Shown: positions 1 through 62,773 of the stretch, piece by piece | Layout of the letters: each line of letters opens with the position of its first letter | Numbering within the stretch: the first letter of the stretch is position 1 | Assembly (NCBI GenBank): GCA_017650905.1 | Contig: JAGCDZ010000095.1 | Span: 1-62,773, forward strand | DNA: 62,773 nt | Source of the DNA: Prevotella sp. | Lineage (GTDB): Bacteria > Bacteroidota > Bacteroidia > Bacteroidales > Bacteroidaceae | Direction: 5' to 3' | Position numbers and translations under genes: made by a program | Notes under the pieces: generated by a model | Told to the model about the DNA's origin: nothing | The model's database searches: none | Seen by the model: the letters and a program-made list of their open reading frames with translations, nothing else

Positions 1-1423
1 CATCGATGTCGAAGGTAACCTCAATCTGAGGAATACCACGACGGGCAGGAGCGATACCTGTGAGGTTGAACTCGCCGATAGACTTGTTCTGTGCAGCCAT
101 CGGACGCTCACCCTGAAGTACGTGGATGGTCACCTCTGTCTGATTGTCAGCAGCGGTAGAGAAGGTCTCGCTCTTCTTGCAAGGAATGGTCGTATTGGCC
201 TCAATCAGTTTTGTGCATACACCACCCAGTGTCTCGATACCCAGTGTCAGCGGGGTCACGTCGAGCAGTACGATGTCGCCAACGCCACCTTCCTTGTTCA
301 GAATAGCACCCTGAATAGCAGCACCAACGGCTACCACTTCGTCAGGATTTACACCTTTTGAAGGCTCCTTGCCGAAGTAGTTCTTTACCAGTGTCTGCAC
401 AGCAGGGATACGGCTTGAACCACCTACGAGAATCACCTCGTCGATATCGGCTGTGGTCAGTTTGGCATCAGCAATGGCCTTCTGACAGGGAGCCAGACAA
501 GCCTGAATCAGGTCGTGGGCCAACTGCTCAAACTTAGCACGGGTGAGTGTCTTCACCAAGTGCTTAGGTACACCAGCTACAGGCATGATATACGGCAGAT
601 TAATTTCTGTGCTCATAGAAGAAGACAACTCAATCTTAGCTTTCTCTGCGGCCTCCTTCAGACGCTGCATAGCCATCGGGTCGTCCTTCAGATTGGCGCC
701 CTCGTCGTTCTTAAACTCTTGTACGAGCCAGTCGATGATAGCCTGGTCGAAGTCGTCACCACCGAGGTGTGTATCACCATTGGTAGAGAGTACCTCGAAC
801 ACACCACCACCAAACTCGAGGATAGAGATATCGAATGTACCACCACCAAGGTCGAACACGGCGATTTTCATATCCTTGTTAGCCTTATCGACACCGTATG
901 CCAGAGCAGCGGCTGTGGGCTCGTTGACAATACGCTTCACATTGAGTCCAGCAATCTGGCCAGCCTCCTTGGTAGCCTGACGCTGAGAGTCGGAGAAGTA
1001 GGCAGGTACAGTGATGACGGCATCTGTCACCTCCTGTCCGAGATAGTCCTCAGCAGTCTTCTTCATCTTCTGGAGCACCATAGCAGAAATTTCCTGCGGG
1101 GTGTATTTACGTCCATTGATATCGACACGGGGATAGCCACCCTCATTCACTACCGAATAAGGTACGCGGGCAATCTCCTTTTCAGTCTGCTGCCAGTTCT
1201 CACCCATGAAACGCTTGATAGAATAAACGGTGTTCTTGGGGTTGGTAATAGCCTGACGCTTGGCAGGATCACCGATCTTACGCTCACCATTGTCTACAAA
1301 ACCAACCACAGAAGGCGTTGTACGCTTACCCTCACTGTTGGCAATTACTACTGGCTCGTTACCCTCGAATACGGCAACGCAGCTGTTGGTAGTTCCTAAG
1401 TCAATTCCAATAATTTTTCCCAT
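1..1423 (-). CDS. dnaK: Molecular chaperone DnaK (Hsp70), partial at the window edge
   Basis: Hsp70 chaperone that binds unfolded polypeptides in an ATP-driven cycle with DnaJ and GrpE in the cytoplasm. The 474 visible codons cover the ATPase domain and the start of the substrate-binding domain. The C-terminal part lies beyond base 1. The N-terminus reads [15 protein letters not shown], the classic first phosphate-binding motif. VFDLGGGTF (phosphate 2) and [11 protein letters not shown] (adenosine motif) follow. The ATG at 1423-1421 is fixed by this canonical N-terminus. The gene is divergent from a secreted-protein gene, and the 180-bp spacer holds a sigma-54-like element and an inverted repeat, described separately. 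Identification is certain; only the 3' end is missing. Confidence 0.98.
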
Positions 1424-1483
1424 AATTCTTATTTATTTTAATTAATACTCGATGAAATTTGGACATTTATCCGCAAAAAACAT

Positions 1484-1499
1484 TGCAAAGCATGTGCCA
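1484..1499 (-). promoter_or_regulatory. Sigma-54-type (-24/-12) promoter candidate for dnaK
   Basis: On the minus strand the sequence reads TGGCAC-ATGCT-TTGCA, an exact match to the RpoN consensus core (TGGCAC, five bases, TTGCW). The predicted start would be near 1473, giving a leader of about 50 nt before the dnaK ATG. No good TAnnTTTG box fits dnaK; the overlapping ATGCTTTG is a poorer match. This is a pattern match only. A 16-bp motif can occur by chance, and no activator gene is visible nearby. Confidence 0.45.
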
Positions 1500-1549
1500 A
1501 AATGCTTTTTTTTGCCGAAAAATGTTTTTTGTCACGTCATTTTGGCACA
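1493..1549. repeat. 12-bp perfect inverted repeat in the dnaK divergent spacer
   Basis: TGTGCCAAAATG (1493-1504) is repeated inverted as CATTTTGGCACA (1538-1549), with 33 bp between. The proximal arm overlaps the sigma-54-like -24 element of dnaK. The distal arm overlaps the possible -33 TTTG of the rightward gene. The core CAAAATG/CATTTTG recurs in the inverted repeat upstream of clpB (59957-59988), so a shared stress operator is possible. The function is inferred. Confidence 0.5.
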
Positions 1550-1567
1550 AGAATCAAATATTTTATT

Positions 1568-1575
1568 TATCTTTG
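1568..1575 (+). promoter_or_regulatory. Bacteroidota -7 box for the BamE-like gene
   Basis: TATCTTTG matches TAnnTTTG. The nearest TTTG upstream (1541-1544) leaves 23 bp, longer than the usual 19-21. Transcription would start near 1582, about 22 nt before the ATG at 1604. Confidence 0.5.
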
Positions 1576-1603
1576 CACACGAAATTGTACAATTTATAAA
1601 ACC

Positions 1604-3031
1604 ATGGTAATGAAAAGAGCGATTTTGACAATGGGGCTTGCCATGCTGATGATGACAGTCTCGGCACAGGTGAATACCTACATCGTAAAGACTCGTACGG
1701 CCCAACAGAAGGCTGCTGCTGCTCAACAGACAGCCGGTGATGAGGTAAAGAGTCAGGCAGATGAGAATGCTCCAACTGACTTCATCAGTCAGAATTTTAG
1801 ATTCTATAGTCTGTGTGACTGGAAAGAGGGCATGAAATTTATGGTGATGCCAGAGAAATATGACCTGATTGTAAAAACCTTCAGTGATGCCGCTACCGGC
1901 AAGGAGGTCAGTAGTATGTCACTTCGCCACAAGATTATGATTTACAGGGGACATACAGTCAGTGCAGATGGTCATTCACGCATGAATTTCTTATGTCAGG
2001 ACGAAAACAAGATGTACTATTTTGAGATTCCCAATGGCTCATTCGATGACTATTGCTATGGCAAACTTGGTGTTCCTACTTTGGCCTATCTCGGCGATGT
2101 GGATATTGCCAGGGAGAAGCTGATGGGCAAGAAGCTCTATACAAAGGGCACAATTTATCGTGTGGACACTGAGTACGATGGCGATGGCTATCGTGAGGTG
2201 AAGATGCCAAAAGACTTATCCGTCACTGTGACACAGATAGGTGTCGGTAGCCGTAGTTTCCCCGTTAAGGTTATTGTAGAAGATGAGAATGGTAATGAGT
2301 TCTATCAGACATTTGCCCTGTCGAAGACCAATAGTGGTATGCGTGATGATGAGTTTATCATGGATAGCCTGAAGCATACCTTCTATGGCTCATTCGAGTT
2401 GCAGGATGCCATTATGTCAGTCAATAGGGACTTTACTACCTATATTGGCAAGGTTCTTCATACCGTCCAGCCTTCGAAGATGATGACCAAGGGTGATGGT
2501 AAGGAGCGTACGGTCAATGTGCCGAAGATGACTACTTTCCGTGTGGAGCAGGCACAAAGACGTCCTGGTACCCCTTATGTCACACTGTCACTTACCGAGA
2601 TGGAGTCTCGTCGTCCTTATTATCGTGATGTTCTCTTTACGCATCCTGACGAATTGGCAGAACGTGATGTGAAGATTGAGGACTATTTCGGCTATATCTT
2701 CGCTATGGGTGAAGGTGCAGAGCGTCAGACAACTCCTGAGGCCCGTGCAGCTATCCGTCAGGGACGTGTGATTATTGGCATGTCTGAGGATGAGGTGACA
2801 CTCGCTATGGGTGAGGAGCCCAATGAGATTGTACAGGGTAGCAATGGTAAACATGATTGGGTATACTACCGTTCAAACGGTAAGTCGCTTTTCGTTCATT
2901 TCGGTAGAAATGGTCGTGTAGAAAGCTATAATACAGGTGCTACAACCACCAAGTCAAAGTCAACTGTCAAGAGAAGTTCTGCTAAGTCATCTAAACAGAA
3001 TTGGAAAAGCGGAAAGGGTACGCCTCTTTAA
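1604..3031 (+). CDS. Secreted protein with C-terminal BamE/SmpA-like domain
   Basis: A 475-aa protein. The start at 1604 was chosen because it follows the -7 box and gives a good signal peptide (cleavage after about VSAQ); the longer open frame from 1502 crosses the promoter. The middle (about residues 60-370) matches no family I can name. Residues about 384-445 carry GMSEDEVTLAMGEPNE-type sequence followed by a W-Y-Y strand, the pattern of BamE/SmpA/OmlA small domains, which in other bacteria mediate outer-membrane protein assembly contacts. The tail is Lys/Ser rich. There is no lipobox Cys, so it is probably periplasmic rather than a lipoprotein. It is divergent from dnaK, so an envelope-stress role is possible but unproven. 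Confidence 0.75.
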   Translation: MVMKRAILTMGLAMLMMTVSAQVNTYIVKTRTAQQKAAAAQQTAGDEVKSQADENAPTDFISQNFRFYSLCDWKEGMKFMVMPEKYDLIVKTFSDAATGKEVSSMSLRHKIMIYRGHTVSADGHSRMNFLCQDENKMYYFEIPNGSFDDYCYGKLGVPTLAYLGDVDIAREKLMGKKLYTKGTIYRVDTEYDGDGYREVKMPKDLSVTVTQIGVGSRSFPVKVIVEDENGNEFYQTFALSKTNSGMRDDEFIMDSLKHTFYGSFELQDAIMSVNRDFTTYIGKVLHTVQPSKMMTKGDGKERTVNVPKMTTFRVEQAQRRPGTPYVTLSLTEMESRRPYYRDVLFTHPDELAERDVKIEDYFGYIFAMGEGAERQTTPEARAAIRQGRVIIGMSEDEVTLAMGEEPNEIVQGSNGKHDWVYYRSNGKSLFVHFGRNGRVESYNTGATTTKSKSTVKRSSAKSSKQNWKSGKGTPL

Positions 3032-3045
3032 TTAATCATTGAGAT

Positions 3046-3087
3046 AAAATCAGGGGGCCGCTCAATTGAGTGGCCCCCTGATTTTTA
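3046..3087. terminator. Bidirectional intrinsic terminator
   Basis: The two arms pair through CAGGGGGCC and GGCCCCCTG around a loop containing TCAATTGA, flanked by AAAAT and ATTTTT. There is a T-run on both strands (TTTTT rightward, TTTT leftward), so it can end both the BamE-like gene and recA. It overlaps the recA stop codon at 3085-3087. Confidence 0.9.
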
Positions 3088-4116
3088 TTCCTTCTTGTCT
3101 CCGATAGCCTGCATAATCTTGGCTTCCAACTCTTCGCAGAGTTCTGGATTGTCTTTCAACAATGCTTTTGTTGCGTCGCGGCCTTGGCCTAACTTGGAAT
3201 TTCCGTATGAGAACCAGGAACCGCTCTTTTTGATGATATCGTACTCAACACCCAGGTCTACAATCTCGCCGACTTTCGAGATGCCTTCGCCAAAGGTAAT
3301 CTCAAACTCCGCTTTGCGGAAGGGAGGTGCCACCTTGTTCTTCACCACCTTTACCTTGACCATATTTCCGATAGGAGTATCGCCATCCTTCAGAGTCTGG
3401 GACTTACGGATATCCAGACGGACAGAAGCATAGAACTTCAGGGCATTACCACCCGTCGTTGTCTCAGGATTGCCAAACATCACACCGATCTTCTCGCGCA
3501 ACTGGTTGATGAAGATACAAGTGGTTTTGGTTTTCGAGATGGTAGAGGTCAGTTTACGAAGTGCCTGGCTCATCAGACGGGCCTGGAGTCCTACTGAAGA
3601 GTCGCCCATGTCACCCTCAATCTCCTTCTTTGGTGTCAGTGCTGCCACAGAGTCGATCACAATGATGTCAATCGCACTGGAACGGATCAGATGGTCAGCA
3701 ATCTCCAAGGCCTGTTCACCATTGTCAGGTTGTGAGATATACAGATTGTCGATATCCACACCCAGGTTTTCTGCATAGAAACGGTCAAAGGCATGCTCTG
3801 CATCGATGAATGCAGCAACACCTCCTGCTTTCTGGCACTCTGCGATAGCATGGATAGCCAAAGTAGTCTTTCCAGATGATTCTGGACCAAAGATTTCTAT
3901 GATTCGTCCCTTGGGATAGCCACCCACACCAAGTGCAGCATTCAATCCGACACTACCTGTGGGAATCACTTCCACATTTTCAATTTTCTCTTCGCCCATG
4001 CGCATGATAGCGCCTTTGCCGAAGTCTTTCTCGATTTTGGCCATTGCAGCCTGCAGAGCCTTCAACTTCTGCTGTTGCGGAGTCAATTGCTCCTTAGCTT
4101 CTTCTTTCTTTGCCAT
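3085..4116 (-). CDS. recA: Recombinase RecA
   Basis: Forms filaments on single-stranded DNA and catalyses ATP-dependent strand exchange in homologous recombination and DNA repair. The 343 aa match the normal family length. Walker A GPESSGKT lies at residues 77-84. The motifs [10 protein letters not shown] and [21 protein letters not shown] (L1/L2 region) follow. It lies 26 bp downstream of the carboxynorspermidine dehydrogenase gene with no promoter box visible in the gap, so it is probably the last gene of that three-gene unit, ending at the terminator at 3046-3087. I see no SOS-box-like operator next to it. Confidence 0.98.
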
Positions 4117-4142
4117 AGCTTTAGAAATTTAAGAGTTAATAT

Positions 4143-5378
4143 TTATAATTCGAGGTCGCCGTCAAACACTTCGTGCCAAGGCAGACCTTGTTTGTTCAAT
4201 TGTTCCATGAATGGATCAGGATCGAAATCTTCTACATTCCATACACCAGGCTTTTTCCAGATGGCCTTGACAAACATCATTGCACCAATCATAGCCGGAA
4301 CGCCTGTGGTATAGGATACACCCTGCATACCAGTTTCCTTGTAAGCCTCTTGGTGTTTGCAGTTGTTGTAGACATAGTAGGTATGCTCTTTGCCGTCCTT
4401 GATACCACGGATGCGACAGCCGATAGAGGTCTCGCCTTCGTAGTTCTCGCCTAGATCCTGTGGGTTGGGCAGTACGGCTTTCAAAAATTGCAGGGGCACA
4501 ATCTTTACTTTTGCAGTTCCGCTGCCATCGGCCAAAGGAGCCTCGTATTCGATTTCATCAATACGACTCATACCGATGTTTTGGATGACGTCGAGGTGCT
4601 TCAGATACTGTTCTCCGAAGGTCATCCAGAAACGGCCCTGTTTGATGGTGGGATAGTTTTTTACCAGCGACTCCAACTCCTCATGGTGCAAGAGGTAACT
4701 CTCACGAGGACCAATGTTGGGGTAGGTGAGGGGCTTGTGAATCTCTAATGGCTCAGTCTCAATCCATTGGCCATCCTTATAATAGAGTCCCTTCTGGGTA
4801 ATCTCACGGATGTTGATCTCAGGATTGAAGTTCGTAGCGAAGGCATGGTGGTGGTCACCTGCATTGCAGTCCACAATGTCAAGATAGTGGATTTCGTCGA
4901 AGTGGTGCTTGGCAGCATAGGCTGTATAGACACCAGAGACGCCTGGGTCGAAGCCACAACCGAGGATGGCCGTCAGACCAGCCTGCTCGAAACGATCCTT
5001 ATAAGCCCATTGCCAGGAGTACTCAAAGTGTGCCTCATCTTTAGGCTCATAGTTGGCTGTGTCGAGATAGTTACAGCCACAAGCCAGACAGGCATCCATG
5101 ATTGTCAGGTCTTGATAAGGTAGGGCAAGGTTGATGACAAGTTCAGGCTTATAGTCGTTGAAGAGCGCTTTCAACTGCTCCACATCGTCAGCATCCACCT
5201 GTGCCGTCTTGATGTCCATTTTGTAGCCGGCCTTATGGATATCTTCCACAATCTTGTCGCACTTGACCTTTCTGCGGCTTGCAATCATAAAGTCGGTAAA
5301 CACATCAGCATTCTGGGCAATCTTGAATGCTGCTACTGTAGCGACGCCTCCAGCGCCAATCATTAGAACTTTTGCCAT
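4143..5378 (-). CDS. Carboxynorspermidine dehydrogenase (saccharopine dehydrogenase family)
   Basis: Predicted to condense L-aspartate semialdehyde with a diamine, with NADPH, to make carboxy(nor)spermidine, the first step of the alternative spermidine route used in Bacteroidota. The 411 aa begin with the Rossmann motif MIGAGGVATVAAFKI. Typical family segments include LDTANYEPKDEA, LGCGFDPGVSG and YTTGVPAMIGA. The protein is cytoplasmic. The partner decarboxylase is not in the window. It sits 7 bp after the DUF6621 gene and 26 bp before recA, suggesting co-transcription. A plain saccharopine dehydrogenase is the alternative, but length and motifs favour the polyamine enzyme. Confidence 0.88.
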   Translation of the reverse strand: MAKVLMIGAGGVATVAAFKIAQNADVFTDFMIASRRKVKCDKIVEDIHKAGYKMDIKTAQVDADDVEQLKALFNDYKPELVINLALPYQDLTIMDACLACGCNYLDTANYEPKDEAHFEYSWQWAYKDRFEQAGLTAILGCGFDPGVSGVYTAYAAKHHFDEIHYLDIVDCNAGDHHHAFATNFNPEINIREITQKGLYYKDGQWIETEPLEIHKPLTYPNIGPRESYLLHHEELESLVKNYPTIKQGRFWMTFGEQYLKHLDVIQNIGMSRIDEIEYEAPLADGSGTAKVKIVPLQFLKAVLPNPQDLGENYEGETSIGCRIRGIKDGKEHTYYVYNNCKHQEAYKETGMQGVSYTTGVPAMIGAMMFVKAIWKKPGVWNVEDFDPDPFMEQLNKQGLPWHEVFDGDLEL

Positions 5379-5385
5379 AATATTA

Positions 5386-5988
5386 TTACGTTTTACTGTT
5401 TATTTCTTCCGAACTGATTCCGAGTGCTGCCAGAAGTGAATAGCCGAGTATCTCCTGTCGGAAATTCCAGTTTGCCATTGGTTGCATAGCTAACAGGGTT
5501 ATTCTTTTATTATCGTCGGCCTGCCTCAGGGTCGTGCGTACCTTATTATATATAGAGTCCTGTTCCGAATCAGGAATGATTATTATTCGTTTTACCTCAT
5601 TTTGGCTGCACAATAATTGAAGCATATCGCAGAAATGTTGTTCTCTCCCAACGATGTTTTCAACGGGATAGGCGTTAATCAGGAACTCTCCCAGATGATC
5701 TTTGAAGGCTTTTGAAGAGAGTTCTTTATACTTTCCTGGCATGAAGTTCTCCATCTGCTGCTTCTCGGCACTGTGCAGAAGCACCACCTGTGTCTCTTGT
5801 TCTCCATTTCTGATACCACCGTCAAGCGCCACACAGTCTATCCAGCGGGCAAGGTCTGCCTGCGGGATGCGCCGTCCTAGCATGCGCTCAAAGTTAACAA
5901 TGAGGTTGAATGCCACTTTGTCAACGTAGTCTGCGTCAACAAGAATCACATTTTCACTCCATTTTATATCCTGTTCGTTGTTGTTCAT
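5386..5988 (-). CDS. Conserved Bacteroidota protein, probably DUF6621 family
   Basis: A 200-aa soluble protein with no signal peptide or membrane segment. The recognisable family pattern is an N-terminal VILVDADYV strand, then NFERMLGRRIP, VALDGGIRNGE and a C-terminal WNFRQEILGYSLLAALGI. I recall this layout from a family of unknown function (DUF6621) restricted to Bacteroidota, so the name rests on memory. It is the first gene of the unit leading into carboxynorspermidine dehydrogenase and recA. The ATG at 5988 lies only about ten bases after the -7 box, so the message may be nearly leaderless. No enzymatic role can be assigned. Confidence 0.7.
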   Translation of the reverse strand: MNNNEQDIKWSENVILVDADYVDKVAFNLIVNFERMLGRRIPQADLARWIDCVALDGGIRNGEQETQVVLLHSAEKQQMENFMPGKYKELSSKAFKDHLGEFLINAYPVENIVGREQHFCDMLQLLCSQNEVKRIIIIPDSEQDSIYNKVRTTLRQADDNKRITLLAMQPMANWNFRQEILGYSLLAALGISSEEINSKT

Positions 5989-5997
5989 ATCAGGCTA

Positions 5998-6029
5998 CAA
6001 AGTTACATTAATTTGGGGACTTTACCAAA
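5998..6029 (-). promoter_or_regulatory. Promoter of the DUF6621-recA unit
   Basis: On the minus strand TTTG (6029-6026), 20 bp, TAACTTTG (6005-5998). Spacing is ideal. Transcription should start near 5992, leaving a leader of about 4 nt before the ATG. Confidence 0.75.
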
Positions 6030-6152
6030 TTATAAAGGATTTTTTTGCATTTTGCGTCGGAATTGATATAAATCAAGTGGAAAATCATAAATTGTGGGTG
6101 AAATATCAAATATTGGGGGCTGATACTAAAAAAACGATGTACCTTTGCAAAC

Positions 6153-6228
6153 GAAACAAAACTACTGACTACATAATACCATTTAATGGTACAATAAATC
6201 CCCGATGCCGGCATCGGGGATTTTTGTT
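6153..6228 (+). ncRNA. Candidate small RNA of about 75 nt
   Basis: A rightward -7 box TACCTTTG (6140-6147) is followed about 50 bp later by a strong hairpin and T-run (6196-6230), with no convincing coding sequence between. The predicted transcript contains a near-perfect palindrome TACCATT-T-AATGGTA (6177-6191) before the terminator. The terminator's T-run (TTTTTGTTTT) is much better rightward than leftward. That suggests it serves this transcript rather than only ending rhaD. An 84-aa reading frame crosses the region but begins upstream of the promoter and looks spurious. The -33 match (ATTG at 6112-6115, 24 bp away) is poor. Confidence 0.45.
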
Positions 6229-6230
6229 TT
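6196..6230 (+). terminator. Perfect-palindrome intrinsic terminator
   Basis: AAATCCCCGATGCC (6196-6209) pairs with GGCATCGGGGATTT (6210-6223), followed rightward by TTTTTGTTTT. Leftward, after rhaD, the tail is ATTTATTG, weaker but perhaps functional. Confidence 0.85.
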
Positions 6231-6240
6231 AGGGTAATTG

Positions 6241-7062
6241 TTAGCAAGGACGCTTCTTGGGAAGGTTGAAGGCATCCTGTACTTCCTTCATCTGTTCGAA
6301 GGTCATGCCATCAGGCTCAGAACCCATACTGCGAGCACACATATAGATGTTGGCAGCCTTGCAGAGTACATCGGTCTGATCGAAGGCATCCATGATATCT
6401 GTGCCAACTGCCACCGTACCATGTTTTTCCCATAGAACTACGTCGTGAGTCTTGATCAGTTCGAGGGTAGCTTCCGCCAGCTCGACAGAAGAAGGCATAG
6501 CGTAAGGTACGATACCGATGCCGAGTGGTGCAAAAGCGAGGGTCTCTGGAATCATTGACCAAAGCACACGCGTCATCTCATCCCCTTTCAGAAAGCGTTG
6601 GATATGGCTCATTGCCACGAGTTCGATGGGGTGGGTATGGAGTGTAGCCTTATAACATGAGCCTGTTTCAAGTAGATAGTTCTGTAAAGCGAGGTGTGTG
6701 GGTAACTCAGATGTCGGTACAACGGGCTCATCGGCGATGACCTCGTAGGAGGCGCAATCATCACAGATACGGATGATACTACCATTCTGCATAGGGAACT
6801 TGGCGAGGTCACGCATGCGTTTGCCTGTACCTTTACAATAGAAATATTTATCTTTCAATTGGGGCAGAACCATACCGATCTGCTTCACGGGAGCGATGGC
6901 TTTCAGAGCCTTACACTCATCGTCCATATATTCAGTGACATTAACAGTGATGTTACCACCGTTACGCTCAGCCCAGCCTTTTTGCCACAGGTATCCGGTC
7001 ACCTCAGCAATCTGATCAATGACGGCCTTCAACTCGGCACGTCCGTTTAATATACTTGCCAT
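6241..7062 (-). CDS. rhaD: Rhamnulose-1-phosphate aldolase
   Basis: Splits L-rhamnulose-1-phosphate into dihydroxyacetone phosphate and L-lactaldehyde, the last committed step of rhamnose breakdown. The 273 aa belong to the class II aldolase/adducin family. Zn ligands are visible in ATLHTHPIEL, and WEKHGTVAVG supplies the third His. The start MASILNGRAEL at 7062 was chosen over the frame open to 7143, because that upstream part overlaps the permease gene and is not conserved-looking. It lies 10 bp after the permease stop and is the last gene of the rha operon. L-fuculose-phosphate aldolase is the closest alternative, but the neighbours make rhamnulose the likely substrate. Confidence 0.93.
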   Translation of the reverse strand: MASILNGRAELKAVIDQIAEVTGYLWQKGWAERNGGNITVNVTEYMDDECKALKAIAPVKQIGMVLPQLKDKYFYCKGTGKRMRDLAKFPMQNGSIIRICDDCASYEVIADEPVVPTSELPTHLALQNYLLETGSCYKATLHTHPIELVAMSHIQRFLKGDEMTRVLWSMIPETLAFAPLGIGIVPYAMPSSVELAEATLELIKTHDVVLWEKHGTVAVGTDIMDAFDQTDVLCKAANIYMCARSMGSEPDGMTFEQMKEVQDAFNLPKKRPC

Positions 7063-7072
7063 AATATTACTT

Positions 7073-8410
7073 TTAATAGTTATCGCCGTAACGTTCCTTG
7101 GTAATATCCTCGAGGGCACGACAACGGGTGTTTGGAACACCAATGAAGCCTACGATGAGCGAGATGGTGAGCAAGGCAATCATACAGAAGGCTGCAATGG
7201 TGAAGCCTTCGCCATTTTCACCATAGATATAGGTAAAGATCAGTCCCCAGACAGCCGACAGGCCACGAACGATGAAAAACATCAGTCCCTGCGCACCTGC
7301 ACGGAACTTGGCAGGGAACAATTCACTACCCCAGAGAGCGTAGAAAATCTGTGGTGATGTTCCTCCCTGAATACCCCATAAAATGGCAAAGAGCCAGAGA
7401 CCTACCATACCATTGACACCAATGGTGACAATCACCAGCCAAGCGGCAATAGCCACGAGCAGGCCGAAGGTGTAAATGGCCTTATGTGAGGTCTTGTCGA
7501 TAAGTTTCGAAACAATGAATGTGATGCCCACGATGATGGCCCATTGTATGCAGTTCATCCAGTTGGCCGTTTCGTTGCTAACACCACCTGCTGTCTCGTA
7601 GATATGCGGCTGGAAGAATCCCATCACAGAGGCGACGAGGTTCCATGTAAGATAGATGGTAGCGAGGAAGATGACCGTGCGGACAGCAATCTTGTTGGAG
7701 AACAACACTTTGATATTCTCCATCAGGCCAGTCTTCTCAGCAGAATCCTTCTGGGCAGTAAACTCTGAACTCTCCTGCAACCTACGCTGTAGATTCCATG
7801 CAATGAAAGCCACCACAAAGAGAGTAAAGAATACAATACGTGAAGAGAAGGCGTTGACAGCCTCTTGTAACATGTCGGCTCCCCCAAACAGGTGAGCAAC
7901 AGCTTCTACCCATCCAAAGAGATAGCCGCCAGGTGCAAAGAGCATACCAAAAAGCAGGATACACATAGGACCAACACCCCATGACATCTGGGAAATGCAG
8001 ATATTGCGACCACGGTTATTGATTTCGCTACTTTCAGAGATATAGGTCCATGAAGCAGGCACACCCACACCTACGGAAATACCTGTCACAAGGAATCCGC
8101 ATAACAGCATGGGAAAATTCATACTGAACATAATCAGCAACACACCCAGCATATAAACCAACAGGTTGTAGGTGAAGATAAACTTACGACCATATTTGTC
8201 TGCCAGGAATCCACCGATGATAGCACCAATCGCTGCTCCCAAACAGTTTGCACTGATGAAGTTGAGCCAGCCCAAATGTACTTCAGAGAGTCCGAGGTAG
8301 TTCTGCCAGAGCGTCAGTCCACTGGCACCGGCAACAATGGCCCCTGCATCTAAGTAATTCGTCAGAGACACGGCTATCGTGCTCTTCAAACTTCCGCTAT
8401 TCTTTGCCAT
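7073..8410 (-). CDS. MFS sugar permease, probably for L-rhamnose
   Basis: A 445-aa inner-membrane transporter with about twelve hydrophobic segments. The sugar-porter signature GFLADKYGRKF is present between helices 2 and 3. It lies between rhaA (12 bp) and rhaD (10 bp), so its cargo is very probably L-rhamnose, by cation symport. Most described rhamnose operons, including that of Bacteroides thetaiotaomicron as I recall it, use an RhaT-type carrier of another superfamily, so this looks like a non-orthologous replacement. The family call is firm; the substrate is inferred from position only. Confidence 0.88.
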   Translation of the reverse strand: MAKNSGSLKSTIAVSLTNYLDAGAIVAGASGLTLWQNYLGLSEVHLGWLNFISANCLGAAIGAIIGGFLADKYGRKFIFTYNLLVYMLGVLLIMFSMNFPMLLCGFLVTGISVGVGVPASWTYISESSEINNRGRNICISQMSWGVGPMCILLFGMLFAPGGYLFGWVEAVAHLFGGADMLQEAVNAFSSRIVFFTLFVVAFIAWNLQRRLQESSEFTAQKDSAEKTGLMENIKVLFSNKIAVRTVIFLATIYLTWNLVASVMGFFQPHIYETAGGVSNETANWMNCIQWAIIVGITFIVSKLIDKTSHKAIYTFGLLVAIAAWLVIVTIGVNGMVGLWLFAILWGIQGGTSPQIFYALWGSELFPAKFRAGAQGLMFFIVRGLSAVWGLIFTYIYGENGEGFTIAAFCMIALLTISLIVGFIGVPNTRCRALEDITKERYGDNY

Positions 8411-8422
8411 ATCTCTTACTGA

Positions 8423-9673
8423 TTAACGCTTTGATGTGACATCCTTTTCATATTGCTGGATGGCAGCAATGTACTCTTCACCAACAGGCACGTTGTTCTT
8501 CAGGTTGAAATAGTCAAACACAGCACCGAACGGCAGACTCTTGGCCTCTTCCATTAAGGCGAGACGCTCGAAGTTCTGACCATTATCCTCATATTCGCGC
8601 AGTTTCTGTTTCGGTTCGAGCAATGCCTGAAGAATACATTTCTGGGTAGCGCGGGTGCCAACAATGTAAGCACCAATACGATTGATGGAGGCATCAAAAT
8701 AGTCAAGACCTACATGGGCACGATCCAAGGCATCGCTACGGACAAGCTCCTTAAAGAGATCCAAAGTCTGGTCGTTCATAATCGTTACATGGTCTGAATC
8801 CCAACGAATAGGACGAGACACATGCAGCATCAGTTCAGGGACGTACATCAGAAGTGTGGAGATGAAGTCGGATACGTTCTCTGTGGGTTCATAGTGACCT
8901 GTGTCGAGAGTAAACATCTGTTTGCGGGTTGCACAGTAGGCTGTGTAAAAATCGTGTGAGCCGACAGTATAGCTCTCCAGTCCGATACCAAATAGTTTGG
9001 CCTCAAAGCAGTTCTTCACACCGTCGAGTTTTTCTTCCATGATTTCATCGAGCGAGGCTGCGAGAATCTCACGGTATTTTTTGCGCTGTACAGGCATGTC
9101 CTTCGAACCGTCATGTACCCAGATATTCATGATGCAGTGGTCGTTCTGTGCCTTTCCCATTGCATCAGCAATGCGACGACAACGTTTGGTATGTTCAATC
9201 CAGAAATCGCGTATACCCTTGTCAGGATTCGATAATGTCAGGTTACCGCTCTTTGGGTGAGAGAAACTGGTGGAGTTGAAGTCAAGTTTCATATTGTTTT
9301 CCTTGGCCCACTGGATCCAACTCTCAAAGTGCTTTACGTCTACTTGGTCACGATCTACGAATTGATTGCCGAAATCACCATAGATTTCATGGAGATTCAA
9401 ACGGTGGTTACCAGCGATAAGGGTCTTCACGAATTCAATATCCTTGCGTACCTCATCTATATTACGTGCACGGCCAGGATAATTACCTGTAGTCTGGATA
9501 CCTCCCGAGAGTGCATCGTTACGCTCAAAACCTACTACGTCGTCTGTTTGCCAGCAATGCAGTGAGATCTGCTGCTTCTGGAGCTGGTCAAGTACTGCAT
9601 CGGTATCTACACCGACGGCTGCATAACGCTCTTTCGCTACAGCATAAGCTTTTTCAATCAGTTCTGTTTTCAT
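8423..9673 (-). CDS. rhaA: L-rhamnose isomerase
   Basis: Interconverts L-rhamnose and L-rhamnulose in the cytoplasm, using divalent metal. At 416 aa it has the usual length. Characteristic segments are ISLHCWQTDDVVGFE near the N-terminus, LDFNSTSFSHP, the metal-binding WVHDGSKD, and FTLDTGHYEPTE with further metal ligands. It is the second gene of the rha operon, 21 bp after rhaB and 12 bp before the permease. Confidence 0.97.
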   Translation of the reverse strand: MKTELIEKAYAVAKERYAAVGVDTDAVLDQLQKQQISLHCWQTDDVVGFERNDALSGGIQTTGNYPGRARNIDEVRKDIEFVKTLIAGNHRLNLHEIYGDFGNQFVDRDQVDVKHFESWIQWAKENNMKLDFNSTSFSHPKSGNLTLSNPDKGIRDFWIEHTKRCRRIADAMGKAQNDHCIMNIWVHDGSKDMPVQRKKYREILAASLDEIMEEKLDGVKNCFEAKLFGIGLESYTVGSHDFYTAYCATRKQMFTLDTGHYEPTENVSDFISTLLMYVPELMLHVSRPIRWDSDHVTIMNDQTLDLFKELVRSDALDRAHVGLDYFDASINRIGAYIVGTRATQKCILQALLEPKQKLREYEDNGQNFERLALMEEAKSLPFGAVFDYFNLKNNVPVGEEYIAAIQQYEKDVTSKR

Positions 9674-9694
9674 AATTCGTTTTTTATGATGTAT

Positions 9695-11179
9695 TTATTT
9701 TTTATTTGTAATTCTCAGATATTTGTCGAAAGCCTGATTCCAGATTTCCTCGTCTACAGGCTCGTATTTCACAAGTTCCAGCGAATTGGCAATAATCTGA
9801 CGCATTTCCCAAATGTTATTCACCAAGTGGGCTGCCTTTGCCTGAAGCATGATGTTACCAATGGCAGTTCCTTCCTGAGGACCAGCCAGTACGGTGGCGC
9901 CTGTGGCGTTAGCCGTAAACTGGTTCAGATATTTGTTGAGGCTTCCGCCACCGATGATATGAAGCACTTCAAGCTTGAAGGGCGCGAACTCTTGCATCCA
10001 CTGGAATACCTGCTTATAACGCAGGGCAAGCGAGTCGAAGATACAACGGCAGATTTCTGCAGGTGTTTCAGGTATGGGCTGATTCGAGTTACGACAATAT
10101 TGCTGGATGGCAGCAATCATGGAGACGGGGTTCGCAAACTGCGCATCATCGGGGTTGATAATGCTGCGAAAGGCTTCTACCTGCATAGCAGAACCTTGCA
10201 GTTCTGGGTGAGAGAGCCTGCGTACTTCCTCAGGCCACTCCTTGCGACAGCGTTCGTAAAGCCACATACCGCAGATGTTTTTCAGGAAACGGGTCGTTCC
10301 TTCGATACCGCCCTCATTAGTGAAGTTGCGTTCATAACTCAAGTCGTTGATGATGGCATCTTTTGTCTCGATACCCATCAGGCTCCATGTACCGCTGGAA
10401 AGATAGGCAAATTTCTCATCCTTTGCAGGTACAGCAGCCACAGCAGAGCCAGTATCATGGCCTGCAACGGCTATTACAGGTACTGGACCTAAACCAGTCA
10501 TCTTTTGTACTTCATCCGTCAGTACGCCAATGACGGTGCCAGGATAAACCATCTTTCCAAATTTTGAACGCGTTAGTCCTAAAGATGCCAACAGGCGTTC
10601 GTCAAGTTGTTTGGTGCGAGGGTCTAATAATTGTGAAGTGGATGCGATTGTATATTCGCACACCTCGTTACCAGTGAGCATCCAACTCAAGGCATCAGGC
10701 ACAAACAAAATCTTCTGCGCATATTTCATCGCAGAGTTGCCCTCACGTTTCATAGCATAGAGTTGGAAGATGGAATTGAAGTTCATCAATTGGATACCCG
10801 TAATATCATAAACCTCCTTTCGCGAGATGATATGCTGTAGGTAGTCGTCCATCGCATCAAATGTAATAGGATCACGATAGGCACGCGGGTTTCTGAGAAT
10901 GGCACCGTCATCGCCAATCATCACAAAATCCACACCCCAAGTATCGATGCCGATGGAGGTGATTTCCAATCCGCGTCGAGCAACCTCTTTCAGACCGCGG
11001 ATAATTTCAAAATACAGGGCATAGATATCCCAATAGAAATGGCCACCTTGTTCAATGAGGTTGTTGGGGAAGCGGGTTACTTCCTCTAAATGGAACTGTC
11101 CTTCATCAATGCAGCCGATGATGGTTCTGCCACTGGTGGCGCCTAAGTCGACAGCAAAGAAATATTGTTTCTGATCCAT
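9695..11179 (-). CDS. rhaB: L-rhamnulokinase
   Basis: Phosphorylates L-rhamnulose at C1 with ATP. The 494 aa belong to the FGGY carbohydrate kinase family. The N-terminal phosphate motif FFAVDLGATSGRTIIG, the substrate-side GIDTWGVDF with its Asp, and AVAGHDTGSAVAAVPA with YLSSGTWSLMG in the second domain are all visible. It is the first gene of the rha operon, preceded by a TACCTTTG box and divergent from nhaD. Confidence 0.96.
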   Translation of the reverse strand: MDQKQYFFAVDLGATSGRTIIGCIDEGQFHLEEVTRFPNNLIEQGGHFYWDIYALYFEIIRGLKEVARRGLEITSIGIDTWGVDFVMIGDDGAILRNPRAYRDPITFDAMDDYLQHIISRKEVYDITGIQLMNFNSIFQLYAMKREGNSAMKYAQKILFVPDALSWMLTGNEVCEYTIASTSQLLDPRTKQLDERLLASLGLTRSKFGKMVYPGTVIGVLTDEVQKMTGLGPVPVIAVAGHDTGSAVAAVPAKDEKFAYLSSGTWSLMGIETKDAIINDLSYERNFTNEGGIEGTTRFLKNICGMWLYERCRKEWPEEVRRLSHPELQGSAMQVEAFRSIINPDDAQFANPVSMIAAIQQYCRNSNQPIPETPAEICRCIFDSLALRYKQVFQWMQEFAPFKLEVLHIIGGGSLNKYLNQFTANATGATVLAGPQEGTAIGNIMLQAKAAHLVNNIWEMRQIIANSLELVKYEPVDEEIWNQAFDKYLRITNKK

Positions 11180-11223
11180 ATTTGTTTTCAGTGATTGTTT
11201 CTGCAGTTTGTAATTTGCGATTG

Positions 11224-11231
11224 CAAAGGTA
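11224..11231 (-). promoter_or_regulatory. -7 box of the rhamnose operon
   Basis: TACCTTTG on the minus strand (11231-11224), about 45 bp before the rhaB ATG. No -33 TTTG is present at the right distance, which would suit a promoter that needs an activator. No clear regulator half-sites were recognised. Confidence 0.6.
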
Positions 11232-11294
11232 CTAAGAATATAAAGGCTCTACCTTTGTTATTTGATTTTTCATCTCGAAATTTTGATAACGGGT

Positions 11295-11326
11295 TTTGGC
11301 GCTGTCGAATAAATGTTGTACCTTTG
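11295..11326 (+). promoter_or_regulatory. Promoter of nhaD
   Basis: TTTG (11295-11298), 20 bp, TACCTTTG (11319-11326). Transcription should start near 11333, about 36 nt before the ATG. A second TACCTTTG lies upstream at 11250-11257 without a -33 partner. Confidence 0.8.
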
Positions 11327-11368
11327 CAGCAGATTTCCAAACAATCACTTAATTAATTAGTAAAAGCC

Positions 11369-12700
11369 ATGTCTATTTTGACTATTTTGATTGTCGCCGT
11401 TTTCTGTATAGGCTATTTGTGTATCGCCCTGGAAAGTCTGACGAAGATTAACAAGGCCGCAATTGCCTTGTTGATGTGTGTGTTGTGCTGGACGTTGCTG
11501 ATGACAGGTCCTGCCATGTATTATCCTTCTGTAGCTGAGGGCAACGTGATTCATCATATTGCTGAGGTCATCGAACATCATTTGGGTGATGCTGCAGGGA
11601 CGCTCTTCTTCTTGATGGGTGCCATGACCATTGTGGAGATAGTTGACTCCAACGGTGGCTTCAATTTTGTGCGCGACACGATGAAAACCCGTTCCAAGCG
11701 CAAACTTATGTGGCGAATGGCTTTTATGACCTTCTTCCTATCGGCCATTTTGGATAACCTTACTACGAGTATTGTGATGATTATGGTGCTTCGTAAACTT
11801 GTTCAAAGTCGAGGCGATCGTTTGATATATGCTGCACTTGTTGTGATTTCCGCCAATTCTGGTGGAGCCTTCTCACCCATTGGTGACGTCACTACTATTA
11901 TGCTGTGGATCAAGGGTGTAATAACGACCCAAGGCGTTATTACAGAGATTTTCATCCCGTCGTTAGTATCGATGTTGATTCCCGCCTTCATCCTACAATG
12001 TCAGTTGAAGGGAAAGTTTGATAAGGAGCAGAATCTGCCTAAGGCTGATGTTAGCCAATTTACGAAAGCTCAGCGTGATATTATCTTCTGGCTCGGTGTT
12101 GGTGGCCTGTGCTTTGTACCTATCTTCAAAACCCTTACTCATTTGCCCCCGTTTATGGGCATCCTGCTTGTATTAGGTATTCTTTGGACTGTCACAGAGA
12201 TATTCCATTATAACACTTCTGAAGATGATACCATGGCCAAGCGTGTGAGCGATCTGCTCTCCAGAATAGATCTGTCTACCATCATGTTCTTCCTTGGTAT
12301 CCTGATGGCTGTGGCTGTGCTACAGGAGATCGGTGTTCTGACTGCACTTGGACAAGGCTTGAATGAAGCCTTTGCAGGCAATTATTACCTGATCAATGGT
12401 ATTATTGGTGTACTGTCAAGTATTGTCGATAATGTGCCCCTTGTGGCTGGTTGTATGGGCATGTACCCTATTGCTGCAGAGGGTGCAATGGCTGTGGATG
12501 GTATCTTCTGGCAACTGCTGGCCTATTGCGCCGGTGTAGGTGGTTCGATGCTGATCATCGGCTCTGCAGCAGGTGTGGTTGTGATGGGACTGGAGAAAAT
12601 CACCTTCGGCTGGTATATGAAGAAAATTACCTGGATAGCCTTTGCGGGTTATCTGGCTGGTATATTGGTCTATTGGGTAGAACGTATGCTGTTCTTCTAA
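11369..12700 (+). CDS. nhaD: NhaD-type Na+/H+ antiporter
   Basis: Inner-membrane exchanger that exports Na+ for H+. The 443 aa are hydrophobic throughout, with about 11-13 membrane segments, and belong to the ion transporter superfamily. Family segments visible include the SAILDNLTTSIVMIMV stretch, SANSGGAFSPIGDVTTIMLW with its conserved polar residues, and GVLSSIVDNVPLVAG, a second inverted-repeat copy of the DN-type motif. It has its own promoter. Its stop overlaps that of the convergent AraC gene by 3 bp. Its place between the rhamnose operon and the signalling operon gives no functional hint. Confidence 0.92.
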   Translation: MSILTILIVAVFCIGYLCIALESLTKINKAAIALLMCVLCWTLLMTGPAMYYPSVAEGNVIHHIAEVIEHHLGDAAGTLFFLMGAMTIVEIVDSNGGFNFVRDTMKTRSKRKLMWRMAFMTFFLSAILDNLTTSIVMIMVLRKLVQSRGDRLIYAALVVISANSGGAFSPIGDVTTIMLWIKGVITTQGVITEIFIPSLVSMLIPAFILQCQLKGKFDKEQNLPKADVSQFTKAQRDIIFWLGVGGLCFVPIFKTLTHLPPFMGILLVLGILWTVTEIFHYNTSEDDTMAKRVSDLLSRIDLSTIMFFLGILMAVAVLQEIGVLTALGQGLNEAFAGNYYLINGIIGVLSSIVDNVPLVAGCMGMYPIAAEGAMAVDGIFWQLLAYCAGVGGSMLIIGSAAGVVVMGLEKITFGWYMKKITWIAFAGYLAGILVYWVERMLFF

Positions 12701-13569
12701 ACTTGACTGCGGGCCTCACTTGGTTTGCAACCCATCTTCGCCTTGAATTTGGCAGAGAAATAGTCTGGCGACTCGAAATTGAGTCGGTAGGCTATTTCTT
12801 TAATAGTGAGATCTGTAGTTGACAAGAGTTCTTTGGCACGTAACAAACGTAAATCCTGCTGATAAGTGGCAGGTGAAAGGCCAGTATATTCTTTAAAAAG
12901 TTTTCTGAAATTGCTGTAACTGACACCTAAATCTTCTGCGATTTTCTGAATGGTGAGGTCGCTTTCCAGTGATTCACGTATACGAAGGCGGGCGCGATTG
13001 ATCATATCCACATGCAGATGATTCTTGTTGAGCTCGATGTTACGCTCTAAAGAATACATCATTCCAATGAGGTGATTCACAATGCCGGCCATTAATTGCT
13101 GGGAGTAGGCATTTTCCTTCGTGGCCTCATCAAGTGCCCGTTGATAAAGCGATTCCAGTACGAATGAATAACCGACATGATAAATGGGTTTTTCTAGTGT
13201 GAGGAATCCTGCCGTCACACGGTCGTCCATGTTCTTTCCTCTGAAACCAATCCAATGACTCTTCCAGCCTGTACGGGGATTGGGGTGATAGGAATGCCAT
13301 TCTCCAGGGAAAAGTAGAAACATATCGCCAGCCTTGATTGGTGTCTCTGGGCAATGAGTACTTTGGAAGATGCCCTCGCCTTCGGGATTGTATAGCAATT
13401 GGTATTCGTCGAGCACTCTTCCTTTCTCGATGTTGAAATAATAACCGTCTGCATGACCCTTTGTGGGGTAGTCTTCTCCAGGGGAGATTTCTTCATAACC
13501 TACAGTGCTGACTGTGAGACCCCAGAGGGCATCGCGTTCGTTTGCTAATAAATATCTACTTGTCTGCAT
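12697..13569 (-). CDS. AraC-family transcriptional regulator, last gene of the kinase operon
   Basis: A 290-aa cytoplasmic DNA-binding regulator. Residues about 1-160 form a cupin-like ligand-binding half (AGDMFLLFPGEWHSY motif). Residues about 190-290 carry two helix-turn-helix motifs, LTIQKIAEDLGVSYSNFRKLFKEY and the family signature LTIKEIAYRLNFESPDYFSAKFK. Only 12 bp separate it from the upstream 935-aa kinase gene and no promoter is visible there, so it is probably co-transcribed with the three kinases. It has no receiver domain. It may regulate the nearby rhamnose genes, since AraC proteins often do, or respond to the kinases' ligand. Both are guesses. Confidence 0.9.
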   Translation of the reverse strand: MQTSRYLLANERDALWGLTVSTVGYEEISPGEDYPTKGHADGYYFNIEKGRVLDEYQLLYNPEGEGIFQSTHCPETPIKAGDMFLLFPGEWHSYHPNPRTGWKSHWIGFRGKNMDDRVTAGFLTLEKPIYHVGYSFVLESLYQRALDEATKENAYSQQLMAGIVNHLIGMMYSLERNIELNKNHLHVDMINRARLRIRESLESDLTIQKIAEDLGVSYSNFRKLFKEYTGLSPATYQQDLRLLRAKELLSTTDLTIKEIAYRLNFESPDYFSAKFKAKMGCKPSEARSQV

Positions 13570-13581
13570 CTTTTTCTTTTT

Positions 13582-16389
13582 TTAATCTTCTAATTTTTCA
13601 CAAGGAATCCACAACCAGAATGTAGAACCATGACCTTCACCTTCTGAGGTTAGTCCTATTTCACCGCCGTAGCGTTCGGCAATAGCTTTGCAGATAGAGA
13701 GCCCAAGACCAGTACCTTGTACAAAGTCGTTGAGTTTGACAAAACGATCGAAGACTGAGGCCTGCTTTTCTTTGGGGATACCAGCGCCTGTATCTTCACA
13801 ATAAAAATAAAGACCATTCCGCGGATTGTTACTGCCAGCAAAGCGCATTTCCTGACGATACCCCACCTTGATATATCCTTTATGGGTATATTTTACAGCA
13901 TTGGTGGTGAAGTTGGTCAATACTTGTTGGATGCGCCCTTTGTCTAATGCTGTACGGAAGGTCGTATAAGGATTGTCTTTGATGAACTCGACTTCAGGTT
14001 CTTGGACGCGTTGAGCTAATGTCTGACAGATATCATCGAATACCTGTGCGAAGTCACATTCCACTGGATTGATTGTAAGGGCCTGTCCCATGCTTGATGC
14101 CTCAAGGATATCATTGATGAGACGTAACAGCATATCGCAGTTATTTCGAATAATGCGGATGAACTCCAAACGCTCTTCCTGAGAATCTATGACTTGGAGT
14201 AAGTCGCTGAAGCCAACAATGGCATTCAAAGGCGTACGAATTTCATGTGTCATATTGGCAAGGAATACACTCTTCAGATGACCAGAATCTTCTGCGCGGA
14301 TGGTTTCTTCTTTTAGTTTCTGCTGGATAGAAACCAGTTCGGTGATGTCACGTGCTACACCGAAATACCCTGTCAGTTTGCCTTTGTTGTCGCGAATGGG
14401 AATGCCGCTGAAGGCGTACCAGCTGGGTTCCTGATTGATGGGTGTTTTGTCAAAACGGCGGATGTTGCTGAATTCCTTGCCTTTCATTATGATCTGCAAC
14501 AGGTTGTCTTCAGCACTGTCACGATCTTTTGAATCCAATCCTTCCAAATAGCCTGCATAATTGTAAGAAATATCTATTTTGCGAAGCGATTTTGACAGAT
14601 GGATCATCTTATCCTCAATGCCAAATCTCCACACGAACATCTTACTCTTTTCCAGTAAATACTGCAACTGGTTCTCATAAGTGTTGGCAGCATCATTGAT
14701 TTTGTGCATTTCTAAATCATGTTTGCGTTGCTCTAGGTAGAGGAGACGTTCGTTGGTGATGTCACGTGCCGTGATGATATAGTAAATGATATTACCGTTT
14801 TCAATGACTGGGAAGACACGGAACTCGATATAGCTATCGATACCGGCCTGCGGAATGACAAGGTGTTGGCATACATGGAAATCTTCATGGCTTTCCGGTG
14901 TAAAATCTTCCTTTAAGAGAGGCATGTCTACCAAACGCATCTGACGGTATATATCATCTCCAATCACATTAATACCACTTATCTTTCGCATCTTATCATT
15001 GGCATCGATGAAGTATTGGTTGGCATCATAGAACGACATGGCAATGAGGCTGGTTTGGAAGATCTTGATGTATCGTTCACCAGTCTCTCTGGTGGCGCGC
15101 TCTTCCATAATGTCATGGGTAACGTCTTTTACGGAGTTGACGATATAGCGGGGGCTGCCATTCTCCAATTCCACGATAGAATTGCCATGCAGGTATCGCC
15201 AGTCTGGCTTCTCAGCTGTTCCTGCATTCCATCGCTTTTTCAGTTCCGCACTCTTCATATCTTCCGTAATCTTCTGCATGGCGTTCTTAAAGTCATCGCG
15301 CTGGTCTGGAAAAATGCGCTCGACGAACTCTTCTGTCGTCATGCCTTTTTCAGGTAGCAAATTGCCATAAACATTATGCGTTTGATGGGTTTTTAGGTCA
15401 TGCTCTATCACGTAGTAGTTACCCATACTTAATGCCTGAGTCATCATGTTGTTGATATCCTTACTCTTATTGATGGCCTTTTGTACACGGATGCGGATCA
15501 GACGACTCAGCAAAAGTGAAATCAGTCCTACGATGATGGCACCTACAATGATAAAGATGGGAATAGGAGATGTGTCATTATGTTCCCGTTCAGGATGGAA
15601 CCATTTATCATAGATCTTCTCCAGTTGTCCTGCCTGTTCTAGACGGGCATATTCATCGTCGATGGCATCAATCAGATCCTTGTCATAGCCTATCAGACGC
15701 AGTTCGCCTGGTGGAATATCGGTAACATCTGTAACAAGACTATCAAGACCGAATTCCTTTAGTTTTCTTTGGATGGGAATCTCTCCCCAAAGAAAATACT
15801 CATATACGCCCCGTTGTATACCTGTCAGAGCGTCCTTAGGTGAGTGGTATTCAATGGTAAAAGGAGGGTTGGGGTTTGTCATCAAGATACGGATAGGCGC
15901 ATAGTCATTGGACTTCATGATAAGCGTATCTTCCTGTCCCAGAAGATTGATTTTTTCCAATGGCATCTCATCAGGACGCCTGACGGCAACGATACGATAG
16001 AAGTGTAATAAGTTGCGCGTCATGACATAGGGGCTTTTCATATAATTGAAAGAGAGGGCGAAGATGAGGTCTGCTTCTCGGCGCTCGAAGGTTTCTGTGG
16101 CCATATACCACTCTTGCATCACATAGCGGTGGGGAATGTGCAGACGGTCAAGGATGATATTGAGTACCTCAATATTATAACCATCAGGTTCGCCTTTGTC
16201 ATTGCTGAACTCGTAAGGTGGAAACTCCCAGTCACTGACAATTACGAGTGGCTGTTCCTCTGTGTATTCATGCATCTGTTGTGCTGCAGCAGTCAATAGG
16301 GCACCATGAAGTGTGAAAAGCATAAAGAGTATGCTCACCCTCTTATGTATGTAATAAATTCTTTTTTTCATTAGTTTTCCACATTTCAT
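13582..16389 (-). CDS. Sensor histidine kinase with periplasmic solute-binding domain (935 aa)
   Basis: Membrane sensor kinase. Signal peptide about residues 7-37, then an SBP_bac_3-type periplasmic ligand-binding domain about 45-268 (IVSDWEFPPYEF and GEPDGYNIEVLNIIL starts, ending KIYDKWFHPE). One transmembrane helix lies at about 275-298, then PAS-type segments about 315-425, 435-550 and 570-690. HisKA follows with His715 in NMTHEIRTPLN, then an ATPase domain with N-box Asn830, EDTGAGIP and GTGLGLSI. All catalytic motifs look intact. Architecture resembles BvgS without receiver or phosphotransfer domains. Its ATG overlaps the stop of the 1595-aa gene (ATGA), so translation is probably coupled. 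An alternative start is Met7. Confidence 0.93.
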   Translation of the reverse strand: MKCGKLMKKRIYYIHKRVSILFMLFTLHGALLTAAAQQMHEYTEEQPLVIVSDWEFPPYEFSNDKGEPDGYNIEVLNIILDRLHIPHRYVMQEWYMATETFERREADLIFALSFNYMKSPYVMTRNLLHFYRIVAVRRPDEMPLEKINLLGQEDTLIMKSNDYAPIRILMTNPNPPFTIEYHSPKDALTGIQRGVYEYFLWGEIPIQRKLKEFGLDSLVTDVTDIPPGELRLIGYDKDLIDAIDDEYARLEQAGQLEKIYDKWFHPEREHNDTSPIPIFIIVGAIIVGLISLLLSRLIRIRVQKAINKSKDINNMMTQALSMGNYYVIEHDLKTHQTHNVYGNLLPEKGMTTEEFVERIFPDQRDDFKNAMQKITEDMKSAELKKRWNAGTAEKPDWRYLHGNSIVELENGSPRYIVNSVKDVTHDIMEERATRETGERYIKIFQTSLIAMSFYDANQYFIDANDKMRKISGINVIGDDIYRQMRLVDMPLLKEDFTPESHEDFHVCQHLVIPQAGIDSYIEFRVFPVIENGNIIYYIITARDITNERLLYLEQRKHDLEMHKINDAANTYENQLQYLLEKSKMFVWRFGIEDKMIHLSKSLRKIDISYNYAGYLEGLDSKDRDSAEDNLLQIIMKGKEFSNIRRFDKTPINQEPSWYAFSGIPIRDNKGKLTGYFGVARDITELVSIQQKLKEETIRAEDSGHLKSVFLANMTHEIRTPLNAIVGFSDLLQVIDSQEERLEFIRIIRNNCDMLLRLINDILEASSMGQALTINPVECDFAQVFDDICQTLAQRVQEPEVEFIKDNPYTTFRTALDKGRIQQVLTNFTTNAVKYTHKGYIKVGYRQEMRFAGSNNPRNGLYFYCEDTGAGIPKEKQASVFDRFVKLNDFVQGTGLGLSICKAIAERYGGEIGLTSEGEGHGSTFWLWIPCEKLED

Positions 16390-19300
16390 GTTTTACTTCT
16401 TTTTCTCACCACATCAGTCATCTTACAGGGGATGGAGAACCATACGGTAGTCCCCTTGTCAGGTTTCGATTTGATATTGATAGTACCGCCCATTTGCTGA
16501 ATCAGTTCATAACAAATGCTGAGACCCAGTCCTGAACCGCTATTGGCTCCTGTCGCAAAACGCTCAAAGATAGTTGGCAACAATGCCTCGTCGATACCTT
16601 CACCTGTATCCTCAATGGCTATAATCAGACGGTCACCGATATAGTCAATTCTTGCATGCACAGACCCTTGGCTCGTATGTTGGCAGGCATTTAGGATGAT
16701 TTGTTCTAGGATAACACTGACGTTCCGGGCATCTATTTCCACCACCAATTGTTCATAGGGATTATCCACGATATACTGTACACCTGGCTTTTGGTTCGTT
16801 TCCAAACTGGTATGGCAGATCAGGTCGAAGGTATGGGCGAAATCCGTGAGTCGTGGTTTGATTTCTATCATTTTGGCATCGAGACGCGATAGAAATAGAA
16901 TATTATTAATGAGTTTCAGCAATTCGCGCGAGTTCTCTTTGATTTCTTCGATGAAAATTCCCTCATCATCGCTAGAGTGATCCATCTGGAAGAGTTCTGC
17001 AAATCCTACTACCGCATTCAATGGTGTACGGATCTCGTAACTCATATTCCGGAGGAAGGCGTTTTTTACCACTTCCACTTCCTGAGCCTTAGCCGTCTCT
17101 TTGATCAGCTCCTTTTGGGTATGCATGATTTCGCTGACATCACGACACATACCGAAATAATATTTGGCCATGCCATCATCGTCGATGATAGGCACCATAT
17201 GCATCTGCAGACATAACTGATAGCCGCCCTTGATACGCAGATTGGTATGGATGGTGGCTTCAATAGGTGTAACTGAGTGATTGTCCATACTTATAAGAAT
17301 ACGGCGTACAGTCTGCAAGTCACTCTCATGGGTCAATGTGAAAGCACGTTGTTGAGTAATCTCATATTCCACATGCCCAATCTCACTGTAAATAGCCAAG
17401 TGATGTGTATCGGGATAATAGTTCATCATTCGAACGCCACCCACCTTTAACACATAATTGATGTTGTTGATGTAGTTGGTAACCTCCTCATTGGCCTTAA
17501 TCTGTTGCTGCAGGTTTTGCTGTCGTTGCATATATGAGTTGGCCACCTCGGTCACATCACGCCCAGAACTGTAGATGCCCATCAAGTGGCCATTCTCGTC
17601 TCTCACGGGAACAATTTGCAGTTCATAGTATACTTTCTCACCATTGATGAAGCTACTCAATACGCGTTTTTCTTCTTTGCCTGCTTTGAAAAGTTGGGTG
17701 AGATAGGTGTACTCCATGTTTTCCACATCGAGGTCTGGCATACCCAATACGTCGCGAATATTGATGTTTCTTGCAAGCAAAGTCTCAAGTGTCATCTTAT
17801 AAGTACGACAGCCTTTCTCGTTAAGGTTTCGTAAATTGCCTTCCTTGTCGTAGTAGGCCATATCCACCAATACAGAACTGAAGATAGCCTGATATCTTAG
17901 CATGTTGTCCTGTGTCACAAGGCGCATCTTGTTTTCTTCGGTGATATCGCTGCGGGTGCCGATGATGACGGATGGTCGTCCGTTTTTATGATAGCGCAGC
18001 ACCGACAGAGCCATGGTATACTCACGGGCTTCATCGTTTTTTTCTTTCTTGGTCCGCAGGTTAATGGTATCATTCTCTTTTTCGCCACGAACAATGTGAT
18101 TGATGACTTCCACCATGTGTTCAAAATCTTCTTTGACGTATTGCTGGGCTACTTCGTGCAGTGAGAGATTGCGTGTAGGGATACCATTCTCATCCAACAG
18201 CGTAAAAGTCTTGCTAGGGATGTTGTAGATCCAAAAGCGGACATTACTGGTTTTAAGTATGAGCGATAGACGGTCGTTCTTCTTTCGTACATCCTTCGTT
18301 AACTTTTGTTCCTTAATTCTGTAAAAGAGATAATAGAACAAGAAAAAGAGTGAAAAGACGGCTATGACGGCTGCCAGTTGCCATACCCATGAAGGAATAC
18401 CGGTCTCGATGTGCTCTGGATAGAACCATTTATTCTGAATAGTTAGCAGTTTTTCTTCCGAAAGAAGTACAGTATAAATACTGTCCAACTGGTTCAATAG
18501 CCGTTGGTTCTTTGAGATAAACTTATATTCGCCGTGAGGGATGTCGATAGGCGACAGTTCCAGATTCTTAATCTGATATTTGTGAATGAGCCATTTCAGC
18601 GACATTGTGTTCCAAACGATTTCGTTGCTGGGGTCAGAACTTGCCTTTTGTATAGCTTCCTTCATGTCCTCGAAACCCTCTGCATTGTCGCCCCATCCTT
18701 TGTCCTGCATAAGGTGGTGACTGAAACTGCCAGTATGTACGATGACTTTGTGATGGCTCAGGTCTTGGAACGACTTGATGGTTGGTGCTTTGTTTTTCTC
18801 ATGAACCACACTATGTGTAAACAGATGGATGACCGACTTTCCATAGCTTCCAATCTCATGGTGGAAACTGGCCTCCATGCCAAAGATCAAGTCCGATCTG
18901 CCTTCTTTGAGGTCGTTGAAAGCATCTACTGAGGGTTTCAGTTTGATGATATAGGGGATATCGAGCCGCTTGAATATCATCTTCAGCAGGTCGATGTTAT
19001 AGCCATCGGGTTCTCCGTTCTCATTCAAGAATGTATATGGCCATAAGTCCCATGCATCCTCGTAGATTAGTGGCCGCTCTACAGAGAATACCGTCGTGCT
19101 GTCGTTCTGTGCCTGTGCTGCTAGTGGCGTGAGATTGAGCACGAATAACAGAATTATGGCCTTGATTGTTGTGGGTATCCACATCCAGAAAGTAGAGCCT
19201 TTTCCTTTGCCTTCCGATTCTACGCCGATCTTGCCACCGCATTTATCGCTGATGGCCTTGCAGATGCTCAGTCCGAGACCCGTCCCTTGCACGTAGTCAT

Positions 19301-21173
19301 TGAGTTTGACAAAACGCTTAAAAATCTTTTCCTGATCTTCTTTGGGAATGCCTGCTCCAGTATCCTCACAGTAGATGCGGATGCCGTCGCCCTGTTTTGC
19401 GTAGCCTACCTTGATATGCCCTTCAGGGGTATATTTCACGGCATTGGTCACAAAGTTGGTGATTACCTGTTGGATGCGGTCCGGGTCCAGATGAGCGGGG
19501 AAAGTTTTATACGGATTGTCCTTGATAAACGTTACTTGTGGGTTCTGAATTCTTTCTGCTACAGTTGTGGAGATGTCGTCAAAGGTCTTTGAGAAGTCGA
19601 TGTCCTCGGATACGAGGGAAATGCCGCTTGCATTCTCTGTCGAGAGAGCTAACAAATCGTTGATCAGTCGCATCAATATGTCGCAGTTGTTCATGATCAC
19701 ACGGATAATTTCCTGTTTTTCTTCCTTTGTCTTCAACATGGGTAGCAAATCCGAAAAGCCAACAATCGAGTTGAGCGGTGTACGAATCTCATGGGTCATG
19801 TTGGCCATAAATGTACTCTTCATCATACCCGATTGCATGGCGCGTTCTGTTTCTTGTTTCAGCAACTCCTGTTTCTTCATAAGTGGTGTCATGTTACGAA
19901 TCACACCATAGCATTCCACAAGTTTGCCATTCTCATCGTAATGGGGAAGACTGTCAAGCATGTTCCATTGTGACTCTTCGCAATCGTGGAAAATGGGTCT
20001 TGTCCAGCAGAGGTGAGCCACTGGCTTGTCGAAATAAAGCTCAGGTTGGTAGAGACCTTTCACAATCATGCTGTCATTGATGAAAAAAGACTCCAGTTCC
20101 TTGAAACTCATTACCTTTTCGGGTGTGGAGAGTTTTTTATAGAAGGCAATCTCGTTCTTGGTGATGTCAGCGCGCCAGAACCGCATATCGCACTCGTTCA
20201 TCAGATACTGCAACTCATTCTCATATTGTTGTATCTCCTCGTTCTGTTGACGGATATATGTTTCGTCCTCCCTGTTCTTGATAAAAAGGTTACGCTCTTG
20301 GGTCAAGTCACGGATGGAGACCGTAATATATAACAATTCCCCTTGTTCGTCATGGATGGGATGAACGCACATCTCTGTATAGCAGTTTACACCTCTCTCT
20401 AAAATCACGCTCTTGGTGCAAAAGAACAGGTCTTCCAGCTTTTTCTTGTTAATCAGTTCGTGGAATAAGGGCATATCGAAGAGCGTATTGTCGAAGTAAT
20501 ATGGGTCATACTCCGACTGGAACTTCAATATCTCGCGTGTTTTCTCATTGACGTTCAGCAGATATCCGTCTTTGTCATAAAATGCTAAGCCCACAATCGG
20601 CTGCTCGTAAATATTGCGATATCTGTCGGTGAGTTCGGTGTTTCTCTGATCCTGCTTTGTCTGCTCTGTCATATCTGTCAGTACGCAGAATATATTTGTG
20701 GGAGTTTTTAATTTGGGGTTGGCATATTCGGCAACACCTAAGTCACGGTAGTAGTGCCAGTTTTTCTGTCCCTTGCCGCGATTGACATCCCATCGGAACA
20801 GACATTGTGACGTATTTTCACCTGACACCAGTTTCTTGCAGAAGTCTATGTAAAAATGACGGTCATCAGGATGGATGTAGTTGAGGCTCTCTTTATAGCC
20901 TAAACCGGTCTCGGGGAGGAAATTGCCATGCATGTTCATTGCATATTGATCCTGGATTGAGAGTCTCAGCACGCAGTTATTGCTCATGTTGAGCGTATGC
21001 TTCATGATGACCGAAAGATCTTTAGCTTGTTCTGATTTACGTCTGATGCGCAGGATACTGATACGGTTGAATCCCCCAATGAGTACAAAGAGAAAGAATA
21101 TCAGTATGATGATGAGTATCGATATGCTATCGATACCGGCGTTATGTTCTATGGCGGATAGGTATAAAATCAT
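16386..21173 (-). CDS. Double histidine kinase fusion (1595 aa) with internal signal-peptide-like segment
   Basis: Two kinases in one frame. First half: a membrane helix about 17-35, PAS-type segments about 55-170, 185-295 and 320-435, HisKA with His461 (NMTHEIRTPLN), and an intact ATPase (Asn577, EDTGAGIP, GTGLGLSI), ending near residue 666. Second half, from about Met664: a signal-peptide-like stretch, an SBP_bac_3-type domain about 695-920, a helix about 928-952, PAS-type segments, a HisKA in which Tyr1379 replaces His (NMSYEIRTPLN), and an ATPase with Asn1495, EDTGEGID and GSGLGLSI. The second half alone is 932 aa, nearly the length of the 935-aa neighbour. Topology is consistent: N-terminus out, kinase 1 in, binding domain out, kinase 2 in. 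It overlaps both flanking genes by 4 bp. Confidence 0.88.
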   Translation of the reverse strand: MILYLSAIEHNAGIDSISILIIILIFFLFVLIGGFNRISILRIRRKSEQAKDLSVIMKHTLNMSNNCVLRLSIQDQYAMNMHGNFLPETGLGYKESLNYIHPDDRHFYIDFCKKLVSGENTSQCLFRWDVNRGKGQKNWHYYRDLGVAEYANPKLKTPTNIFCVLTDMTEQTKQDQRNTELTDRYRNIYEQPIVGLAFYDKDGYLLNVNEKTREILKFQSEYDPYYFDNTLFDMPLFHELINKKKLEDLFFCTKSVILERGVNCYTEMCVHPIHDEQGELLYITVSIRDLTQERNLFIKNREDETYIRQQNEEIQQYENELQYLMNECDMRFWRADITKNEIAFYKKLSTPEKVMSFKELESFFINDSMIVKGLYQPELYFDKPVAHLCWTRPIFHDCEESQWNMLDSLPHYDENGKLVECYGVIRNMTPLMKKQELLKQETERAMQSGMMKSTFMANMTHEIRTPLNSIVGFSDLLPMLKTKEEKQEIIRVIMNNCDILMRLINDLLALSTENASGISLVSEDIDFSKTFDDISTTVAERIQNPQVTFIKDNPYKTFPAHLDPDRIQQVITNFVTNAVKYTPEGHIKVGYAKQGDGIRIYCEDTGAGIPKEDQEKIFKRFVKLNDYVQGTGLGLSICKAISDKCGGKIGVESEGKGKGSTFWMWIPTTIKAIILLFVLNLTPLAAQAQNDSTTVFSVERPLIYEDAWDLWPYTFLNENGEPDGYNIDLLKMIFKRLDIPYIIKLKPSVDAFNDLKEGRSDLIFGMEASFHHEIGSYGKSVIHLFTHSVVHEKNKAPTIKSFQDLSHHKVIVHTGSFSHHLMQDKGWGDNAEGFEDMKEAIQKASSDPSNEIVWNTMSLKWLIHKYQIKNLELSPIDIPHGEYKFISKNQRLLNQLDSIYTVLLSEEKLLTIQNKWFYPEHIETGIPSWVWQLAAVIAVFSLFFLFYYLFYRIKEQKLTKDVRKKNDRLSLILKTSNVRFWIYNIPSKTFTLLDENGIPTRNLSLHEVAQQYVKEDFEHMVEVINHIVRGEKENDTINLRTKKEKNDEAREYTMALSVLRYHKNGRPSVIIGTRSDITEENKMRLVTQDNMLRYQAIFSSVLVDMAYYDKEGNLRNLNEKGCRTYKMTLETLLARNINIRDVLGMPDLDVENMEYTYLTQLFKAGKEEKRVLSSFINGEKVYYELQIVPVRDENGHLMGIYSSGRDVTEVANSYMQRQQNLQQQIKANEEVTNYINNINYVLKVGGVRMMNYYPDTHHLAIYSEIGHVEYEITQQRAFTLTHESDLQTVRRILISMDNHSVTPIEATIHTNLRIKGGYQLCLQMHMVPIIDDDGMAKYYFGMCRDVSEIMHTQKELIKETAKAQEVEVVKNAFLRNMSYEIRTPLNAVVGFAELFQMDHSSDDEGIFIEEIKENSRELLKLINNILFLSRLDAKMIEIKPRLTDFAHTFDLICHTSLETNQKPGVQYIVDNPYEQLVVEIDARNVSVILEQIILNACQHTSQGSVHARIDYIGDRLIIAIEDTGEGIDEALLPTIFERFATGANSGSGLGLSICYELIQQMGGTINIKSKPDKGTTVWFSIPCKMTDVVRKRSKT
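19107..19184 (-). other. Internal signal-peptide-like segment and possible internal start
   Basis: Residues 664-689 of the 1595-aa protein read as a textbook signal peptide. There is a short n-region MWIPTTIK, a hydrophobic core AIILLFVLNLTPLAA, and an AQA-Q cleavage-like end. ATG at 19184-19182 is in frame. It could be an internal translation start for a separate kinase, a signal-peptidase cleavage site splitting a polyprotein, or simply a transmembrane helix of the fusion. Confidence 0.55.
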
Positions 21174-23320
21174 ATCTGTTGACGTTTAATCAGGATTTCT
21201 GTCTTCTTGTCGAAACCAGCCATTTCACAAGGTATACTGATGTAGAAGGAAGTACCCTTACTTAGTTCTGACAGCACTTCGATAGTGCCATTCATTTGTT
21301 CAACGAGTTCTTTTATGATGGGCATATCAAGACCTGTGCCATTTCCATCAACGCTCTCATCGTGTACGAAACGGTCGAATATCTTATTAAGTGCCTCAGC
21401 CGAGAGTCCATGGCCCGTATCCTCGATGGTGATCATCAGTTCACCATGCCTGTATTCGTATTTGGCGCGTATCGAACCTTCTTGGGTATGTTTGGCGGAG
21501 AAAGCACACAGCTTTTCGATAATCATGGCTAGATTTTGCTGGTCGATATTGACTATCAACTGGTTATAGGGATTCTCCACAATGATTTTTACGTTGGGTG
21601 AGATGTTGGTCCAACCCATATAGCACCAACCATCAAAGAGCAGGGCAAAATCGCATAGTTGGTAGTTCTGCTCAATCATTCGGGCGTCAAGTCTGGATAA
21701 GAATAAGATGTCGTTGATAAGTTGCAGCAGGGTACCCGTATTTTTTCTGATTTCCTCGGCAAACACGGGTTCGTCTTCTTCACTGTGTTCACCGTTAAAT
21801 AGACCAGCGAAACCAATCACAGCATTCAGCGGCGTACGCAGTTCATAGCTCATGTTAAGCAAGAATGAGTTCTTAAGTTGTTCTGTTTCCTGAGCCTTAG
21901 CCTGCTCTTCCTGCAGTTTCATCTCCGTATAGGTTATTTCCGTCTCATTACGGCACATGCCGAAATAGTGTGTTACTTCACCTTGCTCATTGGTAATAGG
22001 CATCAAGTTGAAATTCAGGAAGATGTGTCGACCTGTTTTATCGCGTAGTATGGTTTCGAGGGTCATTGAAATCACGCCTTTCCTACGGTTGTCCATACGA
22101 TTGAGCATGCCTCTGGCCTTGAGACGCATGTCGGGCTTAATGAGTGAAAGAGCACGCACCTGTGTCAGACGGTATTGAGCCCGTTTAAGGTCATTCGAAA
22201 CCTCCAAAACATGGGTGTTGGGGTCATAGTGCATCAGATGTACGTCACTCACCTTCAACGAGTAATTGATATTGCGGATATATGACTCAATGGCTTCCGT
22301 TGTTTCTTTCAGTTGTTTGGCGACGTTTTTCTGGCGGTGTTGCGAGAGCACCATTTCACTGATGTTTCGTCTGGCTATTACTACACCTGATAGGTCTTTC
22401 TGGTGGTTGTGAATGGTGGTCACGTACTGTTCATAGTAGACTTTGTCTGTTCCTTCTTCGAAATCGCCTATGTGATTGGTAATGTCCTTTACGTTGGTAA
22501 TCGATGACGAGTACATCTTATCAAGAGTCTTGAAGTCTATGCCAGTTAAGGAGGTCATATCTGCTATTATTAGTTTCGAATCAATCAGTGTCTGCTTGTC
22601 TTTAATGTGTAACGACTCACAGGCCTTGTCGTTGATTTCTGTCATAAAGCCGTTGGCATCGAAATATATCATGTCAATCAGCGAGGTGTTAAACACCGTG
22701 TGATACATGAGTGCCAGGTCTCTTGTTTTTTCCGCCTTCTCCTCGTCTTCAGTGATGTCCTGCTGGGTACCAAGAAGCACTATTGGTTTGTTGCGTTGGT
22801 TATAGCGTAGAATTGAGATGGTGACTTTATAGATGTGCCGTTTGCTGTCGGCCTCCTTGTCGGGAGCGCTTTTCACAATAAGCGAGCCGAAATGAGATTC
22901 ATTATTGCTAATATCCTGGATGATTTTATGTATAGCCTTGAAATCTTCATAGTCATAAAATTGTGAGAAGTCAAAAGGAATGTAAACAGTTTCTTTATGG
23001 CCATGCTCCGAGAATCTGGTGAATGTCTTTTTGTTAACATCATAGGTCCAGGTCTGCATCTTGCTCGATTCGAGAATCATTGCTAGTTGGGCATTCAGCC
23101 GTTCTGCATTGATGTTCATATGCTTTTCGCGGTAGTAGTATACGCGATTATAGAACAACATTATTAACACGGATATTAAAAATGCTGCTACGAGGTGAAC
23201 TACAAGGTGTCGGGCATCAAAAGCTGCACTTATATTTTCTATCTGGGCATGCGCCATGATGGGCAGTATGAGTGCTGCACATAGGTATACAAGCCTTTGT
23301 TGATTATTATATATGCGCAT
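21170..23320 (-). CDS. Degenerate sensor histidine kinase (716 aa), first gene of the signalling operon
   Basis: N-terminal signal-like segment (residues about 8-26), a short periplasmic stretch, a membrane helix about 40-58, and PAS-type segments about 75-190, 200-325 and 350-465. A HisKA-like helix has Tyr492 in place of the phosphoacceptor His (NMSYELRTPLN). In the ATPase domain the N-box Asn-Ala is replaced by Phe607-Ser608. The G1 box EDTGHGLS remains, but the G2 box is altered to GTGLDMPI. It is therefore probably a pseudokinase acting as a scaffold or ligand sensor. It is closest to the second kinase half of the 1595-aa protein (shared NMSYE-RTPLNAV-GFA and YFGMCR). It overlaps the next gene by 4 bp. 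Confidence 0.88.
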   Translation of the reverse strand: MRIYNNQQRLVYLCAALILPIMAHAQIENISAAFDARHLVVHLVAAFLISVLIMLFYNRVYYYREKHMNINAERLNAQLAMILESSKMQTWTYDVNKKTFTRFSEHGHKETVYIPFDFSQFYDYEDFKAIHKIIQDISNNESHFGSLIVKSAPDKEADSKRHIYKVTISILRYNQRNKPIVLLGTQQDITEDEEKAEKTRDLALMYHTVFNTSLIDMIYFDANGFMTEINDKACESLHIKDKQTLIDSKLIIADMTSLTGIDFKTLDKMYSSSITNVKDITNHIGDFEEGTDKVYYEQYVTTIHNHQKDLSGVVIARRNISEMVLSQHRQKNVAKQLKETTEAIESYIRNINYSLKVSDVHLMHYDPNTHVLEVSNDLKRAQYRLTQVRALSLIKPDMRLKARGMLNRMDNRRKGVISMTLETILRDKTGRHIFLNFNLMPITNEQGEVTHYFGMCRNETEITYTEMKLQEEQAKAQETEQLKNSFLLNMSYELRTPLNAVIGFAGLFNGEHSEEDEPVFAEEIRKNTGTLLQLINDILFLSRLDARMIEQNYQLCDFALLFDGWCYMGWTNISPNVKIIVENPYNQLIVNIDQQNLAMIIEKLCAFSAKHTQEGSIRAKYEYRHGELMITIEDTGHGLSAEALNKIFDRFVHDESVDGNGTGLDMPIIKELVEQMNGTIEVLSELSKGTSFYISIPCEMAGFDKKTEILIKRQQI

Positions 23321-23352
23321 AATATGGCTTCCAGTCTTGTAGTAATCATGCG

Positions 23353-23383
23353 CAAAGATACGATAATAAGTTTAGATTACAAA
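23353..23383 (-). promoter_or_regulatory. Promoter of the kinase-AraC operon
   Basis: On the minus strand TTTG (23383-23380), 19 bp, TATCTTTG (23360-23353). The start should be near 23346, giving a leader of about 26 nt before the ATG at 23320. This is the only good promoter seen for the four genes downstream. Confidence 0.78.
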
Positions 23384-23391
23384 ATGTTTCG

Positions 23392-23435
23392 TCAAAAAAA
23401 AGCACAAATTACCCCGTGATTGGGGCAATTTGTGC
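23392..23435 (-). terminator. Intrinsic terminator of cysK
   Basis: GCACAAATT (23402-23410) pairs with AATTTGTGC (23427-23435), with an inner CCCC/GGGG stem. On the minus strand the hairpin is followed by a run of eight or nine T. It lies 22 bp past the cysK stop. Confidence 0.88.
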
Positions 23436-23456
23436 AAAAAAAGAGTCAGAATGTGC

Positions 23457-24404
23457 TTAAAGTGGATATTCGTCGAAAGCATAAAGGATGGTGGAGAGAT
23501 AGCGTTCACCGGTGTCAGGCAACAACACCACGATTTTCTTTCCCTTGTTCTCCGGACGCTTAGCCACCTCGATGGCAGCATAGAGAGCAGCACCTGCAGA
23601 GATGCCTACGAGTAAACCTTCCTGCTGGGCAACCTCACGGCCTGTACGGATTGCTGCATCGTTTTCCACGTCAAACACCTCGTCGATGACATTGGCATCG
23701 TAGGTCTTGGGGATGAAACCGGCGCCAATACCCTGGATCTTATGGGGACCACTTGGTTGTCCGTTAAGAACAGCACTCGACTTTGGTTCAACGGCGATGA
23801 TTTTCACATTAGGATTCTGTTCTTTCAGATACTTGCCTGTGCCGCTGATGGTGCCGCCAGTACCCACACCGCCTACGAAGATATCTACTTGTCCGTCGGT
23901 GTCGCGCCAAATTTCAGGCCCTGTGGTTGCATAGTGCTTGGCAGGGTTGGCGGCGTTCTCAAATTGCTGCAGAATCACGGCTCCGGGGATGGAGTCGCGC
24001 AATGCCTCGGCAGCGCGGATGGCACCTGGCATACCGTCTTTTCCAGAGGTGAGGCGAACCTCTGCACCGTAGGCCTTCACGAGGTTTCTGCGCTCCACAC
24101 TCATGGTCTCAGGCATGGTAAGGATAAGGTGATAGCCTTTAACGGCCGATACCAGTGCCAGTCCTACGCCTGTATTACCGCTGGTAGGTTCGATGATGGT
24201 GGCGCCGGGTTTCAGAATGCCCTTTGCCTCTGCATCCTCAATCATTGCCAGTGCGATACGGTCCTTCACGCTGCCGCCAGGATTAAAAAACTCTACTTTG
24301 GCAATTACAGGTGTCTCAAGACCCTTTGCCTGTGAATACTTATTGAGCTCCAGAAGTGGGGTGTTGCCGACGAGCTCGATCAGCTGCTTTGCAATCTTTG
24401 TCAT
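23457..24404 (-). CDS. cysK: Cysteine synthase A (O-acetylserine sulfhydrylase)
   Basis: PLP enzyme that makes L-cysteine from O-acetyl-L-serine and sulfide. The 315 aa match the family. The PLP lysine lies in FFNPGGSVKDRIA, the substrate loop in EPTSGNTGVGLA, the PLP phosphate is bound by GGVGTGGTISG, and GISAGAA follows near the C-terminus. It is a single-gene unit with its own promoter and terminator, divergent from frr. Confidence 0.97.
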   Translation of the reverse strand: MTKIAKQLIELVGNTPLLELNKYSQAKGLETPVIAKVEFFNPGGSVKDRIALAMIEDAEAKGILKPGATIIEPTSGNTGVGLALVSAVKGYHLILTMPETMSVERRNLVKAYGAEVRLTSGKDGMPGAIRAAEALRDSIPGAVILQQFENAANPAKHYATTGPEIWRDTDGQVDIFVGGVGTGGTISGTGKYLKEQNPNVKIIAVEPKSSAVLNGQPSGPHKIQGIGAGFIPKTYDANVIDEVFDVENDAAIRTGREVAQQEGLLVGISAGAALYAAIEVAKRPENKGKKIVVLLPDTGERYLSTILYAFDEYPL

Positions 24405-24440
24405 AATCCTTACCTTTTAATGAATAATTGTTTCTGGGTG

Positions 24441-24472
24441 CAAAGGTACGGCAAAAATTTGTATCTGGCAAT
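24441..24472 (-). promoter_or_regulatory. Promoter of cysK
   Basis: On the minus strand ATTG (24472-24469), 20 bp, TACCTTTG (24448-24441). One mismatch in the -33 box. The leader is about 30 nt. Confidence 0.7.
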
Positions 24473-24578
24473 AACATGATAGTGCTATTTCATATACCAC
24501 ATTTATGGTATTTTGCCCCAAAAAGTCCTTTCACCTTATTTATATATAGCAAAAATGTGTGATAAAAAGTGTAAAACA

Positions 24579-24610
24579 TTTGGTCGTTTCAAGGAAAATA
24601 CCTACTTTTG
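24579..24610 (+). promoter_or_regulatory. Promoter of frr-rsgA
   Basis: TTTG (24579-24582), 20 bp, TACTTTTG (24603-24610), about 30 bp before the frr ATG. Confidence 0.78.
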
Positions 24611-24639
24611 TAAACAGAAAAATTTAAAACCATCGATTT

Positions 24640-25200
24640 ATGTTAGACGTAAAAGAAACTTTGAAGAAGAGTGAAGAGAGAATGGAGATGGCAGCGTTGT
24701 TCCTTGAGGAAGAACTAAATCGCATTCGCGCAGGTCGTGCCAATGTAGCCATTCTTTCTGGTGTAAGGGTTGATTCTTATGGTAGTAAGGTGCCTCTGAA
24801 TCAAGTTGCAAACGTGAGTGTGCCCGATCCCCGTACCATAGCCATCAAGCCATGGGACCCCAAGGAGATTCGTAGCATTGAGAAGGCCATTATGGACTCT
24901 GATGTGGGTATTACTCCAGAGAACAATGGTGAGGTGATCCGTCTTAACATCCCTATTCCCACCGAGGAGCGTCGTCGTGATCTCACCAAGCAGTGTGCCA
25001 AGATTGCCGAGAAGGCCAAAGTCGAGGTGCGCAATGTACGTGGTGACATCAAGGATAAGTTGAAGAAAGCCATCAAGGATGGTCTTTCTGAGGACAACGA
25101 GAAAGATGCAGAACTCGAGTTGCAGAAGATTCACGACAAATTTATCAAGAAAATTGATGAACTCCTTGCTGCGAAGAACAAGGAAATCATGACCGTATAA
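24640..25200 (+). CDS. frr: Ribosome recycling factor
   Basis: Splits post-termination ribosomes together with EF-G. The 186 aa are the standard length. [12 protein letters not shown] with the conserved Arg-rich stretch, [11 protein letters not shown] and the long C-terminal helix [15 protein letters not shown] are diagnostic. The stop overlaps the rsgA start by one base (TAATG), so the two genes are translationally linked; both act on the ribosome. Confidence 0.98.
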
Positions 25201-26129
25201 TGTGCGGCCTCGTCATTAAGAATACAGGCAGCTGGTACACCGTCCGCACGGACGATGGCCAGCTTTTTGAGTGTAAGGTGAAGGGAAACTTCCGCCTGAA
25301 AGGTATTCGTAGTACCAACCCTGTTGCTGTGGGTGATCGTGTTAAAATTATCACCAATCAGGAGGGTACTGCCTTCATTACTGAGATTGAGGATCGTCGT
25401 AACTACATCATCCGTAAGAGTATCAATCTTTCCAAGCAGAGCCACATTATCGCTGCTAATGTCGATCAAGCGTTGCTTGTCGTTACTATTAATTATCCCG
25501 AGACTTCCACCACTTTTATCGATCGTTTTCTTGCCTCTGCTGAAGCTTATCGTGTACCCGTTATCCTTATTTTTAACAAGACCGATCTTCTCAATACCGA
25601 CGAGGCTCATTATCAGCAGATGATGATTACACTCTATGAGACCATCGGTTACCAATGTCTACCGATATCTGCGGAGACAGGAGAGGGTGTCGATGCCTTA
25701 AAAAAGCTGCTGCCAGACAAGATAACCCTCCTCAGTGGCAATAGCGGGGTGGGGAAGTCCACCCTCATCAATCGTCTTGTCCCTGGTGTCAATCTCCGCA
25801 CTTCTGAGATATCCGATGCCCACAACACCGGCCTGCACACCACAACCTTCTCAGAAATGATTCCTTTGGGTGATGGGTGGCTTATTGATACTCCGGGCAT
25901 TAAAGGCTTTGGAACCTTTGACATGGAACCTGAGGAATTGACAAGTTATTTCAAAGAAATCTTTCATTTCTCCCAAGACTGTCGTTTCTCCAACTGCACC
26001 CATACACATGAGCCTGGCTGTGCAGTACTCAAGGCCATCGAGGACCACCTCATCGCCCCTAGTCGTTATCAGTCTTATCTTTCTATGCTCAACGACAAGG
26101 ATGAGAGTAAATATCGCGAGGCTTTTTAA
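25200..26129 (+). CDS. rsgA: Small ribosomal subunit biogenesis GTPase RsgA
   Basis: Circularly permuted GTPase that checks late 30S assembly. In the 309 aa an OB fold (about 1-70) comes first. The GTPase motifs appear in permuted order: G4 FNKTD, G1 GNSGVGKST, then G3 DTPG. The C-terminal zinc site (C-x-F-S-N-C-T-H-T-H and a later Cys) is present. It follows frr with a one-base overlap. The 93-bp gap to the next gene holds only a 6-bp hairpin (TTAGAC-ttc-GTCTAA) without a T-run. Confidence 0.97.
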
Positions 26130-26222
26130 GGCAAATTGTTAATATTTTATAAATAGGGAGATGATAATTTAACTTTTTCTTTTAGACTTCGTCTAACTTA
26201 TAACCAACTTAAAACGGATAGA

Positions 26223-27215
26223 ATGATACAAAATGGATTATTGCGCATCGGTATTATCGGTGCTGGATGGATAGCCGAAAAGGCAGCCATCACCTTGAAC
26301 GGCCTTGCTAATTGCGAGGCTTATGCCATTGCTTCCCGCTCAATCGAGAAAGCGGAGGCTTTTGCAGAAAAATGGGAAATGAAGAAGGCTTACGGCTCTT
26401 ATTCAGAGTTGATAGCTGATTCTGACGTGGATTTGGTTTATGTGGCTACGCCCCACTCTCATCACTATGATGTGACGCGTGAGGCATTACTGTCAGATAA
26501 GCCATGTTTGGTGGAGAAGGCTTTCATGGCTAATTATCGTCAGGCAAAAGAAATTGTCGACCTATCTCGCGAGCGCGGCGTTTTTTTGGCAGAAGCCATT
26601 TGGACGCGCTATCAGCCGGCAGTCGGTATCGTGCGCGACTTGATCAGTAATGGACGCATCGGCACGCCCCGGCTCGTGACGGCCACTTTAGGCTATTCTA
26701 TGGGTGATAAGCCTCGCATTATGCGTCCAGATCTCTGTGGTGGAGCTTTGCTCGACCTAGGCGTCTATGCTCTCAACTTTGTGCGTATGTTTTTCCCAGC
26801 TGACATTGTCAGTATCGAGAGTCAGTGTGTGAAGAGCCAGACGGGTATGGATTTAACAAATGCCATGACTCTGGTGCTTAGCGATGGACTGTTGTGCAAT
26901 CTCCAGTCAAGTGCTGCTTGCGTGGGCGACAATATAGGTGTAATTGCGGGTACCGACGGCAATTTGATTATCGACAATATCAATAATCCCCAGAAGATTA
27001 CAGTAAACACTCACGACCGTGAGTTTGTGGAAGATATCCTTGTCCCTCGGCAGATTACGGGCTATGAATACCAGTTCATAGCTTGTCGCCAGGCACTAAT
27101 TGACGGCCTTTTGGAGCCACGTGAGATGCCGCTCGATGAGACCTTGTATATCATGGAACTCATGGATGGCTTCCGTCAGAAATGGGGTGTGAGATACCCG
27201 ATGGATGAGGATTGA
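26223..27215 (+). CDS. Gfo/Idh/MocA family oxidoreductase
   Basis: NAD(P)-dependent sugar or cyclitol dehydrogenase family, substrate unknown. The 330 aa have an N-terminal Rossmann fold with GIIGAGWIAEK, then VYVATPHSHH. VEKAFMAN replaces the usual EKP motif; the catalytic Lys is kept but the Pro is lost. GGALLDLGVYALN in the C-terminal domain is typical. The relatives it most resembles are dihydrodiol dehydrogenase-like members. It stands at the head of a rightward run with two sensors, GH9 and a barrel protein; its stop is 20 bp before the first sensor's ATG. Confidence 0.9.
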   Translation: MIQNGLLRIGIIGAGWIAEKAAITLNGLANCEAYAIASRSIEKAEAFAEKWEMKKAYGSYSELIADSDVDLVYVATPHSHHYDVTREALLSDKPCLVEKAFMANYRQAKEIVDLSRERGVFLAEAIWTRYQPAVGIVRDLISNGRIGTPRLVTATLGYSMGDKPRIMRPDLCGGALLDLGVYALNFVRMFFPADIVSIESQCVKSQTGMDLTNAMTLVLSDGLLCNLQSSAACVGDNIGVIAGTDGNLIIDNINNPQKITVNTHDREFVEDILVPRQITGYEYQFIACRQALIDGLLEPREMPLDETLYIMELMDGFRQKWGVRYPMDED

Positions 27216-27235
27216 TATTTGACAAGTGGCCGAAC

Positions 27236-28507
27236 ATGAACGTTTTCCGATATCTCCGCAGTTCCTTCTCCGCACGACTCAGCCTGTGGGTGACAGGGTT
27301 TGTAACTGCCATTTTCGTGGTGGCGTTGACCCTGCTCTTCCGTTTCTCACTGGCAGTGGTCAAGGACGAGTCGCTTGAGCAAAACATGCAGGTGCTCGAG
27401 CATGCTGCGTTGCGGGTGGATCGGATACTTCATCGGACGGAGATGACGGCAAAGACGGCGAGTTGGATGATACGCCAGCATCTCGCTCAGACTACGATCG
27501 TACATGATCTGTGTCAGGAGGTGATGCAGTCGAATCCTTGGATTGACAGTTGCTATGTGATGCCAGTCAGTCAGTTGAAGGTTGAGACGGCTCGTTGGGA
27601 GGAACCTCTGTTGGATTCTGTTTCTGACAGTGTGGCACTGAGGCCGATGGTGATGACCTATTATTTGCCTATGTATGACGATCAGGGTGAGTCGTGTCTG
27701 ACACTCGCCATCGATGTGCAGATTGACTGGAGGGAGACTCATTCTGAGTTGACGACTCAGATTCCCTATGCACATTGTTTCCTGCAGGGTTTAGGCGGTC
27801 TCTACCGTCTGGAGACCAGCGGCTACCGGTCGCAACAAATTGATGGTACGAATACTTATCATTACTACCGTCCTTTCAGTAACACTGATTGGGGTATAGC
27901 GATGCTCTGTCCTGAGCGTGATATCATGGCCGACTACAACCGTTTGCAGACCATTGGAATCATTGTGATGGTGGTTGTTCTACTGTTGTTGCTCCTCATC
28001 TGCAGGCTTGTGATCGACCATAATCTTAAACCACTTGATCTCCTGTCATCAAAGGTGCGCCGTATCTCGCAGAACTATTTTGACGACCCTATCCCTGCTA
28101 ATAACCGTCAGGATGAAATCGGTGAACTGCAGCGAGGTTTTTCTTCCATGCAGCGGGCTTTGGTGAGTCATCTCACTGAGATGCACCAAAAGACGACCGA
28201 GTTGCAGGAGCGTAATCAGGCATTGCAGGTGGCTTATGAGCGGGGACGCGAGGATGAGCGCACCAAAACGGTATTCCTGAGTAGCATCTCCGAGCAGATT
28301 ATGGTGCCTGTGAACGAAATCTATGCTGCTACTGACCGTTTGAGTGTGCGTTATCAGAATTTCACGAAAGAAGAAATGAGTCAGTTGCAGCAGCAGATAA
28401 GTGCTCATAGTGACACTATCACAACCCTGATTGACCAGACATTGATTACCTCGCGGGGTGCGACGTCCTACAGTGATAATAATGATTCTAAAACGACTAC
28501 CCAATGA
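27236..28507 (+). CDS. Kinase-less membrane sensor, paralogue of the next gene
   Basis: 423 aa. Helix about 14-38, an extracytoplasmic Cache-like domain about 39-238 (ending TDWGIAMLCPERD), helix about 240-258, a HAMP linker about 260-312 (RQDEIGELQRGF), a coiled coil about 312-345, then a HisKA remnant. There, ISEQIMVPVN stands where the neighbour has MMHQIRTPLN, so Glu353 replaces His and Arg-Thr is lost. The protein ends about 60 residues later with no ATPase domain. It is therefore not a kinase by itself and may pair with the full-length paralogue. ATG 27236 was preferred to the upstream TTG at 27212. Its stop overlaps the next ATG by 4 bp (ATGA). Confidence 0.85.
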   Translation: MNVFRYLRSSFSARLSLWVTGFVTAIFVVALTLLFRFSLAVVKDESLEQNMQVLEHAALRVDRILHRTEMTAKTASWMIRQHLAQTTIVHDLCQEVMQSNPWIDSCYVMPVSQLKVETARWEEPLLDSVSDSVALRPMVMTYYLPMYDDQGESCLTLAIDVQIDWRETHSELTTQIPYAHCFLQGLGGLYRLETSGYRSQQIDGTNTYHYYRPFSNTDWGIAMLCPERDIMADYNRLQTIGIIVMVVVLLLLLLICRLVIDHNLKPLDLLSSKVRRISQNYFDDPIPANNRQDEIGELQRGFSSMQRALVSHLTEMHQKTTELQERNQALQVAYERGREDERTKTVFLSSISEQIMVPVNEIYAATDRLSVRYQNFTKEEMSQLQQQISAHSDTITTLIDQTLITSRGATSYSDNNDSKTTTQ

Positions 28508-30429
28508 AAAAATTGTGGAATTATATCCTACAACGGTTGTCGATTAAACTCGGTCTTGCCATCGTCTTGATTGTGACGGTGATTTTCATTATCTCCGTAG
28601 GCTTCCTTTTTGCTCTCTCCAAAGATTATGTCCGTCAAAGTGCTGTGGTGCGGGCAACTCAGATACTCGACAATACGGCCTTGCGCATCACTGATATTAT
28701 GGGTGAAGTGGAGACGGCCACCGACAATATAGCATGGTATGTGGATGGTTGTCAGGATCCGGATTCCCTCATTCGTGATACTCGTGAGATACTCCTCAAC
28801 AATCCTCATTTCCATAGTTGTTCCATTTCGATGGAACCCAATTACTTCAAGCGTTATGGTCGTTATTTCTCCATCTATTCCGTGCGGGATGCCGACTCTA
28901 TTAGTACGGCCCAGTATGGCAGCGATGATTTCCAGTATTTCCAGCTCGACTGGTATATGAAGCCTCAAGGTCTTCGTCAAGGCTGCTGGATAGATCCCTA
29001 TCTCAACACCAATCCTAATGCCAAGTATCAGACGGATGTCATCACCACCTATAGTCGTCCGCTTTTCGACCGCGACGGTCTGTTTATCGGGGTCATCGCT
29101 ATCGACCTGAAGTTGAAGTGGCTTTCGCAAGAGATAACCTCCGTTGCGCCCTATCCCAACTCGTCGAGTATCATTATAGGTAGCAAGGGCCAGTACCTTG
29201 TACATCCCGATACGTTGAAGCTTATTCGTCAGACTATCTTTTCCGATCCAGACCCAAAGGCTAGGGGAAAAGTAGATTCCTTGGGTAAAAAGATGATTGC
29301 CGGCGAGAGCGGTGTTTATCAGCTCGTGGTTGACGGCAACGATGCGCTAGTGCTCTATCGTCCTGTTGGCAAGGCTGATTGGAGCATGGCTATCGTCTGT
29401 CCTGAGGACGATGTGTACAGTGGCTACAACCGTTTGCTCTACAATGTGTGGCTCACTGTCTTCATTGGTCTGCTTGTTATCCTACTTTTCTGTTATCAAG
29501 CCATTGGTGGTGCCATATCTCCCCTCCATCTGCTGGCTCATCAGGCTCGTGATATTGCTGAGGGGCGCTATAGCAATCGTCTGCCCAAGACATCGCGCCG
29601 CGACACTATTGGACAGTTGCAGAACAGTTTCGTCGATATGCAACAGTCATTGTCGGATTATGTAAGTAACATACGATTGCTCAACGCCCAGATGGAGCAT
29701 CGCAATCATGAACTCCTCGCTGCCAACGAGAAGGCTCTTGAGGCCGACCGTAAGAAGACGGCCTTCTTACAAGATATGATGCACCAGATCCGGACGCCTC
29801 TCAATATCATTGGCGGTTTTTCACAAGTTCTTAATGATAGTTTCCACGAGATGCCTGCCGACGAGTCGAAAAATATCATCCAGATGATGGAGGAGAATGT
29901 GCGTAAGATCGTGCGCATTACGAGGATGCTTGTTGGCTTTGCATCCCCCAAAGGCCACCTGGCAATGACGAAGGATACTTTTAGTTGTAATGAATTATGC
30001 CGCGAGGTGGTAAGCAACTTCCGTCTTACCAGCCCCTATACTGTCAAGCTCCGTTTCGAGACCACGTTGCCCGACGACTTTATGATTTGTACCGACAAAC
30101 AGCGTGTAATACTTATCTTAGAGGAGTTGCTCGACAATGCGAACAAGTTTACTCACCAAGGTACTATCACCGTAGCTTGTAGTCAGCCTGACGACCAAAA
30201 GTTGGCTATCACCGTTAGCGACACGGGTATCGGTATTGCCGAGGCAGACCGTCAGATGATATTTTCACAGTTTGCTAAGGTCGATCTCTTTACCGAAGGC
30301 GTCGGTTTAGGCCTGCCTCTCAGCAAGCGGGCAGCTCAGCGCATCGGTGGTGATCTTGTGCTCGATTCCGAGAGTCGTGAAGGCGCCTCTTTTACTCTTA
30401 CCATACCGATATTAAAGTCAACAACATAA
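28504..30429 (+). CDS. Cache-HAMP sensor histidine kinase
   Basis: 641 aa. Helix about 17-37, a periplasmic double-Cache-like domain about 40-310 (WIDPYLNTN, TTYSRPLFDRDGLFIGVIAID, ADWSMAIVCPEDD), helix about 313-333, HAMP about 335-385, and a coiled coil. HisKA has His427 in MMHQIRTPLN, and the complete ATPase has N-box ELLDNANKFT, VSDTGIGI and GVGLGLPLSK. No response regulator is encoded nearby. It is a tandem paralogue of the preceding kinase-less sensor and 12 bp from the GH9 gene, which suggests it senses a sugar or the state of polysaccharide supply. That role is inference. Confidence 0.92.
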   Translation: MKKLWNYILQRLSIKLGLAIVLIVTVIFIISVGFLFALSKDYVRQSAVVRATQILDNTALRITDIMGEVETATDNIAWYVDGCQDPDSLIRDTREILLNNPHFHSCSISMEPNYFKRYGRYFSIYSVRDADSISTAQYGSDDFQYFQLDWYMKPQGLRQGCWIDPYLNTNPNAKYQTDVITTYSRPLFDRDGLFIGVIAIDLKLKWLSQEITSVAPYPNSSSIIIGSKGQYLVHPDTLKLIRQTIFSDPDPKARGKVDSLGKKMIAGESGVYQLVVDGNDALVLYRPVGKADWSMAIVCPEDDVYSGYNRLLYNVWLTVFIGLLVILLFCYQAIGGAISPLHLLAHQARDIAEGRYSNRLPKTSRRDTIGQLQNSFVDMQQSLSDYVSNIRLLNAQMEHRNHELLAANEKALEADRKKTAFLQDMMHQIRTPLNIIGGFSQVLNDSFHEMPADESKNIIQMMEENVRKIVRITRMLVGFASPKGHLAMTKDTFSCNELCREVVSNFRLTSPYTVKLRFETTLPDDFMICTDKQRVILILEELLDNANKFTHQGTITVACSQPDDQKLAITVSDTGIGIAEADRQMIFSQFAKVDLFTEGVGLGLPLSKRAAQRIGGDLVLDSESREGASFTLTIPILKSTT

Positions 30430-30441
30430 AAACATTGGAAA

Positions 30442-32976
30442 ATGAAAAAGTCAATATTTTTATTTACAGTTCTGCTGGCTATGCCGGCGATGAGTCAAGA
30501 CCTGCAACTTAACGATCGCGAGTATTTCGAGCGTCAGGGAGTCAACGTTTTGGTGTTCAGCAATAGTTTCAACGGCGGTTTCAACGATGAGAAGAACTCG
30601 GGCATTGAAATTATCCATCATGGTGTGCGCACCGTTCAGGGCGGCGCCGTGCGTCTGAACAACACCCCCGAGCAATGGGACCTCGTACCAAAGATGACCA
30701 ACCGTAAGGTGGACCGCGAGAAGGGTAGCATTGAAGTAGGCATGCGCTACGACGACTACGACTTCGATAGCCGTGTGGTAGTCACTGCCAAGGGCAAGGC
30801 CGTGGAGATAGCCGTCTATCTCGACAAACCCGTACCAGAGAAACTGGCGGGTGAGGCAGGTTTCAACATCGAGTTCCTGCCCTCGCAGTATTGGCTGAAG
30901 ACCTTCCTGATGGACGGTCGCCTGAACCGGTTCCCCCGTTATGCCACCAGTCAGACCATCACGCGTCCGAATAGTGAAAAGCCCCGTCAGTTCAAAGGCT
31001 TCAAGACTTACGATGATCGTGGCACCGACCGTTTCATTGACCCGCTGCCTTTAGAGACAGGTCATCAGCTCATCGTGGCTACCGATGATCCCTCGCGCAT
31101 GATTCGTATCAGCAGCGACGATGCTGAACTGAAACTCTATGACGGCCGCATGCTTGCCCAGAACGGTTGGTTTGTGCTGCGTAGCGTGTTGCCGAAGGGT
31201 AAGACGGGCAAGGTTGTCACCTGGATGGTAGAGCCCCACGCTATCCCCAATTGGATTCGTGAGCCTAACATTGGTTTTTCACAGATTGGCTATATCCCTG
31301 AGCAACCGAAGGTGGCCGTGATCGAGCTTGACAAAAACGACCGTATGTTACCGACGGCTACCCTCATGCGCATCAAGACCGACGGTACTACCGAACAGGC
31401 CTTCAAGGGCAATATTAAGGCGTGGGGACCTTATTTTAAGTATAATTATGTGAAGTTTGATTTCTCACAGGTGAAGGAACCTGGTGTCTATTTTATCCAA
31501 TACGGCAATACCAAGAGCAATGACTTCCTTATCGATGCCCATGTCTACGATAAGATTACCGATGCCACCACCGATGTGTGGGTACCTATCCACATGAACC
31601 ACATGTACGTGACCGAAGGTTATCGCACCTGGCACGGTGAACCGTTTAAGGAGGGTTATCTGCAGGCTCCTGAGAGCGATCACTTCGACCTGCATCGTCA
31701 AGGACCTTCTACCGACACGAAATATAAGCCTCTCGAACTCATCCCCGGCCTGAATGTCGGCGGCTTCTTTGATGCCGGTGACTTCGATATCGAGACGGGG
31801 TCGAATGTAAGCGTGGTGCAGAACTTCATCCGCACGTGGGAACTCTTCAAACCCCAGCGCGACGAGACCTTTGTCAGTCAGAAGCAGCGTTATGTAGATC
31901 TCCATCGTCCTGATGGCGTTCCCGATATCCTGCAGTTCATTGAGCATGGTACGCTGAACCTCGTGGCACAGGCCGAACAGATTGGTCATATGGCTTCGAC
32001 GCTTTCGAACTCTATCCTCGACAACTACCACCATTTGGGCGATGCTGCAAGCATCACCGACGGTCTGCATTATGACCCAAGTCTAAAGCCCTACGAGGTT
32101 TCTGCTGACGGCAAGCGCTCGGGAACGCCCGACGATATGTGGGCCTTCACTAACCGTAACCCAAGCCTTGACTTCCAGGCAGCCACCATGTTCGCCGCCG
32201 CCAGTCGTGCACTGAAGGGCTACAACGATGACTTGGCTCAGCGCGCCCTCACGCAGTCGAAACGACTGATGCAGGAGGCCACCGAACTGATGGCTCAGCG
32301 ACAGGCCAACAATCGCCAGATGAACAACCGTCGCAACAACCGCGGCGGCGACCTCGGCACAAACCTGCAGCTCTATGCCGCCACAAAGGAACAGCAGTAC
32401 CGTGACCGTTTCCTGGAGCAGATATGGCAGGCCCTCGACCGTAACGTCAACAACACCATGCAGACGGCCCTCGATGCTGTGCCCTACATGGATGCCGCCT
32501 ATAAGCAGCAGCTCCGTCCCTATGTTGAGAAATACAATAGCTATATCAAGGATTTCGATAAGCAGAATCCCTACGGCGTGCCCATCGGACTGGGTAACTG
32601 GGCGGGTGTGAATGCCGTTCTGAACTTCGGCATCACCGTGAATTACGCCCACATCTATTTCCCCGACATCATTGCGAAAGATGAGGTTTACCGCGTGAGC
32701 AACTGGCTCTATGGTTGTCATCCCTATCATAATTACTCGTTTGTTGCTGTGGTTGGTGCCACACGACCCAAGCAGGTGTTTTATGGAAACAATCGTGCCG
32801 ACTTCTCCGCTATCCCGGGCAATGTGGCACCTGGTCTGCTCTTCCGCAAGCCCGACCATTTCGAGAATTACGACGACTGGCCTTTCCTCTGGGGACAGAA
32901 CGAGGGCACTATCGCCGGCAATACACAGTATATCATCTTCGGCTCCGCGCTGAAAAACATTGTTTCACCAAAATAA
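30442..32976 (+). CDS. Glycoside hydrolase family 9 (beta-glucanase/cellulase)
   Basis: 844-aa secreted enzyme with signal peptide (about 1-19). Residues about 25-270 are a beta-rich region I cannot name, followed by an Ig-like CelD_N-type domain about 276-365 (IGFSQIGYIPEQPKVAV). The GH9 catalytic domain runs from about 375 to the end. Catalytic residues are visible as DAGD (444-447) and the terminal WGQNEGTIAGN, whose Glu is the expected acid. WLYGCHPYHNYSFVAVVG matches the family's substrate-side His/Arg region. An Asn/Arg-rich loop (NNRQMNNRRNNRGG, about 630-643) is inserted in the catalytic domain. It would cut beta-1,4-glucan or mixed-linkage glucan, or act as an exo-glucosidase. Codons are more G+C rich than in neighbours. 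Confidence 0.88.
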   Translation: MKKSIFLFTVLLAMPAMSQDLQLNDREYFERQGVNVLVFSNSFNGGFNDEKNSGIEIIHHGVRTVQGGAVRLNNTPEQWDLVPKMTNRKVDREKGSIEVGMRYDDYDFDSRVVVTAKGKAVEIAVYLDKPVPEKLAGEAGFNIEFLPSQYWLKTFLMDGRLNRFPRYATSQTITRPNSEKPRQFKGFKTYDDRGTDRFIDPLPLETGHQLIVATDDPSRMIRISSDDAELKLYDGRMLAQNGWFVLRSVLPKGKTGKVVTWMVEPHAIPNWIREPNIGFSQIGYIPEQPKVAVIELDKNDRMLPTATLMRIKTDGTTEQAFKGNIKAWGPYFKYNYVKFDFSQVKEPGVYFIQYGNTKSNDFLIDAHVYDKITDATTDVWVPIHMNHMYVTEGYRTWHGEPFKEGYLQAPESDHFDLHRQGPSTDTKYKPLELIPGLNVGGFFDAGDFDIETGSNVSVVQNFIRTWELFKPQRDETFVSQKQRYVDLHRPDGVPDILQFIEHGTLNLVAQAEQIGHMASTLSNSILDNYHHLGDAASITDGLHYDPSLKPYEVSADGKRSGTPDDMWAFTNRNPSLDFQAATMFAAASRALKGYNDDLAQRALTQSKRLMQEATELMAQRQANNRQMNNRRNNRGGDLGTNLQLYAATKEQQYRDRFLEQIWQALDRNVNNTMQTALDAVPYMDAAYKQQLRPYVEKYNSYIKDFDKQNPYGVPIGLGNWAGVNAVLNFGITVNYAHIYFPDIIAKDEVYRVSNWLYGCHPYHNYSFVAVVGATRPKQVFYGNNRADFSAIPGNVAPGLLFRKPDHFENYDDWPFLWGQNEGTIAGNTQYIIFGSALKNIVSPK

Positions 32977-32988
32977 TATCACGCAAAG

Positions 32989-35967
32989 ATGCAGAATCAT
33001 CAATTTGGAGTGCTTGGAAAACTCAGAATACTTGGAGTATTCGGATTCCTTCTCTTTCTGGTGGCATCAGCCGCCGCTCAGACCGACGATAACGAACCCC
33101 GTCGCCTCACCATCAGCGGTCAGGTCATAGATGCTGAGTTCCGCGAACCTATGGCGCAAGCTACAATCCAGTTATTTACCGTTACTGACTCGGTCTTCGT
33201 AGGTGGTACCGTCAGTGATAACCGTGGAAACTTCTCGGTAGAGGCGCCGAATAACGGTACCTTCCGTCTGAAGATCTCGTCGGTAGGCTTCCAACATATT
33301 GAGCGCGACGTCACCTTGCGTCGCAACCAGAACCAGGAACTCGGTACGCTGCTGATGTCGCCCGAAAGCATCATGTTGAAGGAGGCAGTCATCACCGGTC
33401 GCGCCGCACAGGTCATCGTCAAGAAGGACACGCTCGTATTCAACCCCGATGCCTACCGCACGCCTGAAGGTTCTGCCATCGAGGAATTGATCAAGCGTAT
33501 GCCCGGTGCCGAGGTCGACGAAGACGGTAACATCACCGTTAATGGCAAGGAGGTGAAGAAAATCCTCATCGACGGTAAAGAGTTTATGCTCGGCGATACA
33601 GAGACGGCGCTGAAAAACCTGCCTATCTCCATCATTCAGAACGTGAAGTTCTACGACCAGCAGAGCGATCAGGCCCGTATCACGGGTATTGAGGACGGCA
33701 ACAAAGAGACGGTGCTCGACTTCACCATCAAGAAGGGTATGAACCACGGCTACATGACCAACCTCGACCTGGCCGGTGGTACGCAACACCGCTATGCCTC
33801 ACGTGGTATGGCCTCGAGTTTTACCGACAACACCCGTATCATGGTTACCGGCAACTTCAACAATAAGGAGGAGAATGCTGGCTGGTGGAACCGTCGTGGA
33901 CTTAACAGCCGTAAGATGCTTGGTGCCAACCTTAACTACGACGATGGCGAAAAACTTAAGATTGACGGCAGTATCCGTTGGAACCACCGCGGCAGCGACA
34001 ATCTCAACGAGAACAGCAGCGAGAATTTCTACAGCGAGACCAACCGTACCTTCTCGAACTCGAATTCGAAGAGCCTCTCGCGCAACAATGGCTGGAATGG
34101 TAATATCCGCTTCGAGTGGAAGCCCGACACCCTCTCGAACATCCTGATCCGTGCCAACGGTAGTACCGGCACCAACGATGGTACGTCGACTTCGCTCTCG
34201 GCCACCTTCAATGCCGATCCCTATCTTTACGTCACCGATCCGCTCTCCGACGAGGCCAACGCTACCATGCGCGCCAGGAACCTCGCCGTGAACCGTAACC
34301 GTCAGGCGAGCCTCACCTACGGCGAGAACAAGAACTTCTGGGGTATGCTCCAGCTCTACCGCCGTCTGAATGCACGTGGCCGAAATGTCACGTTAAGATT
34401 CGAGGGCAGCATGGGCGATAACAAGAACAACAACGCCTCGAACAACGAGGTACATCTCTACCTTCTGAAGAACCAGGCTGGACAGGACTCCACCTACTTC
34501 ACCGCCCGCTACAACCTCACGCCCTCAGACAACAGCGGCTACGTGATCAACGCCCAGTATAGTGAGCCCCTCTGGAAGGGCGCCCATCTGCAGGCCAGCT
34601 ACGAGCTGCGCTATAACCAGAACAAGAGCGACCGCCAGACCTACGACTTCAGCCGCCTCCCGCAGAACCCCTTCGAGGGCATCCACCCCATCTACCGCGA
34701 GTGGGACCCCTGGCTTGGCGGCTTCTCTGACCAGTTCATGGCCGACCATCTCGACAAAAGCCTGAGCCGATTCTCCGAGTATAAGAACTACACGCACAAC
34801 ATCCGTCTCGTGCTCCGCTACTGGGAGGAGAAGTACGATTACAACGTGGGTATCCTCGTGCAGCCGCAGCACTCCAACTACATTCAGGACTACCGCGGCA
34901 TCTACGTCGACACCATCCGCAACGTCACCAACGTCGCCCCCACGCTCGACTTCCACTATAAGTTCTCCGATCAGCAGAATATCTGGTTCCACTACCGCGG
35001 CGACACACGTCAGCCCGATATCACCCAGCTGCTCGACATCACCGACGACTCCAACCCGCTCTACATCACGCAGGGTAACCCAGGACTGAAACCGCAGTTC
35101 ACCAACTCGCTGAATGTCTACTACAACAACTACATTCAGCGCCACAAGCGCTCCATCGTGGTCTACGCCAACTACTCGAACACGCGTAACTCCATCTCGA
35201 ACTTCGTGCGCTACAACCCCGAGACCGGTGGAAGCATCTCGCGGCCGGAGAACATCAACGGCAACTGGAACGTGAACGGCGGCTTCAACTTCAGCACCGC
35301 CCTCGACTCGGCTGCCCACTTCAATGTAGGTGCCGACACACGCGTGCGATATAATAATTATGTGAGCTACTACGCTGAGCATAACAAAGAGTCGCAGAAG
35401 AATTACACCCGCTCTACCAACCTGACCGAGCGTCTCACCGGTAGCTACCGCAACGACTGGCTCGAGCTCTCGCTCGACGGCTGGCTCAACTACCAGCACT
35501 CCCGCAACGAACTCCAGCCCTCAGCCGACCAGGATACCTGGCAGTTCAACTACGGTGGACAGGTGCTCGTGCGTCTGCCCCTCGACTTTGAGCTCTCCAC
35601 CAACATCCACGAGAACTCCCGCCGAGGCTACAACGACCCCTCGCAGAATACCAACGAGCTGATCTGGAACGGACAGATCTCCAAGTCGTTCCTCCAGAAT
35701 AAGTCGCTCATCGTGGCGCTCAACTTCTACGACCTGTTGCGTCAGCAGTCCAACTTCAGCGCCTGGGTCAACGCCACGGGCCGCGGCGAGTCGCGTTACA
35801 ATAGTATCAACTCCTACGCCATGCTCCATGTGCGTTACCGTCTGAACATGTTCGGCGGCAAGGTCGACACCGAAGGTCGCTACGACAAGAAATGGGGTAA
35901 CAACGACGGTGGTGGCGGTGGCAACCGTGGCGGTGGCAACCGTGGAGGCAACCGCGGCCGCAGATAA
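32989..35967 (+). CDS. TonB-receptor-like outer-membrane beta-barrel protein
   Basis: 992 aa. Signal peptide about 1-30, a carboxypeptidase-regulatory-like (CarboxypepD_reg) domain about 40-120, then a plug-like region about 125-250 (IEELIKRMPGAEVDEDGNITVNG, KKILIDGKEF). A large beta-barrel of the OMP_b-brl_3 type continues to about 970. The protein ends in a Gly/Arg/Asn tail (residues about 972-992, GGNRGGG repeats) after the barrel. It lies 12 bp after GH9 with no SusD partner, so it is not a classical SusCD pair. The cargo is unknown; position suggests glucan products. Codon use is strongly C-ending, unlike most of the window. Confidence 0.87.
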   Translation: MQNHQFGVLGKLRILGVFGFLLFLVASAAAQTDDNEPRRLTISGQVIDAEFREPMAQATIQLFTVTDSVFVGGTVSDNRGNFSVEAPNNGTFRLKISSVGFQHIERDVTLRRNQNQELGTLLMSPESIMLKEAVITGRAAQVIVKKDTLVFNPDAYRTPEGSAIEELIKRMPGAEVDEDGNITVNGKEVKKILIDGKEFMLGDTETALKNLPISIIQNVKFYDQQSDQARITGIEDGNKETVLDFTIKKGMNHGYMTNLDLAGGTQHRYASRGMASSFTDNTRIMVTGNFNNKEENAGWWNRRGLNSRKMLGANLNYDDGEKLKIDGSIRWNHRGSDNLNENSSENFYSETNRTFSNSNSKSLSRNNGWNGNIRFEWKPDTLSNILIRANGSTGTNDGTSTSLSATFNADPYLYVTDPLSDEANATMRARNLAVNRNRQASLTYGENKNFWGMLQLYRRLNARGRNVTLRFEGSMGDNKNNNASNNEVHLYLLKNQAGQDSTYFTARYNLTPSDNSGYVINAQYSEPLWKGAHLQASYELRYNQNKSDRQTYDFSRLPQNPFEGIHPIYREWDPWLGGFSDQFMADHLDKSLSRFSEYKNYTHNIRLVLRYWEEKYDYNVGILVQPQHSNYIQDYRGIYVDTIRNVTNVAPTLDFHYKFSDQQNIWFHYRGDTRQPDITQLLDITDDSNPLYITQGNPGLKPQFTNSLNVYYNNYIQRHKRSIVVYANYSNTRNSISNFVRYNPETGGSISRPENINGNWNVNGGFNFSTALDSAAHFNVGADTRVRYNNYVSYYAEHNKESQKNYTRSTNLTERLTGSYRNDWLELSLDGWLNYQHSRNELQPSADQDTWQFNYGGQVLVRLPLDFELSTNIHENSRRGYNDPSQNTNELIWNGQISKSFLQNKSLIVALNFYDLLRQQSNFSAWVNATGRGESRYNSINSYAMLHVRYRLNMFGGKVDTEGRYDKKWGNNDGGGGGNRGGGNRGGNRGRR

Positions 35968-36032
35968 ATATTTCTCAGCAAGCGCTCGAGCTTGCTCGCT
36001 TGCTACCAACGGGACGCAAGAACTCCTACTGT

Positions 36033-36092
36033 AACTCATCGGGGTCAGGGTATTCTGTGAATGTCACAGATTCTCCTGACCCCGATGAGTTT
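36033..36092. terminator. Long hairpin between convergent genes
   Basis: AACTCATCGGGGTCAGG (36033-36049) pairs perfectly with 36075-36091. Inside is a second stem TCTGTGA-atg-TCACAGA (36054-36070). Neither side has a long T-run (TTTA rightward). It lies between the barrel gene and the HU-HIG gene and may stop transcription from both sides, or protect 3' ends. Confidence 0.65.
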
Positions 36093-36113
36093 ATTCCCAA
36101 ATATTCTTTGTAA

Positions 36114-36782
36114 TCATTTCGATTTCGTTCTTACCCAAACTTTATGCGTGCGGTTTCCCCAGATGACGATGTCAGAATTGCCGTCGGCCACCAGTTGTCT
36201 AAGGTCTCTTGAGGCGCCGCTCATGGACAAGCCGGTTGCCGCAGCATAATCAGGTAACGTCATGAATCCTTGCTTGTCAATAATCTCATGGGCCTTTGCC
36301 AGACGCTCTTCGCGATTGTATTTGCTTTTGCTCTGAGGTACAACCTCTACGCCAGCACTTTCGAACTTCGCTACCCTGTTCATTTCTCTCAGCAGTTCCG
36401 GGTCGGGTCTGAAATTGATGCTTTTGACGCACACATGCCTGTATTTCAGCTTGGGATCGGCACCGTCATCCCACTCTTGTTGCTGCGCAATCTCTTCTTC
36501 TGAAGTCTTGGATGTATCGAATCCTAAGGACAGGGAGAATACCCCCAGTCCGTCAATCTTGATGTTGTGCCCTGCAGACATACCCGTCAGCATCTCATCC
36601 TTCAGCGCACTGAAGACGGTTCGGATGATTCCCTCGTTAAGGATTGCGGATAACTTGCACATGTGCTGGATGACCATATCATAGTCAAACAGCGAGAATC
36701 TCTGCATCTTTGGATAAATCACGGTCCTGCCCTCAGTCATTTCCCCTGGGAGTTCCTTTAAAATGTAATATGCCTTTGCCAT
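36114..36782 (-). CDS. HU-HIG family DNA-binding protein
   Basis: 222 aa. Residues about 1-130 are an HU-type fold of the variant common in Bacteroidota (MAKAYYILKELPGE start, MCKLSAILNEGIIRTVFSAL, then IKIDGLGVFSLSL in place of the usual HU GFGTF). Residues about 160-215 form a winged helix-turn-helix extension (REERLAKAHEIIDKQGFMTLPDYAAATGLS, RDLRQLVADG). This matches the HU domain fused to HTH (HU-HIG, PF18291 from memory). It probably binds DNA as a nucleoid or regulatory protein. The gene has an unusually long leader (about 270 nt) holding an exact 21-bp repeat array. Convergent with the barrel gene. Confidence 0.85.
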   Translation of the reverse strand: MAKAYYILKELPGEMTEGRTVIYPKMQRFSLFDYDMVIQHMCKLSAILNEGIIRTVFSALKDEMLTGMSAGHNIKIDGLGVFSLSLGFDTSKTSEEEIAQQQEWDDGADPKLKYRHVCVKSINFRPDPELLREMNRVAKFESAGVEVVPQSKSKYNREERLAKAHEIIDKQGFMTLPDYAAATGLSMSGASRDLRQLVADGNSDIVIWGNRTHKVWVRTKSK

Positions 36783-36935
36783 CTTCTTAATTGTTTTTAA
36801 TTGATTACAATTTTATTCTTTCCTGCTTTTTGTTTTTTTTCTTCGCTTCTTATCTTTCCGATCTTCTTTGTAATTATTTCCAGTCTTAACAATGAAAGAT
36901 TTTACTCTTAATGGAAAAAGTCATGGATCTTAACG

Positions 36936-37061
36936 GCAAATGTTTTTTCCCGTCGTGAATTTTCTATTTCAGCACGGGAAATTCTATCTTTACGTGCGGA
37001 AATTCTATTTCCACGGGCTGAAAATTCTGTTTCATGGCTTGAAAATACTTTTTCCACGTTG
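36936..37061 (-). repeat. Six imperfect repeats with exact 21-bp period in the HU-HIG leader
   Basis: Degenerate units related to GAAATTCTATTTCcacGg start at 36936, 36957, 36978, 36999, 37020 and 37041 (plus-strand reading), exactly 21 bp apart. Each unit is itself roughly palindromic (GGAAA-ttcta-TTTCC at 36998-37012 is the best). The array lies between the promoter (37062-37093) and the HU-HIG start (36782), so it would be transcribed. The rest of the 549-bp gap between genes (36783-37331) is A/T rich with no convincing gene. A plus-strand frame crosses the array with a heptapeptide-like periodicity, which follows from 21 being divisible by three. Confidence 0.75.
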
Positions 37062-37093
37062 CAAAGATACATTGTTTTTTCGATTTTACCAAA
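37062..37093 (-). promoter_or_regulatory. Promoter of the HU-HIG gene
   Basis: On the minus strand TTTG (37093-37090), 20 bp, TATCTTTG (37069-37062). It is the only good match upstream of the gene and implies a start near 37055. Confidence 0.75.
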
Positions 37094-37277
37094 TATATCG
37101 GCCAGAAATCACGAAAGACAGCTTAAGTTTTCGATCAAAAATAGCAAAACTCTGAAACATTTTCAGATTTTTGAATTCGCCATTCTCTTTTATGTTTTTT
37201 TACTGTGCGTCCTTGTCTCATTATTTGGTCCTCCTTATGATAGGCACGGGGCCTAACTGAAGATTCAATTCCATTTA

Positions 37278-37309
37278 TTTGTATATTTACTTATTTATTT
37301 GTACCTTTG
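37278..37309 (+). promoter_or_regulatory. Promoter of the S9 peptidase gene
   Basis: TTTG (37278-37281), 20 bp, TACCTTTG (37302-37309), about 22 bp before the ATG at 37332. Confidence 0.8.
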
Positions 37310-37331
37310 TCGGCGAAAAATAAAGAATAAT

Positions 37332-39773
37332 ATGAGACAGACATTGACAATACTCCTGCTGACTGCGGCGATGACCGCTACGGCGCAGATAAAAACCGAG
37401 ATAAAGACGTTTAACCAGACGGGTCCCTACGCCGTGAGTGCACCGTTGGGACTTGATACGGTGGATGTAAAGGGAAACAAATTCGACGATGCCTCGCTGA
37501 TGAGCAGCATCGCCCTCACCTCACCGGTAACGGGGCGTTTTGAAGGGCAGGTGCTGCCCTCGCTGCCAGACAAGAAAAGCGTGGGGCTGCTGTCGTTTTA
37601 TGTGAACAACCGCGACTACCTGAAGGGTAAGATTGAGGTGAAAGGGCCCAAGCACTACAAGCTCTTTATCGACGGTGAGCCTGCTATGCCTGAACTGAAA
37701 CTCGCTCCCGACCACCATACCTTCGTCATTCAGTATCTGGCCGAGCCGAAAGATACGGACTCCATCCGTGTGGTGATCGATGCCCCTCGTGAGGTGGCAA
37801 CGACGCTCGATGCCAGGCATCCCTTTATGGTGCACGATATTACCGATGGTAAGCGTGTGCGGGATATCTCCATATCGCCTGACGGACAGTATGCCTGCAT
37901 AGCCTGGCAGACCACGGAGCGCGGCGGCAGTAACCGTTGGAACTACGAACTGCGTGAGGTGAAGACCAATCACACATTGATGCTGCCGCAGCGGCAGGCC
38001 CGTTGGCTGCCCAAAACCATCGCCTGGATAGAGGAGGAACGCGAAGGTAAGAAACGTGTGCTCTATCAGGTGAAACCTACTGGCGAGCGTACCCGTTGGA
38101 TTAGCGGTCTGCCCGACGGCAGCTATCGTGTGGCGCCTACGGAGGACTATCTGGTGATGACCATCGAGGAGAAGGGTCCCGAGGAGGACAAGGAGATGTT
38201 TGAGGTGTTGGAGATGGACGACCGTCAGCCCGGCTGGCGCAACCGCAACTATCTCGCCCGCTACGACATCGCCAGCGGCCTCACCCGTCGTATTACCTTC
38301 GGTCACCAGCAGACGATGTTGATGGATATCTCGCAGGACGGAAAGAAACTGCTCGTGGCGCAGTCGTACTCGCGGCTTGCCAAGCGCCCGACAGAGGTGA
38401 TGGACGTGATGGTGGTCGATGCCGAGACCTTCAAGGCTGATACCATCTTTGTAGGTCGTGGGTTCTTAGCCAACGCCTCGTTCTCGCCCGACGGTACACA
38501 GATCCTTTTCAAGGGCTCGCCCGAGGCTTTCGACCGTATCGGCTGTACGCTGCCCGCTAGTGTGACGCCGAATATGTATGACTATCAGCTCTATCTCTAC
38601 GATATCGCCTCAAAGCATGTCACACCGCTGACCAAGGACTTTAACCCTTCGGTGCAGACCGTCGACTGGGCGTGGGGCGACGGGCTGGTGTATTTTACTG
38701 CTGAGGACCGCGACTTTGTGCGTCTTTACCAGATGAATCCTGCAAACGGGAAGATTGTGCAACTGGAACATGCGGGCGACAATGTGACGCGGATGAATGT
38801 GTCGGCGCACTCGAACGTGGTCGGCTATATCAGCAACGGTGTTTCCGAATACGCCTCGGCCTTTGCGGCCTATACTGCTAAGGGCAAGGCCCCGATGAAA
38901 CAGGTGCGGCTGTATGACGGTAAGAGCATCATGGATGATATCGCTGTGGCCGACTGCAAAGACTGGAATTATGTGAACGCGAAGGGCGAGACGGTCTATG
39001 GACGGATGTATCTGCCGCAGGATTTCGATGCTACGAAGAAATACCCGATGATTGTATATTACTATGGCGGTTGCTCGCCCGTTAGCCGCTATTTCGACGG
39101 TGTCTATTCCGGGCACTATTGGGCCTCGCTGGGCTATGTGGCTTACATCCTTCAGCCCAGTGGAGCCTCGGGCTTTGGACAGGAATGGGCCTCGCGCCAT
39201 GTGAATACGGCTGGACGGGGTCCGGCGGAGGATATCATTGAGGGTGTCAAGCGCATCTGTGCCGAGCACCCCTTCATCGACGCGAAGAAGGTGGGGTGTA
39301 TGGGTGCCAGCTACGGCGGATTCATGACCATGTATCTCCAGACGCAGACGGATATCTTTGCTGCGGCGATATCACATGCCGGTATCGCCAACCATACCAG
39401 TTACTGGGGCGAGGGCTACTGGGGCTATAATTACAGTGAGGTCAGCATGGCCAACAGCTATCCTTGGAGCCATCGGGAGCTCTATGTCGACCAGAGTCCG
39501 CTCTTCAATGCCGATAAGATCCACACACCGCTGTTGCTGTTGCACGGTACGGTGGACACGAATGTGCCCATTATTGAGAGCCTGCAGATGTTCACCGCCC
39601 TGAAACTCCTTGGCCGTGATGTGGCCCTTGTGGAAGTTGCCGGCGAGAACCACCATGTGCTCGACTACAACAAGAAGATCAAGTGGCTCGGTGCGCAGAT
39701 GGCGTGGTTCCAGAAATGGCTGAAGGACGATCCCTCATGGTGGGACGCCCTCTTCCCCAAGAAGCATCTGTAA
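37332..39773 (+). CDS. S9 family (prolyl oligopeptidase/DPP IV type) serine peptidase
   Basis: 813-aa secreted peptidase. Start 37332 gives a clear signal peptide (MRQTLTILLLTAAMTATAQ); the frame open from 37299 begins with TTG inside the -7 box. Residues about 150-560 form a beta-propeller-like region (repeated DISPDGQ, FSPDGTQ). Residues about 590-813 are the alpha/beta hydrolase domain. The catalytic triad is visible: Ser660 in GASYGG, Asp742 in GTVDTNVP, and His774/775 in GENHHVLDY. It likely trims di- or oligopeptides in the periplasm. It is followed 12 bp later by a DUF4421 gene and then mnmA. Confidence 0.93.
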   Translation: MRQTLTILLLTAAMTATAQIKTEIKTFNQTGPYAVSAPLGLDTVDVKGNKFDDASLMSSIALTSPVTGRFEGQVLPSLPDKKSVGLLSFYVNNRDYLKGKIEVKGPKHYKLFIDGEPAMPELKLAPDHHTFVIQYLAEPKDTDSIRVVIDAPREVATTLDARHPFMVHDITDGKRVRDISISPDGQYACIAWQTTERGGSNRWNYELREVKTNHTLMLPQRQARWLPKTIAWIEEEREGKKRVLYQVKPTGERTRWISGLPDGSYRVAPTEDYLVMTIEEKGPEEDKEMFEVLEMDDRQPGWRNRNYLARYDIASGLTRRITFGHQQTMLMDISQDGKKLLVAQSYSRLAKRPTEVMDVMVVDAETFKADTIFVGRGFLANASFSPDGTQILFKGSPEAFDRIGCTLPASVTPNMYDYQLYLYDIASKHVTPLTKDFNPSVQTVDWAWGDGLVYFTAEDRDFVRLYQMNPANGKIVQLEHAGDNVTRMNVSAHSNVVGYISNGVSEYASAFAAYTAKGKAPMKQVRLYDGKSIMDDIAVADCKDWNYVNAKGETVYGRMYLPQDFDATKKYPMIVYYYGGCSPVSRYFDGVYSGHYWASLGYVAYILQPSGASGFGQEWASRHVNTAGRGPAEDIIEGVKRICAEHPFIDAKKVGCMGASYGGFMTMYLQTQTDIFAAAISHAGIANHTSYWGEGYWGYNYSEVSMANSYPWSHRELYVDQSPLFNADKIHTPLLLLHGTVDTNVPIIESLQMFTALKLLGRDVALVEVAGENHHVLDYNKKIKWLGAQMAWFQKWLKDDPSWWDALFPKKHL

Positions 39774-39785
39774 AATGTAGAAACG

Positions 39786-40985
39786 ATGGTAAGAAAAATC
39801 CTATATCTGTTGCTGATGTTGGTGCCCCTTCCGGTGGCGGCCCAACATATGAACGCCAACATCGGTGTGACCCAGCCGTCAAGGAATCTTTTTACCTATG
39901 CTTCCGAATCGGCCAAGGGAAAGCCTGTATTGCTGCAGCCGCTCTATTGGGTGAAGACGTTGATTGACTCTTCGGCCGTCGCTACCGTCGACCGCAATTA
40001 TATCGAACAGCCTAAGCCCGCTTGGGCTATAGAGGCCAGGAGTTCTCTGAATCAGTCGACGCTCAAGATGGAGACCACATGGGAGGACCCTGTAGATGGC
40101 AACATGAATCTTTGGGCGAAGAGCAAGAACGGTCTCTCCACTTCGGCAGGTCTGTGGCTGGGATATCGCGGCTATGGTTTCGGCTATTCCAAAGAGGTCG
40201 GTCAGACCAGCGGCTCTACACTATCCATCGGAGCCATGGGCGGCAGCTTCGGTATCAACCTGCGCATCAGCTCCTATAACAGTGATATGCCCGACATTTA
40301 TATTGATGGGGTGAAACTGACATCCTATGATGAAGACGACGACCGTCTGGAGGATCCTATCAAAGTACGTACGCTCTTCCTCGACGGCTATTATATGCTC
40401 AACGGCAAGCACTTCTCTTATGCCGCTGCCTATGATAACTCGCTCATCCAGAAACGCTCGGCCGGATCGATTGTCGTGGGAGGGATGTATTGCCATAGCC
40501 GTGCAGATTATAGCGCCGATTCCAACTGGTTGCTGACAGCATTGATGGAGGGTGTTGGAAAAGTGAAATTCTCGCAAGGCAGCATTGGCGCAGGCTATGC
40601 CTACAACTGGGTACCCGCTCGCGGATGGCTCGTCAGCGCGATGGCCATGCCGATGCTTACCTTCTATAATCACACCACGAAGTATGTGTATGACTGTGAA
40701 TTGGTGAATCCTAACGTGGAGGATTGGGATACGCTTTCGGAAGATGAGATTCTGGAATGGGTGTTTGACCCGGATACCAAGATCATGACAGTCGACGAGA
40801 CGGCAGAGACGTCCAATAATAAAGTGAAACTGAACTTCGATGCGCGCTTGAGCGTGGTCTATAATTTCGACCGCTGGTATCTGCGCGTATATGGTCATTA
40901 TAATCGGTTCCGCTATGGTAATGATTTTGTCTCAGGGCGTGTGACTGACTGGACCGCGAATGCATCGTTGGGATTCAGGTTTTAG
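39786..40985 (+). CDS. DUF4421-type outer-membrane protein
   Basis: 399 aa with signal peptide (about 1-19). The rest is rich in alternating beta-strand sequence with aromatic girdles (LWLGYRGYGFGYSKEV, GGSFGINLRISSY, GAGYAYNWVPARGWLVSAM) and ends in F (LGFRF), as expected for a small outer-membrane barrel. The pattern fits the DUF4421 family of Bacteroidota, recalled from memory. Function is unknown. It lies in a rightward run S9 peptidase-this gene-mnmA with 12-13 bp gaps, so it is probably co-transcribed; the mix of functions gives no pathway clue. Confidence 0.75.
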   Translation: MVRKILYLLLMLVPLPVAAQHMNANIGVTQPSRNLFTYASESAKGKPVLLQPLYWVKTLIDSSAVATVDRNYIEQPKPAWAIEARSSLNQSTLKMETTWEDPVDGNMNLWAKSKNGLSTSAGLWLGYRGYGFGYSKEVGQTSGSTLSIGAMGGSFGINLRISSYNSDMPDIYIDGVKLTSYDEDDDRLEDPIKVRTLFLDGYYMLNGKHFSYAAAYDNSLIQKRSAGSIVVGGMYCHSRADYSADSNWLLTALMEGVGKVKFSQGSIGAGYAYNWVPARGWLVSAMAMPMLTFYNHTTKYVYDCELVNPNVEDWDTLSEDEILEWVFDPDTKIMTVDETAETSNNKVKLNFDARLSVVYNFDRWYLRVYGHYNRFRYGNDFVSGRVTDWTANASLGFRF

Positions 40986-40998
40986 TGAATAGTGGATA

Positions 40999-42078
40999 AT
41001 GAATATTGAGGAGATACAGGAAAAAAAGATTGCGGTGCTGTTGTCGGGAGGTGTCGACAGCAGCGTGGTGGTCTATGAGTTCGCCAAAATCGGACTCCAC
41101 CCCGACTGTTTCTATATCAAGATAGGTCCGGAGGAGCATGAGGAATGGGACTGTTCGTCGGAGGAGGATCTGGAGATGGCGACGGCGGTGGCGCATAAGT
41201 ATGGCTGTAAGCTGGAGGTGATCGACTGTCACAAGGAATATTGGAACCAGGTGACGACCTATACGATGGAAAAGGTGCGTGCGGGTCTGACACCGAATCC
41301 CGACGTGATGTGCAACCGCCTGATTAAGTTCGGTGCCTTCGATGAGAAACGGGGGCACGACTACGACCTCATTGCCACAGGCCACTATGCCCAGACGGAG
41401 ATCGATGCAGAAGGCCGCAAGTGGCTCTGTACGAGTCCTGACCCCGTGAAGGACCAGACCGATTTCCTGGCCCAGATCTACGATTGGCAGTTGAAGAAGG
41501 CGCTCTTCCCCATCGGACACTATGTGAAGGACGAGGTGCGTCAGATTGCCGAGCGCGAGCATCTGGTGAATGCCAAACGTAAGGACTCGCAGGGCATCTG
41601 TTTCCTGGGCAAAATCAGTTATAACGACTATATCCGTCGCTACTTAGGTGAGCAGCCTGGCGATGTCATCGAGCTCGAAACCGGTAAGCGCATCGGCGAG
41701 CATCGCGGCCTCTGGTTCCATACTATCGGCCAGCGTAAGGGCATGGGCTTTGGTGGCGGCCCTTGGTTTGTGGTGAAGAAGGATGTTGCTAACAACATTC
41801 TATACGTCTCGCACGGCTATGACCCCGAGACGGCCTATAAGCAGGATTTCCCCGTCCACGACTTTCATTGGTTGACGGCAGAATCCGTGATGGATACTGT
41901 CACTTTCAAAATCCGCCACACGCCCGAATATCATCCTGCGACACTCGAATGGAAGAGCCCACAGGAATTCATCGTTCATTCGAGGGAAAAGATCCATGGT
42001 GTCGCTCCTGGCCAGTTCTGTGTCATCTACGACGCCGACCATCACCGCTGCCTCGGCTCCGGTGAAATCACGGTTTAG
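40999..42078 (+). CDS. mnmA: tRNA-specific 2-thiouridylase MnmA
   Basis: Transfers sulfur to U34 of tRNA(Lys, Glu, Gln), using ATP. 359 aa. PP-loop SGGVDSS lies at residues 16-22. The two catalytic cysteines are Cys105 (NPDVMCNR) and Cys201 (SQGICFLG). HTIGQRKGMGFGGGPWFVV marks the central domain. It lies 13 bp after the DUF4421 gene and is convergent with the GH67 gene across a palindrome-rich spacer. Confidence 0.97.
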   Translation: MNIEEIQEKKIAVLLSGGVDSSVVVYEFAKIGLHPDCFYIKIGPEEHEEWDCSSEEDLEMATAVAHKYGCKLEVIDCHKEYWNQVTTYTMEKVRAGLTPNPDVMCNRLIKFGAFDEKRGHDYDLIATGHYAQTEIDAEGRKWLCTSPDPVKDQTDFLAQIYDWQLKKALFPIGHYVKDEVRQIAEREHLVNAKRKDSQGICFLGKISYNDYIRRYLGEQPGDVIELETGKRIGEHRGLWFHTIGQRKGMGFGGGPWFVVKKDVANNILYVSHGYDPETAYKQDFPVHDFHWLTAESVMDTVTFKIRHTPEYHPATLEWKSPQEFIVHSREKIHGVAPGQFCVIYDADHHRCLGSGEITV

Positions 42079-42095
42079 AAAAGAAATGAATTTTT

Positions 42096-42222
42096 TAGAA
42101 ACGAATTCCCCTAATTTTTCATAATTTTATCCACTAATTTTCCTAATTATTTATTAAGGAAATTAAGGATTAATTAGGGTAATTCGTTTCTATATAATAT
42201 TTTAGGATAATTTGTTTCTAAA
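42096..42222. repeat. Palindromic repeat cluster between mnmA and the GH67 gene
   Basis: A 21-nt arm (42096-42116) recurs inverted at 42172-42192 with one mismatch (core AGAAACGAATT / AATTCGTTTCT). Inside it lies a second stem, TAATTTTCCT (42135-42144) with AAGGAAATTA (42156-42165). A third related copy, TAGGATAATTTGTTTCTA, follows at 42203-42220. It may act as a convergent terminator, but its length and repeated arms also resemble a dispersed extragenic palindromic element. Confidence 0.65.
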
Positions 42223-42225
42223 AAA

Positions 42226-44136
42226 TTACTTTTTGGTGAATGAGCCGAAGTAGTCAAGGCAGGTCTTCTGCCATTTCTTCGCATTCTCCAGCTGGTGCTG
42301 CATCCGAGCATCCGTTTCCTTCCAGCGCTGTTCATCGATGAACGGCTTGGCTTCGTTCCAGATGCGGACGAAATCCTCCACTTCCTTCACGCCGCGACCA
42401 TAGCAGTACTGCATCTCCTCATAGACGGTGCGGCCGCTTTTCATACGATAAGTCCATGGTACGCGATGGAACCACAATAGGTAGCGCTCCGGACAAGTGT
42501 TCAGGTCATCGTAGAGCGTACAATAAGGCTCACGATATTGTGCTGTCGCATTCGATCCCGTATGCGTGCGATTGAAACCAATCGAGTCGTTATTGGCCTT
42601 GTGATAGTAAACAGGGCACCACTCGATGGGGTAGCGGGCAATGAATCCGTCGGGTTCGGGACCATAATGCTGGTCGAAAGCGAAGATATGGTGCAGGCCG
42701 ATGGGCATCATATAGTCGACACAAGCCTCACGGCTGCGGAGCATCATGTTCAATAGAGGCGATAGGGGAGCAGGGAGCGGAGAGAGATAACCAGGTTGGC
42801 CGAAGGTCTGTTGCAACCATTCAGTGGCAATCTCTTCGCTGGTGAGATTCGGGTTCCATGCCAGACGGCCGAAGGCATACCAATTGGCCTGTGAGAAATG
42901 GTGGCCGCACCAGTTCTTGTCGAGTCCGATGTTCGCCACACCGGCGATGCCTACCAGTCGTGAAGGCTCCACGAAGCCGAAGAACTCGCGCCACATTGGG
43001 GCGAGATAGACCAGATGGCGCGATTGTCCGAGATACTCCTGTGTAATCTGCAGCTCAGCCATTTGCTTGGTCTTGCGCATAGTGTCGAAGATGGGGGCGT
43101 AGGGCTCACGGGGCTGGAAATCCAGTGGACCGTTCTTCGACTGCAGGATGACATTGTCGCGGAACTGTCCGTCGAGGTCCTTGAATTCCGATACAGCCTG
43201 TTTCACGCGGTCTTCACCCTTATGGGCAGCGCCATACACGAACGAGCGCCACATCACGATGCCTCCGAAGGGCTTCACCGCATCGGCCAGCATGTTGGCA
43301 CCGTCGGCATGGGTGCGATTATAGTCGAAAGGACCAGGCTGACCTTCAGAATTAGCCTTCACCAGGAATCCGCCGAAGTCGGGAACCAGCGCATAGATCT
43401 CCTTGGCCTTCGCTTTCCACCAGTTCTTCACCTGGGCATTCAATGGATCGGCTGTCTTCAGTGGCTTACCTCCGTTGACACCTTTGGCTGGTATCGTCAT
43501 CGGCGAGCCGAAGTTGACAGACAGATAGACTTTGATGCCATATGGGCGCAGGATATCAGCAATTTCCTTCACCTTGTTAAGATAAAGGGTGGAGAGCATC
43601 TTTGGCGAGGCATTTACATTGTTGAGCACAGTGCCGTTGATGCCGATTGAGGCATTGGCACGGGCATACTCCTTAATAAGTTCTGCGTTGATGGGCTTGG
43701 GCTTCCACTGGTCGCTGTTTCTCCTTGTCCTCGGATCTTCCAGTGCCCAGAAGATGCTGAGTCCGGCATAGCCGCGCTCAATGCTGCTGTCGAGGTTGTC
43801 CCAGTGGTTCAGCAGGCGGAGTTTATAGTAAGGAGCCGAGTAACCTTTCTCGCCTCTCAGCAGGGCGTATGCACCGTAAAGCAGGCCCATCTCGTTCTTG
43901 GCGGTAATAGTGCTCCCGTTGATCCGATAGGCATCATCTGCCATCGTGGGGTCTGTCACCAGCGTAGCCTTTGCGCCGGTATAGTAGTTACGCAACTCTT
44001 CGGCGGCGAGGCATTCGGGTCCCGTCACTTGTGCTTTCTGAACTTTGTCAAATCTCAGCCACAACTGGTGGCCATCCTCTGCCTTTGCGAGTCCTGCAAA
44101 AGCCAGAGCCAAAAATAAAAACGTTAATTTCTTCAT
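42226..44136 (-). CDS. aguA: Alpha-glucuronidase, glycoside hydrolase family 67
   Basis: Removes 4-O-methyl-glucuronic acid from the non-reducing end of xylo-oligosaccharides in xylan breakdown. 636 aa with a signal peptide (MKKLTFLFLALAFAGLAKA), so probably periplasmic. An N-terminal domain (about 25-130) precedes the barrel. GH67 hallmarks include LLNHWDNLDSSIERGYAG, FLVKANSEGQPGP and FHRVPWTYRM. The ATG at 44136 was chosen because the upstream in-frame ATG (44148) would lie only about 4 nt from the predicted transcription start. No other xylan gene is next to it; transport and xylosidase functions must be elsewhere. Confidence 0.94.
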   Translation of the reverse strand: MKKLTFLFLALAFAGLAKAEDGHQLWLRFDKVQKAQVTGPECLAAEELRNYYTGAKATLVTDPTMADDAYRINGSTITAKNEMGLLYGAYALLRGEKGYSAPYYKLRLLNHWDNLDSSIERGYAGLSIFWALEDPRTRRNSDQWKPKPINAELIKEYARANASIGINGTVLNNVNASPKMLSTLYLNKVKEIADILRPYGIKVYLSVNFGSPMTIPAKGVNGGKPLKTADPLNAQVKNWWKAKAKEIYALVPDFGGFLVKANSEGQPGPFDYNRTHADGANMLADAVKPFGGIVMWRSFVYGAAHKGEDRVKQAVSEFKDLDGQFRDNVILQSKNGPLDFQPREPYAPIFDTMRKTKQMAELQITQEYLGQSRHLVYLAPMWREFFGFVEPSRLVGIAGVANIGLDKNWCGHHFSQANWYAFGRLAWNPNLTSEEIATEWLQQTFGQPGYLSPLPAPLSPLLNMMLRSREACVDYMMPIGLHHIFAFDQHYGPEPDGFIARYPIEWCPVYYHKANNDSIGFNRTHTGSNATAQYREPYCTLYDDLNTCPERYLLWFHRVPWTYRMKSGRTVYEEMQYCYGRGVKEVEDFVRIWNEAKPFIDEQRWKETDARMQHQLENAKKWQKTCLDYFGSFTKK

Positions 44137-44158
44137 ACCTGTCTTCATAATTTTGGCA

Positions 44159-44166
44159 CAAAAATA
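44159..44166 (-). promoter_or_regulatory. -7 box of the GH67 gene
   Basis: TATTTTTG on the minus strand (44166-44159), 22 bp before the chosen ATG. A weak GTTG lies 18 bp further upstream. Confidence 0.5.
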
Positions 44167-44257
44167 CAAAAATTTTATTATTTCCAACGCTTCAAACTTG
44201 TATTTTTATACTTTTACAACAAATATACAACAAAAAGAGATATAAATACACATTCTC

Positions 44258-44288
44258 TTTGCCTAATCGAAATTTTGTATTATCTTTG
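44258..44288 (+). promoter_or_regulatory. Promoter of the guanine deaminase gene
   Basis: TTTG (44258-44261), 19 bp, TATCTTTG (44281-44288). The start should be near 44295, giving a leader of about 45 nt. Confidence 0.78.
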
Positions 44289-44339
44289 CAACCAGAAACT
44301 AACAATGGAACAATAGTATTAACACGAAAATTAATTAAG

Positions 44340-45623
44340 ATGAAGAAGATCTATAAGGCTCATATTCTCTATACGAAGGAGAAAAACAGTTTCGAGGTGC
44401 TGGAGAACGGTTATGTGGCTGTTGGCTCCGACGGGTGTGTGATAGGGGTGTCGACGGATCTGGCATCGCTTGACAGCGGGGGTGCGGAGGTCGTTGACTT
44501 CGGCGACCGTCTGCTGATACCAGCCATGAACGATATGCATGTGCATGCGCCGCAAGTGCGTAATCAGGGCGTGGCGATGGATCTGGAACTGTTGCCATGG
44601 TTGCAGAACTACACCTTCCCTGAAGAGTCGAAATATGCCGATGTCCATTATGCTGAGCGCATGTATCGTCGTTTCTTGCATACACAGTGGCTGTTCGGCA
44701 CCATGCGTAGTGTTGTATTCGGTACCGTCCATACGGAGAGCACCCGTCTGTTGATGAAACTCTATCAGGAGGCCGGCATGGGGGCATTGGTCGGCAAAGT
44801 GGCTATGAACCGCAACTGTCCTGAGGCACTCTGTGAAGATGTAGAGGCCGCTGTAGAGGGCAATGAACGGCTGATAGCCGAATTCAATCAGCCCAATGCA
44901 CTGGTACGGCCCATCATCACGCCACGTTTTGTGCCCTCATGTACGCCAGAATTGTTGAAAGCCTGTGGCCAGTTGGCTGACAAGTATCAGCTGCCCGTTC
45001 AGTCGCATCTGTCGGAGAACGTGTCAGAGATAGCCTGGGTGGCTGAGCTGGAGCCTGAAAGCAGGAGTTATGGTGATGCCTACAACCGTTACGGTATCTT
45101 CGGACAAACGCCAACCATCATGGCCCACTGCGTATGGACAAAGGATGAGGAGTTGGAATTGATGAAACGCAATGGTGTCATGGTGGCTCACTGTCCTACG
45201 TCGAACTTCAATATTGCATCGGGAATGGCCCCCCTTCGTACTTTCCTCGACGAAGGGGTGCGTATCGGCTTAGGGAGTGACATCAGTGGTGGTCACGACC
45301 TGAACATGTTCCGTATGTTGGTCTATGCCATTCAAGTCAGCAAGATGCATTATCAGCAAGACCACAATAAAGCATTCCTGACCTTGCCTGAAATCTTCTG
45401 GATTGCTACCAAATCGGCAGGCAGTTTCTTCGGCAAAGTAGGTAGTTTCGAACCCGGTTATGAGTTCGATGCGCTGGTCATCGACGACAGCGTCCTGAAT
45501 TATGACCATTATTCACTACTGGAACGTCTAGAGCGGTACATCTATCTGGGCGACGACCGCCAGATAGAGTACCGTTTCTGTCGTGGAAAGGTCATCCCGG
45601 AGCCGGAGATTTACAGCAACTGA
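44340..45623 (+). CDS. guaD: Guanine deaminase (amidohydrolase family)
   Basis: Hydrolyses guanine to xanthine and ammonia. The 427 aa belong to the metal-dependent amidohydrolase family. Metal ligands are visible as MHVHAP near residue 65, QSHLSEN, IMAHCVW and [19 protein letters not shown] and the C-terminal VIDDS-type strand also fit the guanine deaminase group. ATG 44340 was chosen since it follows the promoter; the longer open frame from 44259 includes the -7 box. The 3' end overlaps the convergent nagB gene by 13 bp. Chlorohydrolase-type relatives are the main alternative. Confidence 0.88.
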
Positions 45624-46405
45624 TCGCTTTCGATGTCCTTGAAATACTTATATGTGCTGACCTTCAGCTCGTCGGCAGCATCCTCGTCGCTGACGATGAT
45701 GCCGTGCTCGTGCATCTGCAGGGCACTGATGGTCCACATGTGGTTCACGGCTCCCTCGATGGCAGCCTGAAGGGCGCGGGCCTTGGCGTGGCCGTTCACT
45801 AGGATCATCACCTCGCGGGCAGCCATCACGGTGCCTACACCAACGGTGAGGGCATGGGCGGGAACGTTCTCAGGATTGCCGCCGAAGAAACGGCTGTTGG
45901 CAATGCGGGTGTCGGTGGTAAGCGTCTTCATACGTGTCTTTGAACTCAGTGAAGAGCCTGGCTCGTTGAATGCGATATGACCATCGGGACCGATACCTCC
46001 AATGAAAAGGTCGATGCCGCCAGCTTCCTGAATCATCTCCTCGTAGTGAGCGCACTCGGCTGCTAGATCGGGGGCGTTGCCATTCAGAATATGGATGTTC
46101 TCCTTCGGACAGTCGATGTGGTCGAAGAGGTTACGTGCCATGAAGGCGTGATAACTCTCTGGATGAGTCTCGGGCAGGCCAACGTATTCATCCATGTTAA
46201 AGGTCAGTACGTTCTTGAAAGATACGCGTCCTTCGCGGCAGGCTGATACCAGGGCATTGTACATGCCTACGGGCGATGAACCAGTTGGCAAACCGAGGAC
46301 GAACTTATGATCCGGGGTCGGTTTGAACTCGTTGATACGCTTAATGACATGCTCAGCAGCCCACTGAGACAACTTCTGGTAGTCTGATTGAATAATAACT
46401 CTCAT
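45611..46405 (-). CDS. nagB: Glucosamine-6-phosphate deaminase
   Basis: Converts glucosamine-6-phosphate to fructose-6-phosphate and ammonia, feeding amino sugars into glycolysis. 264 aa; [17 protein letters not shown] is the normal N-terminus, so ATG 46405 is the start. Family motifs are [49 protein letters not shown] and [10 protein letters not shown]. It is convergent with guanine deaminase with a 13-bp overlap. A -7 box (TATTTTTG, 46447-46440) lies upstream. Confidence 0.97.
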
Positions 46406-46439
46406 AATGTTTTTGTTTTTGGTTCGTAAAAATTTGCTG

Positions 46440-46447
46440 CAAAAATA
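46440..46447 (-). promoter_or_regulatory. -7 box of nagB
   Basis: TATTTTTG on the minus strand, 35 bp before the nagB ATG. No clear -33 partner. Confidence 0.45.
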
Positions 46448-46468
46448 CAAAATAATTTAGGAGATAAA

Positions 46469-46550
46469 AGAGTGAAAGGAGTTAAAAGGAGTTAAAGGAC
46501 ATTACTTTTTTCATTTTTACCTTTTTACTTTTTTACCTTTTTACTTTTAT
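46469..46550. repeat. Short direct repeats in the nagB-hflX spacer
   Basis: Two kinds of short tandem repeat: GGAGTTAAAA/GGAGTTAAAG (46478-46498) and two copies of a 16-bp unit of the form TTTTTACCTTTTTACT (about 46515-46547). The purine-rich and pyrimidine-rich blocks are partly complementary. The second block fills the spacer just before the hflX -7 box, so changes in copy number could alter promoter spacing. Confidence 0.6.
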
Positions 46551-46554
46551 TTCG

Positions 46555-46562
46555 TATCTTTG
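46555..46562 (+). promoter_or_regulatory. -7 box of hflX
   Basis: TATCTTTG ends only 8 bp before the hflX ATG (46571), so the message should start at or next to the start codon (leaderless). The -33 region is T-rich without a clear TTTG. Confidence 0.6.
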
Positions 46563-46570
46563 TGCCCAAT

Positions 46571-47893
46571 ATGAAGGAATTTGTAATATCAGAGGCGAAG
46601 GCTGAGACTGCGGTGCTGGTAGGACTCATCACCAAGGATCAGAACGAAGCCAAGACAAAAGAATATCTCGACGAACTGGAGTTCCTGGCCGATACGGCCG
46701 GAGCAGTCACGGTGAAGCGGTTTACCCAGAAGGTAGGTGGTCCCAGTCAGACTACCTATGTCGGTAGTGGTAAACTGTTGGAAATCAAGGCCTATATCAA
46801 ACAGTGTCAGGACGCCTACGACGATTGGGTGGATGCCCAGGATGCTGCGCTGTTCGCTGAGGGATTGTTAGATGAAACCAACGCCCCGCAGCCCGTGGGT
46901 ATGGTGATTTTCGACGATGAATTGAGTGCCAAGCAGATGCGGAATATCGAGAAGGAACTGCAGGTGAAGATCCTCGACCGTACCTCTTTGATATTGGACA
47001 TCTTCGCCATGAGGGCGCAGACCGCTGAGGCCAAGGCTCAGGTGGAGCTGGCCCAGCACCGCTATATGCTGCCCCGGTTGCAGCGACTGTGGACGCATTT
47101 GGAACGTCAGGGCGGTGGATCAGGCTCCGGCGGCGGAAAAGGTTCCGTGGGACTTCGTGGCCCTGGTGAGACGCAGTTGGAGATGGACCGAAGAATCATC
47201 CTCCAGCGTATCACCCTGCTGAAACAGCGCCTGGCAGAGATCGATAAGCAGAAGATCACGCAGCGCAAAAACAGAGGCCGTTTGATTCGTGTGGCCCTCG
47301 TAGGTTATACCAACGTGGGTAAGAGCACCATGATGAACCTGCTGGCCAAGAGTGAGGTGTTTGCGGAGAATAAGCTCTTTGCCACCCTCGACACTACCGT
47401 GAGAAAGATGACCATCGACAATCTGCCTTTCTTATTGGCGGATACGGTAGGATTCATCCGTAAGTTGCCCTCCGACTTGGTGGAGAGCTTCAAGAGTACT
47501 CTCGACGAGGTGAGAGAAGCTGATTTGCTGGTGCATGTTGTGGATATCTCGCACCCGGACTTCGAGGAGCAGATCCGCGTGGTGGAGGAAACCCTGAAGG
47601 AACTGGGATGTGCCGATAAGCCCGCCATGCTGGTGTTCAACAAGATCGACGCCTATACCTGGGTGGAGAAGGAAGAGGATGACCTGACGCCTGTGACGAA
47701 GGAGAATTATACGCTCGATGATCTGAAGAAGACCTGGATGGCCCGCTCCTCTCAATACCTTGAGTGTCTGTTCATTTCGGCGAGAGAGAAAGAAAACATT
47801 GACGAGCTTCGCGACATCCTCTATAAGCGGGTGCGCGAATTGCACGTTCAGAAATATCCTTATAACGATTTCTTATACAAAGATTATGAGTAA
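46571..47893 (+). CDS. hflX: GTPase HflX
   Basis: Ribosome-associated GTPase that rescues or splits stalled ribosomes under stress. 440 aa. The N-terminal HflX domain holds VGSGKLLEIKAYI and VIFDDELSAKQMRNIE. A Gly-rich linker GGGSGSGGGKGSVGLRGPGETQLE follows. The G domain has G1 GYTNVGKST, G3 DTVGF and G4 FNKID. ATG 46571 is preferred to the GTG at 46562, which overlaps the -7 box. Its last 8 bp overlap the start of the DUF4954 gene (ATGAGTAA). Confidence 0.96.
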   Translation: MKEFVISEAKAETAVLVGLITKDQNEAKTKEYLDELEFLADTAGAVTVKRFTQKVGGPSQTTYVGSGKLLEIKAYIKQCQDAYDDWVDAQDAALFAEGLLDETNAPQPVGMVIFDDELSAKQMRNIEKELQVKILDRTSLILDIFAMRAQTAEAKAQVELAQHRYMLPRLQRLWTHLERQGGGSGSGGGKGSVGLRGPGETQLEMDRRIILQRITLLKQRLAEIDKQKITQRKNRGRLIRVALVGYTNVGKSTMMNLLAKSEVFAENKLFATLDTTVRKMTIDNLPFLLADTVGFIRKLPSDLVESFKSTLDEVREADLLVHVVDISHPDFEEQIRVVEETLKELGCADKPAMLVFNKIDAYTWVEKEEDDLTPVTKENYTLDDLKKTWMARSSQYLECLFISAREKENIDELRDILYKRVRELHVQKYPYNDFLYKDYE

Positions 47894-49739
47894 CTACAGA
47901 AACTTAACACAGACTGAAATTGAAGTCTTAGAGAATAATGTCTGCTGGGCTGAGGACTGGCAGCGGGTGATGGTAGCAGAAGATTTTAAACCTTATAATT
48001 TCCACCGAGTCATCTTCTATGGCGATATCCGCCTTGGCTCCTTCCATAAGATGGTTGAGGTGAGCAAGGGCTTCGTGAAGCATTCCGGCATCAACGATGC
48101 CACGTTGAGAAATGTCACAGTAGGCAATGACTGTCTGATTGAGAAGGTGGGTAACTATATCAATAACTACACCATCGGCAACGACTGCTATATCTCGAAT
48201 ATCTGCACATTGGAGACGACCGACGATGCCACCTACGGCGAGGGTTCCGTTATTTCCGTGCTCAATGAGATGGGTGACGGCAACGTGACGATTTTCCGTG
48301 AACTGAACAGCCAATTGGCTGCACTCATGGTGAAATACAACAGCGATAAGGAGCTGAAGCATACCATGCAGCAGATGATTGAGGATGAACTGCGGGTGTC
48401 GCGTCCTGACCGTGGCTATATCGGTAATAATGTGAAGATCATCAATGCCAAGGATATCACGAATACCATCATCAAGGGTGACTGTGAAATCAGTGGTACG
48501 GCCCGCCTCTCAGAGTGTACTGTGATGAGTTCGACGGATGCCCCTGTGTTCATCGGAACGGGTGTAATCTGTGAGAACTCGATTATCTGTGACGGTTGCT
48601 CGATCAACAACTCCGTGAAGATGCAGGACTGTTTCGTGGGTGAGGCCTGTCAGATTACCAATGGCTTTACGGCTGAAGCCAGCCTGTTTTTTGCCAACTC
48701 GTTTATGGCCAATGGTGAGGCCTGTGCTGCATTCTGCGGCCCCTTCTGTGCTTCACACCATAAGAGTTCGTTGTTGATTGGTGGTGAGTATTCGTTCTAT
48801 AACGCCGGCTCTAACACCAACTTCTCGAACCATGCCTATAAGATGGGCCCCATGCACTGGGGAACGCTGGAGCGCGGTACCAAGACCGCCTCAGGCGCCT
48901 ATATCCTGATGCCTGCCACGATCGGTGCCTTCTCAGTTTGCTTTGGTAAGCTGATGCACCATCCTGATACCCGTAACCTGCCTTTTGCCTATCTGATAGC
49001 CTATGGCGATGAGATGGTGCTGGTGCCTGGCAGAAATATCACCACCGTGGGACTCTACCGTGATATCAAGAAATGGCCGAAGCGTGATAAGCGCTCGAAG
49101 CTGTCGAGGAAGAGTATCATCAACTTCGACTGGCTGTCGCCGTTTACGGTGGGTGAGATTATCGAGGGAATCCAGATCCTGAAAGACCTGCGTCATGCCT
49201 CTGGTGAAAATGTGTCGAGATATAATTTCCATGAGTATGTGATTGCCTGTTCTTCATTGACAAAAGGTCTGAAGTATTATGATATCGCCCTGCGTATCTA
49301 TATGGGTGCCGTGTTGAAGCGTGCCCAGAAGGAGGGCTATATCGGCAAACCGGTAAGTACTGTTGGACAGGGCAAATGGGTGGACCTGAGCGGTCTGCTG
49401 CTGCCTGAGAGCGAGGAGCAGCGTCTGATTAATGACATCAAGAGCGGTGCTATCGATAATATCCAGCAGGTGCTCGACCGCTTTGCGGATATCCATAACC
49501 ATTACAGCGAGTATCGTTGGACCTGGAGCTATCAGATGATTCTCGACTACTACAAGTTGGATGAGTTGGATGATGCTGCCTGTGAGCGTATCCATGAGGA
49601 CTATGTCAAGGCCCGTCGTGCCTGGATTGCAGAGATCCGCAAGGATGCTGAGAAGGAGTATGCCATGGGTGATGTGGAGCGCGAGGTGTTTGACGACTTC
49701 CTCGAGAAGCTTGATCATGAGGTAGATTATGAGAATTAA
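47886..49739 (+). CDS. DUF4954 family protein with left-handed beta-helix
   Basis: 617 aa, soluble. Residues about 60-340 contain imperfect hexapeptide repeats (NVTVGNDCLIEKVGNYINNYTIGNDC, SIICDGCSINNSVKMQDCFVG), the pattern of left-handed beta-helix acyl- or nucleotidyl-transferases. Unusually Cys-rich GEACAAFCGPFCASHHKSSLL and a C-terminal helical part (about 440-617) follow. The whole layout matches DUF4954 of Bacteroidota from memory. Biochemical role is unknown; a sugar-nucleotide or acyl transfer function is only suggested by the fold. It overlaps hflX by 8 bp, so the two are translated from one message. Confidence 0.78.
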   Translation: MSNYRNLTQTEIEVLENNVCWAEDWQRVMVAEDFKPYNFHRVIFYGDIRLGSFHKMVEVSKGFVKHSGINDATLRNVTVGNDCLIEKVGNYINNYTIGNDCYISNICTLETTDDATYGEGSVISVLNEMGDGNVTIFRELNSQLAALMVKYNSDKELKHTMQQMIEDELRVSRPDRGYIGNNVKIINAKDITNTIIKGDCEISGTARLSECTVMSSTDAPVFIGTGVICENSIICDGCSINNSVKMQDCFVGEACQITNGFTAEASLFFANSFMANGEACAAFCGPFCASHHKSSLLIGGEYSFYNAGSNTNFSNHAYKMGPMHWGTLERGTKTASGAYILMPATIGAFSVCFGKLMHHPDTRNLPFAYLIAYGDEMVLVPGRNITTVGLYRDIKKWPKRDKRSKLSRKSIINFDWLSPFTVGEIIEGIQILKDLRHASGENVSRYNFHEYVIACSSLTKGLKYYDIALRIYMGAVLKRAQKEGYIGKPVSTVGQGKWVDLSGLLLPESEEQRLINDIKSGAIDNIQQVLDRFADIHNHYSEYRWTWSYQMILDYYKLDELDDAACERIHEDYVKARRAWIAEIRKDAEKEYAMGDVEREVFDDFLEKLDHEVDYEN

Positions 49740-49781
49740 TGTCAAGGAGACAAGGAGTTCAAGACAAATGCTATAAGTAAG

Positions 49782-52673
49782 ATGAAAAAGGTATTATTGT
49801 TTTTGGGTTTAGTGGTGCTTGTGGTGAGTTCGTGCAGCAAGTACAAGTATGAGACAGTGAAGGGGGATATGGCGCAGACGCGCATTTATACCCTGGAGAA
49901 TGGACTGAAGGTCTATCTGAGTGTGAACAAGGATGAACCCCGTATTCAGACGTATATCGCTGTGCGTACGGGTTCGAAGAACGACCCCGCAGAGACAACC
50001 GGACTGGCGCACTATCTGGAGCACCTGATGTTTAAGGGAACCAGTCAGTTTGGAACCAATGACCCTGAGGCTGAGGCACCCCTGCTGGATGAGATTGAGA
50101 AGCGCTATGAGGCTTATCGCAAGCAGACCGATCCGGAGGCCCGTAAGCAGGCTTATCACGAAATCGACTCTGTCAGTCAGCTGGCTGCCAAGTATAACAT
50201 CCCCAACGAGTACGACAAGCTGATGGCGGCCATCGGTGCAGAGGGAACGAATGCCTACACCTCGAACGATGTGACCTGCTATACAGAGAATATCCCCGCC
50301 AATGAGGTGGAGAACTGGGCCAAAATTCAGAGCGACCGCTTTAAGAATATGGTAATCCGTGGTTTCCACACCGAACTGGAGGCTGTGTATGAGGAGTATA
50401 ACATCGGACTGACCAGCGACATGCGGAAGTTGTACTACACCATCAGTAAGATGCTGTGGCCAAACCATCCTTATGGCACACAGACTACCATCGGTACGCA
50501 GGAGCATCTGAAGAACCCCTCGATTACCAATATCAAGAATTATTTCAAGAAGTGGTATGTGCCCAACAATGTGGCTATCTGTATGAGTGGCGACCTGGAT
50601 CCGGACAAGACCATCGAGACCATCGAGAAATACTTTGCCGATTGGCAGCCAGGTGACGATGTCAGTCAGCCAACATTCGAACCGCTCACCGAACTCTCGC
50701 AGTCCAAGGATACGACGGTGATTGGTCAGGAGGCTGAGCAGATTTGGATGGGATGGCGTGCAGAGCAGGCCAACAGTCTTCAGGCAGACACGCTGAGCCT
50801 GATGGAGAATGTGCTGAGTAACGGTAAGGCAGGACTCTTTGACCTCGACCTGGTGCAGACCATGAAGATGCAAAGGGCCAACGGTACCTGCGAGCTGATG
50901 CATGATCACGGTGCTTTCCTGCTGATGGGTACACCCAAGCAGGGACAGACACTGGAGGAGGTGAGAAGTCTGCTGATGGAAGAGATCGGCAAGCTGAAGA
51001 AGGGCGACTTCCCCGACAACCTGTTGCCCAGCATTATCAACAACATGAAACGTAACCACTACGAGCTGTTGGAGCATAACGAGGGTAGGGCAGACATGTT
51101 TGTCGATGCCTTTATCAACGAGATAGACTGGCAGCAGGAGGTGGGCCGTATTGAACGTATCTCGAAGATTACCAAGCAGGAACTAGTTGACTTTGCCAAC
51201 CGGTTCTTCACCGAGGGATATGTCACAGTGTTTAAGAAACAGGGTATCGATCCCAACCAGAAGAAGATTGACAAGCCTGCCATCACCCCGATTCAGGCTA
51301 ATCGCGATCAGGTGAGCGACTTCGTGAAAGCGATTCAGGAAGCGAAGGTGGATCCCATACAGCCTAAGTTTGTGGATTTTGAGAAGGATATGACCACCGG
51401 CAAGACAGGTTACGATCAGCCACTCTATTATGTGAAGAACAACACCAACGGATTGTTCGAACTGGTGTTCCACTACGATTTCGGACAGAGTGCAGATTGT
51501 CGTTATGACGTGGCCGCTGACTATTTCAAATATCTGGGTACTGATAAGTTGTCGGCCGCTGACCTGCGCCAGAAGTTCTACGAGCTGGCCTGCGATTGCT
51601 ACGTGAGTGTGGGTGAAGAGAATATCAACGTTAGTCTCTCTGGCCTCAGCGAGAATATGGAACCCGCATTAGCACTCTTGCAGGATGTGATGCAGAATGC
51701 GAAGGTGGACAAGGAGGCCTACAATGAGATGGTGGGCGTGACCTTGAAGCGTAGGAATGATGTTAAGAAGGACCAGCGTAATTATTTTGAATTCCTGTAC
51801 AGATACGGCATTCAGGGTGAGCGTAATGCCTATCGCGACATGACGTCAGAACAGGAGCTGAAGAATACCGATCCGCAGGTGTTTGTCGATCTGCTGAAGG
51901 ACCTGGCCCAGTATCAGCATGCGGTGCTCTATTACGGTCCGCTGGATGAGACAAAGGTATCGGAGTCAGTCAATAAGCTGTTTGCAAAGGATCTGAAAGC
52001 CGGACCTGAAAACAAGCCTTATCTGGATCAGCTGGCTAATCAGAATGAGATTTGGATAGCACCTTATGAGGCCAAGAATATCTACATGCGTATGTATCAT
52101 AATGAAGGGCGCGACTGGAATCCTGATGAATCGGGTGTACGTGCCTTGTTTAATGAGTACTTTGGTGGCGGCATGAACGGCATCGTCTTCCAGGAGATGC
52201 GTGAAACCCGTGGTCTGGCTTATAATGCCTATGCCCGATATAACCGCCCGACGGTGAAGGGCCGTAAGGAGTCGTTTATGACGCATATCATCACGCAGAA
52301 CGATAAGATGATGGATGCCGTGAACCACTTCAATGAGATTATGAACCAGATGCCAGCCAGTGAGAATGCCTTCCAGATTGCGAAGGATGCGCTGACAAAG
52401 CAAATCGCCAGTGAGCGTATCAATAAGATGAATATCATTTGGAACTATCTTGCTGCCAAGAAGCTGGGGCTCGACTATGATCTGAATGCCAAGACCTACG
52501 AGCAACTGCCACAGATCACATTGCAGAATGTCGTTGATTTTGCCAAGCAGCAGATTGCTAACAAACCCTATCGCTATATCATCTTAGGCGATGAGAAGGA
52601 GCTCGACATGAAAGCTCTCGAAAAGATCGGACCCATCCGCCGTCTCAAAACAGAAGAAGTATTTGGATATTAA
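49782..52673 (+). CDS. M16 family (insulinase/pitrilysin) zinc peptidase lipoprotein
   Basis: 963 aa. A lipoprotein signal peptide ends at LVVSSC (Cys18), so it should be anchored to a membrane in the periplasm. The inverted zinc motif HYLEH lies at residues 77-81, and the third ligand Glu lies in ELEAVYEEYNIGL. Four M16 half-domains follow; the C-terminal half carries FGGGMNGIVFQEMRETRGLAYNAYA with the typical R-x-x-x-Y pair but no zinc site, as usual. It likely degrades small peptides. It lies 42 bp after the DUF4954 gene and 12 bp before fumarase. Confidence 0.93.
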   Translation: MKKVLLFLGLVVLVVSSCSKYKYETVKGDMAQTRIYTLENGLKVYLSVNKDEPRIQTYIAVRTGSKNDPAETTGLAHYLEHLMFKGTSQFGTNDPEAEAPLLDEIEKRYEAYRKQTDPEARKQAYHEIDSVSQLAAKYNIPNEYDKLMAAIGAEGTNAYTSNDVTCYTENIPANEVENWAKIQSDRFKNMVIRGFHTELEAVYEEYNIGLTSDMRKLYYTISKMLWPNHPYGTQTTIGTQEHLKNPSITNIKNYFKKWYVPNNVAICMSGDLDPDKTIETIEKYFADWQPGDDVSQPTFEPLTELSQSKDTTVIGQEAEQIWMGWRAEQANSLQADTLSLMENVLSNGKAGLFDLDLVQTMKMQRANGTCELMHDHGAFLLMGTPKQGQTLEEVRSLLMEEIGKLKKGDFPDNLLPSIINNMKRNHYELLEHNEGRADMFVDAFINEIDWQQEVGRIERISKITKQELVDFANRFFTEGYVTVFKKQGIDPNQKKIDKPAITPIQANRDQVSDFVKAIQEAKVDPIQPKFVDFEKDMTTGKTGYDQPLYYVKNNTNGLFELVFHYDFGQSADCRYDVAADYFKYLGTDKLSAADLRQKFYELACDCYVSVGEENINVSLSGLSENMEPALALLQDVMQNAKVDKEAYNEMVGVTLKRRNDVKKDQRNYFEFLYRYGIQGERNAYRDMTSEQELKNTDPQVFVDLLKDLAQYQHAVLYYGPLDETKVSESVNKLFAKDLKAGPENKPYLDQLANQNEIWIAPYEAKNIYMRMYHNEGRDWNPDESGVRALFNEYFGGGMNGIVFQEMRETRGLAYNAYARYNRPTVKGRKESFMTHIITQNDKMMDAVNHFNEIMNQMPASENAFQIAKDALTKQIASERINKMNIIWNYLAAKKLGLDYDLNAKTYEQLPQITLQNVVDFAKQQIANKPYRYIILGDEKELDMKALEKIGPIRRLKTEEVFGY

Positions 52674-52685
52674 TAGAATATAATT

Positions 52686-54335
52686 ATGGCTAAGACAGTT
52701 GAATTTAAGTATGCCCCGATGTTTCAGGTGGGCGAGGACAAGACGGAATACCGCTTGTTGAGTAAGGAAGGTGTGACGACCGCCGAGTTTGAAGGAAAGC
52801 AGATTGTGAAGGTCTCGAAGGAGGCGCTGACACTGCTCGCCCAGCAGGCCTTCCACGATGTGGAGTTCATGCTGCGTCGTGAGCATAACCTTCAGGTGGC
52901 TCAGATTCTGAACGACCCTGAGGCCTCTGAGAATGACAAGTACGTGGCTCTCCAGTTCCTGCGCAATGCCGAGGTGGCTGCACGTGGCATCCTGCCTTTC
53001 TGTCAGGACACAGGTACGGCTATTATCCATGGTGAGAAAGGTCAGCAGATCTGGACGGGTTTTGAAGATGAAGAGGCGCTGAGTCTGGGTGTGTTCAATA
53101 CCTTTACTCAGGACAACCTGCGCTATTCACAGAATGCGCCGTTGAACATGTACGACGAGGTGAATACCCGTTGTAATCTGCCTGCTCAGATTGATATCGA
53201 GGCTACAGAGGGTGCTGAGTATAAGTTTGTGATGGTGGCAAAGGGTGGTGGTAGTGCCAACAAGACCTATTTCTATCCGATGACGAAGGCTACTATCCAG
53301 AACGAGGGAACCCTGATACCCTTCCTCGTAGAGAAGATGAAGAGTCTGGGTACAGCTGCCTGTCCGCCTTATCACATCGCATTTGTGATTGGTGGCACGT
53401 CAGCAGAGAAGAACCTGCTCACGGTGAAGCTCGCTTCCATTAAATACTACGATGGACTGCCTACGACTGGTGATGAGACAGGTCGTGCCTTCCGTGATGT
53501 AGACCTTGAGGAGAAACTGTTGAAGGAGGCTCATAAGATTGGTCTTGGTGCCCAGTTCGGTGGTAAGTATCTGGCTCATGATATCCGTGTGGTTCGTCTG
53601 CCTCGTCATGGTGCTTCGTGTCCGATTGGTATGGGCGTCAGCTGCTCTGCCGACCGTAATATCAAGGCGAAGATCAATGCTGATGGTATCTGGCTCGAGA
53701 AGATGGATTCGAACCCCTCTGAGCTGATTCCTGCAGAGTACGCCAAGGCTGGTGAGGGTGCTAACACTATCACCATCGACCTGAACGAGGGTATTGACGC
53801 TGTTCGTGCAGAGTTGAGCAAGTATCCTGTAAGTACTCGTGTCAACCTGAAGGGTACCATCATTGTAGCCCGTGACATTGCTCATGCCAAGCTGAAGGCT
53901 CGTCTGGATGCCGGTGAGGGATTGCCTGACTACTTCAAGAAGTATCCTGTGCTCTATGCTGGTCCTGCCAAGACACCGGAGGGTTATCCTTGTGGTTCAA
54001 TGGGTCCGACAACGGCCAACCGTATGGATCCCTATGTGGATGAGTTCCAGTCATTGGGCGCTTCGCTCGTGATGATTGCCAAGGGTAATCGTTCAGATGT
54101 TGTGACAGAGGCTTGTAAAAAGTATGGCGGTTTCTATCTGGGTAGCATAGGCGGTGTAGCTGCAGTGCTCTCTCAGAGCAGCATCAAGAGTATTGAGTGC
54201 GTAGAGTATCCTGAACTCGGCATGGAGGCTGTATGGAAGATTGACGTAGAAGACTTCCCCGCCTTCATCCTCGTCGATGATAAGGGTAACGACTTCTTCA
54301 AGACGCTCAAGCCTTGGACGCCGTGTGGGAAATAA
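52686..54335 (+). CDS. Fumarate hydratase class I
   Basis: Iron-sulfur hydratase that interconverts fumarate and L-malate. In Prevotella-type anaerobes this step serves the reductive branch to succinate. 549 aa with both alpha and beta regions in one chain, as in FumA/FumB. Cys ligands are expected in [10 protein letters not shown], in the [13 protein letters not shown] stretch and in [28 protein letters not shown] marks the beta domain. It lies 12 bp after the peptidase gene and 24 bp before the first M6 protease. Confidence 0.95.
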
Positions 54336-54359
54336 ATAGTGAATAACGAATAGTTAATA

Positions 54360-55877
54360 GTGAAAGGACGTAGGGATATTTTTGTGATTCTTCTGCTGCT
54401 GTTTGTCACCTTGACAGTAGCGGCAGAAGATTCTCTTCGTCCACCTATGGGATGTCGGCGAGGCACACCACGTCCTGCATCGATGATGCGTCGTGCCCCG
54501 TATCCGCAGAAACAATGCGGGGGAGACTTCTATAAGGGCACCCGTCACCAACTTGTCGTGCTCGCTTCGTTCAAGGACCGAAAGTTTAGGGGTAATGAGA
54601 GCGAAACGATACAACAGTGGGATAAGATATTCAATACTCAGAATCTCTCGGAATATCCGTTTTATGGCTCTGTACGTGATTATTTTTATGCCCAAAGCTA
54701 TGGTCAGTTCGATGTGATTTTTGACCTGGAGTTTGTCCAACTTCCTGATTCGTGCAAGAAATATCGTAGTACCCAAAGTGAAGATGAGAACTCCCAATAC
54801 ATGGTGGATGATGCCCTCGATGAGTTGTTGCAGCGTGATATTGATTGGAGCCTTTACGACTGGAATGGTGACGGCTATATTAACCAATTGCTATTTATTT
54901 ATGCAGGGAGGGGTAGTTCCTATGGCGGCTATGGCGGTGACGCCAATTCCATCTGGCCCCATCAGTGGCGACTCAATGAGCATATGGATCTGACGACAGA
55001 TGTTTCTGGTGATTACCGTGATGCCCGTTCTTTCGAACGGGGTGGAAAGACCTATATTGTTGATGTTTATTGCGCTGTTCAGGAAATCGGTGTTAATGGC
55101 GGCTATGATGCCTTTGGTACTATTTGCCACGAATATACGCACTGCTTTGGCTTTCCCGATTTCTATTACGACTTAACGAAATATGTGGGCTATTGGGATC
55201 TGATGGACTATGGTAACAACTCAGGCAATGGCTTTTGTCCCACCAGCTACTCAGCCCATGAGCGTTGGTTAATGGGTTGGCTCACACCTATCGAACTCAT
55301 AGGGTCTGTGAAAATTGTTAATTTCCCACCCCTCAGTGAAGAAGGCTTGGCTTATCTGATTCGTAACGACGACTATTCCAATGAATACTATATCGTTGAG
55401 AATCGTCAGCCTTCCAGATTTGATGCGAAGTTGCCGGGTGCAGGTGTTGTCATTTTCCATATCGATTATGACGAGTCAATATGGACGAGTTATTTCGTTG
55501 GCCCCAATAACTCAAATACTAAGCATTATACCATCTTCCCTGCCAACAACAAGACTTCTGTCTCTTATCAATATGATTGGGCCTATCCCTATAAGGATAA
55601 CAATTGTCTGACGGATACTTCATGGCCTGCTGCTGAGTTGTGGCATGCCCGTTCCGATGGCAACGTGCTGATGTCGAAGTCTCTGACAAACATTACTGTC
55701 AACAGCGATGGTCTTGCCTCTTTCGATTTCATGGACGACCCGTCAGCGATTCTGACAATGGAAGGTTCCTCTCTTCAGACACAGCAATGGTATGATTTGT
55801 CGGGACGTCAATTGTCGGACCGTCCTCATCAAAAAGGATTTTATATAATAAATGGTCGTAAAATGGTCGTAAGATGA
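54360..55877 (+). CDS. M6 family secreted metalloprotease, first of a pair
   Basis: 505 aa. The start is GTG at 54360, directly followed by a signal peptide (about 1-22); no in-frame ATG precedes it. The zinc motif HEYTHCFGFPDFY is at residues 257-269 (H257, E258, H261), and an EF-hand-like calcium loop DWNGDGYINQ lies near 168. WDLMDYG and SAHERWLMGW follow the zinc site, as in immune-inhibitor-A-like (M6) proteases. The C-terminus has WYDLSGRQL and [13 protein letters not shown], a sorting-tail-like ending frequent in secreted Prevotella proteins. It overlaps the next gene by 4 bp. Confidence 0.88.
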   Translation: MKGRRDIFVILLLLFVTLTVAAEDSLRPPMGCRRGTPRPASMMRRAPYPQKQCGGDFYKGTRHQLVVLASFKDRKFRGNESETIQQWDKIFNTQNLSEYPFYGSVRDYFYAQSYGQFDVIFDLEFVQLPDSCKKYRSTQSEDENSQYMVDDALDELLQRDIDWSLYDWNGDGYINQLLFIYAGRGSSYGGYGGDANSIWPHQWRLNEHMDLTTDVSGDYRDARSFERGGKTYIVDVYCAVQEIGVNGGYDAFGTICHEYTHCFGFPDFYYDLTKYVGYWDLMDYGNNSGNGFCPTSYSAHERWLMGWLTPIELIGSVKIVNFPPLSEEGLAYLIRNDDYSNEYYIVENRQPSRFDAKLPGAGVVIFHIDYDESIWTSYFVGPNNSNTKHYTIFPANNKTSVSYQYDWAYPYKDNNCLTDTSWPAAELWHARSDGNVLMSKSLTNITVNSDGLASFDFMDDPSAILTMEGSSLQTQQWYDLSGRQLSDRPHQKGFYIINGRKMVVR

Positions 55878-57385
55878 GAAAATTACTATTCATCCTCGCT
55901 CTTGGATTACTTGTGACATCTGCCTATGCAGGAGGCTACAAGACGCATCGCATGCGCGATGGTTCGGTATTGTGTTTTGAGCGTCACGAGGTAGTAATGC
56001 CCATTGGGAGTGTGCCCGCTGAACCATGGGATGCTGGCAAGGTCTATCGAGTGCCTGTGATTCTGTTCTCCTTTACCGATTGCGATTTCAGTTGTGAGAA
56101 TCCTAAAGTTTTTTATGACCGTATGTTTAATGAGCACGGTTATAATCTCGGTGGGGGACCTGGCTGTGTGGCCGATTATTTTCGTGATCAGTCTCGTGGT
56201 CTCTTCAATGTCCAGTTCGATATCATCGGTCCTGTCAAACTGACATCGCAACAAAAGTTAAGCGGTGGCGGTTATAACGATGGCAGACCACAAATGAATG
56301 AGGCTGTGCAGGCCGTTAATTCTCTGGTGGATTTTTCTGAATACGATTGGTATGGCGACGGCAAAGTACCTGCAGTCCTTTTTATCTATGCCGGCTATGG
56401 TGGCAATGAACTGAAATCGATTGTAGCAGGGTGTATCCATCCCAACACGGGTGGACTCAATAAGACTGTTGATGGTGTGAGACTCCAATATTATTCTATC
56501 AGCAACGAAATGTGGTCGAATAATGAATGCTGTGGTATTGGTACCATCTGCCATGAGTACTGCCATACTTTTGGCCTCCCCGATTTCTATCCCACTTCCG
56601 GCGATGAATTTTCTGTGCTCGATGAATGGGATCTGATGGATGGTGGTTGTTATGCTGGCGACGGCTGGTTTCCTGTCAATCTTTCCATTCACGAACGGGA
56701 ACTATTGAAATGGCAGTCACCTGTCGACCTAACTGTCTCTACCGATATTACTGACATGCCGTCTTTTAATGAGAGTGGTGTTGCCTATCGCATTGTCAAC
56801 GAGGCCTACCCCTCTGAGTATTATCTGCTTGAGAATCGTCAGCAAATAGGGTGGGATTTTATGCTACCAGGTCATGGCCTGTTAATTTCACATGTCGACT
56901 ATTTAAAATCTGCCTGGAGCAGCATCATAGTGAATAATAACCCTAATCACCATCGCTTTGATTATATCCATGCCGATGGTCTTGGCTTCAACTATTACCA
57001 AAGCATTTATGGTACAGCGAACAGACGTGACGAATATGGCCGTAGCATTCGTCTGAAGGGTTCGGCCTATCCCTATACCGATGCTGAGGGAGTGGTTCAC
57101 GATGCCCTCACGGATAATACTTCGCCGGCAGCTTCATTGTTCCACGCAAATAGTGAAGGTAGCCTTTTTATGGGTAAGCCCATCACGCAGATAAGGGAAA
57201 ACGACGGTTTGATTAGTTTCCACTTCTCAGATACACCTGATGCCATCGTACCTCTTTCCACAGAGACAGTCCCCGTTGCTGTCTACGACCTGCGTGGACA
57301 TGCTTTGCCACTTGGTAACACGCTGTCCCCCGGCATTTATATCATCAAATATGCCGATGGCACCACGAAAAAGGTCTTCCGCTAA
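55874..57385 (+). CDS. M6 family secreted metalloprotease, second of a pair
   Basis: 503 aa with signal peptide (about 1-19). The zinc motif [13 protein letters not shown] and the WDLMDGG and [11 protein letters not shown] segments match the preceding gene, so the two are diverged tandem paralogues. [21 protein letters not shown] parallels the calcium-loop region of the first. The C-terminal [13 protein letters not shown] with [17 protein letters not shown] again resembles a secretion or anchoring tail. Its stop overlaps the convergent clpB stop by a few bases. Substrates are unknown. Confidence 0.88.
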
Positions 57386-59889
57386 TTGCGAAAGACCAAT
57401 CCTTCTCCAAACTCGTCAATGATGATCGGTTTTGAGCGATCCACCTCATCGGCGAGAAGTTTCTTCGAGAGATCGTTGAGCACGTACTGCTGGATGGCAC
57501 GCTTAACGGGCCTTGCACCGAAATCCGGATCGTAGCCCTGTTCAGCGAGGTAGTTGATAGCCTGGGGCGTACATTCGAGACGGATACCCTGTGGCTCCAA
57601 CATATCCGTCACCTTCTTCATCTGCAGACGTACCACATCGGCAATCTGCTCCTTTGTGAGCGGCGTAAAGGTGATAATCTCATCAATACGATTCAGAAAC
57701 TCTGGACGCATGGCAGCCTTCAACTGCTCACGCGTGGCATTCGAGGTCATGATGATGATGGTGTTCTTGAAGTTTGCCGTACGTCCCTTGTTGTCCGTCA
57801 GACGTCCATCATCCAACACCTGCAACAGGATATTGAACACATCCGGATGGGCCTTCTCGATTTCGTCGAAGAGCACTACTGAATAAGGCTTACGCCTGAC
57901 GGCCTCCGTCAACTGACCACCCTCATCGTAGCCTACATATCCTGGAGGTGCACCGATCAGACGGGAAACGCTGTACTTTTCCTGATACTCGCTCATATCA
58001 ATACGCGTCATCATCGTCTCGTCGTTAAAAAGATAGTCGGCAAGCGTTTTGGCAAGTTCTGTCTTACCCACACCAGTCGTGCCGAGGAAGATAAAGCTTG
58101 CAATGGGGCGCTTGGGGTCCTGCAACCCAGCACGTGACCGACGTACAGCATCCGATACAGCTGTGATGGCCTCATCCTGACCAATTACACGCTTATGCAG
58201 TTCCTCCTCCAGATGGAGCAGTTTTTCACGTTCGCTTTGCATCATACGCGTCACGGGGATACCTGTCCAGCGTGATACTACCTCTGCGATGTCATCTGCC
58301 GTCACTTCCTCACGTACCAACGAATCTCCATTCTGAGCATTGGCCAGCTGGGTCTGAATCTGCTTGATATCATCTTCGAGGGCTTTCAGCTTCGAGTAGC
58401 GGATTTCTGCCACCTTTCCATAATCACCCTCGCGCTCAGCACGCTCAGCCTCGTACTTCAGGTTTTCAATTTCCTGCTTGTCCTGCTGAATCTTGTTCAC
58501 CAGCTGACGCTCTCCTTCCCACTTGGCGCGGAACTGCGTCTCCTGCTCTTTCAACTCTGCAATATCCTTATCCAGTTGCGCGATTTTTACATCATCGCCC
58601 TCACGCTTGATGGCCTCTCGTTCGATTTCTAATTGAGCCAGACGACGTGTAATTTCGTCGAGTTCTTCTGGCACAGAGTCACGCTCCATCCTCAACTTCG
58701 CTGCAGCTTCATCCATCAGGTCGATGGCTTTATCAGGCAGGAATCTTTCTGAGATATAACGTTCTGAGAGTTGTACGGCGGCGATACAGGCATCATCTTG
58801 AATCCTCACCTTATGGTGGTTCTCGTAACGCTCCTTCAGACCTCTTAAGATAGAGATGGCCGATAATTCATCTGGTTCATCCACCATCACCGTCTGGAAT
58901 CGTCTTTCGAGGGCCTTATCTTTCTCAAAATATTTTTGGTATTCATTTAGCGTTGTAGCGCCGATGGCACGCAGTTCTCCACGGGCCAGTGCAGGCTTCA
59001 GGATGTTGGCGGCATCCATTGCCCCCTCACCACCACCGGCTCCAACCAGTGTGTGGATTTCATCGATAAACAGGATGATGCGTCCCTCGGCCTTCGTCAC
59101 CTCGTTGATGACGCTCTTCAGTCGCTCCTCAAACTCACCCTTGTACTTGGCGCCAGCCACCAGCGCACCCATATCCAGCGAGTAGAGCTGCTTGTCCTTC
59201 AGGTTCTCAGGCACATCACCACGTACGATTCGTCCTGCAAGACCTTCCACGATGGCGGTCTTACCTGTACCAGGTTCACCTATCAGGATAGGATTGTTCT
59301 TCGTTCTTCGCGAGAGAATCTGCAACAAACGACGTATCTCATCGTCGCGTCCGATCACAGGATCGAGTTTTCCCTTGCGGGCGAGATCCACGAGGTTCTT
59401 AGCGTACTTCTCCAGGCTCTGGTAGTTTTCGTCCGCTGATTGCGACTGCACCTTCTGTCCTTGACGCAGTTCTTGGATTGCCTTTAGCATGTCTTTCTCA
59501 TTGCAGCCTGCATCCTTCATGATACGGCTTGCCGTCGAGTTCACGTTCAGCAAGGCCAGTAATATCGGCTCCACGCTGACGAATTCATCACCCATCTTCT
59601 GAGCAGTATCCTGAGCGCGCACGAGTACATTATTACTATCATTAGAGAGATACGGTTGTCCGCCCTGCACCTTCGGCAGATGCTGAATCTCCTGCGATAC
59701 AAGTATCTCTATCTGCTGGGCATTCACTCCAAGTTTCTGGAAGGTGAAGTTGGTTACATCCTTCGCCTTCTCTAATACACCTTTCAGTATATGTACAGGT
59801 TCTATCACCTGCTGGCCGTTCAACTGGGCAGTATTTACCGCCTGCTGAACAGCCTCCTGTGCTTTGATTGTAAATTTGTCTAATGTCAT
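57382..59889 (-). CDS. clpB: ATP-dependent disaggregase ClpB, with shortened second AAA+ module
   Basis: Hexameric AAA+ chaperone that extracts polypeptides from aggregates with DnaK. 835 aa: N-domain about 1-145, first AAA+ module with GEPGTGKT and [16 protein letters not shown], coiled-coil M-domain about 395-525, second module with GTTGVGKT and [13 protein letters not shown]. Between sensor 1 (TSN) and RPEFLNRID there are only 10 residues (718-727), where E. coli ClpB has about 30 from memory; this explains the length below the usual 855-865. Pore loop GYVGYDEGG and arginine finger are kept. The reading frame is intact across the gap. Upstream lies a palindrome sharing a half-site with dnaK. 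Confidence 0.95.
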
Positions 59890-59956
59890 AATTTGATCCT
59901 CCTATGTTTTTATCTATTATCGGAGGCTCAAACATTGTGCCGTTAGCTCTGAATAC

Positions 59957-59988
59957 GACAAAATGGCGGAGTTTTCCGCCATTTTGTC
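59957..59988. promoter_or_regulatory. 14-bp perfect palindrome upstream of clpB
   Basis: GACAAAATGGCGGA (59957-59970) pairs with TCCGCCATTTTGTC (59975-59988) across four bases. It lies about 70 bp upstream of the clpB ATG and 49 bp past the GH94 stop. No T-run follows on the minus strand, so it is not a typical terminator. The outer half-site CAAAATG/CATTTTG resembles the inverted repeat at dnaK. A weak sigma-54-like CGGCAC-N5-TTGAG lies nearer the gene (minus strand, 59942-59927). Confidence 0.55.
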
Positions 59989-60001
59989 TGTTGAAGCTAG
60001 T

Positions 60002-60031
60002 CTTTCTAGCTCTACTAGTTTTGCTAGAAAG
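60002..60031. repeat. Hairpin directly after the GH94 gene
   Basis: CTTTCTAGC (60002-60010) pairs with GCTAGAAAG (60023-60031), 5 bp past the GH94 stop on the minus strand. No T-run follows, so it may be an mRNA 3'-end structure or an atypical terminator. Confidence 0.45.
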
Positions 60032-60036
60032 GGTTA

Positions 60037-62478
60037 TTACATCGTCACCTCTACACTATGTTTACCAGCAGAGTAGGGGATTACGGTACCATCGATAGGC
60101 TGGCCATCGAGCATGATGCTCTTGACACCCTTTTGAGCGCCGTTGGGATGGATAGTGATTTCATATTCTGCCTCGCGGAACTTACGGCTAACAGTGTAGT
60201 CTGTAGCCGTTTCGGGCAGACATGGATCGATGCGGATACCATCGTAGTCAGGCTTGATACCAAGGATGAACTCGCTGACGGTGTACCACATCCAAGCAGC
60301 TGTACCCGTGAGCCAAGAGTTCTTACCCTCGCCAGGGCGGAAGGCATCCTTACCGGCTACCATCTGACAGTTTACGTAAGGCTCTACCTTGTGCAGCGTT
60401 TGGTATTTTTCCTCGACGTATGAGGGGAGAATCTTAGCGTAGTGGTTCCAGGCATCATTACCACGACCTGCGATACACTCACCGATGATGACCCAAGGAT
60501 TGTTGTGGCAGAAGATACCGGCGTTTTCCTTGTAGCCCTCGGGATAAGAGGAGATTTCTCCATACTCGTATATATACTTGGTGAAGGCAGGATTGTTGAG
60601 CACCATACCGTGCTCGCATTCGAGGTACTTTTTACAAGAGTCAAGCGATTTGGCCACCATCCCTTCCTCAGCACCGATTTCGGCCATTGTACACCAGCCC
60701 TGACTCTCGATGAAGATTTTGCCCTCTTCACACTCGTTAGAGCCGATTTTGCGGCCATAGAAATCGTAGGCACGTAAATACCACTCGCCATCCCAACCGT
60801 GCTTCTTTACAGCCTCGATCATTGCGTCGACGGCCTTTTGCATACGTTCAGCCTCGTCGTTCTTGCCAATTTTCTGACAAAGGGCAATATAATCCTTGCC
60901 TGTGACCACGAATAAGCCTGCAATCATCAGACTTTCGGCCTTGGTGCCTTCGCTGACATTCTCTGTGGTCTGGAAACTCTCGTTAGGATCCCATGAGAAG
61001 CAGTTGAGGTTGAGGCAATCGTTCCAGTCGGCACGTCCGATGAGTGGCAACATGTGTGGACCCAGGTTCTTGATGACGTGATCCATCGAGATCTTGAGGT
61101 GCTCGAAAAGGGTGACCTCACTACCAGGCTGGTTGTCGAATGGCACCATCTCGTCGAGAATAGAGAAGTCGCCCGTTTCCTTAATATAAGCTACGGTGCC
61201 GAAGATGAGCCAACATGGGTCATCATTGAAGCCACCGCCGATATCATTGTTGCCGCGCTTGGTGAGGGGCTGGTACTGATGGTAGCAACCGCCATCGGGG
61301 AACTGCGTTGAGGCGATGTCGATGATGCGCTGACGGGCACGTGGGGGTATCTGATGAACAAAGCCTACCAGATCCTGGTTAGAATCGCGGAAGCCCATGC
61401 CTCGACCAACACCACTCTCGAAGAACGAGGCACTTCGAGAGAAGTTGAAGGTGACCATACACTGGTACTGATTCCAGATGTTTACCATGCGGTCGAGTTT
61501 ATCGTTGCCCGTACGTACCTTGTATATATTAAGCAGGGCATCCCAGTACTCGCAGAGTTCAGCAAAAGCTTTATCCACTTTCTCAGTGGTGTCGAGCTCG
61601 GCAATAAGGGCGTGTGCTTTCTTTTTGTTAATCACCTGAGGCGCCTCAAATTTCTCATCCTGCTCATTTTCAATATAGCCGAGGAGGAACACAAAGTCGC
61701 GAGACTCACCTGGTTTGAGCGTCACTTCGATATAGTGCGAAGCGATGGGGCTCCAGCCGTGGGCGTGACTGTTACGGGGTTTCCCATCCAACACGACCTG
61801 TGGATCGGCAAACTCGTTATAGAGACCAACGAATGTCTCGCGGTCGGTATCGAAACCCTGAATGGGAGCGTTCACATGATAGAAGGCATAGTGGTTACGA
61901 CGCTCGCGATATTCTGTCTTGTGGTAGATCGTGCTATTCTCAATTTCGACCTCACCCGTAGAGAAATTGCGCTGGAAGTTTTCCATATCGGTAGCGGCAT
62001 TCCAAAGACACCACTCCTCGAACGAGAAAAGTATCAGAGATTTTGTTTCTGACGATTCATTCTTCAGCGTTAACTTTTGTACCTCTGCCCATTTCTTCAG
62101 TGGCACGAAGAACAGCACGCTGGCCTCCACACCATTCTTCTTACCTGTAATGCGGGTATAGCTCATACCATGACGGCACTCGTAGAAATCAAGCGGTGTC
62201 TTGCAAGGTTTCCATCCCGGATTCCATACGGTATCACCATCCTTAATGTAAAAGTATCGCCCACCATTGTCCATCGGCACGTTGTTATAGCGATAACGTG
62301 TGATGCGACGGAATTTAGCATCTTTGTAGAAACTATAGCCGCCGGCGGTGTTAGAAATCAGTGAGAAAAAGTCTTCGTTGCCCAGATAATTGATCCAGGG
62401 CCAAGGTGTTTGCGGGTCTGTGATGACATACTCGCGATGCTGGTCGTCGAAGTGACCATAACGTTTCTGTTGTTCCAT
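60037..62478 (-). CDS. Cellobiose phosphorylase, glycoside hydrolase family 94
   Basis: Phosphorolyses cellobiose to glucose-1-phosphate and glucose, saving ATP in cellulose or beta-glucan use. 813 aa, no signal peptide, cytoplasmic. ATG 62478 ([12 protein letters not shown]) gives the usual N-terminus; the frame open to 62514 includes the -7 box. The N-terminal beta-sandwich with NPGWKP and [13 protein letters not shown] is followed by the helical barrel. [13 protein letters not shown] (481-493) carries the catalytic Asp487, and [13 protein letters not shown] and [18 protein letters not shown] line the substrate and phosphate sites. It is divergent from a SusC-like gene, fitting a beta-glucan utilisation locus. 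Confidence 0.94.
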
Positions 62479-62511
62479 ATTTTTGAGATTGTTTTTTGTT
62501 GTATTTGCTTG

Positions 62512-62519
62512 CAAAGATA
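62512..62519 (-). promoter_or_regulatory. -7 box of the GH94 gene
   Basis: TATCTTTG on the minus strand, about 33 bp before the ATG. No -33 TTTG at standard distance, so an activator may be needed. Confidence 0.55.
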
Positions 62520-62558
62520 CAACAAATTGTGCAAAAATCTCACATTTTTATAAAATTA

Positions 62559-62590
62559 TTTGTTTTTTAGGAAATTTTTGTTTACCTTTG
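62559..62590 (+). promoter_or_regulatory. Promoter of the SusC-like gene
   Basis: TTTG (62559-62562), 20 bp, TACCTTTG (62583-62590). The start should be near 62597, leaving a leader of about 39 nt. Confidence 0.8.
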
Positions 62591-62635
62591 CGCCCTAATG
62601 TGAACAGATTTTTAACTAATTAATAACCAATTTTT

Positions 62636-62773
62636 ATGATGAAAAGACTTAGTTTGATTCTCGCCAGCCTTTTCCTGTATGTGGGATTGGCATTGGCACA
62701 AACGAAGGTTACGGGAACCGTCATCTCTCAGGAAGACGGCGAGCCCATCATCGGAGCCTCGGTAGTTGTCCAA
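62636..62773 (+). CDS. SusC/RagA-type TonB-linked outer-membrane receptor, 5' end only
   Basis: The window ends after 46 codons. They encode a signal peptide (MMKRLSLILASLFLYVGLAL, ending AQ) followed by TKVTGTVISQEDGEPIIGAS, the start of the N-terminal carboxypeptidase-regulatory-like domain found in almost all SusC-family receptors. Such receptors import oligosaccharides with a SusD partner. The divergent cellobiose phosphorylase suggests a beta-glucan cargo, but that is inference from position. Two ATGs are adjacent (62636 and 62639), and either could be used. Confidence 0.85.
   Translation, partial: MMKRLSLILASLFLYVGLALAQTKVTGTVISQEDGEPIIGASVVVQ

Follow-up and report, generated by a model that had tools for sequence, protein, structure and literature searches.

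A Prevotella gene that joins an apparently active sensor kinase to a histidine-lacking solute-binding sensor within a family of alternating kinases

One gene of a Prevotella contig (16386..21173, minus strand; 1595 aa) encodes, to judge from its sequence, an apparently active kinase (K1) followed in the same frame by a solute-binding sensor that is shaped like a kinase and lacks the phospho-accepting histidine (K2). The fusion is genuine, old and repeated, and it lies within an unusual family of clusters in which two types of kinase, A and B, alternate. The window, that is, the whole stretch of 62,773 nucleotides analysed, is contig C94 in an assembly of 110 contigs, and all coordinates without a locus or contig prefix are positions in it.

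The fused gene is an uninterrupted, ATG-started frame without an internal stop and overlaps each of its neighbours by 4 bases. Along the minus strand come K0, the fused K1-K2, K3 and then an AraC-type regulator. K0 (21170..23320, 716 aa) is a type A kinase with Tyr492 in place of His, Phe for the N-box Asn and Asp for the third G2-box Gly. K3 (13582..16389, minus strand, 935 aa) is a type B kinase with its own solute-binding domain, with His715 present and with the ATP site intact. The AraC-type gene (12697..13569) lies just downstream of K3 on the same strand. We considered it as a fixed partner and rejected the idea: of 79 named loci, 24 have such a gene next to K3, within 52 bases of its end, and many of the rest offer space for one but show no match, so it is at best an optional partner. 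None of the 19 receiver-domain matches in the assembly, which is 71.55% complete, lies on the window contig. Two small single-domain receivers are encoded elsewhere in the assembly, at C81:14950-15276 and C41:2733-3050. Beside the kinase cluster, genes for L-rhamnose isomerase and rhamnulokinase occupy 8423-11179, with an NhaD-type antiporter between; a rhamnulokinase is found near the cluster in 19 of the 79 named loci. Of 49 named four-kinase loci, 46 have rsgA, the gene for a ribosome GTPase, close to the cluster. Elsewhere in the window, 27212-30429 holds another kinase gene (28504-30429), preceded by a 431-aa frame that weakly matches sensor or phosphatase families.

Pfam finds two HisKA and two HATPase_c stretches, one SBP_bac_3 domain (residues 710-917) and PAS folds on the 1595-aa protein. 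A preliminary description of this DNA had read the gene as two complete sensor kinases; the two HisKA/HATPase_c modules in one frame bear that out, and the completeness of the second does not hold, as it has Tyr1379 where the phospho-accepting His would be. The K1 half (residues 1-668; 19170..21173, minus strand) was delimited by Pfam, hydropathy and core typing and comprises an N-terminal membrane stretch (about residues 17-35) and a type B kinase core. Its phospho-acceptor, His461 (CAT, 19791..19793, minus strand), is kept in 61/61 K1-type cores, and all scored residues of the N, G1, F and G2 boxes of the ATP site are present in the window. An AlphaFold2 model of residues 431-960 (26 alignment rows, mean pLDDT 77.3, pTM 0.43) places the last strand of the K1 catalytic domain at residues 660-667 (model strand 230-237). 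Unfused K1 relatives end in STFWxWIPC and a tail, with 4-16 residues after IP in 47 unfused K1s.

The K2 half starts with a solute-binding domain of the Venus-flytrap type (SBP_bac_3, residues 690-930; 18384..19106, minus strand), predicted to be periplasmic from Pfam, structure matching and the model. Its Pfam match scores 39.5 bits against a cut-off of 26.4 and lies before the modelled second membrane helix (residues 931-956; 18306..18383, minus strand), which hydropathy also indicates. The similarity of the domain to amino-acid binding proteins and to a sensor protein (3h7m, E 4e-11) at most suggests a small ligand. The cytoplasmic part (residues 957-1595; 16389..18305, minus strand) consists of PAS and a type A kinase core, as seen in Pfam, core typing and structure matching. 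Its H-box reads NMSYEIRTP, with Tyr1379 (TAC, 17037..17039, minus strand). The Asn, Asp, Gly and Phe positions of the ATP site are kept, and Gln replaces the N-box Lys, a substitution seen in 65 of 85 K2-type cores. The core matches the structure of DivL (4q20) at E 5.9e-21, with four ordinary kinases scoring better, and RetS structures at E about 7e-18.

The cluster was compared across 80 loci, the window and 79 named ones, drawn from the best 80 of 142 candidates; the loci were found with a K1/K2 joint query, so close kin are over-represented. The named relatives are Prevotella and Prevotellaceae, by their titles mostly metagenome assemblies of ruminant origin. With every kinase core sorted, types A and B alternate without exception in 80/80 loci. 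The pattern K0-K1-K2-K3 occurs 47 times and K2-K3 alone 17 times; apart from two loci with six kinases, the others are truncated or show less frequent patterns. Core matches below 190 bits were dropped as unrelated kinases, among them the first frames of L098 and L119, the 610-aa frame of L160 and the window gene at 28504. Type B cores (61 K1, 79 K3) have the His, the N-box Asn and Lys, the G1 Asp and Gly, both F-box Phe and all three G2 Gly in 140/140 cases. Type A cores (K0, K2) lack the His in 121/142, which speaks against the second half of the fused gene being a complete kinase. The His place is Tyr in 60, His in 16, Phe in 6 and Glu, Gly and Asn once each among the 85 K2-type cores, and Tyr in 52 and His in 5 of the 57 K0-type cores; "with SBP" meant more than 600 residues before the core, by which the K0 of L110 is counted with K2 and the broken K2 of L166 with K0. 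The N-box Asn is kept in 77/85 K2-type versus 10/57 K0-type cores. On a tree of 119 cores, A and B each occupy one side of a branch (SH-aLRT 100), and on the K2 tree the His place underwent at least 9 changes when every state is counted (3 between His and Tyr). As 16 of the 85 K2-type cores still have the His, its loss in K2 is common but not required.

The six-kinase clusters, L158 and L141, run A-B-A-B-A-B, which points to duplication by pairs, and from the sequences we read the family as a tandem duplication of a pair of one intact and one altered kinase. A second A-B pair in the same assembly (C48:9775-15093, locus L052) has Gln in its type A member (NMVQEIRNP) and His in its type B member. 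The family is scarce outside the genus: it was detected in 12 of 301 genomes of the GTDB-like family, in 3 of 30 genera (E 1e-30). We found no account of it in the open literature searched, including that on Prevotella histidine kinase pseudokinases.

The K1-K2 boundary falls within one frame in 7 of 58 named-locus cases, as against 0 of 137 A-to-B boundaries. The seven fused genes are those of the window, L088, L089, L090 and L092, grouped as a single clade by both trees (SH-aLRT 100; 100/100), plus those of L164 and L122 outside it, the latter with a longer linker at the joint. They represent three apparent events (event-level Fisher p = 0.022 versus A-to-B joints). A sample of 398 genomes from the genus gave 172 with a match to the joint region (E 1e-40 or better); among the matches listed, 14 span the joint, 3 without a stop and 11 with one. 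A further search of the genus, covering nearly the same genomes, yielded no new fused gene. The common state is that of separate, nearly touching K1 and K2 genes, and aligning homologues, as the preliminary description had proposed, answers its question of fusion or separate genes in this way.

Both the metagenome-type assemblies and the presence of two genes in most relatives would suit an assembly or sequencing error that joins two genes. We consider such an error very improbable, since L088, L089, L090 and L092 have the same in-frame joint with no stop in any of the four, and they differ from the window at 11-27% of residues in the body regions. These four are rumen-type Prevotella from differently named projects, 73-89% identical to the window in the main regions; the gene of L088 lacks about the first 218 residues, where its contig ends. 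Checking the junction in related genomes thus upholds it, and the refuting case named in advance, of relatives all keeping separate genes with the window in error, runs against these four assemblies and the fused genes of L164 and L122. In ten pairwise comparisons of the five assemblies, the five body regions have pN 0.04-0.19 and pS 0.40-0.80, and the low pN relative to pS indicates purifying selection on both halves of the fused gene. In L089, at 12809-15504, K3 matches in two frames that change near 14752, a frameshift or assembly error.

The L164 and L122 fusions apparently arose independently of the window clade, as far as trees and alignments can tell. The K1 and K2 trees both place L164 with the unfused L130 and L131. 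L164 and the window clade both read WMW[IV]PT at the joint; a single origin by recombination was rejected, as the identity of their DNA over the joint shows no rise (0.74-0.79, versus 0.72-0.74 with two unfused kin). A single old fusion followed by many splits is a less probable alternative, and the tree label test could not by itself show separate origins. The K1 of L122 sits on a long branch (0.86), which makes its placement unsure. Long frames in L136 and its twin L183 (1474 aa) were set aside, their upstream 540 residues being read, on the letters alone, as a false extension.

The joint (residues 669-689; 19107..19169, minus strand) is by pattern and hydropathy a signal-peptide-like stretch ending AQA|Q, with the cut at 688/689 if used. 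In the window clade the last strand of K1 passes directly into it, STFWMWIPTTIKAIILLFVLNLTPLAAQA|Q. It had been placed at residues 664-689; a hydrophobic stretch ending in A688|Q689 does lie between K1 and the solute-binding domain, and its extent is closer to 669-688, since residues 660-667 are the K1 strand. In unfused relatives, K2 starts within a few bases of the K1 end, with a median overlap of 4 bases. The suggestion of two genes that lost the stop between them holds in that relatives keep them apart, and falls short in that K1's tail of 4-16 residues and the K2 signal-peptide start are missing too. In Bacteroidetes, a Gln tends to follow the signal peptidase cut (the Q-rule, PMC5837995); according to that report, inner-membrane proteins remained to be tested. 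By pattern, the joint carries what Sec export and signal peptidase I would use under this rule: a positive residue, a hydrophobic core, small-x-Ala and Gln. The motif [ASVTGCLI]x[AGS]|Q is present at the joint in 7/7 fused genes and in 34/66 scorable unfused K2s (12 K2 rows were without the anchor motif, and six K1 rows misfit the end pattern).

Whether the chain is cut there or remains whole, with the joint as a permanent membrane helix in a four-module, membrane-spanning double sensor, turns on a few features of this stretch. The topology works in all fused genes for the uncut chain, as the preliminary description had held, and in outline that claim fits a chain re-entering the membrane at the joint. 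Lys or Arg precedes the hydrophobic stretch in 7/7 fused genes, which suits an anchor as well. The 19-residue hydropathy of the seven fused joints is 1.21-2.19; for five signal peptides it is 1.35-1.93, and for three window membrane helices 2.25-3.18. The joints come close to some of the window signal peptides, but that of L092, at 2.19, is nearly level with the weakest membrane helix scored (2.25). L089 is without a standard cut site: the usual place reads AQT|K, and only a shifted LTA|Q fits. Against a permanent helix stand the short uninterrupted hydrophobic run (8-12 residues in the seven joints versus 18-20 in the three window helices), although the unfused signal peptide of L095 has a run of 17 and the split from membrane helices is not clean, and the A|Q site, kept in 7/7 in a stretch that otherwise diverges fast (identity 0.27-0.73, pN 0.14-0.51 in the window clade). 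AlphaFold2 confidence is about 33-37 at the joint and about 92 at the K2 membrane helix; this may merely reflect that only six of 26 rows cross the joint. On these features the joint resembles a signal peptide more than an anchor. We lean slightly towards cleavage by signal peptidase I at AQA|Q, and regard the uncut chain as quite possible though somewhat less probable. The gap between the last strand of K1 and the hydrophobic stretch is just 3-5 residues long, which may hinder K1 if the tether stays. Cut or uncut, the end of K1 is held at the membrane next to K2.

A third way of making K2 would be from the same message: ribosomes would also start at the internal ATG of Met664 (19182..19184, minus strand). 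The ATG is where it had been described, and the second half from Met664 does measure 932 aa (1595-663). ATG664 is present in 6/6 fused genes of the window clade and L164, and Met stands there in only 4/47 scorable unfused K1s; the same six have Thr after Pro667, found in 0/47 others. A further ATG-GTG pair just before the hydrophobic stretch is kept in L088 and L090. Two of the four unfused K1s with Met (L154 and L157), however, are close kin of L164, so the Met looks inherited there, and inheritance explains part of the pattern. L122 has Val at this place, and the 40 codons counted from there contain no ATG, GTG or TTG. In the model, Met664 sits within K1's last catalytic-domain strand. Bacteroidetes are described as being without Shine-Dalgarno sites, their starts depending on upstream adenines (PMC6847099), and on a matrix built from 643 putative starts the upstream context of Met664 in the six fused genes falls in the 0-5th percentile of those starts and in the 5-44th of internal ATGs; other rules may apply where a start is coupled to a stop upstream of it. 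The internal start is thus the least supported of the three readings put forward at the outset, and we think it improbable. The fused gene very probably gives a single translation product.

The joined gene could also be a neutral accident, a tolerated fusion in which K1 and K2 act as they do when separate. Fusion is rare at K1-K2 joints, and separate genes that already overlap by 4 bases at the median make joining an easy accident. Yet the fusion is old, with synonymous sites near saturation, it arose about three times, and it clusters with K1s without a membrane helix; we hold a neutral origin to be rather unlikely. The N-terminal membrane stretch is truly absent in four K1-type proteins (L130, L131, L164 and one of L122's). 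Two of these four are fused to K2 (L164, L122), against one fusion event among K1s with the stretch (p = 0.012 on events, from four genes of which L130, L131 and L164 are close kin). The test used a hydropathy threshold of 2.0, under which seven K1s scored low; L088 and L096, where contigs end, and the odd L144 were left out of the p value. This enrichment is a hint that K1 must sit at the membrane beside K2 and that fusion can be a means of holding it there. L130 and L131 have versions of both K0 and K1 without any N-terminal membrane stretch.

Taken together, the explanation that we favour, with modest confidence, is a single polypeptide with active K1 head to tail with the kinase-shaped, solute-binding sensor K2, the joint as export signal, K2 steering a type B partner, and cleavage slightly favoured. 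The N-terminal helix of K1 would place its kinase in the cytoplasm. The joint would act as a second export signal that sends the solute-binding domain into the periplasm; through the helix that follows, the chain would return to the cytoplasm for the kinase-like part of K2. A small molecule would be read by the solute-binding domain. K2 cannot accept phosphate on His and would set the activity of an adjacent type B partner, K1 and probably K3. By analogy with known pairs, control of a type B kinase by K2 seems probable. The join would fix a 1:1 ratio and keep K1 at the membrane beside K2; a cut at AQA|Q would give two proteins that are each held at the membrane, the signal stretch remaining on K1 as a tail. 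Put at its fullest, and only tentatively, the gene would encode a sensor-kinase polyprotein cut at an inner signal into a tailed active kinase and a His-less ligand sensor in 1:1 ratio, within a wider Prevotella family of mixed pairs.

Most known examples of kinases that have lost the phospho-acceptor are isolated ones, DivL among them. In this family intact and altered kinases alternate throughout, gene by gene, so a "one of each" rule can be compared over a large number of species. That K1 and K2 have to be close to each other is supported by the natural fusions, which also offer a single-chain construct for the question of how a kinase that is altered steers one that is intact. Should the joint be cleaved, the product would be a rare bacterial signalling polyprotein. 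In the FbcH cytochrome b/c1 precursor, signal peptidase cleaves a polyprotein at an internal signal. The precursor shares with K1-K2 an internal signal peptide between two membrane-linked proteins; its products are respiratory proteins, whereas those here are signalling proteins and their cleavage is only predicted.

DivL of Caulobacter, a pseudokinase with Tyr for His, regulates the kinase CckA (PMC4211667). Like K2, it has PAS and a kinase core, Tyr at the phospho-acceptor place and an active kinase beside which it works (PMC4211667). The window K2 has this Tyr, as do most K2-type cores. K2 differs from DivL in its periplasmic solute-binding domain, in most ATP-site residues being kept and in its fusion to an active kinase; the known role of DivL is binding a phosphorylated receiver, and the likeness of K2 to it is one of sequence. 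RetS of Pseudomonas, a kinase with a degenerate ATP site, down-regulates its partner GacS (PMC5992135). There too one kinase controls another, and RetS structures match the K2 core, but RetS carries receiver domains and is unfused to GacS, whereas K2 has no receiver and its partner is in the same chain. The DivL-CckA and RetS-GacS precedents are the ground for proposing that K2 controls an intact partner. Venus-flytrap kinases of the BvgS type (PMC4352136) share with K2 a periplasmic domain of the solute-binding type, a membrane helix, PAS and a kinase core. They carry a tandem pair of such domains (PMC4352136), whereas K2 has one, has lost its His, and is partnered and fused with another kinase.
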